Shown here in pieces: positions 1 through 64,000 of a stretch of DNA of 64,000 nucleotides. How positions within the stretch are numbered: position 1 is the first letter of the stretch; the number at the start of each line of letters is the position of its first letter. Source of the stretch: Xanthostigma xanthostigma (taxonomy: Eukaryota; Arthropoda; Insecta; Raphidioptera; Raphidiidae); NCBI GenBank assembly GCA_963575645.1, contig OY754466.1, forward strand, positions 16,780,001 to 16,844,000, in the 5' to 3' direction. The notes beneath the pieces are model-generated. The model was not told the origin of the DNA, did not search any database, and saw nothing but the letters and a program-made list of their open reading frames with translations. The position numbers and the translations under genes are program-made.

Positions 1-1589
1 TGAAACTGATTCGGCTCTCTTCGGGTAGACACGGCTCGAAACAATTGAGATTTTAGAAAAATAAATGAAATCATACACCAGAGAACCCGTACACTATACG
101 TGACTACATCGAATCGATTCAGTCCCGAAGAAATGCGCGGGTTTTCATTTTGTTTTTTTTTTTTAAATTCTCTAATTGTTTTTTACCGTACCGGTCCAAA
201 CCGAGTGCGAGTTCTACTTCACAGCTGTGTTACACAGTCATCTGTTTCAGGTGTAAACCCGTTTTCATTTTTTTATGGAATCTCTCCATTACATTGGAAT
301 CACATTTTAAATACACAGTTTTTCTTCCTGTTTTGATTGGTTGAAACATTTTTAAATTTGCTTCATCACTTCGGAAAAAGAACAGTACACATCTTATAAT
401 ATAAGTGCTAATGCTGTTTTTGAAAAATCTGTACTTTTAACATCACGCTTAAAATCTTTTTGATCGTAAAAAAGACATCTTTTAAAATAATAAATTATCA
501 TTGATATAATTATATAATAATTATTAATTAATAAGTTAAGTTTCGTTAAGTGTTTAGGGAAACAAAGACATGAATATAACGCTTAAATTTTTTGATAAAA
601 ATTCTAGTTAAAAGGTTATTCTGAAACTGAACCATTACTAACAAAAAAATCAATATTTCGATATATATCCTTTATAGATATATGAATAATTCGGGTTTAA
701 TAATTTTATGTACCGTATTTTTTGTAATACGAATGTGACGTCACAGTTTTTTTCTGACTCGATCTTGCGTTAAAACTTTAAAGAGCAAAACGGTGATTTA
801 TCGCTATTTTTATCTTTTTTCAGCTCAATGAACGTGCATAAATCTCTCACTTTTGTTAGAATGAACGATATACCTACTAAATAAAGTTATACATTGTGAC
901 GTCAAATCGGTTTTACAAAAAACAAAACAACGACAGTACTGAATTCATTTACACAAAAATTTTTGTCAGTTACAATAACTGCTAAAAGATTCTAAAGAAA
1001 CATCAAAGATAATGAAACTACTAAAAACAGCTGGCTTTGATCTCACAAAAAATTAAATGTAACAAGTTTTATCAGAATAGCCTTAAATCTATTAGTAATA
1101 TGTAATTAATAAACTATAAAAAAAATAGAAAAAATATATATTCTATATCAAATATATGTATAGAAAATTAAAAACAAATATGTGGTTTAATCCATAATTT
1201 CATCGATTATTTGACATAATATTGTGATATGAATAAATAAAAAAAATATTAACATGTATTCATTGAACGTATCTGAAATTAAAACCAATTGTATAGTTTA
1301 TAAAAAGTGACCAGTTGATTAAAAAAAAAACATTTGATCGTTTATAAAACGAAAAAAAGACAAAATTTGAAAAACTAATAGCTTAGCGGATGTGCGATCA
1401 TTTTCAAAAAAAACTTAAAATGAAAACATTGAAATTTCACTCAGTAACAATTGAAAAAGCTTGTAAGCACTGTCAGCATACGGCCGAGAATGAAAACTAG
1501 ACCCAACATGGCTGACTCTTATATCTGCACTTTTAGTGTTCTAGGTAAATTACATTTGTTTAATTTATATTGAGTGTTGATTAACAAAA
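1..1589. other. AT-rich DNA, no gene seen
   Basis: Low-complexity AT-rich sequence with A and T runs. Short open frames at 100-344 show no coding character. Two GTGACGTCA-type sites (733 and 897) are noted only. Confidence 0.5.
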
Positions 1590-2415
1590 ACAGTCTAAAC
1601 TCTATATATCGAAATTGAAGGGACCGGATATTTTTCGTTAAACGGAGGATAAAAGAAAACAGTACAATTTTACGAACCAGCGGTTTTAATTTTGACTAAA
1701 TTAAGTGAAAAAAATTGCATAACAGAATTATAATCTATTAACTTTGTTTGTCGTTTTTTACTATGCCAGTATTTTAATTGTTTCTTTCATTGTATTTTAT
1801 TCATATCTTGGGATAGGTATAGTGGAATCATCTTTGTTAAATGAAAAGAATTTTTCTAATAATTTTGCGGCATGCAGTGCTTGTTCAATGCTTCGTGGTG
1901 ACTCAAGATCATCCACTTCGTCTTCTTCATCGCCTTGTTCCTCCTCATTTTTCCTAACTGAATCAAGAATTTCCCATTGTCTAAATTGTCACATTGCCTA
2001 ATAATGACGTGTTGTTTCTCTATTGAGAGTGATTGTTACACTTCAAGAAAATAAAATTGTCGACCAATTTTTCTCAGACCATACGATATATTGACAAAAA
2101 TGATAAAAATACAAATCAATATAACATAAAATGACGTTTCGATCCGGATTTGGATTTTCTTCAGAAAAATCTAAAAATATAAAAATTAATTAGTATTAAA
2201 TTATTAATTATTATTTATTTACAACGAATGGTCTGAGAAAAATTGGTCGACAATTTTATTTTCTTGAAGAGTTCTATTCAGACGTTAATCAAAGATTTGA
2301 TTGTTACACTATATAGAGTGTTTCAACATATGGGTAACATTGTAAACCAAACAAACTTTAGCAATTCCTACGTTTTTCGTTAAACAGAAATTCGCTGTAT
2401 GAAGTTTACACTGTA
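1590..2415 (-). mobile_element. Pogo/Tigger-like element remnant, copy 1, with nested insertion
   Basis: The ends are inverted repeats of the form ACAGTSTAAACT. On the minus strand 1840-1960 reads an acidic segment EDEVDDLESPRSIEQALHAA followed by KLLEKFF, like the C-terminal tail of Tigger/pogo transposases. A second copy at 36719-37225 aligns along its length. A 257-bp foldback insertion (2042-2298) interrupts this copy. Only the transposase tail remains. Confidence 0.6.
2042..2298. mobile_element. Foldback insertion nested in the pogo-like element
   Basis: Arms 2042-2081 and 2229-2268 are inverted copies. The insert is flanked by an exact 11-bp direct repeat, GATTGTTACAC (2031-2041 and 2299-2309). 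The other pogo-like copy (36719-37225) has only one such site with no insert, which gives an independent view of the empty site. Confidence 0.65.
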
Positions 2416-3183
2416 TAAGTCATAAGATTATTTTGATATCAGTTTTTAAAGCATTTTACAAAAAATAACATTTTGATAAAATTCGAAAACTTGCTGAACT
2501 TCATCGAACTCATCATGCTTATAAAAAAATTTACGCTGATTTCAACGAAATCTATTTTTTTTTTGTTTGGAAATTGTATCCATGTAAAGTTTCATAAGGT
2601 TCACAAAAAAAATCTTTGATTGCATATAACATCTAAACCGAACATACGTTAACTAATAACTTGCGCATATTGAAATCAGCGTAAGTTTTTCTATAAACAC
2701 TTTCAATTTGAAAAATATGTAAAAGATTTGATTTTTATGGCATCTATCTTGTATTATCATACAGAAGTCAAAAAATGATTGCAATCACAATTCGGTTTAA
2801 TTAGTAAGATTTTCAGATCGATTAATAAATTATCCTCTTAACACATTCGTTAACATCTTTTCTGTGAAATAGAGACATTTTTGAAGAAAATAATGTCCCA
2901 GTGACATTATGAACAAGCATACTTTTTTTGAAATGATCTCCCATCCTTATATATATATACTACATAAGCATAAGTAATACACGCCAGTCAGAGAGACATT
3001 AAAAAATGACAAAAAAATAAATGCAAAAATAGCTGAAAATACGCCATAATATATTTTTCGCATCCTTAATTCAACGCCAAATTGCCAAAATAAAATAAAT
3101 TAATTAAAAAGTTGATAGAGCATTCATTTTATTTTTGTTAACGAAACAAAAGAGAAAACTTATTTTTGACGCAATTTTTTAAA

Positions 3184-3348
3184 ATGGCGGCTAGCCTCGC
3201 GGGAAGAGTAAAGGCTCTTACAGACCAACGCGGAACAGTAGAAGCGGGAACGGGAGAGAACGCGACACGGGATCAAATTAAATGGCTGGAAATGTTAACG
3301 TTGCTCTGTAAGAGTTTAAGTCAGGATATTAGACATGTCAGATTATGA
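3184..3348 (+). CDS. Short coding-like ORF of unknown function (54 aa)
   Basis: An ATG in good context (AAAATGGCGG) opens 54 codons beginning MAASLAGRVKALTDQRGTVE and ending SQDIRHVRL. The segment is clearly richer in G+C than its surroundings, as a real coding exon would be. A strong donor-like CT|GTAAGA falls inside it at about 3309, so this may instead be the first exon of a spliced gene ending after MLTLL. I recognise no family, see no signal peptide or membrane segment, and found no convincing following exon. It lies between transposon remnants, so a degenerate element is also possible. Confidence 0.3.
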   Translation: MAASLAGRVKALTDQRGTVEAGTGENATRDQIKWLEMLTLLCKSLSQDIRHVRL

Positions 3349-3654
3349 ATTTTCAGTTGATTTGCATTTATATCTTCTTTTAAACTTCCTATATTGACTG
3401 GCCTAACATAAAATATATATTTAATATAAGAAAATATAGTTTTAACAAATTATGGTAACCGTACGCTGCATTTGGCACAAATCATGAAAATTGTGAAAAA
3501 TGATGAACTGGCAACTGGCAATAAAGCAAGGAGCTGTATGTCTTAAAATAATATACAACCGGTGTTTTATTTCTTTTAACCTTAACAACCAATCCTGGAT
3601 AGTTATGTTTTTTTTAAGTTGTGATTAGTGAGGATATTATTTTTACTTGTGTAT

Positions 3655-4085
3655 AAATCATATACTTTTATTCTATACCGAGCATAGGAATAAAATCGCA
3701 TTCGAACTATTAGGGTGCAAACATATACTTCTGTCTTTTTGTACGCCGTAAGCACTGGCGTATCCAGGTGGCCAAAACAAGCACGGAGAACCCAGCTTAA
3801 AAATTTCTAATTTGCCTCCTCCTGGGCCAAAAGCTGGGTACGCCCATGTTAACGTTAACTCACCGGAGAAATCAGGGAATTACATTGAAGAAAGAGACGC
3901 AGGTATATTTGCGATAAGCGTACACTCACCGCACATTGAGTAGATAGGCAATGATTCATATAGGTTATTATTAAATATATGGTATAAATATACTTTACGC
4001 ATTTCTTCTTTGTTTCGGACAGTTGATTTCAATAGAACATTGTGAAATTTATAAAAGCTGGTGAAATAGGGTCGTTCCATTAGCT
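3655..4085 (+). repeat. Dispersed repeat family A, copy 1 (internally deleted)
   Basis: Shares its sequence with 17146-17523 (inverted) and 57028-57437. Shared landmarks are ATACTTTTATTCTATRCYGA at one end, a CACTGGCGTATCCAGG segment, and CACCGCACATTGAGTAGATA at the other end. This copy lacks about 100 bp in the middle. No coding capacity; the class is not recognised. Confidence 0.6.
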
Positions 4086-4461
4086 CCATACCTATGTATC
4101 AAAATTTGTTAATTTTGCTCACTGCATATTATACATAAACTACTGTCTGTCTGGCTATCTGAACGCGATAAATTCAAATACGGTTTCCACTAATACAAAC
4201 GAGGAAGGTTTCTGTATATAATTTGTAAATATTTTTTGCAAAATGGCTGAACTATGACAATGTTTTGTCAAAAATGACTGTTTCCGTACACTTACATGGC
4301 CAACACTAGCAAAACCTTAAAGAGATACACCAAAACATTAAACAACCTAACTTTGATAGTTCTGCTGTGAACCTGTGTAGATGGGACGGTCAATATAATA
4401 TTTCCAGAACAGTTTTGCACGCGGGTGAAGCCGGGACGGGCCGCTAGTGTTAAATACAACA

Positions 4462-4940
4462 CTAGCCGTTATCCGCGACTTCGCACGCGATTGAAACTGA
4501 ACATGGATGCATTCCCATTATTTGGCATATTTACTCCTTTCTCCACGTAGATCCCTCTAATAAACTTTAAAATTGATGACATTCACGTGATCAACGTCCT
4601 GACAAACCTTGAAAATGACACCCTTGCTGATTTTTAGACTATTTACCTCTTTTCACCCTTTGAAGGGGTGGTTTTTTAAAAAGCACGAAACACGTGTTTA
4701 TTTATTTGTTGACAGGATTAATCCTGCGCATTTTCGAATTGATACATATATCTTATATGATTTCTCCATGTAAATTTTAAACCCCCATTACACCCTTTTA
4801 GGGGTTGAATTTCCAAAAATCTGTTCTTAGTGGATGCCTACGTCATAATAACTATCTGTGTGCCAAATTTCAGCCCAATCCGTCCAGTGGTTTGAGCTGT
4901 GCGTTGATAGATCAGTCAGTCAATCAGTCACGGTTTCTTT
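4462..4940 (-). mobile_element. Helitron-like non-autonomous element, 5'-truncated
   Basis: Minus-strand element with CTAG at its 3' end (4462-4465) followed by T. It is collinear with the complete copy at 18294-18916 (shared stretch TTTCAGCCCAATCCGTCCAG). The TC-containing 5' end is lost near 4940. Another Helitron-like 3' end on the plus strand, CCGCTAG at 4441-4447, faces it 14 bp away. Confidence 0.55.
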
Positions 4941-5397
4941 TTTACGAATCATTCTGTATGTATTTATGTATTATTATATATACAACATGAGCGAAGCAAC
5001 GAGTTCGGACTAGCCTATGCAATAATGCAATTCACTGATAAAAATTTATAAACATCAGTGATATAAATTCCTTTTGTAATCTTATATAACTCGCCAAGCT
5101 AGGTTACTGCATTCGTTTTTTATTTAGTTTGTCAGATTTCGTTAAAGTGTACTAACCTTACTAGTAACATTAAATTATTCATAGTATTTTACTTATTATT
5201 AATAATCTTTCGCATGGACTTGTTAATTTAAATACATTTTCTAAATATAAGTAATAGGTTTTTCGTTGCTCAAAAATATTATCTAATACTTCGTGTGGAA
5301 ATGAACGGAATTTTTAGACTCTATCTCATATTTCGGGCAGGTTATATGATATCGAGATGAAAAAACGTCTTTCCAGATTTGCCTGTCTGTCGTCTGT

Positions 5398-5545
5398 AAG
5401 TGGCGTAACAATAGAGTGGCGGATGGGCAAACTGACACGGGCTCCGGGCCCTATAGGGTCGTGGGTACAGGAAGATTCTAACATTCATTATTATAACATT
5501 TAGTAAAAATTACCAGGGACCTCCAACAATATAGTTACGCCACTG
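5398..5545. mobile_element. CAGTGGCGTA-type hAT-like MITE
   Basis: Ends are (C/A)AGTGGCGTAAC and GTTACGCCACTG. It is related along its length to 29320-29480 and 60028-60170. A target duplication is no longer clear here. Confidence 0.5.
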
Positions 5546-6420
5546 TCTTGTACCAGTATCATTGGAGAAGGTCCTGTGTTCATTAAACTAATAGACTGTT
5601 GGTAGTATAGGATACTGTTTATCCGGCTAGAACAAAATTCCTGTCAAAATCAACATTAACGCGGGTGAAACTTCGGGTAACGGCTAATAATTAAAAAAAT
5701 CATTTATTTTGTTATACAAATATCAATAATCTAATATTCTTATAGTTGAAACTGTATTTATTAAGAATCACTTAATCTTTAGTGATCATAAAAAGTGAAT
5801 TTAAAAAAATGATAGACTGAAAACGTGTTACCTCAAAAAGTGTTCAACAGTTAGAGGATGGAAGGATTCTTTCAAGGAATGTAGCGGAAATATCGAAACC
5901 TAGGTAAATTGATATTTTGTTTTTATTTAATTTACACTTCAGAGAGTAAGTAATTAGTACTTAAACTTAATACCGATTGGTATTTTTATACCGTAGATTA
6001 CTTATTTTTGACAATTGAATAAACAATTTTCAAATCGGTTCAGTAGTGGCTGAGTTAATCCGCCGCAATCAAACACTACCAACTTTTCATCCTTATATTA
6101 ATAAGGTATTGACGAATTAAATTAAATGATTTTGTTGTATAATATAAAGAAATAAAATTGTAAAAAGCATGTTTGATATGAAAATTATTCGAAAGAAAAC
6201 AACATGTAGCCCAGCATGAGCTCAAATCCAGTGAAGTTTCACAAGAGGGTACATAAATCTTCCTGGAATAAAACCATTAGTTCCGGCACATGATTCGCAC
6301 TGTATTGTTCTCAGTTCTATTCTTCCCTTTTCCAATACCAAACTTTGATACATATTAAAGGCAACCTTAACCTCCATAAGGTCATTTTTCTCATCTACAG
6401 ATTGGACCAAAATTGCCATA
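5546..6420. other. Intergenic, repeat fragments only
   Basis: Holds a Helitron-like 3' end (GCGGGTGAAACTTCGGGTAA then CGGCTAA, ending near 5688) and otherwise AT-rich sequence without recognisable coding exons. Confidence 0.4.
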
Positions 6421-7128
6421 TACAGTGTGTCCCCGGATTGAGTTCACAATAGGTGAGATTGACCAAAAATTTTCGAATTGCAATTTCATATTTTGGGATT
6501 CCGCCCTCCTTGGTCTGAAACAGTTGAGCAAAACCTCTTTTTGTTTCAGGTAAAGTACCTTTCCGTTCATAGTACGCAAAAGTGTCACTAAGAAAAGTTG
6601 TTCACAATGAAAAATTATGGCGTTATGCAAATTTTCAGAATGATCGGCCTACTTTGATAATAGAAGTAGAAAATAGGCGAAAAATATTTATTATTAACGA
6701 TTACATGATATATCTTAGATGAGAAAAAAGGATGATTAGAAATGTTCAAACAAATTTTTAGTTTATCAAAAAAAAAAAATTAAACTCCAATTACTCTATT
6801 TGGCTTTCCCCACGCGATTGTTTTTCAAAAAAAACAAAAGCGGATTTTATCAAAGTAGGACGATCATTCTAAAAATTTGCATAACGCCATAATTTTTCAT
6901 TGTTAACAACTTTTCTTAGTGACACTTTTGCGTACTATGAACGGAAAAGGTACTTTATCTGAAACGAAAAGAGGTTTTGCTCAACTGTAAAGGCCTTCTA
7001 GATTTAAAATAATCGAAAGTAAACTAAAAATAAGTTTCAGACCAAGCAGGGCGGAATCCCAAAATATGTAATTCGAAAATTTTTGGTCAATCTCACCTAT
7101 TGTGAACTCAATCCGGGGACACACTGTA
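6421..7128. mobile_element. Foldback Tc1/mariner-type MITE with long arms
   Basis: Arms 6421-6660 and 6847-7128 are inverted copies whose tips read TACAGTGTGTCCCCGGATTG. TA flanks both ends. The right arm carries about 45 extra bases near 6990-7034. The 186-bp centre is AT-rich and non-coding. Short open frames here are by-products of the arms. Confidence 0.65.
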
Positions 7129-7832
7129 TTTACACGACTGGTTTTGCAAAAGTGCTGCACTAATTGAAACTCCATTTTAAAATGGATTGTATAAATTGAA
7201 AACAAAAATAATGTTTTTTTTTAATATACATTAAAAAATAACATCTACCTGCTATAATGAAATTTAACTGATAAATCCTTCCCATTTATTACGTGTGCCC
7301 TTTGTGGCTTATTTAGTTTATATGGAAGACGAATTTTAATCGTATCGGATAATTGTGAACTATACCGATAAACAGTCGATCCGGCTAGCGCTATAGTTTG
7401 ACCAGGCACTAATAGTTACAATATTATTTTTTGTTGAACCCAATTATGATCTGCAAACAAACGCGTACAACTTTTTGAATTAACACTGTATGTGGTAAAT
7501 AAAAAAGCATATTTAATTTATCGAAACAATATTTGCATATTTATAAATAAAATATATTACAATATATTTTACAGGACATTACCTAAAGCAATACTTTCGT
7601 TCAAAAAAATAATTAAATAGATAAAATCTTGTACATATGTATAAAATGTGTGAGGAATAATTTACAATGTACATATTTACAAAAAAATTTAATTGAAAAA
7701 CCTACTTATAACCTATTATTTATGTGCAATATTTATTGTCTTTTCAAATAATTTATTTCATTTTGTTTCGGTTCATACATATAATGTAATTTATTCCACA
7801 CATCAAAAAAAATAACGAATTATTTAATAAAT

Positions 7833-8930
7833 CTATTTGCCAGATTTAACTTTAACAATTTTATTAACGGCGGTAACGACATCGACCGGTCGTGGCAAGG
7901 CAGCTAGTTCCAAACTTTTGGTATATGGCATCGGAGTATCGACTCCCGTTACTCGAATAACCGGGGCATCTAAATGGAAAAACGATTCACTTTCCATTAT
8001 TTGAGCACTTATTTCCGCCCCGATACCGCAGGTCGGCCAACCTTGTTCTACCGTTACTAAATGGTGTGTTTTTGCAACCGAAGCAGTGATTGTTTGTATA
8101 TCTAGCGGTCTCAACGACCGTAGATTTATAACTTCCGCTTCGATACCTTTCCCGGCAAGTTCCTTTGCCGCTTCGAGCGCCGTTTCAACGGCACGCGAAT
8201 GAGCCACTAACGTCACATGTTTCCCCGGCCTTTGAATTTTAGCTTTTCCGATGGGTATTACAAAATCTTTCGATAATGCTTCGTCAGACATTGGATACTG
8301 AACACCGTACAATATTTCATTTTCTAAGAACACAACCGGGTCTGGATCTCTAATGGCAGCTTTCAACAAGCCTCTCGCATCTTCCGAATCGTACGGTGAT
8401 ATTACTTTCAATCCGGGACAATGAGCATACCATGCACCGAAGCATTGTGAATGTTGTGCTGCGACGCCTGAAGCAGCTCCGTTAGGACCTCTAAATACTA
8501 TCGGGACGTTTACAGATCCGGCTGACATATAAAACGTCTTCGCAGCAGAATTTATTATATGATCTATAGCTTGCATAGCGAAATTAAACGTCATAAATTC
8601 ACAGATAGGTTTCAGACCTGCCATCGCTGCTCCTACGGCGATACCAGCAAAGCCTGCCTCCGTAATCGGAGTGTCAATAACACGTTTGTCTCCGTATTTT
8701 TTCCACAAACCTCGGGACACTTTATAAGCACCGTCGTACATTGCCACTTCTTCACCCAATAAGAAGACACGCTCGTCTTTTTCCATTTCTTCATCAATTG
8801 CAGAATTCAATGCATCTCTTACTGTCGTTGGTTTCGAACCCAGGGCACGAGAAACAGAAAATGCCCTTACATGTAACATTTTGGCAGCTGATGAAAACAT
8901 GCCTGGAGTGACTGTGATCGTTGCCATCAT
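7833..8930 (-). CDS. Pdhb: Pyruvate dehydrogenase E1 component subunit beta, mitochondrial
   Basis: The 365-residue product is the beta subunit of the thiamine-diphosphate-dependent E1 enzyme. As an alpha2-beta2 tetramer in the mitochondrial matrix, E1 decarboxylates pyruvate and passes the acetyl group to E2. Residues 1-35 are a basic, Ser/Ala-rich, acid-free stretch typical of a mitochondrial targeting peptide. The transketolase-like pyrimidine-binding part follows, with [20 protein letters not shown] near 58-77 and DTPITEAGF, whose Glu91 matches the conserved Glu that activates the cofactor. [17 protein letters not shown] lies in the middle, and the C-terminal domain includes TVEQGWP and DTPMPY. 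Length fits the family (human 359). Two ATGs stand in tandem at 8930 and 8927; I took the first. The whole CDS is one exon. A pyrimidine-rich AG just upstream (CTTTTTAG, about 8951-8958) could be the acceptor of a 5'UTR intron. An AATAAA on this strand lies at 7732-7737. Confidence 0.95.
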
Positions 8931-10178
8931 TTATTCGCACTGTACCGTAACTAAAAAGAGCACAAAATATAATAATGTTACTGTTTATTCTATTAATTTA
9001 CCTTAAAAGTTAAGAATTTTAAATTTACCAAGGTTAAAAGAGGTCGTATTAGTGATGGCAAGATCAGCAAGATCTGACCGCTATGAATTTGTCTTCAAAC
9101 TAAGTTTCAATGACAAATTTTATCTTATTTTATAGTTGGTAGAAGAACGTTTTAGTTAAGATTAAAACCACATATAGTGTTTTCAATTCGTCTACTGTCT
9201 ACTAAGAGCGCTAGCACTTTTACCTGTTAATTTGTCACCGCTTTTTAAATCTCACCTAGAGAAATGATCAATATTATAAAAGCCAACTTTAAAACGAAAT
9301 TGAACAAACGTTTATTTATTAAACAATGAAATAATATGTTTGTGAACAATCAAGATCAACCTTTTTTGTCAGTTGTTTTATAACAATTATTGTATATTAT
9401 GCCTGTGTACATAGAAACAATACTTTAAATTAACAAACAAGTACTTGAGAATTACCCAATTACCACAAGAAATTTGCTAATGTGATTACAAAATAACCAT
9501 AATAATCAGAAATTTACATAGAAAGTATTTAACTAAAGAATAATTTACTTTTTTATTATTTAAAAACGTAATTATAAAACAATAACCATCTTTTCACCCC
9601 AATAATTGGTAATTATCTTTTAATTATTATTTGTCAAAACTAGCATAAGTAATTAGTTTATTTTTGTTTTGTAAAAAATATTTTTTTAAAAAGCGTTAAA
9701 GAGCGTTGAAACTATTTTCCATAAGGTCACCAATTGGGTATTGTCCCATATTTTATTTTTTCACTGATTATTGAAACAGTCAGGGGTAGGGGAAATTTTA
9801 TACGTATTTTTAATTTTCCAGTGCATTGGGAAGTTATTGTAACTGGTCCAAAAAAAGAAATAAAAAATGTTATCAAATATTTATATTTCAAAATCATTAC
9901 ACTATTTTTACACTATTTTCGAAAATATTTCTGTGTGTTTGTGTGTGTAAGTATGAACGTGCCCTGTTAGTGGGCATTGCATAATATATTTTTTTGTTGA
10001 TTTGGTTTTGATGGCAAAAGGTCCACTAAAAAATCTTTAATTCCGACACTGGAAATGTGTAAAAGTAGGAGTGTATTTTGTGCATAACAAATACATGTAA
10101 TATTTTCACAGCAAAATATTTCACTAGATATGAGTTAGGTGCACGTTTTACTCGGAAAATTGCGGAAAAGCGCCACGT
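8931..10178. other. Spacer between GST isoform B and PDHB
   Basis: AT-rich. It should contain the PDHB promoter and 5'UTR and the GST-B 3' end, but no clear core promoter motif was found. Confidence 0.4.
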
Positions 10179-13100
10179 TTATTCATTTCTCTTGAGCAAA
10201 CCATCCACCCATTGTTTAAAGGCAATCAAATTCTGGCCGTTAGCTTCTTCGTAACCAGGAGCAACCAATTTGACTTTCGCATACCATCTTGCGATATTTT
10301 CGTACTTTTCAACGTCGATTCCCATCGCTTCGATAGTCGAAACGGTTGAAACTATGCTCAAATCGGCAATCGTCAAATCAGAACCTGCTACGAATTCCTC
10401 ATCTTTAAGGAATGAATCCAACGTCTCCAAAGCTTCTTCGATTTTCGTTAACTTCGTTGGATCATAGGACGCGCCTTCAAATAATACAGGGTACTAAAAT
10501 TCAAAAAACAATCTTTGAAATTTCTACTAATATTTCAAGTTCGTAACATTAAGAGTATTTTTCAAATTCTGTTTAAGTATAGTACTTATTTACTACATTG
10601 AGGCTTAAGTATACGTCTTTAATTTACAGTTCATTCGACTATTAATAAAGGGAAAAACTTACAAATATCAACGTTATTTCAAGATATAACTTCTTTCCCA
10701 TGACTAAATTATTAAATACTATGTAATGATTCATTAGAGAGAGATTAAGACAACAGAACATATGCTTCAGGGCCGTAAAGAGAAAATTCGAACATGTGGG
10801 GATTTTTTCAAACGAATAGAATTGTTTTAGAAAAAATAAACCAATTTGCGAAAACAATTGGCTGTCGGAGAATCTCCAATCTCGGAGTACTATGGTACTT
10901 TGCATAATACTTACATAATAATCACAAAATGTCTTATTTAAACTACCCATATCAAAATACAACCGTTGGTCAACGAGGGCACGCTTCTTTGGGTCTTTGG
11001 GGTACAAACTGTCATCCTTTCCGTATTGATCCGCAAGATAGCTCAAAATGGCACGACTGTAAAATTGACATCGTAAAAAGATTATATATTATTATAGCAA
11101 TGATTTTCAAGGTTCTAGAGCAGGTCTGGGCAAATGGCGGCCCACGGGCCGGATCCGGCCCGCAGCGCAATTTTGTCCGGCCCGCGAAGCATTTTATAAA
11201 TTTTAGAAAAATAGTAAAATGCGGAAATAGAATGTGGGGACCTTTTTTTTATCAGCCATACGGCCCGCGGTCAAATTTTCATCAACTATGTGGCCCGGCA
11301 ATCAAAAGATTTGCCCGCCCCTGTTCTAGAGGATATTTCATGAGGAAAAGAACTTCATATGAATTTTTATTTATGGTCGTTTATGGTGGTACAATTTGCC
11401 TATATAGTCTATACAACCAGGAAAACCAAATTAAAATCGGTGTAGCAGTTTTCAAATATACAGACATGGGCTCAGCGAGTACAACGCGATTGGATCCCCC
11501 TGCATTAAGAGACGGAGAAGAGAAATGTAATAAACTTTGAGAGAGGGAATCAAAATTGTCAGAGCGGTGTTTAATTTAGTTAAATTAATGATAGGTATAT
11601 TAATGCTGATAAATATCAATCATATTGTGCCTCCTTGAAATCAATCTGGTCATCGGCCATGTACAGAAATATAAATACCGACAGGGGAACTTCATTTTAT
11701 ATGATATAGGATAGGAAAAGGATTAAAGATTGATGTTTTTACAAAGTCATAAAAACACGACACATATTTTTATTTCGATTTAATTAAAAAATAAAAGTGT
11801 GATACAATTTAATAAATGATACGAAATTATAAATGAACAATTTTAATTAAAATCACATTTGATGAAACTGATAAAACATTTTTTTTAATAAGGTCATAAT
11901 ACTGTAATTTTTACGAAATATCGGTGTTTAAAATATATTTTATCTTATTATTAAATCTTGGAAATGATGTGAATCTTATCACATTTATTTGTATTCATTT
12001 TTTTGTCATTTTATCTACCAATTCTTTGAATGCAAGAACATTTTTGCCGTTGGCTTCTTCGTAACCGGGAGCAACTGATTTAACTTTAGCGTACCACCTT
12101 GCAACATTCTTGTATTTGCTAATATCGAATTTCATGACATCGAAAGTGGAAACAGTAGAAACTATGGTTAAATCGGCAATGGTCAATTTAGGACCTGCTA
12201 CGAATTCTTGATCTTTGAGGAAGATGTCGAGAAATTGGAAAGCTTCTTCGATTTTAGTCATTTTGGCTGGATCATAACTTGCACCTCCGAATATAACTGG
12301 GTACTGGAAGATGAAAGCACAATTTTAAAGTCAGGTTACCAATTGCCAGTGATATTTTGTCCTTGTAAACAATCGACTGGTACTTTAACCATACGTTTAC
12401 CACTAGAACGATAGAATCTTTCAATCTGAGAAACAGAGGTTTCTAATAGTTAGAGCTTCAGAATAATCGAGACTCGAGAGTATCTCCCTTATTGCAAGTC
12501 CCCACTTCTCAGATTCTAATTCAAAAACTCATAAAAGTGTCAATTGGAGTTGCAATTTATTATTGTAAATGTAAATTGGTGCTTGGCTGTATTTTTGTCA
12601 AAAACTTACATAATAATCGGCAAATCTTTGATACAGGGTGCCCATATCGAAATACATGCGTTGATCTACGAGGGCACGTTTCTTTGGATCTTTGGGGTAC
12701 AAACTGTCGTCCTTTCCGTATTGATCAGCAAGGTATCCCAAAATAGCACGGCTGTAAAAACAAAAACAAATATTAGTTATTAATAAATATCGACGGGTTT
12801 TCCCCAATCAAGGTTTTAAATATCAAAACTATATATCTAATCTACGCAAATGACTACAAAATAATTATTTTAGCGTGCCCATAACATGATTAATAAGTGC
12901 GGAATGGATATTTGTGTTACCTCTGAAATATTTTATATATTTCCCATCACCATTTTATAAACCATAGAAAAACCAAGACGAAAGCGTAGTTCTCAGTATT
13001 TACATTGCACTTGTTACAATCAGTTAGCTCTTTTTTCTGTTGTCGTACGTCTATAATCTACAATATCTGTCTATAGTTCTTTTTATTTTATTAAGGTGCG

Positions 13101-16100
13101 TTTGTTGATCAAGTTCAAGAGCGGTTCTTATTCAGATTCAAGTCTGGACTGTTAGAACAATTATATGGTAATTGTGGTGAGAATTACGCTTGCCAACTTC
13201 ATGACCATGACCATCGGTGACCTTATAAAATTTATTTAAGTTTTTGTATATAAACCGATAATTAATTTATAGATATATATTGAACAAACCGTAAGTTGAA
13301 AAACAGCCCGACACGTGTGATCCCATGGCAGGTTCAAAATAAACCTTTAAAGCATTACTTTTCAAACTCTTCATTTTCGAAGAGGATAATCGGTTCTAAG
13401 AGTACTAACTCTAGACGTCCATTAAAGAGTTCAAGAATCACGAGAATTTGACCAACAAACACGTTCTTTTAACAGTCCGAGGGGTTCTGTAGCAGGCGCG
13501 GTCCGAAGGGGGGGGTCACAGGGGACATGACCCCCCCCAAAATCTAAAGTCAAATTGAAAATTTTCAAAAATTTGCCAAATAATAAAAAAAAATTTTTAG
13601 CTACAATACAAAAAGACGATTTTTTTTATTAGTTTAGTGAGTGACCCCCCCCAAAATTTCAGGCTGCGACCGCGCCTGTTCTGTAGTGCCGACAAACACT
13701 ATGGAATGGGCAGAACCAGTTCAGAACTGCACTAACGAAACATATAGGATACGTTTTTGAGGCACTAAAGTCAGCCAATGTTATAAATTTTATCTGTAAT
13801 GCAAACCAACTGATGTAACTGAAGAATGTGTGCATACCATGCAAAAATTAACCATCATTCATTTCGTTCGCATCTAAAATGTATACAAGAATAAAATGTA
13901 GATCGGATATTGAATAATAATAATTATTGAGTATTGAGTGCCATGCGTCATAATTCTAACTTAGAAACTATAAACAAATTTGATAATAGGTTACTCAAAG
14001 ATTAATGTTGCGTCAGGATTAGAAAAATGCGTTAATAAAAAATTAGCAAATATAAACCATCTACATATAAAAATTGCGAACAAGAAAATGCATTTACAAG
14101 CTTCACTTGTTATTTATTTCCTAGGCATAATATCGAAATCCAAAATGACATGTTTTGATATTTCTTTCGAAGCCTCCCCAACCTTATTTCTGTCCCTGGG
14201 GAGAAAATTTAAAATCCCGCTTCTTTGAGTATTGCCATGCGTCCTATACTAAAATGTACAAAGTTTAAGCTTCCAAGGGGGTAGATAAAGAGGGTAATTC
14301 CCCCCTCAGGATCGTAATATTAAAAAAAATAAAATTTAAAATAATACGAATACCTGGCTAAAAAATAAAATTTAGAAATACTTTTTAAAGAGGAATTTGG
14401 AAAATTAATTTGAGAATTAATATTTTGCTTGACACCTTCCTTCGTACGTATTCTTGTGTGATACCAATAAAACTTAAAAAAAATATTGATTTTGTTTTGC
14501 TTTACCCGACCCCCCCCCCCCCCCCCCGGCCAGAAAAAAATATCTACGTCCTTGTCAGCTTCAAAGGTCATCAAGGATCCTTTTTCGGGAAATCTCCCCT
14601 ATTTCTGTTCCCGGGGAGAAAATCTAAAATTCGATTTGGCTGGGTTCTATCTCGTATTCTATACCATAAGTTCTATACTATAAATTTCAGCTTTCTAGGT
14701 CAACTAGGACCTTATGGAGGGCCTGAAAAGACAGACAGACATCCAGACAAACATTTGGAAATTATATATGCAGAATATAGATAGTTGTTAATTTTAATTT
14801 GCATAATTGTCAGAATAGAAGACAAGCCTTAGAAAACTGAATTATATACCTTTTGTATGATTTCTTCAATTATTATTATTTAAAATAACTGCATTTCAAA
14901 TGTTTTAGGTTTACAATTTTTGTACAGTTGAACTACAAAAATTTCATTACTTCTGTTTACAAACTACATAGTTTACATGCCTGTCTGCTGCCAAATGAAA
15001 TTTTTACGCCCAAAATCTGAATCTATTCATAAGCAAGAAACTTTGCAGTTAATTAGATTGTGCTCTTGTTAGTAAGTAATCTAAGTCGTTGACAAGCAAT
15101 TTTTAGTCGGCCGATTATTGCATGAGTGACTATACCAAGCATTCTGAACATGCGTTCCATCTGCAACTGATAAATCGGCCGACTAAATAGACTGTGAATC
15201 ATTTAGGGCAGTGTTTTTCAACCTTTTTCATGATGCGACCCCCCTGGTATGAAAAAATATTTCGCGACCCCTCTGGTATGAAAAAATATTTCGCGACCCC
15301 CCGACCCTCCGCTTTTTTATCATGTATGTATGTGTATGTTACAGTGTTACAAATATTCATTCCATACGACGTTTTTATACGTCTCCATAATTAGGATTCG
15401 GATATAAGTACATAATATAGTACGTAAAACACATTATTTTACAATTACATACCTACATCGAATACGTCGCCAATTGATAACTAACTAACGCAATTTACGC
15501 ACATAGGTATTAATAAAATTCTCTCGACCTCTGGCGACCCCCCTACAGAAGCTTCGCGACCCCCCAGGGGGTCGCGACCCACAGGTTGAAAAACACTGAT
15601 TTAGGGATTAACTGTCGATCGGCTGGCCTATGGAGAGTGGAGATAAGGAGAACGATCTCTTATGGGTGTTGTAGCCACAGTGGCGCAAGTGAAACAATGA
15701 GGTTAAAATTAACTTAGCCGTTGTAGACAAAATGAAGTGTGCTACTTGCCAAAGACAAAAGTCAGGGTCATAAATAGTTAAAAAAAGATGAAGTATCCGG
15801 AAATTAATTTAGTTAATATAACCTGCAAATTAATTTTGAAATCACATAAAACGTAACATAATTTTGAGAGTCCATTAAAATAATTTTATCATTATGAAAT
15901 TAATTCCGAAAAGTATTAATTTCATCAATATTTCAAAATTGCGAAAAAAAATATTAAAATAGGTATGTGACTTAAAATTATATAATTTTGATATTTAATT
16001 AGGTACAATGTACATATCTTCATTTTTTTTTTAATTGTTTACATTTATGGCCATTATGAATTTAACATTTCAAAATAGCTCCTTCAGAAGGCGGATGTTT

Positions 16101-19100
16101 GTCTTTCTTTGTTTAATTAATATTTTCCTGTTCCAACAAATTTATGGCGCTTTCTCATACAACAGCCATCTTAATTGAATGCTATTCGAGGGACATGTTT
16201 CTAACATTGAAATAGTTCTCCTTAACTCCACACTCCATGGCTTGATCGAATAATAACGCATTTAAAAATTGCCTGTCAGGTCTAAAAATACTATTTTTAG
16301 TATCAGATTTAATGTCTACCATGGCTCTAAGGGCTCAGCCATGCAAAACATCATGAATGCGAGTCACTCACCTTTCCCAAAGGGCGAAACCATTGTCATC
16401 GAGTGTGGGAACTGTGTGTTGAGGATTAATCTGTAAAAATAAAATTAACATAATTAGATATTATTGTCTGTAAATTCAATACGCGTGTACTAATTTCGGT
16501 AGTCTCGATCTCTCATTAACTACAACATAATATTGTTTACAAATAATGGAACATTAAGAATACATAAATAAATGATGCATTGAAATATAATTTAGAAAGT
16601 TTAGTTATAATTATGTTAGCTAGAATAAGTGAGGAAATGAAATAGAAAAACCTATTTGCCCGATTAAATTTCACGTAAAATTTAATTATGGACCCGCAAC
16701 CCGGCACAAGGGGGTGTCCAGTCGAACTTTAGTCAGGGACCCAGCCGTACGACTGCAAATTTTTAAGGACTATAAGACATACGGACTACTTTTAATAGCG
16801 TGAGGACCCGCTGTAAGCTGTAGACAAGAGGTCTATCTCAGACTATATGCTGGCTGTATGGCCCTCGATAGTCAAGGTCAATTTGAATGTGGAGAACCCC
16901 GGGGCGATGACAAATTTGATCCCTACAAAAAAAAACTACAAGGTCAAAATATTAAATTTTACCACTGCGAACCTAAGGCCTAGTTTATATGAGAGGCGCG
17001 CTCAACGCGCGTTGGCCCAACGCGCGTTGAACGCCTCTCATATAAACTAGGCCTAAATGTCTGAACGAAAGCGTGTTTAGTGTATTGAATAATTTTTAGG
17101 ATGCCTCTGTTATGTAAAAGACTTGGAACCATATATCTATTAATTAACTATATAATATGAATCATTGCCTATCTACTCAATGTGCGGTGAGTGAACGCAA
17201 CAAAGCGTATCGAAAATATATCTGCGTCTATTTCTTCGATGTAATTCCCTGATTTCTCCGATGATAGGATTGGTTGATGTACTTGTATTCAATCTGAATA
17301 AAGTATCTCTGTTTCAAAAACTTTGTCTTTTTCTATGACGTTAATATGGGCGTACCTAGCTTTTGCCCCAGGAGGGGGCAAATTCGAAATTTCTTAAGCC
17401 GGGTCCTCCGTGGATACGCCAGTGCTTACGACGTAAAAAAAGACAGAAGTATACGTTTGCACCCTAATAGTTCAATTGCGATTTTATTCCTATGCTCAGT
17501 ATAGAATAAAAGTATATGCTTGGAAAGGTATAATCCTTTCTGATAGCCTTCAAATCCGGCTCTTACCAGTTACCACCCTAATAACAAGCACTGAGGACAT
17601 AAAAGTGAATAAAGTCATCGATTCATTTTGCGCGGGAACACTTAATATCCAGCGACACCCAAATTTATATACTAGACTTCTTGTTTCAAAATTAAGACGA
17701 TCACCGACTGACAAAAAAAATTACAAGGTCATTATTGAATTGTTACATCGGTGTTCAATGGACAAAATTAATTTCCTCGTGACCGTAAAATGAGTGAGTA
17801 ATTTAACCTTGAAACTGGTGTCTAATGAAGCATGCACCAGCGGAATTCTGTTGAGTTAATGGTACATGCTACAATGGATAACCGGTTGTCTATAAATACA
17901 GCCAACATGCATTCCATTGTCGCAACTATCTGACCAAATTATTTAACTAACCAAACTGTACCTATTTTATGTGGTTAACTTTTGTTCACTAGTGGCGCCG
18001 TCAAAAGACTCAAAAATTAAAAAAAAATGCACTTGTCTGCGTTTGGGCCATATTATCATAATATGTATATTAGCTTACATATATGTAATATAACTTATAG
18101 CTGGGAAGCTAGAAGACAGTGACTGATAGGCACACAACAGTACTTATAGTGATAAACACAATCTTAAAAATAGCTCTTGGAGAACCGAAATTTTCGTCTA
18201 TCTCAAAGGTATATAATAGTAGTTTCGATACCATAAAGAGCGAGTTATTTGGAACTTTGTATCAGTTTTTTGCTGCAAGCCTATTATTGCAGACTAGGCG
18301 TTACCCGTGGCTTCGTACGCGATTGAGACGAAAAACGGATGCATTGCCATTATTTGGTATAGTACTCCTTTCTCGACGTAGACCCCCCAAATAAATTTCA
18401 AAATTGATGATATTTACGTGATCAACGTCCCGACAAACCAAGAAAATGATACCCGTGTTGTTTTTTAGACTATTTATCTTTTTTCACCCTCTGAACGGGT
18501 TGTTTTTAAGAAAGCATGAAACACGTAATTATTTATTTGTTGACAGGAGTAATCTTGCGCATTTTAGAATTGATACATCTATCTTATATGATTTCTCCAT
18601 GCAAATTTTGAACCCTCGTTACATCCTTTTAGGGGTTGAATTTCCAAAAATCTGTTCTTAGTGGGTGCCTACGTCATAATAACTATCTGTGTGCCAAATT
18701 TCAGCCCAATCCGTTCAATTGTTTGAGCTGTGCCTTAATTCTCCAAGCAAATTTCAAACCCACGTTATAGGTACACCCTTTTAGAGGTTGAATTTTCAAA
18801 AATCCGTTCTTAACGGATGCCTATGTCATAATGCCAAATTTCAGCCCAATTCATCCAGTGGTTTGAGCTGTGCGTTGATAGATCAATCAGTCACGGTTTC
18901 GTTTTATATATTTAGATAACAAAATGCACAAACATACCTAAAAAGGCTACACCAGAAAATATAATAACAATGAGACATTTTTTTGGCGTATGTATACTAA
19001 AAATAAAAAAGAACGATTTGCCAAAAAATAAAAGAATCTTCGATACGAGGAAAGGTTGCTTAAAAATAAGTGGTATTTACCAGATCAAATTGTCGTCAGA

Positions 19101-22100
19101 TAGAATTTGGACATTGTTAAATTCGTGGACTTACTTTATGAAAAAATAATGAAAATAATGAAAAAATACGTGTTACGACATAGAGGACAACTAAAAACAA
19201 TTTGAAAAACAAATTACATTTTGATTGAAATTTAAATTTGATACCAATGAAGTCACATCTGTTTTCCAGTAGGGACACCTCAGCGACGTCTCTTCGTTAA
19301 ATTAAAAGAGAAATTGTAGATTATTGACGCTCGACAGCTAAGGTTATCAGCCTTTATAATATTAATATTTTAATAATCTGTACATTCATTGTTTTTTTAA
19401 AAGCTAGTAAGTTGAAATTCGCCTTTATTTAAATCTTAACTAAAATAAGGCACAAATGGTTTAGTACCTGCGCAGTGTAAAAAAATAGGAAAAAAAAACA
19501 AAACCTCTCAAATCAACCACAAATCATAATATCTACCACGTCCGTAGTAATTTCTCAACGTTTAGTTTTATATCAATGGGGTTTTCCATTAAAACCACAA
19601 AAGGTAGAGTTGATTTGGTGATGAAGCATTTCTTTTTATATTTTCAACGAATTCTGTTTGATAAACTACCAGCATACTTTCTTTAATTCCACAGAAATTT
19701 GTCACTTAGCCAAACACACGCAGAGACATTAACTTTTAGGCACGTAAGGATTTACCCAGCTTTGACCGTTCGTCCTTTGCTCAGACTCTTGTTACAGTTG
19801 CATAATAAGGATATAGCATAAACCTTTCCAAATATTTTCTCTAATTATTCGTAAAAATCTCATGAAATTGATTACTCAGTTTCTGAGTTCTGAGACATAA
19901 GACAAACAGATTATAAATTTTTATATTATATGTATACTAGCGGTCCGTCCCGGTTTCACCCGGTGCGATAGATATAATTCTGCAAAATGTCTTTCGTTGG
20001 CGGCCCGGCGTCTGAACTAATAGCTTTGAGCAAAATCTACTAAATTTGCTTCTGAATTAATAGCTTTGAGTAAATTCTATCTAATGTCGTTACATATGTG
20101 ACTTTTTTTTGAGAAAACACCATAATTTTGTACAAAATATTTAATAAAAACTATCCTATAGCGTAAGTTGCACCAAACAAAATACGTTTACAAAATTTCA
20201 TTAAAAGTAATTTAGGAGATTAGCGCGGCCAAAATTGTGACACGAGAATTTAGTATATATAGATAAGGTATAATTAAATAATGACTTTGCATTTTTACGT
20301 GTTTTAATTAATTAAATATATAGGAATAACTTACTAAATGATTATCAACAAAATTAATCCCAATATTTAATTCATTTTACAAACCCAGGAAATTGTAAGG
20401 TACGTACCTTACGTAATATATTTTTAAACGGTTAACCTTCAAATGTGTAATTATCAGTAAATGGTGATTACTTCTACGTATCATTTAGGATAGAGGTCCT
20501 CAAACTGTATCCTGGCAAATATTTTTGTCTAGTTTGCGGACATTTTATTCAAATCAATTTAGACAAATACATAGTTGAAGATTTGACTGTATTACGGCTC
20601 ACAATAAGTAATATAATATATGACTGTTGGGTGTTTTTAAGACGACACTCATAATCCGCATTGTCGAATCTTTGGTCGGTGGCAAAATATCTGCCAATAA
20701 AATATTTTGAAAAAATATTAAAATGCTCACTATTAGGGTATGCACCCGGGTGTACCCGGTTCTGAAATACCCGGGTATATCCGGGTATTTCAATAAGTCT
20801 GTGGAACCGGTTCTGAGCGATGGAACCGGGTTGGCCCGGTTCTGATAAGATTATTATAATTTTGTATTAATTGCTAATTTAAATTACGCGTGTGTTCTGT
20901 TTTAAGTGATTTAGTATCTATTATTTAAGTAGGTACTATTATTTCCTAATTTTCTGTCATCTGCAAACCAAAAAAATTCAAACCAAATTATTTAAATTGT
21001 TTCAAGAGTTAGTTCTTGTAGATCATTTAATAATAGTTCCAAGAGTAGGTTTTTGTTGATTATTGAATAAGAGTTCCAAGAGTAAGTTTTTGTTGATTAT
21101 TTAATAATAGTTTCAAAAGTTAGTTTTTGTTAATTATATAATCATTTAATATCAAATTGTATTTTATTCATTATCTCTTTATAATTCCTACGTAACCAAA
21201 CTCTCCATTATCATTTATACAAAAAAATATATAAAAAATACGATTTTTTCGCTTGGAACCGGGTAGAACCGGGCGAACCGGTTCCGACTATCCCTAGAAC
21301 CGGGTGTGCAAAATATAGAACCGGACCCGGTTCTGCATGCCCTACTCACTATACAAGGGTCACCAACTAAAGAGGTAAAGTTTGTAAATTTGGATGTAGA
21401 AGCTAATCTCCGAAAATAATCATCCGATTTCAAAATTGTATTCACCAATATTTAAAATGTACCTTCAGGATGGACACAGGCTATATAATATCACGTAACA
21501 ATAAAAGCACTTTTTCCATTTTTATTTAGGTATTTCAAAAATTACTATTTTTGAATTTAAAAAAAAATATATATATTTCCTGTTCCCATTTCGTGATAAA
21601 ACTGACAAAAAAACGGCTCTCACTACGAAAATTTTCTTAAAACATTTTTTTGCAATTGGACTATTACTGATCGAGTTTTCAATCACACGGCTGGAGGAGA
21701 TTTTTTTTAATTGTGTTACTTTTCATTTTTTTAATAAAAATTAGTAAAAAATGGCTCTAAAGTATTCTCAATAAAATACTACCCAATTCTTAAATAACAA
21801 ACTAAGAAAATAAAAAAAATATAGAAGAAAGTATTGTTTTCAACTCTTCAGTCTACACACGGATGTTCTCCATTAAGATTCGAGCTAATAATGCCTACAA
21901 TAAATAAAATCTAAGTTGGCCCACTTGATATACATCCTTTGAAAAGTTTGGGAGCTACTGATTTCTAATCGGTATACATGATACACCGTTTTCACGCGAT
22001 GACTACAAAAAACATATACAAAACTCGTTTGAAACAGAAAAAAGACCTCCGCACTAAACAATGGAAAACGCGCAACTTACCTACTATTATTAATATGTCA

Positions 22101-25100
22101 ATAAAACCGTTTCATCACCGGTTTATTAATTATCATCTCTGAAACGAGTTTTTAAATCTTGACGCAAAGACGAAACAAGATATCTTATGATTTGTATAGC
22201 TTAGCTGTAAAAATCCTAACCAATATATAAACACGTTTCATTTCAATCAATTGGAGCATTTGTTTTTTCAAGTTACACGAAACCAAAATCAAACTAATCA
22301 TCCGTTAACTTTTAACTAATGGTTTTAGCAGCAAAAAGTTTCGTCTCAATTGGTTCAGCCGTTTTAAATTATGCGAAAACAAACAAACAATGAAACAAAA
22401 TATATTGGCATCTAACATCTGGTGTCAAAATTTGAACTTGTTCAATGGAGTATATTTCTAAAACTTTGGGGGATATTATTTTTTCAAAAATTATCTTAAA
22501 AAATTCCTACATTCCAGAGTAAATTCGGTCTAATGAAAATTCATATTTTTGATTTTTACCCATTTCATGTGATTAATTGCTCTCACCGTACTGAAATTTT
22601 TGTAATCGGTTGAAAAGAGTTCGGATCAATAGACCCTGGCGGAATTAAAATCTAAATAATTATAAATAGAGAGATTGTTGATAGACGCTCAACAACTGAG
22701 GTCATTCTAAATAATTATATGCATGTATATCAAGGTAACCTTAACGCAATTGCAATATTTATTTCACGGCATTCTGTTCCATTGGCCGCAGCAATATTTG
22801 GACAATGCCAGTTGTTTTTCACACCCGATCTGTCGCAGTTTCAATACAAACGAAAAATCGTGTCACTGAAGCAAGGTTGATTTCATAATTAACAATTTAC
22901 AATATCAGTCGATTTTTCCATTTTACCAATCGGCACACCTCTTCGATGCATGTATCAACTTACTTACCGCAAGAGAAATGTTAAACTCGTTCTTCAAGTT
23001 TACTTGCGTGCATATAAAATCTTTTTTTTAATAGATAGAAGGCGTATAACAATTGCTATGCCATGAGTCATGATCGTGATTTCGAACTTGCTACTTACAA
23101 ATGTTTTCCTTTATGTTAAGGAATGTAGTACAATAGATTCTTGTAGACCCGAGTGTATTGAGTTTTTTCCTAATAAAATATTAATGTCAAAATACTAACT
23201 AATATTTGAAATGGCATCCGTTTTTGAACAAATGCAATATTAAAATGTCCATAACACACTGTGTAAAAGAAAAGGAGAGCCGGTCCACGTGCGCGATGTA
23301 TTTGGCAAAATCGAATATATATACAGTGTTTATTTCTGCTTTTTTTATGCACAAAAAAACTATTTGCGCGAATTCTTTAAGACAGGTTTCGAACCGATCT
23401 GATGTAAATTGAGCGAATTATAAGCGAAAACTTTTTTGTTTTCAATTTACTCCCCTCTGGGACCAAAATTCAAAAATCAGACTGCGTTAGGATCTGTCGC
23501 ATGCCCTATATTATAAGTGTGCCAATTTCCAACCTTCTATATCTACGGACAGACATACAATAGGTAATTATATAGGTATGTAGATTTTTCTTTACGTTTT
23601 TTTCTTACGATTTTTTTTCTAGCCCTTTCCATTCATATCTATAACGTCCCATAAGGAACTTTGTTCCAAAAAAAAAAGACACTATAAATAAAAGAGGCTG
23701 TACAAAAGAGCCTGTATCAACAATCGCCGGACTGAATAACATTTTACTTTATACAATACGGCTGAACTAAATATTAGCCGGTTTACAAACCGACAATTCG
23801 AAATAAATCACTGGATTGCCGAATTCAACTGTTTATCGTGCTAGTTTGCCATGTTTTCATCGATGTAAAATGTGTGTTAAATACGAAAATTTTGTAATGC
23901 GAATAAACCCTAAGTTAACCCACATGACAGGAACATAAAAAAGAATCTTTTATCGTTATTATTTCTGTAATAATTTATTTCTCGAATAACGCAATAATTA
24001 AACAAATAATGTACATTTAACCGTGTCGTTTTATTACAAATAAACTATAGCCAACATGCAAAAGTAATTACAGTAATTATTATACCAAGGCTGTCTCATA
24101 GAAAGTGTAATTTGTATGTTTCAAAATATTTTAATGAAACTTATGATATTTCCGTTAACTTCGTGTGTTTAATTTTTAAATAACACTGCTAATAACCACA
24201 GTTGTCGAGCGTCTATAATCTTCTATTAAAAAACACATACAAGTAAAATGAAGTTCTTCACTATGATATTTAGTTAAATATATTCAATCTTTAAAATTTA
24301 GAAGTTGTTGATTAATTACCGATCGTGAGTCATTAAAGGTTGAAAAACTCATCGATTAGACACACCTACTTATAGGTAGGTGAACGATAATTTTGATAAA
24401 TAAACAAATGAAGTCCCCAGTGACGATTATTTCTCTGAAAAAGGTAACTCCACTAACTCTTATCAAAATAATTATTTTTTCAATTATCGTTTCAATTTGA
24501 ATGCGTGTGATAAACATATCTTGTTTTATATCTACATACTGTAAACCGCAATGTGTTTTATAATTATCACCAGTTATTAGTGTTTACATAATAAAAACAG
24601 TCTTGGCAACTAAAAAAGTGGATATCCGGCTTGTTGTGTTTTTAATTATTCAAAATTACCTTTTTAAAATTTAATAGTAATTGTCAATAATGAAATAATG
24701 TAATTATTTAAATTTTGATCAATGTTTTTTATTCTTTAAGAAAATAATCACCAAATTAAATTTTACACCCAACTTTTTTTTAAGAGCACCAATTACTAGG
24801 ATTACCTGTACTTGGATGTATTTCATATTTTAGCTTATTACTTTTGACGTGATAACGTCTTATAAATTGATGAATCACCAATCTTATAAATTGATAAAAC
24901 ACCGGCTGCATGCACGAAAAAGTGTAACGTTCCTAACGTAACGTTCCGCCTGACCCTGTGCGTGCTTTTCTCGAAAACGGCCCTAACGATTTGGATGAAA
25001 TTTACTGAAAAGGGATTTTGGGGGGCAAAAAATCGTTTTAGCTAGGTCTCATCTCTCGAAAAAATCGTTTTCTTACAAATTTTATCATTATAAAAATCAA

Positions 25101-28100
25101 TTTTTTGACGTATGAAAATACTTAAATATTGTAAGTAGGTTTTGGAATTTTATATAAACAGTGAAACAATTGTTTTATAAATATTATGACAGCTAATCTT
25201 TGAGACATAAAATAAATACGAAAGAAAGAAAGTTAAAAAAAACAATTATATTATATGGTGAGTAATTTAAATAAATAAAATTAACCTAAATTTGAAGCGA
25301 AAGATGCAATATCATAGATTCGAATTATTATAATTATTATATAAATTTAGGTTATGTATTACGGAATACGTTATCACGTAAAACTATCGTCCGTAAACCG
25401 ACTTTACAGACAACCAATTTTTTTTATCATACTTTTACTAATTCCCAAATTAGGACAGGTGCGCCTTCTAATGGAGACGCCATACCCCATTTCAATTATT
25501 TCCTATATTTAGAAAAAGGCAAAATAATATTTTGTGACGTCTAAGCTACATCGATTAACTGAAAAAAGCTAAATTTTTCATTTAGAGAAGGTATATTAAC
25601 AAAACATATTTTATCGATTTACCGGAAAAGTTTCTATTAAAAGATTATAATAACGGAAATATTTAACGAAAAAATTGCCGAATCATTCTGTCATCATAAT
25701 TTATTCATGGTGCTGCTTATTCATAAGTGAAGACATTCAACGATACTGTATCAATTTCAAATCGATTTAAAAAAAAGACTGCAATTCTACATGTATATTT
25801 GACGTTTGTAGTTGTGTGTATGGTCGCGGTTATTTCAAGAACGACTGGGCCGATTTGAAAAAGTATTCCATTGCTTAAAAGTCTACTTCTTCTCTAGGAC
25901 ACAGCCTTCATATTAATACGCTACGATAAAATGGCGGGCAGTGAGCTAAATTGTAAAACAAGTGATTGTAATAACTACCGAACCGATTTCGATGAAACTT
26001 TTACCATATTGCTTAGAATGACAAAGAGTCTTTGGCTAATCGCATAATCCGGACGACCCTGAATAAAATAAAATTCAATGACGCTAAAAAGTGTTAAATA
26101 AAAATGAATTTTAAAAAATCGAATAGACTTTAAAAATTATTTTCTTCGTTTTACAAATCACCTTCCCTACCTAGGTTAAATTAGATATCAATATAAATAA
26201 CGTACTCTATTACTCTACACGAAGGCGTGGAAAAGTATATACCTATGTGAAACATAACTTGCTCGTAAACGCAATTTACCTTCCGAATCTAGCACAGATC
26301 TGTATGCAATGTTGATAATAAGACACAACAGGCACCGGCCTAGGACATCAAAGAGGGGGCACCAAAAAACGAGAATACTTTTTCCTGAAGTTAGAACTAG
26401 TTGGGTTATTAGATTTCTGATTAAAATGATTTGTTTGCACAGAACATAGCATTTATGATCACTTCAATAAACATATACGTGACGTTTCTTCTGGATCAAA
26501 CATCATGAAAAATAGTGAAATTATAGAAAGTGAAACGTATATATATATTAAAAGAAGATGATATTAATAAAAGTCGAGATCCTGCGCTATGAATCAAAAC
26601 AACAAAAAGAGAAAAACTAGGACACCGTTCACTATAAAAAACTAGGACGCCAAAAAGTTTAATATGCCTGTATATGGGTTTTGTTTTAAACTTATATAGG
26701 TTGCATGGTATTCCTTATTAATATAGGGAAGGTGATTGTAAACCTAAGGGAAAAATTGTTTAGAGTGAAAAATTTTCGATATAATGCATATATAGTTTGA
26801 CAATTGACAGAAAACCATTAGTCCAATATACGGTTCTCACAATATATCTAATATTATTATGTTGACACCTCAAGGCCTCAAAGAAAGGAGGCGAACACAA
26901 TTACTGTATTCGATAGTACCTGTCTCCTTTCTTGGCGACCTTAATATTATAATGCTAAAACCTGTAAACTCCACATTTTTCTTGAATATTTCAATAAAGT
27001 TATACTAAACTGAGTGTCGCGGTCTATTAAAAAACTATTTTTACTTCTGGAATCTGGACGGTCTGGTAAAAGTCACTTTATGATGTGAAACATTTAATGG
27101 CACGTTTGAAGTGAAAAAACGTGCAACTGGCGCCACACTGTAATGCTATCTCGTTATTTTTTTAGTTACTATAATATTTCGTTAGATGACAGCGCGTAAC
27201 GCTTGCTGTGTGTATGCGTTGCATTATAACATGGTCTCTGCAGTGTTTGTTATGTAGTTTGGCGTGGGTAAATAATAATTACTGTGTGTTGTTATATATT
27301 AGTTGTAAGTTACATGACAGGGCGAAGAGTTTAGTTACTAGAATTTCGCTTAAATTTATGTTTCACAACTGCCAGGCGTCCGATGACGGCTGACATTTTT
27401 TTAAATAATGAATTTGAATCGCTTGCTAATTCTCAGATTAAATTCTAGGAACTATACGGGCTTGTAATAGAGTAACCATGCCAACACCATAGCTACATGC
27501 TCGGCTGTTCTCAAGCTTTCGTAACTAGTTGAAAAATACTAACTAATTATGTTAAATTATGCTTATATTATTGGCACTTGGAAATACTGACTGATCCATT
27601 GATTAAACTGTACTTAAAATTTGTTTAGAACTGTAAGCATGTTAAATACAGAAATATTTCCACTTAAATCAATCGATTACATGGATAATTTATTGACTTA
27701 CAAACAAATGATATTAATTGCAGTTAAAAAGTTTCAAGAAATATACTTATATCTAGTACCTGCACTTTTTATAAATTACTAAAAATAGCAGAAAAAACAA
27801 GTTTTATAAATTTATCAGTTGCATTATCTATTTACTTAACTATATATAATTGTTTTTATTCAAGCTATCCAAATAATAAATATTTGTGTTGAAATGATAA
27901 GATGACACTTTTTTTTCGAAAACAACACTGCTGAATTTTTGCATGAATATTTGTTATGATTCATAACAAAAATTAAGATCTTATTGAAATAAAATTACAT
28001 TTTGTGAAGAATGCAGCTATTTTAACGGAAAATCCTACATTGATTTGCATTTTCATATCTCTGATAATGACATTTAGAATTCTTGAGGATTTTCCAATAA

Positions 28101-30186
28101 CTTGATACGTCATTTGGTTATTATACAGAATATATTGAAAAAGGGAGATATTAGGTCTGTTTCAGACTGTCTCAGAACTGTAACAGAACCGTCACCGTCT
28201 TGCGCAGTAGCTAAAACGAAACTGTTTATATTGAGCAACTGCGCAAGACAGTCTTGCGCAGTAGCAAAACTGTGACGGTTCTGCTACCGTTTGGAAACAG
28301 CTTGGAACAGACCTATAACTTTGCACGTTATATACGTCCTGTTGCTTGCAAATGAATATTTTTGAATTTTTTTTCGTATCGATATTCGATAGAATATACT
28401 TATAGTATTACTCTCCTAACAATATGAATGTGATAAAAGAAGCCAAGTTCTCGTCTACCAGTTTATTCGACTATCTAAAAAAAAATTAAAACCAAGACGA
28501 CGCCAAGTTTCACAATCTAATGTGGTCGATCACAAGTGAGTGGTCAGAAACTGATACCATTACCCTAAACGCAGTATATTATAAAGAAAACAAATGAGCT
28601 TAAATATCGATTACTAAGCGTCAGTTACTATTCAACTAATGTATCAACGATTCAAAACACAACACTTTTGTTAATTTAAACAATAATGCGTCACGAAACA
28701 CGAAACCCCAATTCGTTATATCAAAATATTTTTTACAACTTCGTCGATATTTTGAACTGGTAGTAGTAAAGTAGTCGTAACATGAAACTGTCAAAAGCTA
28801 TGCGATTAAAAACATGATCACACAACATTAGGCAATCGTTCCCGATATCTTAACAAAACTGTTACAACTAATTTATCAATGGTATAGTAGAATATTTTAA
28901 AAAACGTAAATACCAAATTTTTATGCAGCCCGTTAGTGAATGATCCATAAATTAAAACTTTCCAGGGAAAAGACAGTTGCATATACGTTGTATTAAATAA
29001 AACTATAACAATATTATTTACTAATTGAATTATCGTCAACACAATTCAATATCTAAGCTAAACTCTGACAAATACAATGTAAGAAACCGCGAAACGATAT
29101 ACGATGTTTCAACACTATATAAACGCTGATGACCTCAGCTGTTGAGCGTCTATAATCTACAGTCTTGAGTCTATCTATCTGTTTCAACCAGTCTTAAAGT
29201 AGTTGATTTTAACAATCTGAATTTCTTGACAATTTTAGGCGCAAATAGCGTTGACTGAGGCGCTTATATACAGTCGATTAATATTATATTAATGCGTTTC
29301 CACATATTATAATAATGTAGCGTACCAATAGGGTGGCAGAGCGGGTAAAATGCCACGGGCCCCCGACCCGAAAGGCTCCCAATCTGAAAAGACCTCCGGC
29401 CCGAGAGGGCCATGAGTAGAGCAGGATACTAACATTTATTATTACAACATTTAGTAAAATTTACCACGGGCCTCAAACGGCTGATCGCATTTCTTACATT
29501 TACAAGGGTGTCAGACTGATTTTTCTAAAAAACCATTTATAAAATTTAGGATGTGAGAGCGGGCCAGACTCTAAATTAAAAACTAAAACACATACGAAAT
29601 TAAAATCTTTATTTAATTTAAATCAATTGTCATATAAAGAATAAAAGGGTGAGCTTGAGGATCCAGCAATTTTAAAAAAAGGTAGTGGCATCGAATGCCG
29701 TTTAAAATCCTCACTGGATAGCTTTCTGGCCGTATTGAGATGGCTTTAGGACCGGATGCGGCCCGCAGACCGTATCTTTGACATAACTATTTTAAATATC
29801 TTAGCATCCGACAATCCGCTGAGCCGATTTCGGTCAGACAATTGTTAAACATTGAAAATATATTTTAAAAAAAAAACGCATATCTGTATGTTGTCTCGTT
29901 TTTATGATATCAAAGAAGAAACATTTTACTCACAAGGTATAAAAACGTTAAGAATGAATTCCGAACAAAAAATTTGAACTTAACCTAAAACCTGAATTTT
30001 TTTTGAGTAAGAATCCGCATCCAAGTATCTTCCTATTTATCTTACCTTAACAAATTCTGGTTTGAGATGTTCCCCGGCCATCAGATCGGTAAGTTTGAGA
30101 TTGAGTTCGACTCCAACAGCCTTGGCGCCCAACAAAACGGAGCGGCAAGGGGCACTTCCAGGGACGTAGTAAAAATCGATCGGCAT
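10179..30186 (-). CDS. GstD: Delta-class glutathione S-transferase, isoform B (alternative 3' exons)
   Basis: This isoform uses the same first two coding exons (30046-30186 and 16372-16430) and then 10915-11056 and 10179-10493, giving 218 residues. Exon 3B has exactly the length (142 nt) and phase of exon 3A and encodes a close homologue ([20 protein letters not shown] is shared). Exon 4B encodes a C-terminus parallel to 4A, with [14 protein letters not shown] and [18 protein letters not shown]. No separate first or second coding exon was found between 4A and 3B, so B needs the shared 5' exons; all phases allow this. Delta GST genes of Anopheles (the GSTD1/adgst1AS1 locus) are known to splice one 5' part to alternative 3' exons, and the layout here is the same kind. 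Alternatively, B is a tandem duplicate that lost its 5' exons. An AATAAA overlaps the stop codon (10178-10183). A 203-bp hAT-type element sits just upstream of exon 3B. Confidence 0.8.
11121..11323. mobile_element. hAT-type MITE in GST intron, 8-bp TSD
   Basis: The 203-bp element starts CAGGTCTGGGCAAATGG and ends TTTGCCCGCCCCTG. It is flanked by an exact 8-bp duplication, TTCTAGAG (11113-11120 and 11324-11331). It is G+C-rich inside. It lies 65 bases upstream of GST exon 3B. Confidence 0.8.
11995..30186 (-). CDS. GstD: Delta-class glutathione S-transferase, isoform A (spliced)
   Basis: Coding exons are 30046-30186, 16372-16430, 12610-12751 and 11995-12303, joining in frame to 216 residues. 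The enzyme conjugates glutathione to electrophiles in the cytosol and is a common detoxification and insecticide-metabolising family. The N-terminal thioredoxin fold begins [16 protein letters not shown]; Ser11 fits the catalytic Ser of Delta GSTs. Glutathione-site residues are visible as His40, His52, cis-Pro55 and Glu66-Ser67-Arg68. The helical C-terminal domain, from residue 67 on, comes wholly from exons 3A and 4A and carries the family motif [14 protein letters not shown]. Junctions are canonical GT-AG with phases 0, 2 and 0. An AG acceptor lies 5 nt before the ATG (30192-30193), so an untranslated exon is expected upstream. An AATAAA follows the stop at 11984-11989. Intron 1 spans about 13.6 kb and holds several transposons. 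Confidence 0.88.
13493..13678. mobile_element. hAT-type MITE in GST intron, 8-bp TSD
   Basis: The 186-bp element starts CAGGCGCGGTC and ends GACCGCGCCTG, with exact 8-bp duplications TTCTGTAG (13485-13492 and 13679-13686). Runs of G and C lie inside each end. It sits between GST exons 2 and 3A. Confidence 0.8.
14512..14527 (+). repeat. Poly-C tract
   Basis: A run of about 16 C in otherwise AT-rich intron DNA. Length is likely to vary between individuals or by sequencing error. Confidence 0.8.
15209..15598. mobile_element. hAT-type MITE in GST intron, 8-bp TSD
   Basis: The 390-bp element starts CAGTGTTTTTCAACC and ends GGTTGAAAAACACTG, flanked by exact 8-bp duplications ATTTAGGG (15201-15208 and 15599-15606). 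A short direct repeat (GGTATGAAAAAATATTTCGC, twice) lies near the left end. Confidence 0.85.
16372..16430 (-). other. GST shared coding exon 2
   Basis: A 59-nt exon bounded by TTTTTACAG and AG|GTGAGT. It codes for [19 protein letters not shown] (residues 48-66) plus two bases of the Ser67 codon. It completes the glutathione-binding site (His52, cis-Pro55, Glu66). Its donor is the branch point for choosing cassette A or B; both exon 3 copies start with the single base that completes a Ser codon (C in 3A, T in 3B). Confidence 0.88.
16976..17054. repeat. Near-perfect 79-bp palindrome
   Basis: AGGCCTAGTTTATATGAGAG runs inward to GCGCGTTGGCCCAACGCGC and back out to the reverse complement of the start. 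It is G+C-rich, has CpG-rich arms and would form a long hairpin. No target duplication was evident. Confidence 0.75.
17146..17523 (-). repeat. Dispersed repeat family A, copy 2 (inverted)
   Basis: Reverse-complement copy of the repeats at 3655 and 57028, in GST intron 1. It retains the middle part (CATCGAAGAAATAG and the GGGTACGCCC-like segment) that copy 1 has lost. Confidence 0.6.
18294..18916 (-). mobile_element. Helitron-like non-autonomous element
   Basis: On the minus strand it begins TCTAAATATATAAAACG and ends GGGTAACGCCTAG, inserted between A and T as Helitrons do. About 120 bp near the start of the element (plus 18745-18870) is a direct duplication of neighbouring sequence (18590-18730). 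No coding sequence. Confidence 0.65.
19937..20263 (-). mobile_element. Helitron-like non-autonomous element
   Basis: Minus strand: starts TCTATATATACTAAATTCTC and ends GACGGACCGCTAG, lying between host A and T. The opening TCTCGTGTCACAATTTTGG is a well-known type of insect Helitron start. 327 bp, non-coding, in GST intron 1. Confidence 0.7.
20734..21344. mobile_element. hAT-type element with internal 37-bp tandem repeats
   Basis: Ends are TAGGGTATGCACCCGGGT and ACCCGGTTCTGCATGCCCTA, flanked by exact 8-bp duplications CTCACTAT (20726-20733 and 21345-21352). Multiple ACCCGGTTC motifs crowd both ends. Near 21001-21147 about four units of 37 bp (TTCCAAGAGTAAGTTTTTGT and so on) are repeated. Non-coding. 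Confidence 0.8.
21353..24840. other. GST intron 1, middle part, no gene seen
   Basis: AT-rich intronic DNA with two copies of the short dispersed motif and no inverted-repeat element that I could bound. No additional GST cassette was found. Confidence 0.4.
24841..25421. mobile_element. Dispersed element family B, copy 1
   Basis: Begins TTTTGACGTGATAACGTC and shares both its outer parts with 48298-48961, while the middle differs. An inverted counterpart, TACGTTATCACGTAAAA, lies near the right end. No coding sequence; superfamily not determined. Confidence 0.5.
26872..26942. repeat. Imperfect hairpin
   Basis: AAGGCCTCAAAGAAAGGAG is repeated inverted as CTCCTTTCTTGGCGACCTT, with a loop of about 33 bases. 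Probably a small foldback; a hairpin RNA cannot be excluded. Confidence 0.4.
28152..28315. mobile_element. Small inverted-repeat MITE
   Basis: Starts TAGGTCTGTTTCAGACTG and ends CTTGGAACAGACCTA; inner parts (CTTGCGCAGTAGC) are also inverted repeats. About 164 bp, non-coding. Confidence 0.55.
29124..29162 (+). repeat. Dispersed short motif (one of seven copies)
   Basis: GACCTCAGCTGTTGAGCGTC followed by TATAATCTAC. Related copies lie at 13037-13062 (+), 19314-19353 (-), 22671-22706 (-), 24189-24226 (+), 54121-54155 (+) and 62283-62322 (+). No element around them is shared as far as I can see. Confidence 0.6.
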
Positions 30187-30191
30187 GATTG
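30046..30191 (-). other. GST shared coding exon 1 with upstream splice acceptor
   Basis: The exon begins after CCCCTGTTTCAG at 30191, has the ATG at 30186 and ends in AAG|GTAAGA at 30046. It codes for residues 1-47, including the catalytic Ser11, and ends in phase 0. The acceptor placed 5 nt before the ATG implies a separate non-coding first exon above 30.2 kb, which I could not locate. Confidence 0.88.
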
Positions 30192-30523
30192 CTGAAACAG
30201 GGGCATTGAACTTTATGTAAATCAAATGCATGCGAAGAAAATATTTATGAAATATAATTCTAGCGTTTTTGACGACCGATTTTTCTTGCGATATCTCACC
30301 CTATTCATTATATGGAAATAACTACAGTGGAGTTCCGCTAATCTGAACTAATTGAGCTCGAGTTCAGATTAGCAGATTTTAATGCCAATAATTTTGAAAT
30401 CATACTGTAGGTAATTTTATATCGCACGCCACTGATGATCTAAATTTAACAGGATTTGTATGTTGAGTGCCAACATTTATGTACATAACAAACAAAAATA
30501 AATCAAATATTAATTTTCTTTAA

Positions 30524-31523
30524 GGGGGGCACCTAGTGTAACAGCTCAAAAAAAACGCTTGTTTCAAACATTTTATTTTTAGACTAACTATATGTTTATG
30601 ATATTTTAATGAATTAGGCCTTATAGAACATCTTTTAAAGTTTTTTTAGAAAATTTTTATGATTTTTTCGGTACAAAATGGCGGCGTGGTACAAGCATGT
30701 CTATCAGACGCGTTGCAGTTGCGATGTCCAATGTGTGGGCGTAAATACAGCCCTTAGAGCATCCATTTAAAAATTCTTGTTAATAACATTCATAATTCGT
30801 AGTTAAGCCTATAAAATATATAAAAAATTGAAAAAGTTGACCTATAAACATTTATAACAATAATGTACCAAAAAAGTAGGTTCAACTGCTAATAAAACTT
30901 ATTTTTTATATCTGATAAAAATTTCAGCCCAAAATCTTTAATAGTTTATTAGATATTAAGCCCACAAACTTCGAAAATGATGATTTGAGAAAAACGCATT
31001 TAAAAAAAAAAACTCGGGTCGCAGTGCGAAACCCTGCCGACAATATAGTGTATTTGCTTTTATAGGCAGTGTGGCTTTATTATATGAATTTAACTTTGTT
31101 TTTGGACAAAATAAAGAAAATTACCCCTTAATACACCCCTTAAAACAACATTTTTTTACTTAATTTCAATACTATATATCAATTCAACATCTGTACCAAA
31201 TTATATACACCCTTCAGCATGTAAATCCATATCGGTAAACTTGCGTTTTTATAAAATTTGTAAGTCCGGTCCTGTCGGGCCGATTTTTTTAAAATTTTAG
31301 CAGTACATTTTAATAATTACTAAAGGGTTAAATTTTAAATTTGAAACTATTCTGATAATTTTTTCGGTATTTTTGGGCCCGAAAACTTTTTTCAACCCCT
31401 AAATACCACCCTTAACATGGCCCGATTGGGCCCATTTTAAATAGGCTTCGTGCGGTGATGGATTCCAACGTGTGGACCAAATTTCGTTTAAATCGATTAA
31501 GTCTGTCGAGAGTTATCGTGCTA

Positions 31524-31558
<35 letters not shown>

Positions 31559-31877
31559 TATATATATATACATATATAAACATACTTTTCCAAAAATGGT
31601 GCCAAACTTCTTAGAAAGTTATGAAACGTCGAGAAATTTTGGTCCGACCCCTAGGTCCCGCCATCCGACCGACGCCAATAGTGTAAGTGCCTTATGGCAA
31701 ATACACTAATAAAACGGAGCTGCGTTCGCGTTCAAAACCGGTAATATGTTGTCGTCTATTTCCAAAACGAAGACGAATATCGTTTTGAAATTTTGTAGGC
31801 ACATTCTACATAAGATTTCGAACATTTTTAAGCAAAAAAAAAAACAATTATTTGAGCTATTAGACTAGGTGCCTCCC
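30524..31877. mobile_element. TTAA-flanked (piggyBac-like) non-autonomous element
   Basis: Inverted ends of about 23 bp (GGGGGGCACCTAGTGTAACA and its imperfect complement) are flanked directly by TTAA on both sides (30520-30523 and 31878-31881). A TA microsatellite lies inside. No transposase frame was seen. Confidence 0.5.
31528..31574. repeat. TA-dinucleotide microsatellite
   Basis: Alternating T and A for about 45 bases with two small interruptions, inside the TTAA-flanked element. Confidence 0.8.
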
Positions 31878-32861
31878 TTAAAAAAATTTCTACCAAATTT
31901 TGAGCTTCTAAGTTCAAACCGTTCAGGAGTAAGAGGCCTGTGTCAGACAGGACAGACAGGTGGACGGACGGACAATGTTTCACCACTGGGCTCCGTTTAT
32001 AACCGTTTTGATATGAAATCTGGTAAAACAACTCTAAATGTTAAAAATTAAGCAGAAAAGTCGGCAGTTTTAAATTGGACTTCAATGGGAATACTTTTCT
32101 AAAAAAATAATAGCGAAAATGAAAAAATATAGAATTTTAACGTAAGTCTGTCCTATGACGCGTCATATCTCGATTTCTCAAGAAATAAGTGATATACTGA
32201 AAAAAGTGAAATTAATTTTATTTTTGACACTTAGCTGGTAAACTAAAATAAACCTACAAAATCAAAATAATTTCTTAATTCAATAGTCGAATCAAATTCT
32301 CAAAAAAAATTGTCACTTTTTGGCTAGCCGGCAAATTATTCAATAAAATATTACGCTGCTCAGTAATTTCAGTTACTGAGTAGACAGAAAAAATACAAAA
32401 TTTAAAAATAATTTCACTTTTTTTAACTTAGTTAACATATAAATTATTCTAATTAAAAAAAAAAATAATAATTCAGTGACTTCAATGACTGAATAAACAC
32501 CCAAAAAAGGAAGAAGAAAAAAAATTATGTTTTACCTACCTGTTTAGATTTGAAATATCACAAAAAAAGCACTGAAAACACAAGTAAGCTCGTCAAACAC
32601 ACAAGTCGTACTGAAGCCGGTTAGCAAAGCCGATTCTTATTTATTTGTTGTTATGTACAAATAGTTACTGTGTGTTGTTAAGGGGAGATGACGTCACAAT
32701 GTTCAACAAAACTACACTGTAACTTCGATAAACTGTACCAGTACAAGGTCATCGATAAATGAGCGTCTGTTACAAAAGGGACCTTTTATTAACATTGATT
32801 GGAAAATAAATCAGTTTATTTTTTAATTAATTCTATTTAATATGTTTTTAATTTTCTTTAA

Positions 32862-33277
32862 GAGTATTCGTCCCTGCAAATACCCCCTGCACCCTTCATC
32901 TCAAATCTTTTCCCCTCGCCTAAAAACGGTTCGCGCTCTCCCGACGCTATTTTTAAAGCTAGAGGGTTCTGGTAAACGCCAAATGAAAGACAAAGAATCA
33001 GACTACAGATCCTTCAGGCGAATTTTTTGAAAAACAGTTTCGCCTACGTGTGAAATATTACGTAACTTATTTTTTTCAAAAGGTTGTAAGTTTTTTCAGG
33101 ATTTTTTTTCAAAAAATTCGTCTGAAGGATCTGTAGTCTGATTCTTTGTCTTTCATTTGGCGTTTACCAGAACCCTCTAGCTTTAAAAATAGCGTCGGGA
33201 GAGCGCGAACCGTTTTTAGGCGAGGGGAAAAGATTTCAGATGAAGGGTGCAGGGGGTATTTGTAGGGACGAATACTC
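32862..33277. mobile_element. TTAA-flanked foldback MITE
   Basis: Arms of about 170 bp (32862-33031 and 33107-33277) are near-identical inverted copies starting GAGTATTCGTCCCTGCAAAT. TTAA lies directly outside each end (32858-32861 and 33278-33281), as in piggyBac-type insertions. A degraded partial arm recurs at about 33840-33960. The matching short open frames on the two strands are simply the two arms. Confidence 0.65.
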
Positions 33278-34707
33278 TTAAGAGCATCGAATATCTGCAA
33301 ATACCCTCTGCACTAATCAGTTTAAATCCTTCCTTTAACCTGGGTCAGTCCTTATCAAAACTACCGATAGTTGGAATCGACTCCTTCTGATTTGGATAAA
33401 ATTTGATCAGAAGTTTAACGAAATTTTACCAACGGAAAAAATTTTAAAAAATGTTTTCAAAGGTAATGCGAAATTCGTTTGTTTTTTGATTATCTCGAAA
33501 ACTATTATAGTTACAAAAATTGAACTTGATTCATTTTAAAGAGGATATTTAGAGCTACAAAAAATATGTTTATAAAAATATTTTATAAAACCAAAAAATT
33601 GCTGTTTGGAAATTTTCAAAATTAAATAAATCAAAAACGTATATTTATTTTAGCTCAAATTTTTTTGCATACTATCGGTATCTGGTTTAAAAGACTCCGC
33701 AATTTTCAGTGGTGTTTCTTATCGAAGATATGAATTTTTGAATTTCGAAATCGTACAGGCGAATTTATTGAAAAAAAGCGTAGAAAAATATTTTTTTTAA
33801 ATATAAAAATTACGTATTATTTCACACGTAACCAAAACTTTTTTCAAAAAATTCATCTATTAGGCGTTTACCCGAACACTTAGCTTTAAAGACAGCATCG
33901 GGAGAGCATTAACTGTTTTTAGGCAAGGGGAAAGGAATAAGATGAAGTATACAGGTCAGGGATGGATGGGTTCAACTACTCCAGCCCGGGAAAGTAAGAT
34001 TCCGGTTCCGTCAACATGAGTAGTATTTTTTATACAAAGAGAGCCAGCGATTCTAGCGGCAAAATCAGCCTCATGTGTAGCGGCCTTAAGTCAACAGCTA
34101 GGGGCACTAGTGGCAATATTTTACACTCACAGTGTAAGAAAAAGTGCATAAACCTTTTGGGTGGATAACTACACCAATTTCAATTTTTTGAAGGTTAGTC
34201 TAAATATTTGTCTTTAGTATTTAACCATACGGATATAACAGATAACTCCATTTTGTTAGTAGGCTACACATACAGGCGGCTCTCTATAATAATTTAATTA
34301 ACCGATAATTATTTCTTCTTTTTTCAGGTGAGGCTTTTTTCGTCTTTCCATTCTAAAGTGAAAACTATATACGGCTGACGTAAGTACTGGACGGAATTAT
34401 TAACAATTAATTTTAAAATCGAAAAAACGCAAAAAAATAAAAAATATGAATTATATTCGGTCGTTATGTGACATAAATTAATGATATACATTTTAAGTTA
34501 AATAAAACGCGACGTTCTAATTTATTTTGCAATAACTGTTTCGCACAATACAGTGGCTTCGTCAGACAAAGATCATCTAATGACGCAACTGTGTTGTGTA
34601 ATACAACAATGTTATGTATGTAATAATGTTCGCAAAGACTTCCAAAGAATATAGAAGATGAAGATAAGGCGAACAATCTCTTATGGGTGTTAAACTGACA
34701 AAGTGAT

Positions 34708-35933
34708 TAGAAATTCCGCGAATAGCTGTTATAGCGAATAGTTGAATATCGATTAATCGCCATTCTATATAGCGAATAGTCGAATAACTCGCCATTATTA
34801 GTCGACATAAAAAAGGAATATAAAAAATTCCAGCCAATTGGGCGACGGGACCATTCCAACTCCAAAAATGTTGACATTTGATTATAATAAAAAAAATAAA
34901 ATTTCTGATATCGCGTGAGGTGACGCGGGTAATGGCTAGTATTCAATATGCTATTAACTATTCGTTGCCATGGTTACCTATGTTTCACGTCATGTAAAAA
35001 TTAATCAAAGCATGCCTAACTAGTTTATTTCTGAGAGATCCATAAAACAAAAGAGCGGATGATTTTTTTTTATTTTTAAAATATTTCCGAAACTATAAAG
35101 TTTAGAAAAAAAATGTTTTTGTACAAAACTTTCTTGAAAAAATAAATAGAATAATAAGTCGTTATGAAAAGTATACCATTATTATATAAAAAATACCGTT
35201 TTAGCATATATCTCTTCTGCGCATGCGCCGATTTTCCCCAAAAACAATAGGGCTCTTCATATTTGCATACCAAACATCCTCCCAAATTTGGTTTCAATCC
35301 GCTCATCCGTTTGACCTGTATCGTGTTCACAGACAAACAAATTAACAGACGCACAAAGTTTTTCCAAAAATATGTTTTTTGGATTCGGGGGACCTCAAAA
35401 CGGAAAGATATTGTAAAATTTTTGAAAAGTGATTTTTGACCTAAACTAGTACCTACCATTCCCCACTTGTGGGTCGGAATGGTAAAATAATTTATTTGTC
35501 ATCAAATAATAATATCAAGTTTGTAGTAGTCTTGAACTTACCAATCATTTTATTTGTTACTGTAATCTAAAATTTTTCTAATATGTGAAAAGAAAACAAT
35601 GAAGTTAAAGAAATCAGTCTCATATTATACTGATTTTACATTTTTAAATGCTGGCAACCCTTTTCTTGTACCTATTTTTACGGGGAATTCTTCGTTTTGT
35701 AAATATGACCCTGCGTTTAATACTGTAATGATAATAATAATAATTAATACTAAGTGTGTTTTGTTTTTTAAGAAAAATTAAACTTCGATTATTTTTAAGT
35801 TTTTGTTCATTAAATGTTTCTCTTTCGTCGAATGTCGAATGATACTAGCTATTATACGGTATTCGACGAATAACAAAAAAGTGTCGAGTAATGCCGAATA
35901 CCGAATAACAGCGAGTATTCGCGGCATCTCTTA
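34708..35933. mobile_element. hAT-type non-autonomous element, 1.2 kb
   Basis: Ends are TAGAAATTCCGCGAATAG and TATTCGCGGCATCTCTTA. They are flanked by 8-bp duplications AAAGTGAT and AAAGTCAT (34700-34707 and 35934-35941; one mismatch). No transposase remains. Confidence 0.65.
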
Positions 35934-36718
35934 AAAGTCATCACCTAAACAATAAAAATGATTTTATTAAAACGTGCACTAGCTAAACGTAATTGGTTCT
36001 TTACTGGTTAACTTTAAAAAAATCATAGTTCATTATGCGGATTTTTTAACTCTTTTTTATGGATTTAGACTGTATTATAAATAGCTTCTCTCCCAGTGCA
36101 GAGGAAATACAAAAAAAAAATAGATACACACAGTTGATTACTGTGAAACAACAACTGGCCAGTCATTCAAATGACTTCATGTACATAATGTAGTGAGAAA
36201 CATTACATTGCACGGTTGCACCGCCATTGGAGTATCTCATATTAGTACTAGGTACTTACGTGTCCTACACAATGATACAGCAACAATCGTACGGATGGGT
36301 TATTGCGTTGGACCATTTTACAATTAAAATCAAAGTTTAAAAAAAATTTGAAAAAACACTCTTATAGCAATATGAACTAAAAAGTAAAACATAATTTTTA
36401 AATATCATAGGCCTAGCAACGATTTTATCCTGGGGGCAAATTTTCAACTCTACCTGCCATTACTAGCTGCTACTTATATACATAATTTGAAAACTGTTCA
36501 TAGAAGCGAAATCGATCAACACGACTTTCTGGAGACATTTCACAACAAAGAAAACGTACATTATTATAGATTTTATCTTGTTATTTGTACTTGAACTTAA
36601 TTAATATTGTAGGGTGGGCCAGGCCTCTTGCTACGCCAATGTTAAATATAAAGATTTAGGAAGTCCTCCAATTCAATATAAGGGGAACTTCCTATATCGC
36701 TGTTGGACAAAATCTTTA

Positions 36719-37225
36719 TACCGTGTAAACTCTAGAAATTGAAGGGACTCAGTATTGTATTGCGTTATAAAGAGTTTTCGTTATAAAAGTGTAAAAGAAA
36801 ACAATATAATTTTACGAATAAGTGGTTTTAATTTTGACTAAATTAAGTGAAAAAAAAAAATTACATAGCGAAATAATAATCTGTTGTTTGTCGTTTTTTA
36901 CTACGCCAGTATTTTAATTGTATATTTCGTTGTATTTTATTTATATCTTGGGATATAGTGGAATCATTAAATAAAAAGGATTTTGCGGCATTCAGAGCTT
37001 GTTCAATGCTTGTTGGTGGCTCAAGATCATCCACTTCGTGTTCTTTATCGCCTTGTTTGAAATAATGTTTATTGGGATCTAAATAATGACGTGTTGTTTT
37101 TCTATTGAGAGTGGTTGTTACGCTACATAGCGTATTTCAATACGTGGTTAACAAACCTTAGCAATTTCTACGTTTTAAGGAGTTTTTCGTTAAACAGAAG
37201 TTCGCTATATAGAGTTGACACTGTA
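36719..37225 (-). mobile_element. Pogo/Tigger-like element remnant, copy 2
   Basis: Collinear with the element at 1590-2415 but lacking its foldback insertion. Terminal repeats are of the ACAGTGTMAACTCT type. The minus strand again encodes VDDLEPPTSIEQALNAAKS, the transposase tail, with a short deletion. Non-autonomous. Confidence 0.6.
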
Positions 37226-39120
37226 TTTAAAAATTATTTTTTACTTTTTCGTCCACATTGCTGTAAACGAGTGTTTTTGGCGCATTTGGATGGGAGTAAA
37301 AACGTGCTTTTGGCGCGACGCTGTTCATGAACCTTCCAATAATCCGACACACGTATGTAAAATTCACACTAGCCCTATTTGACTCAACGTAGTCCGGGAA
37401 TGACAGCTCTCTGATACGGTGTTTTTTTTTTATTTAGATTCCCATAAAGGGTTAAGCTTTGTTCGTTACGACAAAATAACGTTTATCTCTTTTTCACTGA
37501 AGTAGCGGTCTTTGCACATCCCTATAAATCATTATTTGGGCTATTAGATGACTTGGCTGTTTTATTTCTGTGACTAGACTTCCCTTATCATATAAAAATT
37601 ATTTGTGAGAAATGAACCAGAATTTTTGTTTTTATAACAACAAATAACAATAAAATGAAATATGTTATTTAAAATGCTTTACTGATGATAAGTTATCGAC
37701 CAAAAGCCAAAAGGATGTTTTTTTAAACTTAAAATATTATAATCGTGACCCTTTCTTATCCCATTCTATCTTTTCTCGTAAAAAAAGACGTGTGAGCCTC
37801 ACCCACATAAGTTCACAAGGAAAGTTATAGCTTCAGAATTATGGCTTATAAGTTATAAATTTGTTTCATTGATGCGTTTTACATTTTGCCTATACATTTC
37901 CCCGCCGTTACCTTACCAAGGTTTCTGTTATATTTCCTTTCATTGAACGTTACATAAGATTTCCAACTGATATATCGCAAAATCTAAAATAGATATATAT
38001 TATAGATATCATGATATTTTGTGCGTGCACAGAAAGAAGTTATGAGGAATTCTGCCCCCGGAGCAAGTATATACGTTTAGGGTGAGAGATTGTTTGTTTG
38101 TTTGTGCACTCGAATGTCGCCATTTATCTCGAATACGATTTGTTCAATTCATCAGATGCGGTTTTCTGTAAAAGGTTTGTAATTCATCTGCGATAGTTCT
38201 TAACTTCTTAGCGCAAGAAAACTCTAAAAAGTTTAAAATAAAATAAAAAACAAAATTAAAAATTTTGAAAAACCCACGACGGATGTAAACGTAATTAAAA
38301 AATTTTATTTAATCCTTTTTCATTTACAACGTTTACATCCGTCGTGGGTTTTTTTCAACATTTTTAATTTTTTCATTTCGAACCAGTAATTCCTGAGACT
38401 AGCGCGTTCAACCAACCAAACAAACAAACTCTTCAGCTTTGTATATTAGTATAGATTTTAAAATAAGATGCAAATGGCACAAAAAATTACTAATTTTAAT
38501 GCATGGGAAAATTCGATGTTTGTGTGGCGTACGGTAGTTTTTCAAAATTCAAATGACTAAATATAATAGAACAACGAGATGCCCAGATAATGTAGCGTCT
38601 CGGAACTCTCCAATTCTAATATTCGGTAAATTACAAAATGAATTCTCATCGTAACGATTTTTTTATATTCACAAAAATACTAACCATATACCTACCATTA
38701 ATTGAAAGTAATAATTTAAAAAGTAAAATCACAATTATTAGAGTCAAAACAACTCGAATGCTTAAGCGCTTCTACAGCTTATTGTAGTATGCATAGTTAT
38801 ATTCATGGAAAAGTTAAACTTTAGCCCGCAGTAATGTAGCGCTTTGAAGTATAATAAGTCTAAGAAACACTATGAATATTATCCCAGACACAAACATATA
38901 CAATTTATGATAGAGATCTATCGACAAACAAGAGAAGTAAGTTTAAAATATTTCGTATACTTACTGATAGGTGTTTATTTACAAAAGTACGCAACAAATA
39001 AAATTTAAAAAAGTCGCAGCGTTACCAACGTTGGGCTTAAATTAATTAAAAGGTAAACTTGTAAAAGAAATTAATTTTTCTCATATTTAATGAAAATAGA
39101 TAGAATTGTTAAAATTTTTC
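37226..39120. other. Intergenic before the ACP 3' end
   Basis: AT-rich; only the Helitron-like 5' part at 38260-38456 is recognisable. Confidence 0.4.
38260..38456 (-). mobile_element. Helitron-like 5' part with an internal palindrome
   Basis: On the minus strand 38454 begins TCTATACTAATATACAAAGC, matching the starts of the elements at 40960 and 50041. Within it, CCCACGACGGATGTAAACGT (about 38272-38291) and its complement (about 38327-38346) form a hairpin. A 3' end is not clear. Confidence 0.5.
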
Positions 39121-39126
39121 TTTATT
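39121..39126 (-). terminator. Polyadenylation signal of the ACP gene
   Basis: AATAAA on the minus strand, 91 bases beyond the ACP stop codon. Spacing is normal for a compact neuropeptide 3'UTR. Confidence 0.5.
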
Positions 39127-39216
39127 CACATTAATTAATAATATTATAACATTTGTAGTGTCAAAAATACATGCCAGGTTGTCTTAAAACGAACATCGAA
39201 ATTAATTACCCAATAT

Positions 39217-41977
39217 CTAAAATCGATGTTTATGGTAAGAATCGTCGTTAGGAACCTCCAGATGGTTTAAATGAAATTCTTCGTTAAATGGATTGATTTT
39301 TCCGTCGTACATTCTTCTTATGTCGTTCTAAAATAAATAGACAGAAATATTAATTAACTTATTATTATTGGCCGGGTGCAGAGTATAAAGTGGGGACAAC
39401 TGAATCGATCGCAGCGCGAGCTGTGGACTAATTGAGCAATAAATCATGCGACGGTTATAGAGTACAATTTCTTGTGGCCGATAGATGTCGATTTCGTCGC
39501 CCTCCCTGCCATATCGCGGCTGAAAACAATAATAACAAGGCAGTTCAATGCCGCTCTATTGTCCGCTAGCGGCGCTAGTAGTCTTCAACAAATAACATAT
39601 TTTATTTAAACTTTTCCAAATAATAATTATACTCAAAATGTTTTTTTTTTTCAGTGCAACAACATAAACACCATATCTCCTTAACTGCAGGATATACAAA
39701 TTTCGATAATTAATGGTTTCGTTTAATTATTATTACAGTTATTTGACAAATGCTCATTTGACACAATGTTATAAGGGCATGAAAAATTGTGGACGGTATG
39801 CGATGCTGCCGTCACGCACCCAGCGAATAGGTAGGGGAGGCTAGGATCAATTATGTTCAAGTGTAACACGGGTCAATTATAACAACTATTATAGTAACAT
39901 CTTAGATCTAACATGATCTAACAACAATGATAGAAAACAATACTATACTACATTGATCTATGTCTTATATAACCGGCTATTATGTGTATTCATTATCAGA
40001 TATAAATTTTTGCACACCCCCTCTACAAAATAGCGGTCGTGAAATAACATTTAACACTAGTGCTGTAAAGTTGCGTAAAGTAAATAAACGCAGTCGTCCC
40101 ACACTCCTACCATTTTTATTGTAGATCTAACCGCATTAGAATTGAGCGCAACCTACAATCAAAAGTGAAAATTGAACTATCAAAAATTAGGTACCTACGT
40201 GCAAAAAATATAGTATGTATCTTGCTAGTAACTCATTACTCAAATAACTCTTAAAACTCGCTCTTGTATTAACGTAATAACACTTGCTCGCTCGTCAAAA
40301 TATTTTCATTCATGAACAAGATACATAAACTACTATTTTCCACACTCCCCTATAAAATTAAATTTGTTTCTTTCATGCCTGCATAACGGTAGTACCTAAA
40401 ATGATTTTCAAAAGCTACCTGTCAGTTACCAAATTACTGTCTTCCTACTGACATGAAGAGTGAAGACATTACCATTTCCCAAATTTTAAAGAGAGTTAAG
40501 TCACTGTTAATTAAAGCTTGTTTATATTCTGCTAGTTGATTTACCTGATGTAATTTTTAATTGTAATTTATTGACGAATCCTGTGTATAGCTGTTTCGTA
40601 TAATAAATTTATTCTATTAGAATAGAATAGAATAGCATAGAATAGAAATATATTTGTTCCCATAACATACAACTTTAACAAAACTGATGTACCTACACAT
40701 TAAATTTTCAATGAAAATACAAAAAAATAAAATTAAACGAAATTCTATTCTATTCTATAAGATAAACAGAGATAGCAAAGCAGAACAAAGCAGGCATAAT
40801 TATCATAAACAACCCAATTGAAATGCAAATATCTCGTGCGTGATTATTTTATAACTTGTGTGACTGTTAAATCTCGCTGAGCGCTCATTTTACCATAATG
40901 TCACGTTGCGTCATAAAATAATAATAATTCACGCACTATAGATAGATACTAGCCTACTATCTATACTAATATATAAAGCTGAAGAGTTTGTTTGTTTGGT
41001 TGGTTGAACGCGCTAGTCTCAGGAACTACTGGTTCGAATTGAACATTTTTTTTTTGTTGGATAGTCCATTTATTGAGGAAGGCTATAGACTATATAATAT
41101 CACGCTACGAGCAATAGGAGCGGCCCATCAATGAAAAATGTTGCAAAATATAACTCAAAATTTGTCCGTCCACAAAAACTTTTGAACGGTAACTCCGATC
41201 ATCATGAAATTTGGGCACAACATTCATATCGGTAAACTAAGATGAACGTGTGTATTCATGTCCCTCCCCACATTCGTTCCTTTGCACCCGGGTGAAACCG
41301 GGGGGACCGCTATTTTCTATAATACCCACTCTCTCATGTTCATTGAAGTTAATACAGAATAGAATAGAATAGAATAAAAAAATTCTTTATTTTGGCGAAG
41401 TCCAGACAATGGCTGTTCTGCTTAACCATCTTCAATTTTGCAATGTTTTGGACTTTAATCTGAATAATTTTGTAAATATTCGAAAAACGTACCTTCGAAC
41501 CCTGAATCAGTTGCAGCCACAATATATATCTCATTGATTTGCCAGAGTCGTGTGGATAGTCCGTGTTGCTTACTGGAGCTTCGTCAAAAGCTGCTCGCTT
41601 ACCAGCTGGCCAATCTCTTGTGAATGTAACTTGACTCGAAGATGGCGTAGTCAGTATCAAAAGCGCGGGTATTAATGTAACTAAACCGATTAAGCTGAAA
41701 AAAACAAGGCAAACTTTATTCATTCAATCATCATAAAGTCGGTAAATCTTCGATAATCCAATTTATAAGTTCAAATTACATTTTAATTATAAGTAAATAT
41801 AATATTATGGAACAGTTTTAAAACCTTACGAAAACGACTGGTGAAAAGTATGAATTGCATTTTCAGATTATTATTAAAAATTAGATTATTTTGAAAATAT
41901 CAATTTATACTACTAGGCCAGACGAACCTGGCAATTGGTTAACTTAAAAAAATAGTTCCATACCTGTAGGTTTCCAT
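39217..41977 (-). CDS. ACP: AKH/corazonin-related peptide (ACP) precursor
   Basis: Coding exons 41964-41977, 41493-41694 and 39217-39327 join in phases 2 and 0 to a 108-residue prepropeptide. Residues 1-25 (METYSLIGLVTLIPALLILT then TPSSS) are a signal peptide. The hormone follows at once at 26-36, QVTFTRDWPA, with GKR supplying the amide donor and the dibasic cleavage site. The expected mature form is pyroglutamate-VTFTRDWPA-amide. Known ACPs are of the form pQVTFSRDWxx-amide, so family assignment is firm: AKHs lack the Arg6-Asp7 pair and corazonin is longer and different. The C-terminal spacer (residues 39-108) is acidic and ends HKHRF. Donors are GTATGG and GTACGT; acceptors TTTTTTTCAG and TTTATTTTAG. 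ACP acts through its own G-protein-coupled receptor and its role is poorly known. The third exon rests on phase, splice sites and a nearby AATAAA (39121-39126), so is slightly less certain. Confidence 0.87.
40616..40760. repeat. AGAAT-type microsatellite tracts
   Basis: Runs of AATAG/AGAAT repeats at about 40616-40650 and the complement at 40742-40758; a third run is at 41358-41376. They bracket low-complexity DNA in ACP intron 2 and may be retroelement tails. Confidence 0.55.
40960..41312 (+). mobile_element. Short Helitron-like element in ACP intron 2
   Basis: Starts TCTATACTAATATATAAAGC after a host A and ends CCGGGGGGACCGCTA. Its two halves are homologous to the two ends of the longer element at 50041-51498. 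353 bp, non-coding. Confidence 0.6.
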
Positions 41978-42050
41978 TTTAAATTGTGGTGTTGATGGAA
42001 CGAAGACGACTGCCGTTAACAATATGAATTTTATAACAAGTAAACCACCG

Positions 42051-42058
42051 TTTATATA
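42051..42058 (-). promoter_or_regulatory. Possible TATA box of the ACP gene
   Basis: TATATAAA reads on the minus strand about 75 bases upstream of the ACP ATG, which would place transcription start near 42020-42028 and give a short 5'UTR with no further ATG before the hormone start. It is only a motif in AT-rich DNA; a second candidate (TTATAAAA, near 42030-42037) lies closer. Confidence 0.35.
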
Positions 42059-42976
42059 ATATTTTTGCCATTGATTTGTGGATCAGGACATTATTGTGTT
42101 GCGGTCTTTCCTGTGAAATCGCACAGGGTCGACCATCTCAGAACAATTTTGATATGAAAAACATCTTATAAATCGATATGTAATATGTTTGTTGCGTCAT
42201 GTTTTTGATGTCTTTTTTGAAAAATTAATATCGTTGACATTTTTTTGTTACAAAAATTTTAATCTTACGGAAACGTAGACAAAAGACACGGAGTAATGCG
42301 GGTAGCTGTGGGGGGAGGGAATGGCGCAAAGTCGTGATAATTTTTGTTTGTTTGTTCACCCATAACTTTTTGAGGAAAATTCGATTTAAAGAATGTCGAC
42401 ACCATTTTGTTCACAATGATTATGGATTGGTCTCAAATATTTTTTTGTTTTGAAAATCGGTTCAGTCGTTATGACTGACTTCAAAATAGGAAGTTATTTA
42501 ATATATGATACCTCATATCTCCAGCATTTATGACCCAAATTTGAGGATTCGTTTTCAATCAATGGGGAATACATTCAGCAATTCTTTTTCTAGTTTTGTA
42601 ATAAAATATCGTTAACTTATTTTACATATGCATGACTAATTCCATTGCGTACTTAGGTAAACACGTGTTTTATGTACCTTTAGAACCTATTATCTCTAAA
42701 AACGCCCCCGCTTTGAAGCTAGCAAATTGACATACGTTTTTAAGTAAATATTGTACGTTTACTGATAAAACCTTAGCTGTAGGTACTGAAATGACGTAGG
42801 TCTGGCGGGTCTGGGATCTTGGTCTAATCCGCATTTCGCCATTTTTAGAATAACGAAACTATAGATAGTTATTCGAACTATTTCCATTCAATGATCATTC
42901 CATCTTTGGAACTGTTCTGAGTATGTAAGCTTAATTTTCATTAGAATATTTTTCAATAATACGATTTTGTACAAAC

Positions 42977-43073
42977 CTGTGCTAAGTAATTCGCAAACGG
43001 CGGCCACAGAAAACTGTTCTAATTTAGGACGACTGTCCAAAGCGTCTTCTCTGCCCCGATCAAGACGCTTCAT
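42977..43073 (-). CDS. Possible first coding exon of an unrecognised gene
   Basis: From ATG at 43073 the frame reads MKRLDRGREDALDSRPKLEQ, continues FSVAAVCELLST, and meets ACAG|GTTTGT at 42977, a fair donor (phase 1). The segment is more G+C-rich than its neighbours and looks coding, with charged and hydrophobic residues in a helix-like pattern. It lies about 1 kb upstream of ACP on the same strand but does not fit the ACP exon phase. No further exon was found, so it could be a stray open frame. Confidence 0.2.
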
Positions 43074-44300
43074 GGACAAAGGTTGGTATTACAACAGATA
43101 AACGGATTTTGTAGAACGGAAAAGAAAATAATACAGTATTTGCATTTATAAATATTCAAAGTAAAAACTTTTCTTTGATTTTTAATATCTCTGTGAGCTC
43201 TATACAGGTGTGATGAACTTTTTCAGTAACATTTTTGAAGTAAAACTTCTTTAGGCACGCTTGACTTGGGAAGTAAAGCTGGTGAATGCCTGACGAGAAA
43301 GTTTACGGAAAAAGCGTGATCGGGCGAGGCGAACGGAACTTGAGAGGGAGATATTAGTTAGTGAAGATAGAAAGAAAAAGAGTTACGTTTCGTATATTAC
43401 TGTAGGGGCGAGAGAGAGAGGTGCCCGCGCACATTTTCTTTCTCTCTTCCTCAACAAATACTTCACTGGCTAGTGGCGCCATCAGGTGGCCGAAAATATA
43501 AGCAGTAGGTACTCTTTACTTGCCAGTGGCGCTTCGGGTGACTGAAATCCAACGAGAGCTAAGTAATTGCAATGTCTTACTTTTGTTTTCATTATCTTTA
43601 TGTAATATTCTACGTTTAAAGTGAATAAAATTGTAAATTCATTTTAAAGTCAATATTTTGTGAATTTTCGGGTGAATAATAACAAATTATGGCAGGAAGA
43701 AGTTTTACTTCAGTCGTGTGGTCTAAAGCACACTCGTGTTTTTTAAAAGTTTATTTTAAACTGTTGGAATAATAAATTAATACTTTCACCACTTCGGAAT
43801 TTACCATTTTCCACTAATGTTTGAAACTGAAAAATGCTATAGGTAATTTTTAATTTTCTACGTTTTCGGTTATTGTAAATTAGGCACGTTCTATCGATTC
43901 AACGTGACTTTTTCTATATGAAAAGTTAATATTAAACGTACCAGAAAACTCATAATGCAAAAAAAGTCGTATATTTGCAAAACGCACGAAAATATGAAAA
44001 TTATTGCGATAGATGGAAAAAATATAAAAACACCTCACTTGTACGCTTAAAATAAATAATGTCTTGTAGAAAAAATAAAAATGCGTTCTCTAAACACATT
44101 TTTAATTTTTCCGCAAGTTTACTGCAAATAATAAAAAAAGAAAACACAAGCTGACAACAAAATTTTCGCAGGTTTACTGCAAATATTGTTTTTTTTTTAC
44201 CTCAAGTATTATTCTGATAAATTAGTCGAAAATTTTATATATAATAGGTATACCTACTTAAAAATAATAAAAAAAATAAATAAAAATTACAAATTGTTGC
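43074..44300. other. Intergenic, no gene established
   Basis: A moderately G+C-rich segment (43340-43560) with GAGAGAGAG and CTAGTGGCGCCATCAGGTGG might be a promoter for the possible exon at 42977-43073, but nothing firm is seen. Confidence 0.3.
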
Positions 44301-44372
44301 TCGCACCTGACGGTAATCGAACCCAAGCCAACCGCGTGATATGCCAGCATCCTACCACTGAGCTACCGATGC
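44301..44372 (-). tRNA. tRNA-like sequence, probably pseudogene or SINE head
   Basis: On the minus strand GCATCGGTAGCTCAGTGGTA starts a 72-nt tRNA-like sequence with A box and B box (GGTTCGATTACC). Six of seven acceptor-stem positions pair. The anticodon stem has mismatches and the loop would place ATC as anticodon, so function is doubtful. A T-rich stretch follows about 20 nt downstream. Confidence 0.45.
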
Positions 44373-44720
44373 TTACTGTTGACGATCGTTTATATAGGAT
44401 TAAACAATTAAGTTTAAGCGCAAGTCCGTGTCTCATTTAGTTTTAATTAAAGTTATGACGGCTAAAAATAGAAAACTAAAATAAATACAGCGGTGCGATT
44501 GGTCAAAATTTATTCAGCATGATTTTTTCAAAAGAATTGTATTTTATCACAGAGTTTTTGAGGTAATATTGTTATTTGTTTTACATTCCTAATATTATTA
44601 CCTATAGGTACACAGACAGTATTATAGCACCACGTTGATATGTAAAATATAGTAAATAAATATAAGTAATACTTACAATAACATGAAAAAGAAAATATCC
44701 TGAAATATATTTCTTGTATA

Positions 44721-45029
44721 CTAGCTGTAACCCGCGAATTCGTCCGCTTGGAATTTATGTTTTTTTCAGTTCGCAAAGTTTACGAAAACAGTATTTTTAT
44801 AGCCTAAGTTGTTCCTTATAACATCAGGCATCTGCCAGTGAAAGTCCCGTCAAAATCGGTCCAGTCGTTTCGGAGACTAGCCGGAACAGACAGACAGACA
44901 AAAACTTTAAAAATTGTTTTCTTGTTATAAGTACCTACCGTATATACTTTCATATGCATTAATTTAGTAAAAAGCTGTTATTTTGACATTACAAACAGAC
45001 ACTTCAATTTTATTTCTTATATGTATAGA
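44721..45029 (-). mobile_element. Helitron-like non-autonomous element
   Basis: Minus strand starts TCTATACATATAAGAAATAA after A and ends GGGTTACAGCTAG before T. 309 bp, non-coding. Confidence 0.6.
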
Positions 45030-48000
45030 TCAAAAAATTTAATGAGTGTATATGTAAGATCGTATAGAGAAGGTTGTTTTATTATGATTCGTTTATTATA
45101 AACTAATGTTATTGTGAGAAAAAAGTCGTAAAAAATTTTAACTACAGCATTCTGACGGGAAAAGCCTCGGCTTTCAGTGGCCGACATTCAATTTCCTTCA
45201 TGAATAACCCCTCTAACCGCATATCGCTGTGCTATATTCTTGGAGAAAAGTAACAATTCGCATTGCTTGCGATACTGAAACTTCTCTCGGTTTTCGAAAA
45301 CAAATTTGTTTGTGTTGTCAACAAAACTAGAAGAACTAAACAAAACGGCCAAGATAATTCAAATTTGTCTTATATGTAAGTTTTTTTCAAATCGCCGCAT
45401 CTTCGAGGTGAAAACGACTTTCAGTAGCTGGACTGAAAGTTATATCTTTAATTCTTCATGCTGTTATGGCCTGTGATGATGAAAGTTGCAAAATAAATTT
45501 TTTAACGCCCGTAGGTGCACTCAAAGTTGACATTTTTTGTAATGTTTTCCATAAGTCTTCTAGGAAGTGGTGTAGCGACGCACACGAACGTCATCAGAGA
45601 AATTGAATGTTAGAGACTAAAATTTGAAACTTTTACGTCAAAATGTTGTACTTATTCAAAAAAAGTTTTGAACTCTTTTGCAAAGTACGCGAGTTTGAAA
45701 ATTGATCATTTTTGACTTCGTAAAAGTTGGTTCCCTGATTGTTTTGAGAAATTATTACATACCTATATTATCTTCAACAATAGATAATAAATCTATTGTT
45801 GATAAAAAAAATATATTTTTTATCAACAATAGATTGTTAAAGCAAAATCGACTAATATTGAACTAGAAGTCAGTTTTTTTTTAATTTTGAAGCTTTAATT
45901 GGCTTCTGAACATACAATTATCATACTTTTTGTCAATACAGGTTCTATTGAATTGATTGTGAAAATGCCCCTCCCCCCGAGCAAAAACCTATCTACGCCA
46001 CTGGTGAAAATGTTTATACCGTACTTTTTGAATAGGCTTCATTTTTAAAAGATATAGGTAATATTCGTGTCAAAACCAACATTGACGAGAGTGATCGGTG
46101 ATGTCGCGTAAAAGACAAATATATTAATACTCGTATCTGTTCGTCACACAAAAACTGTCCAACGGTGAGCCTTGAACGTTATAAAATTTACAGTTTATTG
46201 TGCTAATTGTAAATTGCAAATCCGAATGAAGATGGCAATTTTCAGTTCATCACATTGTTTCTTTCCAATATACTTGCATGTATATAGTAAAAGTGGATAA
46301 CTGTATCCTTATTGGATAATAAAGTAGTTCTACTCGGGCGAAGCCGGACTAAGCAGCAAATTTAATAATATTATTAAGAACTATACATATCTAATGTGTC
46401 TCAAACATAATTAATAAAACGACATGGATGAGTTTTATGATTTATTAATGTTATTCTTGAATTGGCGTACCTTCGTATTGGCTTCTGGAACGAGAATTTC
46501 AAGAAGGCATATTCCCAGGAGAGATTGTTCCGTGATTCCTTTCAGCGTGAATCTCAACCGAAATAATACTTCATGTCTGATATCTAATTTTATTAATATT
46601 ATAAAAAAATAATTAAAGGTAGTCTGGTGTTCGGGTTTCGGAAAATCGAATTAATTTTTTTTACATTTTCAGTAAGTATAATATATTGAGAAAATATTGT
46701 AAAAATTTTAGACCGAAATATTAAATATTTAAAAAGCTATAGCATATAGTCGAGAGCAGCAACGGTCCCACGATAAGACTCTTACCTCAATAATTGTTAT
46801 CACGTTACCTTTATACTCTCGCAGAGTAAAGCAAAAAAAACTAGCAGAAAACGGAAGGTTTACTATACACCAGGCATAGCTGATTAGTGTAAATATTCAT
46901 TTTTATTTTTTTGTAAGAAATCTGAAATCAAAACTTTAAACGCGTTTTTCTCAAAACTACGTTTTTGTAAGCGGCGCGGGTGATTGAAACAATTGTATAC
47001 AACCGATTGCTTTCAATTTTGCACAGGGTATTCTACACAATAGCTCCGTCCGGTACTAGAATTACTTAATTATATAAATTATTTCTATTTTTTTAACCGA
47101 TTTTCAACGATAAAATCACGATTTTCTCGTTTTTTTTTTTAAACCCGCCATTTTGTTATTTATCAATAAAAATGTTTATTTCTAGTACGGGATAGAGCCA
47201 CAAGCCTACGAAACAATAATCAATTTAATTTTTATAATTCCAATGACTCCAAGTGACGTTATCACCCGCGCTTACCACCTACCTCCATTTAAAGTTGTCC
47301 ACTTTAGGTTACAAAAACAATTATAAAATGGCGTAAAATTAAGCAAAAAAAATTTTTTTTCTTGGTTTACGATGTCAGTAAAAACATGTAACAAAATTGA
47401 AATGATTGTACATTATTTTGTTATTAAAAAAAAATTCTGAAATATGGGTTGAAAACGAGCCTGAACATAGGACTACGTCCTTAAATGAGACATCAGTATA
47501 GAATGAAAGCGTAATTATGTCGTGCCACATTTATTATCGCACCATACCCAACCTTGAATATTGTAAAAGCTCTATGCTCACTGAATTAAGATCTCTTTTC
47601 TATGATTAAGATTTTTTGAGAAAACAAGTCTTGGATAAGTAATACTTAAAACACTAGTTAATCCTGACGTAACTCGACTCCAGCCAATAGTACAGTTCTA
47701 CGAGAAGATCGGAAAATGGAAATTTAAAGTAATGTAACTTTTCCTATTGCAACGTGTACTGCCATAATCTAAGGAAAACATTATCAAATGAGCAACAAAT
47801 TGCGTCACGTTTAATTCACGTTTTAAGTGCTCTATTATTATTGACGATTTCTCACAAAATGTTGCACTATCCTAGGTTATCTGAAGATCAGATAGTACAG
47901 CTCTTCCTCGAAGTAATACTACGGTGGGGAGTTTAGTGGAAAAGAGGGAGAGATTAACCGGTAAGAGTCGGACACTATCGTTGAAAATATCCATGCTCAC

Positions 48001-48297
48001 AGAACAATAATCTGTGATCCATGCTGATTACCCCCCCCCCCTCCAACATGTTGTCTGAAGATACCATAAGAAAATGCGGGACACTCTCGTTGTTTTTCCT
48101 CACAGAACAGTAAATATTGTTCTGTGTTTTTCCATTATTAGGATTTATTCCGCGTGTATGGCAAAATGTCGACGTGAGTTCGATGAGCATGTAACCTTTA
48201 TAATATAATAATAGTCTATAGGTTAAGACACTTCCAGTAATTAATTAGTATTAAAAAACTCCAAGATGTAACAGCAATTTTGATAACAATTTACGAA
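45030..48297. other. Intergenic, no gene seen
   Basis: AT-rich with a 44-bp palindrome at about 45791-45834 (ATCTATTGTTGATAAAAAAA and its complement) and a C run at 48031-48042. Open frames here look random. Confidence 0.4.
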
Positions 48298-48961
48298 TTT
48301 TGACGTGATAACGTCTTATAAATTGATGAATCACCAATCTTATAAATTGATAAAACACCGGCTGCATGTTCGAAAAAGTGTAACGTAACGTTCCTAACGT
48401 TCCGCCTGACCCTGTGCGTGCTTTTTGCTAATTTCTCGCTCAATTTAAATCAGATCGGTTTGAAACCAGTCTTAAACGAAAGAGGAGAACATTTTACATA
48501 GATTTCGTATAACAGAATTTGCCTAAACAGTTTTTTTATACAAATTTTTATAGAAAAATATTTTATACAAATTTATATAGAAAAATAGCTGTATAAATGC
48601 AATGTTGTGTAATGCATGGCGCGACGCGGTCGGTTGTCTTTGTTTGCCGTACATGGAAATTAGAAGCAAACGTATGTCTTGTCTTAACATGAAAACAGCT
48701 GCATTTCTAATGTTTAATTCAATTTTTTGACATAAGTATATTGTGAAATGCAAAGCCTTCTAAGTTAAGTATTGGAATAACTAATTATTATTAGAACATA
48801 ATACTTTGTAAGTTGCAAACGTCACTTTTGACATTTCTTATCATTCCGACACCAAGGATAAGCGGATTGAAACCAAATTTTGGGAGGTTTAGGTTATGTA
48901 TTACGGAATACGTTATCACGTAAAACTATCGTCCGTAAACCGAATTTACAGACAACCAATT
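48298..48961. mobile_element. Dispersed element family B, copy 2
   Basis: The first about 125 bp and last about 75 bp are nearly identical to the copy at 24841-25421, with the same TTTTGACGTGATAACGTC start; the interior is unrelated. Non-autonomous. Confidence 0.5.
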
Positions 48962-49306
48962 TTTTTACGTAGGTAGGTATACACTGAAAGGCTCACCAAA
49001 CTTGCCGATGACGTATTATTATTAAAAAACAAACTAGAACAGTTCTTAGAACGAATCCTAACTGAAAACAATAAAAAAATAATCATTATTTTCTAATCCA
49101 AAACTCAATTCGACGTGTCAAGAACTACCGGGCCGATTTGAAAAATTCTTTCACGACGTCTTCTCCTTCTTGATAAAATAATTTAGCCCTGTATGGTAAA
49201 AGGGAGCCGAGAAGTGAGCGAAAATGCACCGCAAGCCATATCTCAGTTAAATTGTTGCGCGTGGTTTAATTAACATACATACAGTAAAATGACAAATTAT
49301 GAGTTT

Positions 49307-49504
49307 GATGAAATTAACGGGATACAAGGCTAAATGTAAAAACAATTTTTATTCACTAGAACTTCATTTAATGTCAACGTTTCGGCAACATTTTTTGTCT
49401 TCTTCAGGACCTATAATAATTTTTGCCGAAACGTTGACATTAAATGAAGTTCTAGTGAATAAAAATTGTTTTTATATTTAACCTTGTATCCCGTTAATTT
49501 CATC
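49307..49504. mobile_element. Foldback MITE
   Basis: Arms 49307-49388 and 49423-49504 are near-perfect inverted copies starting GATGAAATTAACGGGATACA; the 34-bp centre reads TTTTTTGTCTTCTTCAGGAC. The ACGTTTCG and TTCTTCAG motifs recur in the foldback at 2042. Confidence 0.65.
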
Positions 49505-49681
49505 ATAACATAATACCAAGGTGTCTTATTTTATTATGAGTTTGTTTATTCTTGATTATTTCGTTACTACACCAGAATCTACCAGGGCGAAATTGGGCCA
49601 GATAGCTAATACAAGGTTTTTATGAGTCAAATGGAATCAATATGCATATTATATTTTGTAGACATCAATACTTACTTATGT

Positions 49682-49818
49682 CGTTTTCGGAGAACTGCCC
49701 CGGGACAGGGCAAGCCGAATGGGTAACTATTGGTTAAATAAACAACAAACTTTCTTTAACCGCAATAGTTACCCATTCGGCTTGCCCTGCCCCGGGGCAG
49801 TTCTCAATGCCGAAAACG
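49682..49818. mobile_element. Small foldback MITE
   Basis: Arms start CGTTTTCGG and share GGGCAAGCCGAATGGGTAAC, inverted around a short AT-rich centre. 137 bp, non-coding. Confidence 0.6.
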
Positions 49819-50310
49819 CTATTAGTCGTTTTTAAATTTTGCGCACTAATACATACTAATATTGCATATTAAAAAGTAAAAATCAAAATTCAGATATATT
49901 ATACCACTTAAATATACATTTTAACCCTTTTTTTTGCAATGCGATTAAAAATAACTGAAAAATAAGCCGACAGAAGAAAATAGATAATTTTAAATAATAA
50001 GAAGTTAAGAACAATTAATCAGCTATTAAGATGTAGGTAATCTATACTAATATATAAAGCAGAAGAGTTTGTTTGTTTGTTTGAACGCGCTAATCTCAGG
50101 AACTACTGGTTCGAATTGAAAAAAAAAATTTTTGTTGGATAGCCCATTTATCGAGGAAGGCTATAGGCTATATAATATCACGCTACGACTAATAAGAGCG
50201 GAAAATCGATGAAAAATGTTGCAAAATGTCAGTTAACATTTTTCACCATATACTTATATTCAGGTGAAATGCCTTAACTGAATATTCCAATATTAGCGCC
50301 GCACGTACCT

Positions 50311-50383
50311 GCTCGGCTAGCTCAGTCGGTAGAGTGTGCGACTCTTAATCTCAGGATCGTGGGTTCGAGCCCCACAATGGACG
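50311..50383 (+). tRNA. tRNA-Lys(CTT)-like pseudogene
   Basis: GCTCGGCTAGCTCAGTCGGT and GGGTTCGAGCCCCAC match tRNA-Lys with anticodon loop CTCTTAA. The acceptor stem is broken: three of seven positions mismatch and two are wobble pairs. The anticodon stem has one mismatch. Hence most likely a pseudogene or tRNA-derived insert inside the Helitron-like element. Confidence 0.6.
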
Positions 50384-50680
50384 AATATGTTTTTAATGTT
50401 TTTTTCTTATTTTCTACATTGCTTTCTTCTAAGGCTTACGCCTTACATTTCAATTTTTTAAAATTTTATTACGACTAATTATATAAAAATAATTTTCCTA
50501 CAGTGTTTTCAATTAAGTATTTATTATATTAAAAAAAATTCGAAAAGAAGTTTGACCCTGCAGGCCATCCCTTTAACTTCCCGCTATTTTCGAGTTCAAA
50601 ACGCTCAAAAATATATAAAATATAGCAAGAAGTTTATTTTTTAGTTCTTCGAGCTCAAAAAAAAACACTGTTACGAAATT

Positions 50681-51220
50681 TTCGTTCACGATATCTCATG
50701 AACAAATGAACCGATTTTGATGCGATTTGCGGCAGTCGACGCAATTTTTTAACCTAAAAAAGTAATTTATTACAGAAAAATCGATCTCATAGGAATTTTA
50801 CGAGCAATTTAAAAAAAACACTTTTTTACAAATTTTTCGTTCACGATATCTCGTGAACAAATAAGCCGATTTTGATGCGGTTTGCGGCGATCGACGCAGT
50901 TTTTTTAACCTAAGAAAGTAAATCGTTACAAAAAAATCGGTTTGATAAGAATTTTACGAGTAATTATAAAAAATTACTTTTTTCCTAATTTTTCGTTCAC
51001 GTTATCTCATGAACAAATGAACCAATTTTGATCTGGTTTGCGGCGATCGACGCAGTTTTTTTAGCCTAAGAAAGTAATTTATTACAAAAAAATTGATCTG
51101 ATAACAATTTTAAGAGTCATTTTAAAAAAACACTTTTTTACGATTTTTTCGTTCACGATATCTCGTGAACAAATGAACCGATTTTGATGCGGTTTGCGGA
51201 AATCGACGCAGTTTGTTAAG
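50681..51220 (+). repeat. Tandem repeat, 4 units of about 156 bp
   Basis: Units start with TTCGTTCACGATATCTCRTG at 50681, 50836, 50992 and 51148, each followed by GAACAAATGAACCGATTTTG-like sequence. Spacing is 155-156 bp. The units have diverged moderately. The array lies inside the Helitron-like element. Confidence 0.75.
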
Positions 51221-51717
51221 GAGAAGAGCTGATTAGATTTTGGAATTAATCAGGTTAGTAGTTTAGAAAATATTTTACAAAAACAAATTTTTAAAAATTA
51301 AAAATAGTTAAAAATTTATTACTTAAAAAAAGTATAAAAACTGCTTTTTAACGACAAAAACTTTTGAACGGTAACGCCGATCATTATGAAGTTTGAACAC
51401 AACATTCATCTCGGTAAACTAAGATGAATGTGCGTACTCATGTCCCTTCCTTCCCCATTCTTTTTTTTGCACCCGGGTGAAACAGGGCGGGACCGCTATA
51501 TTATATTAAATTCAACGTATGTAAATTTTCCTTTAAAGAAGTAATCTAGCTATTTATCTTTTCAATGGCCTTCTCTTGTGTTGGTTGGTGTCTGAACTAG
51601 TAGAAGTGAACAAAGTCGTTGCCATAGTGTTACTATTGCCTCATTGGCGCCGACAGTGTTTATAATTATTAATTTATGAACTGAAATTCATACATCATTG
51701 TTCTTTTGGTTCTTGAG

Positions 51718-51733
51718 ACGTCAAATTTGACGT
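51718..51733. promoter_or_regulatory. Perfect 16-bp palindrome upstream of the SDR gene
   Basis: ACGTCAAATTTGACGT, a perfect inverted repeat containing two TGACGT half-sites of CRE/bZIP type, about 207 bp upstream of the SDR start codon. Its role is only a guess. Confidence 0.3.
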
Positions 51734-51939
51734 GAAGTGTTTGTGTTTCTAATATTATTTCTGTAATTATGTTATTAAATCTTTCTGATATTATTTCAAT
51801 AATTAATTTGGGACAGTTTTCGTGAAAATTGTGCGTTGTTTTATAAAATAGCAGCAGTTAAACATAATATCAATTTCCGACTAATTTAAGGGTTATGTGT
51901 ATGTATTTTTTTATAAATTAATATATCTTCAAACAAAAA

Positions 51940-54900
51940 ATGAAACCTACCGTAAATACAGCCCCTAGTTGGAGTTGGAAGGGTTTATATCAAGGTCTTT
52001 TTTGGGTATTCACGCCAATTTCAATTCCGATATTTATCTATCAAATGTACTGTTATTTTAAAAGTGATACTCTTCTAGGAAAGGTAAGCGCTTAACTTTT
52101 GAATTGTATAAACATAACACAATAAATAAACGGTAATTAATTATTAACCAACAGGTAGTACTTATAACCGGAGCAAGTTCTGGATTGGGAGAAGCCTTAG
52201 CTCATGCTTGCTACAAAAGGGGCTGTAAACTTATTTTAGCAGCCAGACGAAAAGATGAATTAGAACGCGTCAAAAGAGATTTACTAAACATGCATCCAGT
52301 AAGTGTTTGTTTTAATTATCATTACTAAATACGAATTAGGTGTGGCCTTGATAAATTCGTTTATTTAATGCTGACCTTTGATTTAGTCATACTCATATTT
52401 TGATGACAACGAATTTTACATCTCAGTAACAATCAACTGCTTGCCAAGAGGTGGCAGTACGATCGTTAACTCTGCATTGATTCATTTAAATTGAGGTCAT
52501 CAAACTTGGCCCCCGCAAAAAAAATTTTTTTTTATTTTTTAATTTTCATTATTGCATATCGTTAGTTCATGGTTTGTTCTTGATTGTTCGCTATAAATAT
52601 TTGTTTGTTCCTTAATTGTTTATTTAAACATAATTAATTAAAAACGTACCGTTTGGTTGGCCCCCTCAATCGAAATTATTAATATTTTCTCTTATTATTA
52701 GTCCATAAATACAGATTAACGTTTGTTCTTCAATAATTTACGTTTGTTCCGACATTTAATTGCCTTTTTATTGTTTAAATTACAATTTTTATTTACGCGA
52801 ATAACATTTCTGTCTCGCAGTGAAACGGGAAGGGGCAAATGTGGAGTTTTTAAAAAAACAATTCCGGGGTGAACGATAAACGGGTATGCGAATTGTAATT
52901 CCGGGGTGAACGATAAATGGGTATGCGAATTGTAATTCCGGGGTGAACGATAAAGGGGTATGCGAATTGTCTCGCAGTGAAACGGGAAGGGGCAAATGTG
53001 GAGTTTTTAAAAAAACAATTCCGGGGTGAACGATAAACGGGTATGCGAATTGTAATTCCGGGGTGAACGATAAAGGGGTATGCGAATTGTAATTCCGGGG
53101 TGAACGATAAAGGGGTATGCGAATTGTCTCGCAGTGAAACGGGAAGGGGCAAATGTGGAGTTTTTAAAAAAACAATTCCGGGGTGAACGATAAAGGGGTA
53201 TGCGAATTGTAATTCCGGGGTGAACGATAAAGGGGTATGCGAATTGTAATTCCGGGGTGAACGAAACGCAGCACGGAGCATGCGCAATGCAACTTTTTTT
53301 GAAATGTTATTCGCGTCGCGTAAATAAAAATTGTAATTTAAACAATAAAAAGGCAATTAAATGTCGGAACAAACGTAAATTATTGAAGAACAAACGTTAA
53401 TCTGTATTTATGGACTAATAATAAGAGAAAATATTAATAATTTCGATTGAGGGGTCCAACCAAACGGTACGTTTTTAATTAATTATTTTTAAATAAACAA
53501 TTAAGGAACAAACAAATATTTATAGCGAACAATCAAGAACAAACCATGAACTAACGATATGCAATAATGAAAATTAAAAAATAAACAAAAAAATTTTTTG
53601 CGGGGGCCAAGTTCAGTGACCTTTTAAATTGCTTTAAAATTTATGAAATTCGGTAAAAAATCTCTTTTTATGCCTGTAAGTTTTTAAAAAGTATAATATA
53701 CAGAAAAGTAAAACTACAGATTTTTCAAAAAAGCTACAACTAATGCCATTAAGGTCTAACGTTAATTTTTTAATAATCGCTACCGAAATAATTGAGTACG
53801 AATTATTTATATTTCAATGTAATGTATTGACTTTGTAGTAACTTTTTTTGTTGTACAGACTGTGCCTACACATCCCCCAGTTGTGCTAGAATTAGACCTG
53901 GGACAATTAGACACCCTATCAACCCATGTAAACACAGTGCTTAGTATTTTCGGACATATCGACATACTCATTAATAACGGAGGTATAAGTAATCGTGGAG
54001 ACGCTGCCAGTACTACCCTTGATGTAGACCAAAGAGTTATGCTTATTAATTATTTTGGAACGGTTGCACTCACAAAAGGTACTTGAATTGTTGAAAATCA
54101 ATTTACGTTGTATCTGTTAGACGCTAATGACTTCAGTTGTCGAATCTATACTTTTGTTTTCATATTCTAATTGTTTTTGGTTAGCCGTTTTGCCGTCCAT
54201 GCTAAAACGACAAAGTGGCCATATTGTGGCGATGAGCAGTGTTCAAGGCAAGATTGCTTTACCGCATCGCTCGGCATACGGAGCATCGAAACACGCACTT
54301 CAAGCCTTTTGCGATTCATTACGCGCCGAAGTATCACCGCACATCAAAGTGACTGTCATTAATCCGGGATATGTAAAAACACAACTGTCTTTAAATGCAC
54401 TTACTGGCACTGGAGAAACATATGGTGGTAAATATTTTTTAAATTTGTCTCTGACACTGACTTAAATCAAGTCAAATAGGAAAATTCCTTGCGAGATATA
54501 AAACAATAATAGTAAAATAAAATTCAGGTATATAAAATTCAAAGTTTAATTTGTTGACGGTTTGGTGATGAAAGCCAATTATATATTGTTGCATGCTCTG
54601 CCATCTATGACTGTCAACAGAACTTAAAGTACGTTATTTGACAGAAGTCTAATTATCGTCACTGCTTATTGGTATATTGCGTAAATAGGCACTTTTTCAT
54701 AGAACGGTAGTTCTTTGTTTTCCCTCATTATAGTTAAAATAAAAAGTGAGGTAAAATATTTTGTTTTTATTTAACAGCAATGGATGAAGCGACCTCGTCT
54801 GGTTACTCAGCAGATTATGTCGCCGAGAAAACAGTGGATGCTATTATACTCCAATCAAAAGAAGTTACGATAGCTCCCCTTAATGCAAGGGTAGCAATTA

Positions 54901-54959
54901 TGTTACGAACTATAGCTCCATTTTTATTTTTTTGGATTATGGCCAAACGAGCTAAATAA
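51940..54959 (+). CDS. Short-chain dehydrogenase/reductase, DHRS7/DHRS7B-like, membrane-anchored
   Basis: Exons 51940-52083, 52155-52298, 53859-54078, 54185-54427 and 54778-54959 join in phases 0, 0, 1 and 1 to 310 residues (human DHRS7B is 325). Exon 1 encodes an N-terminal membrane anchor (about residues 17-38). The Rossmann fold starts [12 protein letters not shown], with the TGxxxGxG cofactor site at 53-60 and NNGG at 135-138 (NNAG in most relatives). The catalytic set is complete: Ser188, Tyr201 and Lys205 (YGASK). INPGYVKT follows at about 229-236, and a hydrophobic stretch near 290-304 precedes a basic tail. By family it is an NAD(P)(H)-dependent oxidoreductase on the ER or peroxisome membrane, acting on lipid- or retinoid-like substrates; the actual substrate cannot be told. 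Intron 2 holds a 1.1-kb foldback element. An AATAAA overlaps the stop codon. Confidence 0.92.
52494..53622. mobile_element. Mutator/Foldback-like element with minisatellite core
   Basis: Terminal inverted repeats of about 315 bp (52494-52808 and 53307-53622) start AGGTCAYYRAACTTGGCCCC. An exact 9-bp duplication TTTAAATTG flanks the element (52485-52493 and 53623-53631). Long arms with 9-bp duplications are typical of Mutator-like and Foldback elements. The core is a hierarchical tandem array. It sits in SDR intron 2 (52299-53858) and is non-coding; a long open frame on the minus strand reflects the repeats. Confidence 0.75.
52814..53270. repeat. Two-level tandem array: 37-bp units within 157-bp units
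   Basis: A 46-bp segment starting CTCGCAGTGAAACGGGAAGG is followed by three 37-bp units (AATTCCGGGGTGAACGATAA and so on). The 157-bp composite starts at 52814, 52971 and 53128, the last one incomplete. Copies are almost identical, so the array is young. Confidence 0.85.
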
Positions 54960-55107
54960 ATAACCATTGGGTTAGGTAAATTAAGTTTTGTTTACTTAAG
55001 ATACGTAATTCTATAGAACAGATAAATTATTTCGGAGGAAAAAAAACAGTCTTTTTTCAGTCTTTGGAACAAATCAAAATAATTATATTCATTTGTAATA
55101 CGCGCTA

Positions 55108-55809
55108 TACAGATTGTATCAAATCAAAACGGTTCATAGAACATTCTGTGTGTAAGACAGAGACGATATTATATAAAGCACTAAAGCAGTAAGTAAGAAT
55201 GAGATAAATGATCGCTAATAGTTACTGTGGTTATACAATCTGATAGTATCATCTTTGTTTTCTACAGTAAAAATCACAATTTTATCAAATGTCAGTATTC
55301 ACTAGTGAAATTATTGATAAAATGACTATTTATACTTTTCGGGAAAAAATCCAAATAATTAAATTATGGGGATTTGTAAAATCCAAAATTTATGGCTTTC
55401 AAGAAAATAGAGCTAATAATTTGAACGAATTGAAAATACAGATTTCCAATGCATGTCAGTCCGTTGTCCATGAGATGTTTGTTAACCAATGTGAAGGAAA
55501 ATATTTATAATCAATTAGGATATTGTTTGGCAGAACGTGAAGGCCTTTTTGAACATTTGATAAATTAATTATTAAAAGTATTGTTAAAACTTTTGTACCA
55601 GATATAAATCTAATACGAATTAATATTACAGTTTAGTTGTTTTAATTGATAAATTGGTAAAAAGATTTACAGTGTACGTAATTATTTACTTACGTAACCA
55701 CAGTAACTATTAGCGATCATTTATCTCATTCTCACTTACTGCTTTATATATCGTCTCTGTCTTACAGACAGAATGTTCTATGGACCGTTTTGATTTGATA
55801 CAATCTGTA
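55108..55809 (+). mobile_element. Tc1/mariner-type element with transposase remnant
   Basis: The element is bounded by inverted repeats of about 130-140 bp (55108-55243 and 55683-55809) whose tips read TACAGATTGTATC. TA flanks both ends, as expected for this superfamily. Inside, 55289-55510 encodes a fragment with NNLNELKIQISNACQSVVHE, which resembles the C-terminal region of mariner-like transposases (LWGFVKSKIY upstream matches the usual WxxxKxxVY). After a frameshift near 55500, ERE-GLFEHL resembles the common C-terminal end. The first two thirds of the transposase are missing, so it cannot act alone. It starts about 150 bp beyond the SDR stop codon. Confidence 0.7.
55289..55588 (+). pseudogene. 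Degenerate mariner-like transposase, C-terminal part
   Basis: About 73 readable codons of a DDE transposase C-terminus, followed by a frameshift and a short segment ending GLFEHLIN. The catalytic DDE/DDD residues are not present. It lies between the long inverted repeats of the element at 55108-55809. Confidence 0.6.
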
Positions 55810-56374
55810 TATTTTATTAAAAAAATAAACCACAGGCCATGGTATCATTTTTTTTTATTTAACTTGAAGAATTGCTGAACTCATAGAGATACCATTATAT
55901 GGCTTTTTTCCATGACACGTTTTTTTGGAAGCCCACATTTAGCAGGTTCGAATCTGAGAATAATATTGGTAAAAGTATCGATTGGATTTGCAACTTATTA
56001 TTAAAAAAAATAATAGAATTAAATATTGATACTAGGCCCAGATAAACACTCGCAGTCGGTGACTTAAAGAAAACAATTTATTTTTTAAAAGTTAAATACT
56101 CAGAGATCTTGTTTTTGTCGTGAAAAAAGATGTTATATTATAATCCATTATTCCAATTAATTTTATATTGAGAAATATATAATTGTTTTATTTATTTTGT
56201 GGGTATCAGTGTATTTGTTAGTTTTATAAATGATATTAAAAGCTGTGTGTTATCGTTTGGTAGAAATGATAACTATTTTATTTATTATAATACAATTTTT
56301 GTTTAATAATTAAGTCGTCTTACTTAAACTTTTCCCACCCCTGCGTGCCAACTATCTTGCTTATGTACAACCTG

Positions 56375-56640
56375 ATGCCTCCACTACACACGTGGCCAGC
56401 ACCGCCACTCAAATAAGTGCCTATCATCGCCACGATGATTGCCTAGCCCTCCACACAATCGTGCCCGTCCGATTGTGTGTACGGGCGCACGATGCTGGCC
56501 ACGCATTCCTTTGATGTACCGACAATCAACCGATTACTGACGATTACAGGCGATTATGTCCACGCACCGATGAATATGCCCTCTACACAATCGTGAGTGC
56601 CTGTAAGTGGCGGTGCTGGCCACGTGTGTAGTGAAGGCAT
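56375..56640. mobile_element. G+C-rich inverted-repeat MITE
   Basis: Ends of about 35 bp (ATGCCTCCACTACACACGTG and its complement) bracket about 200 bp with further inner inverted copies (CACAATCGTG). No clear target duplication. Confidence 0.55.
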
Positions 56641-57027
56641 GATACAAGCATACTGGAATAACGTGAGAGACATTTTGAATGTTATGACGGACGTATGGAG
56701 GGTAGAGGACAAGGAAAACCATCTTATACGGGGGTAAAACTGAAAAAGTATCCATCTGTAAGCGTCAAATAACATTTCAAAAAGTGACCAGAATGGCGCT
56801 AGTGTAGAAAAAGTGTTTAATGTAAACCAAAGTAAACTTAGCAGTTGTAGACGAATTGAAGTGTGCTAAAAGGAAATATTTAATATTTTTGGCGACTAGA
56901 GTAGTTAATATTTTCACAGTAAATAAAACCTCAATCTCTTACTTTGTCAAACATTATTTGGTAAATGTAACCTATAGAATCATCAGAAAGAAATTGACAC
57001 TCTTCATACGGCTGCGCCATCTTAATT

Positions 57028-57437
57028 TCACTCATATACTTTTATTCTATGCTGAGCATAGGAATAAAATCGCAATCGAACCATTAGGGTGCAAACATAT
57101 ACTTCTGTCTTTTTTTACGCCGTAAGCACTGACGTATCCAGGAGGGCAAAACAAACATGGGGGACCCAGCTTAAGGAATTTCTAATTTGCCCCCTTCTGG
57201 GCCAAAACTTGGGTACGCCCATGTTAACGTCATTGAAAAAGACAAAGTTTTTGAAACAGAGATACTTTATTCGGATTGAATGCAAGTACATCAACTAATC
57301 CTATCATCGGAGAAATCAGAGTATTACATCGAAGAAAGAGACGCAGATATATTTTCGACACGCTTTGTTGCGTTCACTCACCGCACATTGAGTAGATAGG
57401 CAATGATGATTTATATAGTTAATTAATAGATATATGA
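57028..57437 (+). repeat. Dispersed repeat family A, copy 3
   Basis: Near full-length copy in the same orientation as copy 1. A run of transposon-derived DNA, including a 480-bp palindrome, follows it. Confidence 0.6.
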
Positions 57438-57503
57438 TTACACTCTTTTTGAGGGACACTTTTCATACACAGAGATTGTTCTCCGTATCTTCTACCCTCC
57501 ATA

Positions 57504-57983
57504 TAGTTTAAAGAACGGCGTCTTTCGGGCTTAAGAGAAGTGGTATATCATTTTTTTTTCGTGTAGTATAGGTCCCCCTCTCCGACTTTGATATGTGAAG
57601 AAATACTCTGACGCGCTGCTGGGAGGCGCTATATTGGAAATATTAAATAAATTCCAAAGTATTTTGCAACATGTCTGAAAATGAGTTTCCAGCATCTGGG
57701 TGACCCCAAAGTCAGTCGGAACCCATTTTCTGTATGTGGAAATGTTGACTTGTCAGAAAATGGGTTCCGACTGACTTTGGGGTCACCCAGATGCTGGAAA
57801 CTCATTTTCAGACATGTTGCAAAATACTATGGAATTTATTTAATATTTCCAATATAGCGCCTCCCAGCAGCGCGTCAGAGTATTTCTTTACATATCAAAG
57901 TCGGAGAGGGGGACCTATACTACACGAAAAAAAAAATGAAATACCACTTCTCTTAAGCCCGAAAGACGCCGTCTTTTAAACTA
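57504..57983. mobile_element. Large near-perfect palindrome (foldback), 480 bp
   Basis: Arms 57504-57732 and 57754-57983 are near-identical inverted copies around a 21-bp centre. The tips read TAGTTTAAAGAACGGCGTCT and AGACGCCGTCTTTTAAACTA. Only a few differences separate the arms, which implies recent formation or arm conversion. Non-coding. Confidence 0.8.
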
Positions 57984-58641
57984 ATAGACGGGCGCTAATG
58001 ATCTTATGCCTATGTTGGAAACGTCAAAAAATTTGAAAATATATATACTGATAATGAAGTGAAAAGCATCGATTTTATTGAGGGTATGACGAAAAATACC
58101 GTATATATCGTACGCAATGGTTTTATGATTTGTGCGACTGTTAAAACTTATATGAGGGTTGGGGGACTTGGGAGTTTAAACGCAAGCGGAAAGTTTAAAA
58201 AAAAGTATTCAAGAAAATTGGTCTACATATTTTTATTTTTTCATTGAAAATGAGCAAACAATTTACCTACAAAAATGCTTTATTGTATTTTTTTAAATTT
58301 TACATATCGTCAAAGAGGACATAAAACAGTTTTTTCAATAATTTGTAGTATTATTTTGACAATTTTTTTTTCTAAAAACAGCGGAATGGGTTTTATATTT
58401 GATAATTGCAGGATTTGGAAGAAAAAATAGTATTTTTTCTTGGAGTATTTTAGCATCTTGTAAAAATAATTAAATTAAATATTTCTATTTTTATATTACA
58501 TATTGTACTTTCTTCTACAAAATTTGACTTTGATAAAACTAAAATTACAATACAAATTTTAAGTAACTGTAATACATGCAGTTTCTGCTTTATCTGTTAT
58601 GAGTGCCCCAGAGCTGAATCCTGAAACTATACGTAGTAATA

Positions 58642-58830
58642 ACGAAGTCTGTAACCAGGAAACCTAGCTTCCTATGCTTGCCGTATTTCAAAACGAACCG
58701 TTTTCTGGCGAACGCGAGATAGCGCTGTTATCACTACCTGGGAAAACTTTGGTTCTTTCCACCTGTTTTCGCTCCACAGATATCAGTCCACAGCTACGCT
58801 CGAGCTGGGTCTCCTGGTTACAGACTTCGT
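58642..58830. mobile_element. Small MITE
   Basis: Terminal inverted repeats ACGAAGTCTGTAACCAGGAA and its complement enclose a 189-bp G+C-rich non-coding element. Confidence 0.55.
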
Positions 58831-59202
58831 GGTAGTACTATATAAAGAGATAGTATTTGTTTATTTTCGTCCATGTTAATCTCAAAAGCTACTGAACTGA
58901 TTAGCTGACTAAAAAAACTCAGAAACTGCCTGTATTTAAAACTGAAAATTGACTACTTACTACTATTAATATCAATCATGGAAATAAACGAAAAGAAATC
59001 AAAACAATCGAAAACAAAATAATTATTTTTTTTGTTTTATTTTTAAATTATAATATTATCATGCCATAAAATATCAAACCATATACGTATATTGGCTACC
59101 ACAGAAAAAAAAATAGCCATTGACGATTTTTCAACGAATTTTTTTTTTTTTTTTCAATATTGAAACAAATTAATTGATTGATCCACTAAACTGGCCTACA
59201 GC

Positions 59203-59319
59203 CAGTGGCGTAACTTCAAATATTTACACGTAATAAAGCAAAAAAAAATGCAGTCGTTTAGGCTTAGCTTTCGTCTCAGAGACTCTTCTACCTCTGGTTT
59301 TATTGTAGTTACACCACTG
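59203..59319. mobile_element. CAGTGGCGTAAC-ended MITE
   Basis: Ends CAGTGGCGTAAC and GTTACACCACTG, 117 bp. The same end type as 60028-60170 but a different interior; target duplication not clear. Confidence 0.45.
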
Positions 59320-60027
59320 CCTGCGATTTTTTTTTCAATTAAAATTCAAAATAATTAAATGCAACATATTATATCTAAAAATCGCCTTTACAAACACCAC
59401 AAGATTTTCAAAAAGCAAACGTGATGATTTTCTTTTGTCATCAAATAAAAACAAAAGTACTTATATTTATATTATAATAAAACAAAAAAATCAATGAAAT
59501 AAAATTTAACATGGCAATGCTGTATTCAAAATAACAGAAGTGATAATTCTGAATAAAAACAAAATCAAAACTGTTTGTCTTTTGCAATTTTAGTTGTTGA
59601 TCACAAATAACCATAATAAAATCGTATTCCGGATGAAATCTACCTCTTAATTTAAACAGACTGTTTTTAATTAATAATATTAAAGATTGATATACAATCG
59701 TTATCACACAAATCATGTAATTTTATATATACAATTATCTTTGATTTTTAACAACCTGAATACGAACTTCCTCCGAGAGCAAGCAGTACTACCTAATTGA
59801 TTTATTACATGTTCTCTATTACATGATTTATTAGTACTTTGGAATGACTGACACTATTTTCATTTTTTGCCATTTCAATGACAATTACAATTCCATTTAC
59901 CTAAATTGGAACACTTACGTCAACACTCATAATATATAATTTTTCTTTTTTTATAAAACGTACATTAGAACAAGCACTGGTTAGCATACATTTGTTATTG
60001 GACAGTTTTTTTTAAGAATCAGCTCGT

Positions 60028-60170
60028 CAGTGGCGTAACTATACGTTTTAGGCCTGTGGCATATTTTACTAAATGTTGTAATAATAAATGTTAGGATCCT
60101 TCTGTGCTCACGGCTCTATCGAGCCGAAGTGGAATTTAGCCCGTCCTTCCACCTTATTGTTACGCCACTG
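60028..60170. mobile_element. hAT-like MITE, 8-bp TSD
   Basis: Ends CAGTGGCGTAAC and GTTACGCCACTG, 143 bp, flanked by CAGCTCGT and CAGCTGGT (one mismatch in 8). Related to 5398-5545 in inverted orientation. Confidence 0.65.
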
Positions 60171-60360
60171 CAGCTGGTATGTTCCTCTGCGGCTAACTAG
60201 AAGCAAAGTGGCGAATAAATTTTCAGACTAGGTTTAACTTCTCAACTTGGGGTCAAGTTGGCGTAAGATCAAAGCCAGAGACCGGCGATACGAAATGTTT
60301 TAGTGAGAGGGCAGAAGTGGGATTTAGACTTAATCTGAGTTATTTTTGAATATGATGGGT

Positions 60361-61422
60361 TAGGTCGTCCGCACACGAGGCAACATGAAAGCAATTAAAG
60401 TCATTAGGTGTGTTGACACTAGTTGACAATAATGGGGATATCGGAGATCTGAGCAACAGGACATCTGAAGGTGAGTAGGGATGAAAATAAAAAAAAAATA
60501 TCAATATTGACATCAAATGATATATCGCAAATAACAATTGATGTCAAAAACATCGAACATCGAAAGAATAACAAAACATCAATGTTAACATCCAACTATA
60601 TATCACAACTAACCATCTATGCCAAAAAATATCGAATAATTGGTGGCAAAACATCAGTTTTGAATGTTTATGAAGTCTTGATGTAATTCAACAAAATATG
60701 TAATTCTATGATCTTACTATTTTTATTATACAAATTATAGATTAAACTCATTTAAAAGTTTATAGTAAGTTTTCTTCTACAAAAATTAATCGATGTTGCA
60801 AGAACGATTGTAAAACATCGAAAGTAAAACATCAATGTTTTCAAAACACAAATGAGACAGCATTTTAGACAATCTACTCGTGTCCAAATTGAGAATACCT
60901 TCAATATATTGTAGTAGTTTATTCTTACAAAAAGTTTTTGGATGTCTGACATTTCTCATCATGTCAAGTAAGGAATAAATGCTGTACCTGCACTAATACA
61001 TGTTAGTTACGTTCAACGCCTCCATATCGACAGGCGATAATAAATCACGTTTGTCAGATCGCACAAGTCGACACCAATAGATTGCTTTCATATTGCTCCG
61101 TCTATTGGAGGGTCTCCAGCATAGAGATATTACGTCAGAGTACGCGAAGGAGCAGTGGAAGTGTCTGCAATTAGGAGAAAACAGTTCCTTATCTCTATGG
61201 TAACTAATGATGCAAAACAATGCTGATTTGAATAAACAAATTTCTGGTTTTCTGAAGAGTTCTCTCTCTTAACTGCGGACACTCTCACTTATGGCAAGCA
61301 CTAGCGTATTCTAGTTACTTATATCTCTATGATCTCCGCTCCTTTACCTAGGAAGTGAAAGGGAACGGATATCATATCACTGTTGAATTGCTTTCGTACT
61401 GGATCGTGTGCGGACGACCTTA
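60361..61422. mobile_element. 1.06-kb inverted-repeat element
   Basis: Ends TAGGTCGTCCGCACACGA and TCGTGTGCGGACGACCTTA, with GAAAGCAATT repeated inside both. The interior has degenerate AAAACATCRA repeats and no coding sequence. Superfamily uncertain. Confidence 0.5.
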
Positions 61423-61524
61423 AAAAATGTCAGCATCTAGCTAACAGAAGGAACACTATACAAAGGTATTTTTTCAAAAGATAGTCATTTTATCCAAGTG
61501 TGTAGGCTTTCACGGCCGGTGTTG

Positions 61525-61761
61525 ATCCAAATCCTCTTGGTTTCCGGGCTTGTATGCCGTGGTCCATTGGTATTACTACCTGACGTTTCGTCTACAACAG
61601 CTGCGGTAGACATTATCAAAGGCGATGTGGTAGCGGGCGAAGCTTCTTTCTAGGCTGCTCACATCGCCTTAGATAATGTCTACCGCAGTTGTTGACGAAA
61701 CGTCAGGTAGTAATACCAATGGACCACGGCATACAAGCCCGGAAACCAAGAGGATTTGGAT
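61525..61761. mobile_element. Foldback MITE
   Basis: Arms 61525-61629 and 61660-61761 are near-identical inverted copies containing TACCTGACGTTTCGTCTACA. 237 bp, ending about 150 bp past the TMEM11 stop codon. Confidence 0.65.
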
Positions 61762-61912
61762 AGTCATTTTATAAAAAAGATAAACTATGTACTATTGGTT
61801 TGGCATTTCCACTTCGGAAGTTTCACTCGCTATTATTTCTATATTGGTACCTAATGCATTTAAATAACTACACAAAATGTTATTTGAATTAAACAAATGA
61901 CAAACTAATCGT

Positions 61913-63824
61913 TCACTTAAAAATATTGTACAGTCTCCAAGCACAAAACGTTATCGCAGTAATCGTTACTCCGCAATGTAAATAGCGTCTTTTCATATCA
62001 TTTTTATGTACGAGAACGACTGGAGAAGCGGCCGTGACCATTGTTAAGACTGGAATTCGAGCGAGCCTCCTCGAATCTGTTTCTACTTGGTAATGAACGC
62101 ACGGATCGAATTGCCATGCAATTGTATATAACCCGGTGCAGATTGTCGAAAGTGCACCAAAAGGTACAAATACAGCCGGCGTGTCAGACCATATTAAACC
62201 TAGCGAAGAAAAATCTATTATAGAACAAGATACGCTAAATACAATGGAAGCATCTAAGATTTCTAGCTCACTCTGAAGTGATACTGATGATCTCAGCTGT
62301 CGAACGTCTATAATAATCTATCACTTTGAAAAGTTTGGTTACCATTTTAAGGACGCGTTATCTCTTATATGGCTGAACTATTCAATTATACTTTAAGCTT
62401 TTACAAATATGTAACAACTATATTTTTTTACCCCACTGTGGCGCAGCCAAAAGGAAGGGTTGTGAGTTTGGCAGTCTATGTATGTAAGTATTTACGGATG
62501 TTCCACCGTAGCGCCTAAACTATTTATCCGAGTTTGATAAATAGGGTGTCAATCGATTCGTTATTATGGCCCGGGTAACAAAGGCTACATTTATTTTTGA
62601 ATTTTGGTCTCAGGGATGAGCAAATTGGAAACAAATAAAAAATAAGTTCAAAAAAAAAAAATAATTTAAATAAAAAATAAGCTCAATAACTAAAACCCGA
62701 CTATGTTTCGAGTAACATAGGCTACATTTATTTTTGAATTTTGGTCCCAGGGGTGAACAAATTGAAAAAAAATAAGTTCAAAAAATAATTTAAATAAAAA
62801 TTAAGTTGAAAAACTAAAACCCAACTACTGAAAAGTATGAAAAGGCTACGTTTATTTTTGAATTATGGTCCAGGGGTGAACAAATTGAAAACAAATAAAA
62901 AAAATATTTCAAAAAAAATAATTTAAATAAAAATTAAGTTCAAAAACTAAAACCGGACTACTGAAAAGTATGAAACAAGAGAATATTATCATCTGAGGAC
63001 AGCCATGGTCGTATACCACCTACCTTAACAAAACAATACATTTTAACAATAGTACCTAAGCGATCATAAGCTTTAGGGTAAAGTGCATCACGCTATACAA
63101 GAGGGACCTCATATATACCTATGAGATGGCATAAGACCAGGGCTATCCTCAGATGAGAATATTTTCTTGTTTCATACTTTTCAGTAAGTAGTCGGGTTTT
63201 AGTTTTTGAACTTAATTTTTATTTACGATTGAATTCGTCTCTAAACAGATTAGAACAAGTTTTTCTTTTTTGGTTAATGTTAACCACACTTTACAGCCCA
63301 AATAAAAATAAATTATGGATGTTCATTGTTCAATAATTATTGTTCAACATAAGGTTAATTGTTACCAACCTGTGATGATAGAAGTAATTCCACTTATAAC
63401 AGCTGTTTTATGTAAATAATTTCCTACAGCAATCCAACCGGCAGTTTCGTCACCTAATTTCGTAGGTTCTATTATAATTATCATACAGTTTGCCTCCAGT
63501 GCTCTTTCCAATTCAATTTCAAACGTTTCGTGGGCATTTTCACTATCGTAAACCTCCCGGATCAGAGCTATGTTTGAGGCATGTAACGTAGCCCTGTTAA
63601 CAATTTAAAATTCTTATTAACGTTTCTGCCTTAGACTATATTCAATATCTCAAGAATAAATCAAAATTATTTGACCAAAATTGAATAGTTTCAATTATAA
63701 TTTCCCTTTATTTAGCATAGAAAAGCAATTCTAAAATTACAAAATTTATGTGTAATGAGTAATATTTTAACAAAGAAAAACTATTAATATATCGTTTTAC
63801 TAACCTGTCACCCGCTCCGTCCAT
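61913..63824 (-). CDS. TMEM11: TMEM11 homologue (PMI), mitochondrial cristae-shaping protein
   Basis: Coding exons 63805-63824, 63370-63593 and 61913-62199 join in phases 2 and 1 to a complete 176-residue protein (human TMEM11 is 192). Recognisable family blocks are REVYDSENAHETFEIELERA (19-38), IEPTKLGDETAGWIAVGNYL (48-67) followed by HKTAV, WQFDPC (110-115) with HYQVE after it, and SPVVLVHKND (141-150). Hydrophobic segments near 67-83 and 88-110 are the predicted membrane passes, with a third weakly hydrophobic C-terminal stretch. TMEM11 is a mitochondrial membrane protein needed for normal cristae and mitochondrial shape; in Drosophila it is PMI, and in human cells it associates with MICOS and mitophagy receptors. 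The first exon carries only six full codons, so the start depends on the exact in-frame join MDGAGD|R. Intron 2 (62200-63369) holds tandem repeats and a foldback. Confidence 0.92.
62583..62985 (+). repeat. Tandem repeat in TMEM11 intron 2
   Basis: Three diverged units start GGCTACRTTTATTTTTGAAT at 62583, 62720 and 62844 (spacing 137 and 124 bp). The flank at about 62434-62560 (TGTGGCGCAGCCAAAAGGAA) resembles a common insect interspersed repeat. Confidence 0.65.
62924..63225. repeat. Foldback adjoining the tandem array
   Basis: About 80-bp inverted arms, 62924-63005 and 63143-63225, containing GAAAAGTATGAAACAAGAGA. The left arm overlaps the last tandem unit. Confidence 0.6.
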
Positions 63825-64000
63825 TTTTTGACTTTCAGATTTAACCTTAGCTCTGAACCGTTTCTGATTTTTTAGGTTATTTTAAATATTTACAGCACAA
63901 GTTGTCTGTTAGAGCTTTTTTTCACTTGTATGCAACGACACCAGACAACTATTGTTTGCATACATTAAATGCAAATCTTGCACAGGACTCAATAATCGAA
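63825..64000. other. TMEM11 5'UTR and upstream region
   Basis: Upstream of the TMEM11 start codon on the minus strand. No TATA box was found; the transcription start probably lies within this stretch or just past the window edge. Confidence 0.4.

Follow-up and report, generated by a model that had tools for sequence, protein, structure and literature searches.

A delta-class GST gene of Xanthostigma xanthostigma with shared 5' exons and candidate alternative two-exon 3' cassettes

Architecture and surroundings of the GST gene

The window analysed here is a stretch of 64,000 nucleotides (C3:16780001-16844000) of the Xanthostigma xanthostigma assembly, which comprises 623,323,696 bases in 28 contigs; its G+C content is 33%, and the count of N is zero. 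The minus strand of the window carries a GST gene of the delta class (Table 1), whose six coding exons comprise two 5' exons followed by two pairs of 3' exons, cassette A (exons 3A and 4A) and cassette B (exons 3B and 4B). The initial annotation of this DNA, read from the letters, had placed all six exons exactly to the base, and its account of exons 3A and 3B as equal in length, phase and boundary logic holds, both being 142 nt long, bounded by GT-AG and in phase. All splice junctions of the gene are canonical GT-AG with compatible phases, the donors being AAG/gtaaga (exon 1), AAG/gtgagt (exon 2) and TAT/gtaagt (exons 3A and 3B). Intron 1 spans 13,615 nt, and exon 2 is separated by 3,620 nt from exon 3A and by 5,315 nt from exon 3B; the introns within the cassettes measure 306 nt (3A-4A) and 421 nt (3B-4B), and the gap between exons 4A and 3B is 938 nt.

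Table 1. Positions of the features described in the text (window coordinates unless a contig is named)
Feature	Position	Strand	Remarks
Exon 1, first coding exon, common to both products	30186-30046	minus	141 nt, 47 aa, has Ser11, end phase 0
Exon 2, common to both products	16430-16372	minus	59 nt (19 aa + 2 nt), end phase 2
Exon 3A, cassette A	12751-12610	minus	142 nt, Tyr107, end phase 0
Exon 4A, terminal coding exon of cassette A	12303-11995	minus	309 nt including stop
Exon 3B, cassette B	11056-10915	minus	142 nt, Asn107, end phase 0
Exon 4B, terminal coding exon of cassette B	10493-10179	minus	315 nt including stop
Candidate polyadenylation region of cassette A	11715-11774	minus	signal match: AATAAA 221 nt past stop, then T/G-rich stretch
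Putative noncoding first exon	32614-32540	minus	read by eye: initiator-like TCAGT as start (32614), CAG followed by a GT donor (32540)
Inverted repeat	32858-33034 / 33105-33281		177 nt, 98% complementary, 70-nt loop
Intronless frame	7833-8930	minus	365 aa, transketolase pyrimidine-binding and C-terminal domains
Open frame	41349-41723	minus	124 aa, signal-like start then QVTFTRDWPAGKR; Pfam Adipokin_hormo 2.8e-7
Tandem array	52811-53264		157-nt unit, 2.9 copies, 99% match; overlaps a second array of 37-nt units at 72%
Exon-sized frame	61913-62317	minus	Mito_morph_reg 3.9e-32; mitochondrial morphology gene
Other Delta/Epsilon-like GST loci inspected	C3:9.868, C3:9.877, C4:18.30, C6:12.93 (two), C8:24.84 Mb

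Exons 1 and 2 joined to cassette A encode 216 amino acids and joined to cassette B 218, with no internal stop in either product. A mixed 3A-4B product, which the phases had been said to permit, is indeed open as well (218 aa, zero internal stops), and the 3B-4A join is in frame and open, yet contrary to the linear order of the exons. Since the length of exon 3 is a multiple of three plus one, inclusion of 3A and 3B together would shift the frame, so that their productive use is predicted to be mutually exclusive. Residues 1-66 are common to both products, and the cassette-coded part starts at residue 67. The predicted exchange takes in the whole substrate-binding domain, as the annotation had proposed, but is not limited to that domain, because it also takes the end of the thioredoxin-like domain together with Arg68.

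At the 3' end, an additional AATAAA lies 6 nt past the stop of cassette A; past exon 4B the nearest poly(A) signals are ATTAAA at 138 nt and AATAAA at 422 nt, and a strong T/G-rich stretch is absent. At the 5' end, a good acceptor (tgtttcag) is found 5 nt ahead of the exon 1 ATG. The putative start of the gene lies some 250 nt downstream of the inverted repeat, which is perhaps a fold-back mobile element. The intronless frame on the same strand 1.25 kb downstream of cassette B is presumably like pyruvate dehydrogenase E1 beta, and the 124-aa frame is one that we take to be an adipokinetic hormone/corazonin-related peptide precursor. The tandem arrays and the mitochondrial morphology gene lie further along the window.

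Both products match Pfam GST_N (1.8e-12 for A, 1.1e-12 for B) and GST_C (1e-8 and 3.1e-8, respectively). The best solved match to both is 9nxu (4.2e-106 for A, 2.5e-98 for B), nearly over full length, and the closest solved chains, 9nxu and 9nxw followed by 3wyw and others, carry delta-class names as deposited; 3wyw itself we take to be of the delta class. We also take the products to resemble beetle GSTs. S11, H52, P55, E66, S67 and R68, presumably the catalytic serine and the glutathione-site residues, are present in A, in B and in the four solved relatives aligned in full, Arg68 being encoded identically in both cassettes. As to the substrate pocket, the available part of a review lists Tyr107, Tyr115, Phe119 and Phe206 as H-site residues of BgGSTD1 (PMC9576527). 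This numbering carries over unchanged, and product A has all four residues, while B has Asn at position 107 and keeps the other three. Position 107 is Tyr in all six solved delta GSTs compared (9nxu, 9nxw, 3wyw, 7rhp, 8z3b and 3vk9), a subset, picked by printed alignments, of 21 distinct sequences at E up to 1e-60. Residue 120 is Glu in B versus Gly in A. The substrate pocket of B is thus likely to be altered relative to that of A, and from the changes of Tyr107 to Asn and Gly120 to Glu we infer that the two products differ in substrate range.

5' exons available to cassette B

The annotation had recognized a single exon 1 and a single exon 2, with no further copies between the cassettes, and tblastn of the window agrees with it: among the matches listed there is no second exon 1 or exon 2, the best other matches having E values of 0.60 (exon 1) and 0.85 (exon 2). 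The genome-wide check for another exon 1 that it had called for gave the same picture in the 623-Mb assembly, where exon 1 has one match at 100% (its own) and five others at 36-49%, so that no second close exon 1 was found and the next-best identity is 49%. The full protein has at least 30 matches in the genome at E up to 10 and cassette B at least 16 at E up to 1, both counts being lower bounds; outside the described exons these matches reach at most 68% identity and cover parts of exons 2 and 3 at other GST loci. Additional cassettes were found neither in the window nor, at close identity, elsewhere in the genome, among the matches listed. A search of the genome with the Pfam GST_N profile returned two matches and missed the gene in the window, as its exons split the domain. 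In viral contigs no relative was found (13 pattern matches, 0 confirmed). One telomere-repeat pattern had no match either, in a scan that may pass over simple repeats.

Five 10-kb stretches containing six other Delta/Epsilon-like GST loci (Table 1) were inspected as whole loci, and weaker matches at C3:47.8, C4:17.9, C4:50.9, C6:3.7, C10:25.8 and C11:14.5 Mb lay outside this inspection. A private exon 1 is present in all six, that of the C4 locus being a 30% match. Judging from the breaks between tblastn matches, the two C3 loci share both early intron positions with the gene in the window, and one further split falls in their last part. On this comparison the other loci show duplication of the whole gene with private 5' exons, and cassette B is the exception, since each of the six owns an exon 1 and cassette B has none.

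These results bear on the possibility that cassette B has its own promoter and an unrecognised, non-GST 5' exon and gives rise to an N-terminally different or truncated protein. The 938 nt between exons 4A and 3B offer enough room for a promoter, and dissimilar exons would escape a similarity search. Nevertheless, neither this gap nor the rest of the window holds a GST-like exon 1 or 2 among the matches listed, and the acceptor phase of exon 3B matches exon 2 exactly. Without exons 1 and 2, a product of cassette B would moreover be deprived of Ser11 and of the greater part of the glutathione site, and still the cassette keeps Arg68 and a constrained GST core; a separate 5' end of this kind is therefore regarded as very improbable. 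Attachment of cassette B to exons 1 and 2 by trans-splicing of separate transcripts would fit the frame, and the resulting mRNA joins would appear identical. It seems nonetheless unnecessary, as cassette B lies downstream on the same strand in what is plausibly one transcription unit, for which cis-splicing would suffice, and we consider its occurrence here improbable in the extreme.

Divergence of the cassettes and constraint on cassette B

Of the 144 nt compared in exon 3, cassettes A and B share 118, and of the 306 nt in exon 4 they share 222; third codon positions account for 17 of the 26 and 46 of the 84 differences, respectively. Their proteins share 112 of 150 cassette residues (75%). 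On these figures the likeness is far beyond chance. When the cassette regions are compared, strong alignment is confined to the exons and a few splice-site bases (159 nt at 83% and 293 nt at 74%); the next-best match between the regions is 22 nt long with E 0.038, and the introns are otherwise unalignable beyond short weak matches. The repeat finder gave spacings between the copies of 1,695 nt for exon 3 and 1,810 nt for exon 4. Such a pattern is expected of an old tandem duplication whose introns have diverged past recognition, and the cassettes appear to have this origin. In a tree built from the cassette parts (8 rows), A and B are each other's closest neighbours in path length (0.37), and no supported fork unites them.

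The first 36 codons of exons 3A and 3B are near-identical as protein. The NG86 estimates of dS are similar in the two exons (1.39 in exon 3 and 1.30 in exon 4, with 0.94 over codons 1-36), while YN00 gives a dS of 0.37 in exon 3 versus 1.35 in exon 4, and because of this latter difference partial gene conversion between exons 3A and 3B may have taken place.

Substitution estimates point to constraint on the protein. For the whole cassette A versus B, NG86 yields dN 0.164 and dS 1.326 and YN00 dN 0.186 and dS 0.861; the corresponding values are 0.077 and 1.390 (NG86) and 0.123 and 0.367 (YN00) for exon 3, and 0.210 and 1.301 (NG86) and 0.230 and 1.349 (YN00) for exon 4. Over the cassette the dN/dS ratio accordingly lies between 0.12 and 0.22, and over single exons between 0.06 and 0.34, the upper value, 0.34 for exon 3 alone by YN00, indicating weaker constraint than under NG86. 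Neutral decay was simulated in 2,000 runs per setting, with cassette A as a stand-in for the ancestor and no indels. An open frame persisted in 27% of the simulated copies at 0.05 substitutions per site, in 1.3% at 0.20, in 1 of 2,000 (0.05%) at 0.40 and in 0 of 2,000 at 0.65, a distance at which the mean identity left was 26% versus the 75% observed. Taken together, the low dN/dS, the intact frame and the loss of the frame under simulated neutrality suggest that cassette B is no relic and was probably maintained as a protein through most of its history.

The two cassettes have not evolved evenly. The end branch of B is 0.31 versus 0.061 for A, and the unique changes of B and A number 15 and 6 with 9nxu as the outgroup, 15 and 4 with 9nxw, and 9 and 8 with 3wyw; B is thus faster-evolving than A against two of the three outgroups. 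Combined with the loss of Tyr107, this faster evolution could reflect reduced function. The same two observations would fit cassette B as the remnant of a full tandem duplicate that lately lost its own exons 1 and 2 and ceased to be expressed, since a very recent loss leaves the frame intact, as in more than a quarter of the copies simulated at 0.05 substitutions per site. Such a remnant is improbable in our view: given the low dN/dS, only a small fraction of the branch could have been neutral, the splice sites, phases and stop of cassette B are all intact, and no trace of private exons is left in the window among the matches listed. All three alternatives, a B-specific 5' end, recent loss and trans-splicing, are less likely than alternative use of the cassettes.

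Proposed use of the cassettes and comparison with known systems

It is highly probable that the window contains one delta GST gene in which shared exons 1 and 2 are alternatively spliced to one of two terminal two-exon cassettes. This explanation, which the initial annotation had put forward as shared 5' exons with alternative 3' pairs, accounts best for the data given the anatomy of the gene, the purifying selection on B and a genome search in which no other close 5' exons turned up for that cassette. A single promoter, perhaps with the noncoding first exon listed in Table 1, would drive a transcript through both cassettes, and the two coding 5' exons, which cover most of the glutathione-binding domain, would serve them both, each cassette having a separate stop and, probably, a separate poly(A) site. 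Joining of the exon 2 donor to the 3A acceptor with cleavage after 4A would produce form A, while polymerase read-through, skipping of 3A and 4A, and joining of the same donor to the 3B acceptor would produce form B. The choice between 3A and 3B may be governed by competition of acceptors and poly(A) sites, and the exon 2-3A and exon 2-3B junctions are both presumably used. Looping-out of cassette A was considered and rejected. No inverted repeat beyond chance was found to flank it, and the sole flanking pair listed (11581-11600/13250-13269, 20 nt, 85%) had its 17 of 20 matches equalled by 12 of 30 dinucleotide shuffles.

Use of both junctions would mean that mosquito GSTD1 is not alone in its arrangement, and that insects can broaden the substrate range of a detoxification enzyme by duplicating the 3' part of a gene alone. 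Gene counts in insect GST surveys could then miss isoforms, and the two forms would offer a natural domain-swap pair for probing the contribution of the C-terminal part. A bolder proposal, which we hold to be possible rather than probable, is that a delta GST outside mosquitoes has built its own two-exon 3'-cassette switch, which would yield a pair of enzymes and perhaps, as a third, a 3A-4B hybrid; B would have an altered pocket (Asn107), A would be the more conservative form, and one glutathione site would serve them.

The products of mosquito GSTD1 share 5' exons and swap 3' exons, and a gene of the GSTD1 type is one in which a single set of 5' coding exons is shared by several intact 3' cassettes that follow it on the same strand. 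The gene in the window has this layout. In mosquitoes there are about four cassettes, each a single exon, and the split comes after approximately residue 45, whereas the window gene has two cassettes of two exons each, and its second shared exon moves the split to residue 67.

The solved chains 9nxu and 9nxw show 2 differences in the first 102 residues and 37 in the last 114, a distribution that 5' exons shared or homogenised at their locus would produce and that may have arisen in this way. One of the differences, at residue 24, falls in the region of exon 1, and the chains therefore do not derive from one identical exon 1.

For Anopheles gambiae, the available text of one study describes two alternative transcripts of GSTD1 and names GSTD1-6 as its splice variant (PMC3634070, citing Ranson 1998), and a figure legend in another marks alternative splice variants of the gene (PMC1761136). 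In the accessible part of a study on Aedes, one gene is listed with three proteins, AAEL001061-PA, -PB and -PC (PMC9698486). Like GSTD1 of Anopheles and Aedes, the window gene encodes a delta GST and is predicted to give more than one product by splicing. Drosophila GSTD11, GSTO2, GSTT3 and GSTZ2 have splice forms and hence also more than one spliced product, but the available part of the report does not describe a duplicated two-exon 3' delta cassette (PMC4195677). The arrangement is not general, as GST transcripts without alternative splicing are reported in the accessible portion of a full-length transcriptome study of Phyllotreta striolata (PMC7990184). Spliced beetle chemoreceptors, according to the accessible text on R. 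dominica, combine exclusive N-terminal exons with shared C-terminal exons (PMC8956072), which is the reverse of the layout of the GST gene described here. The portions available of PMC7314810, PMC8956072 and PMC9523569 mention no comparable GST, and those of PMC8727960, PMC9540044, PMC4654499 and PMC1847502 add nothing on delta GST splicing. The literature search, with most subscription journals outside its scope, returned no GST named as having a two-exon 3' cassette. The resemblance to Anopheles GSTD1 drawn in the initial annotation is fair as a working analogy, with the difference that the cassettes here consist of two exons: splicing of the mosquito GSTD1 kind is already known, and here it would operate on two-exon cassettes.
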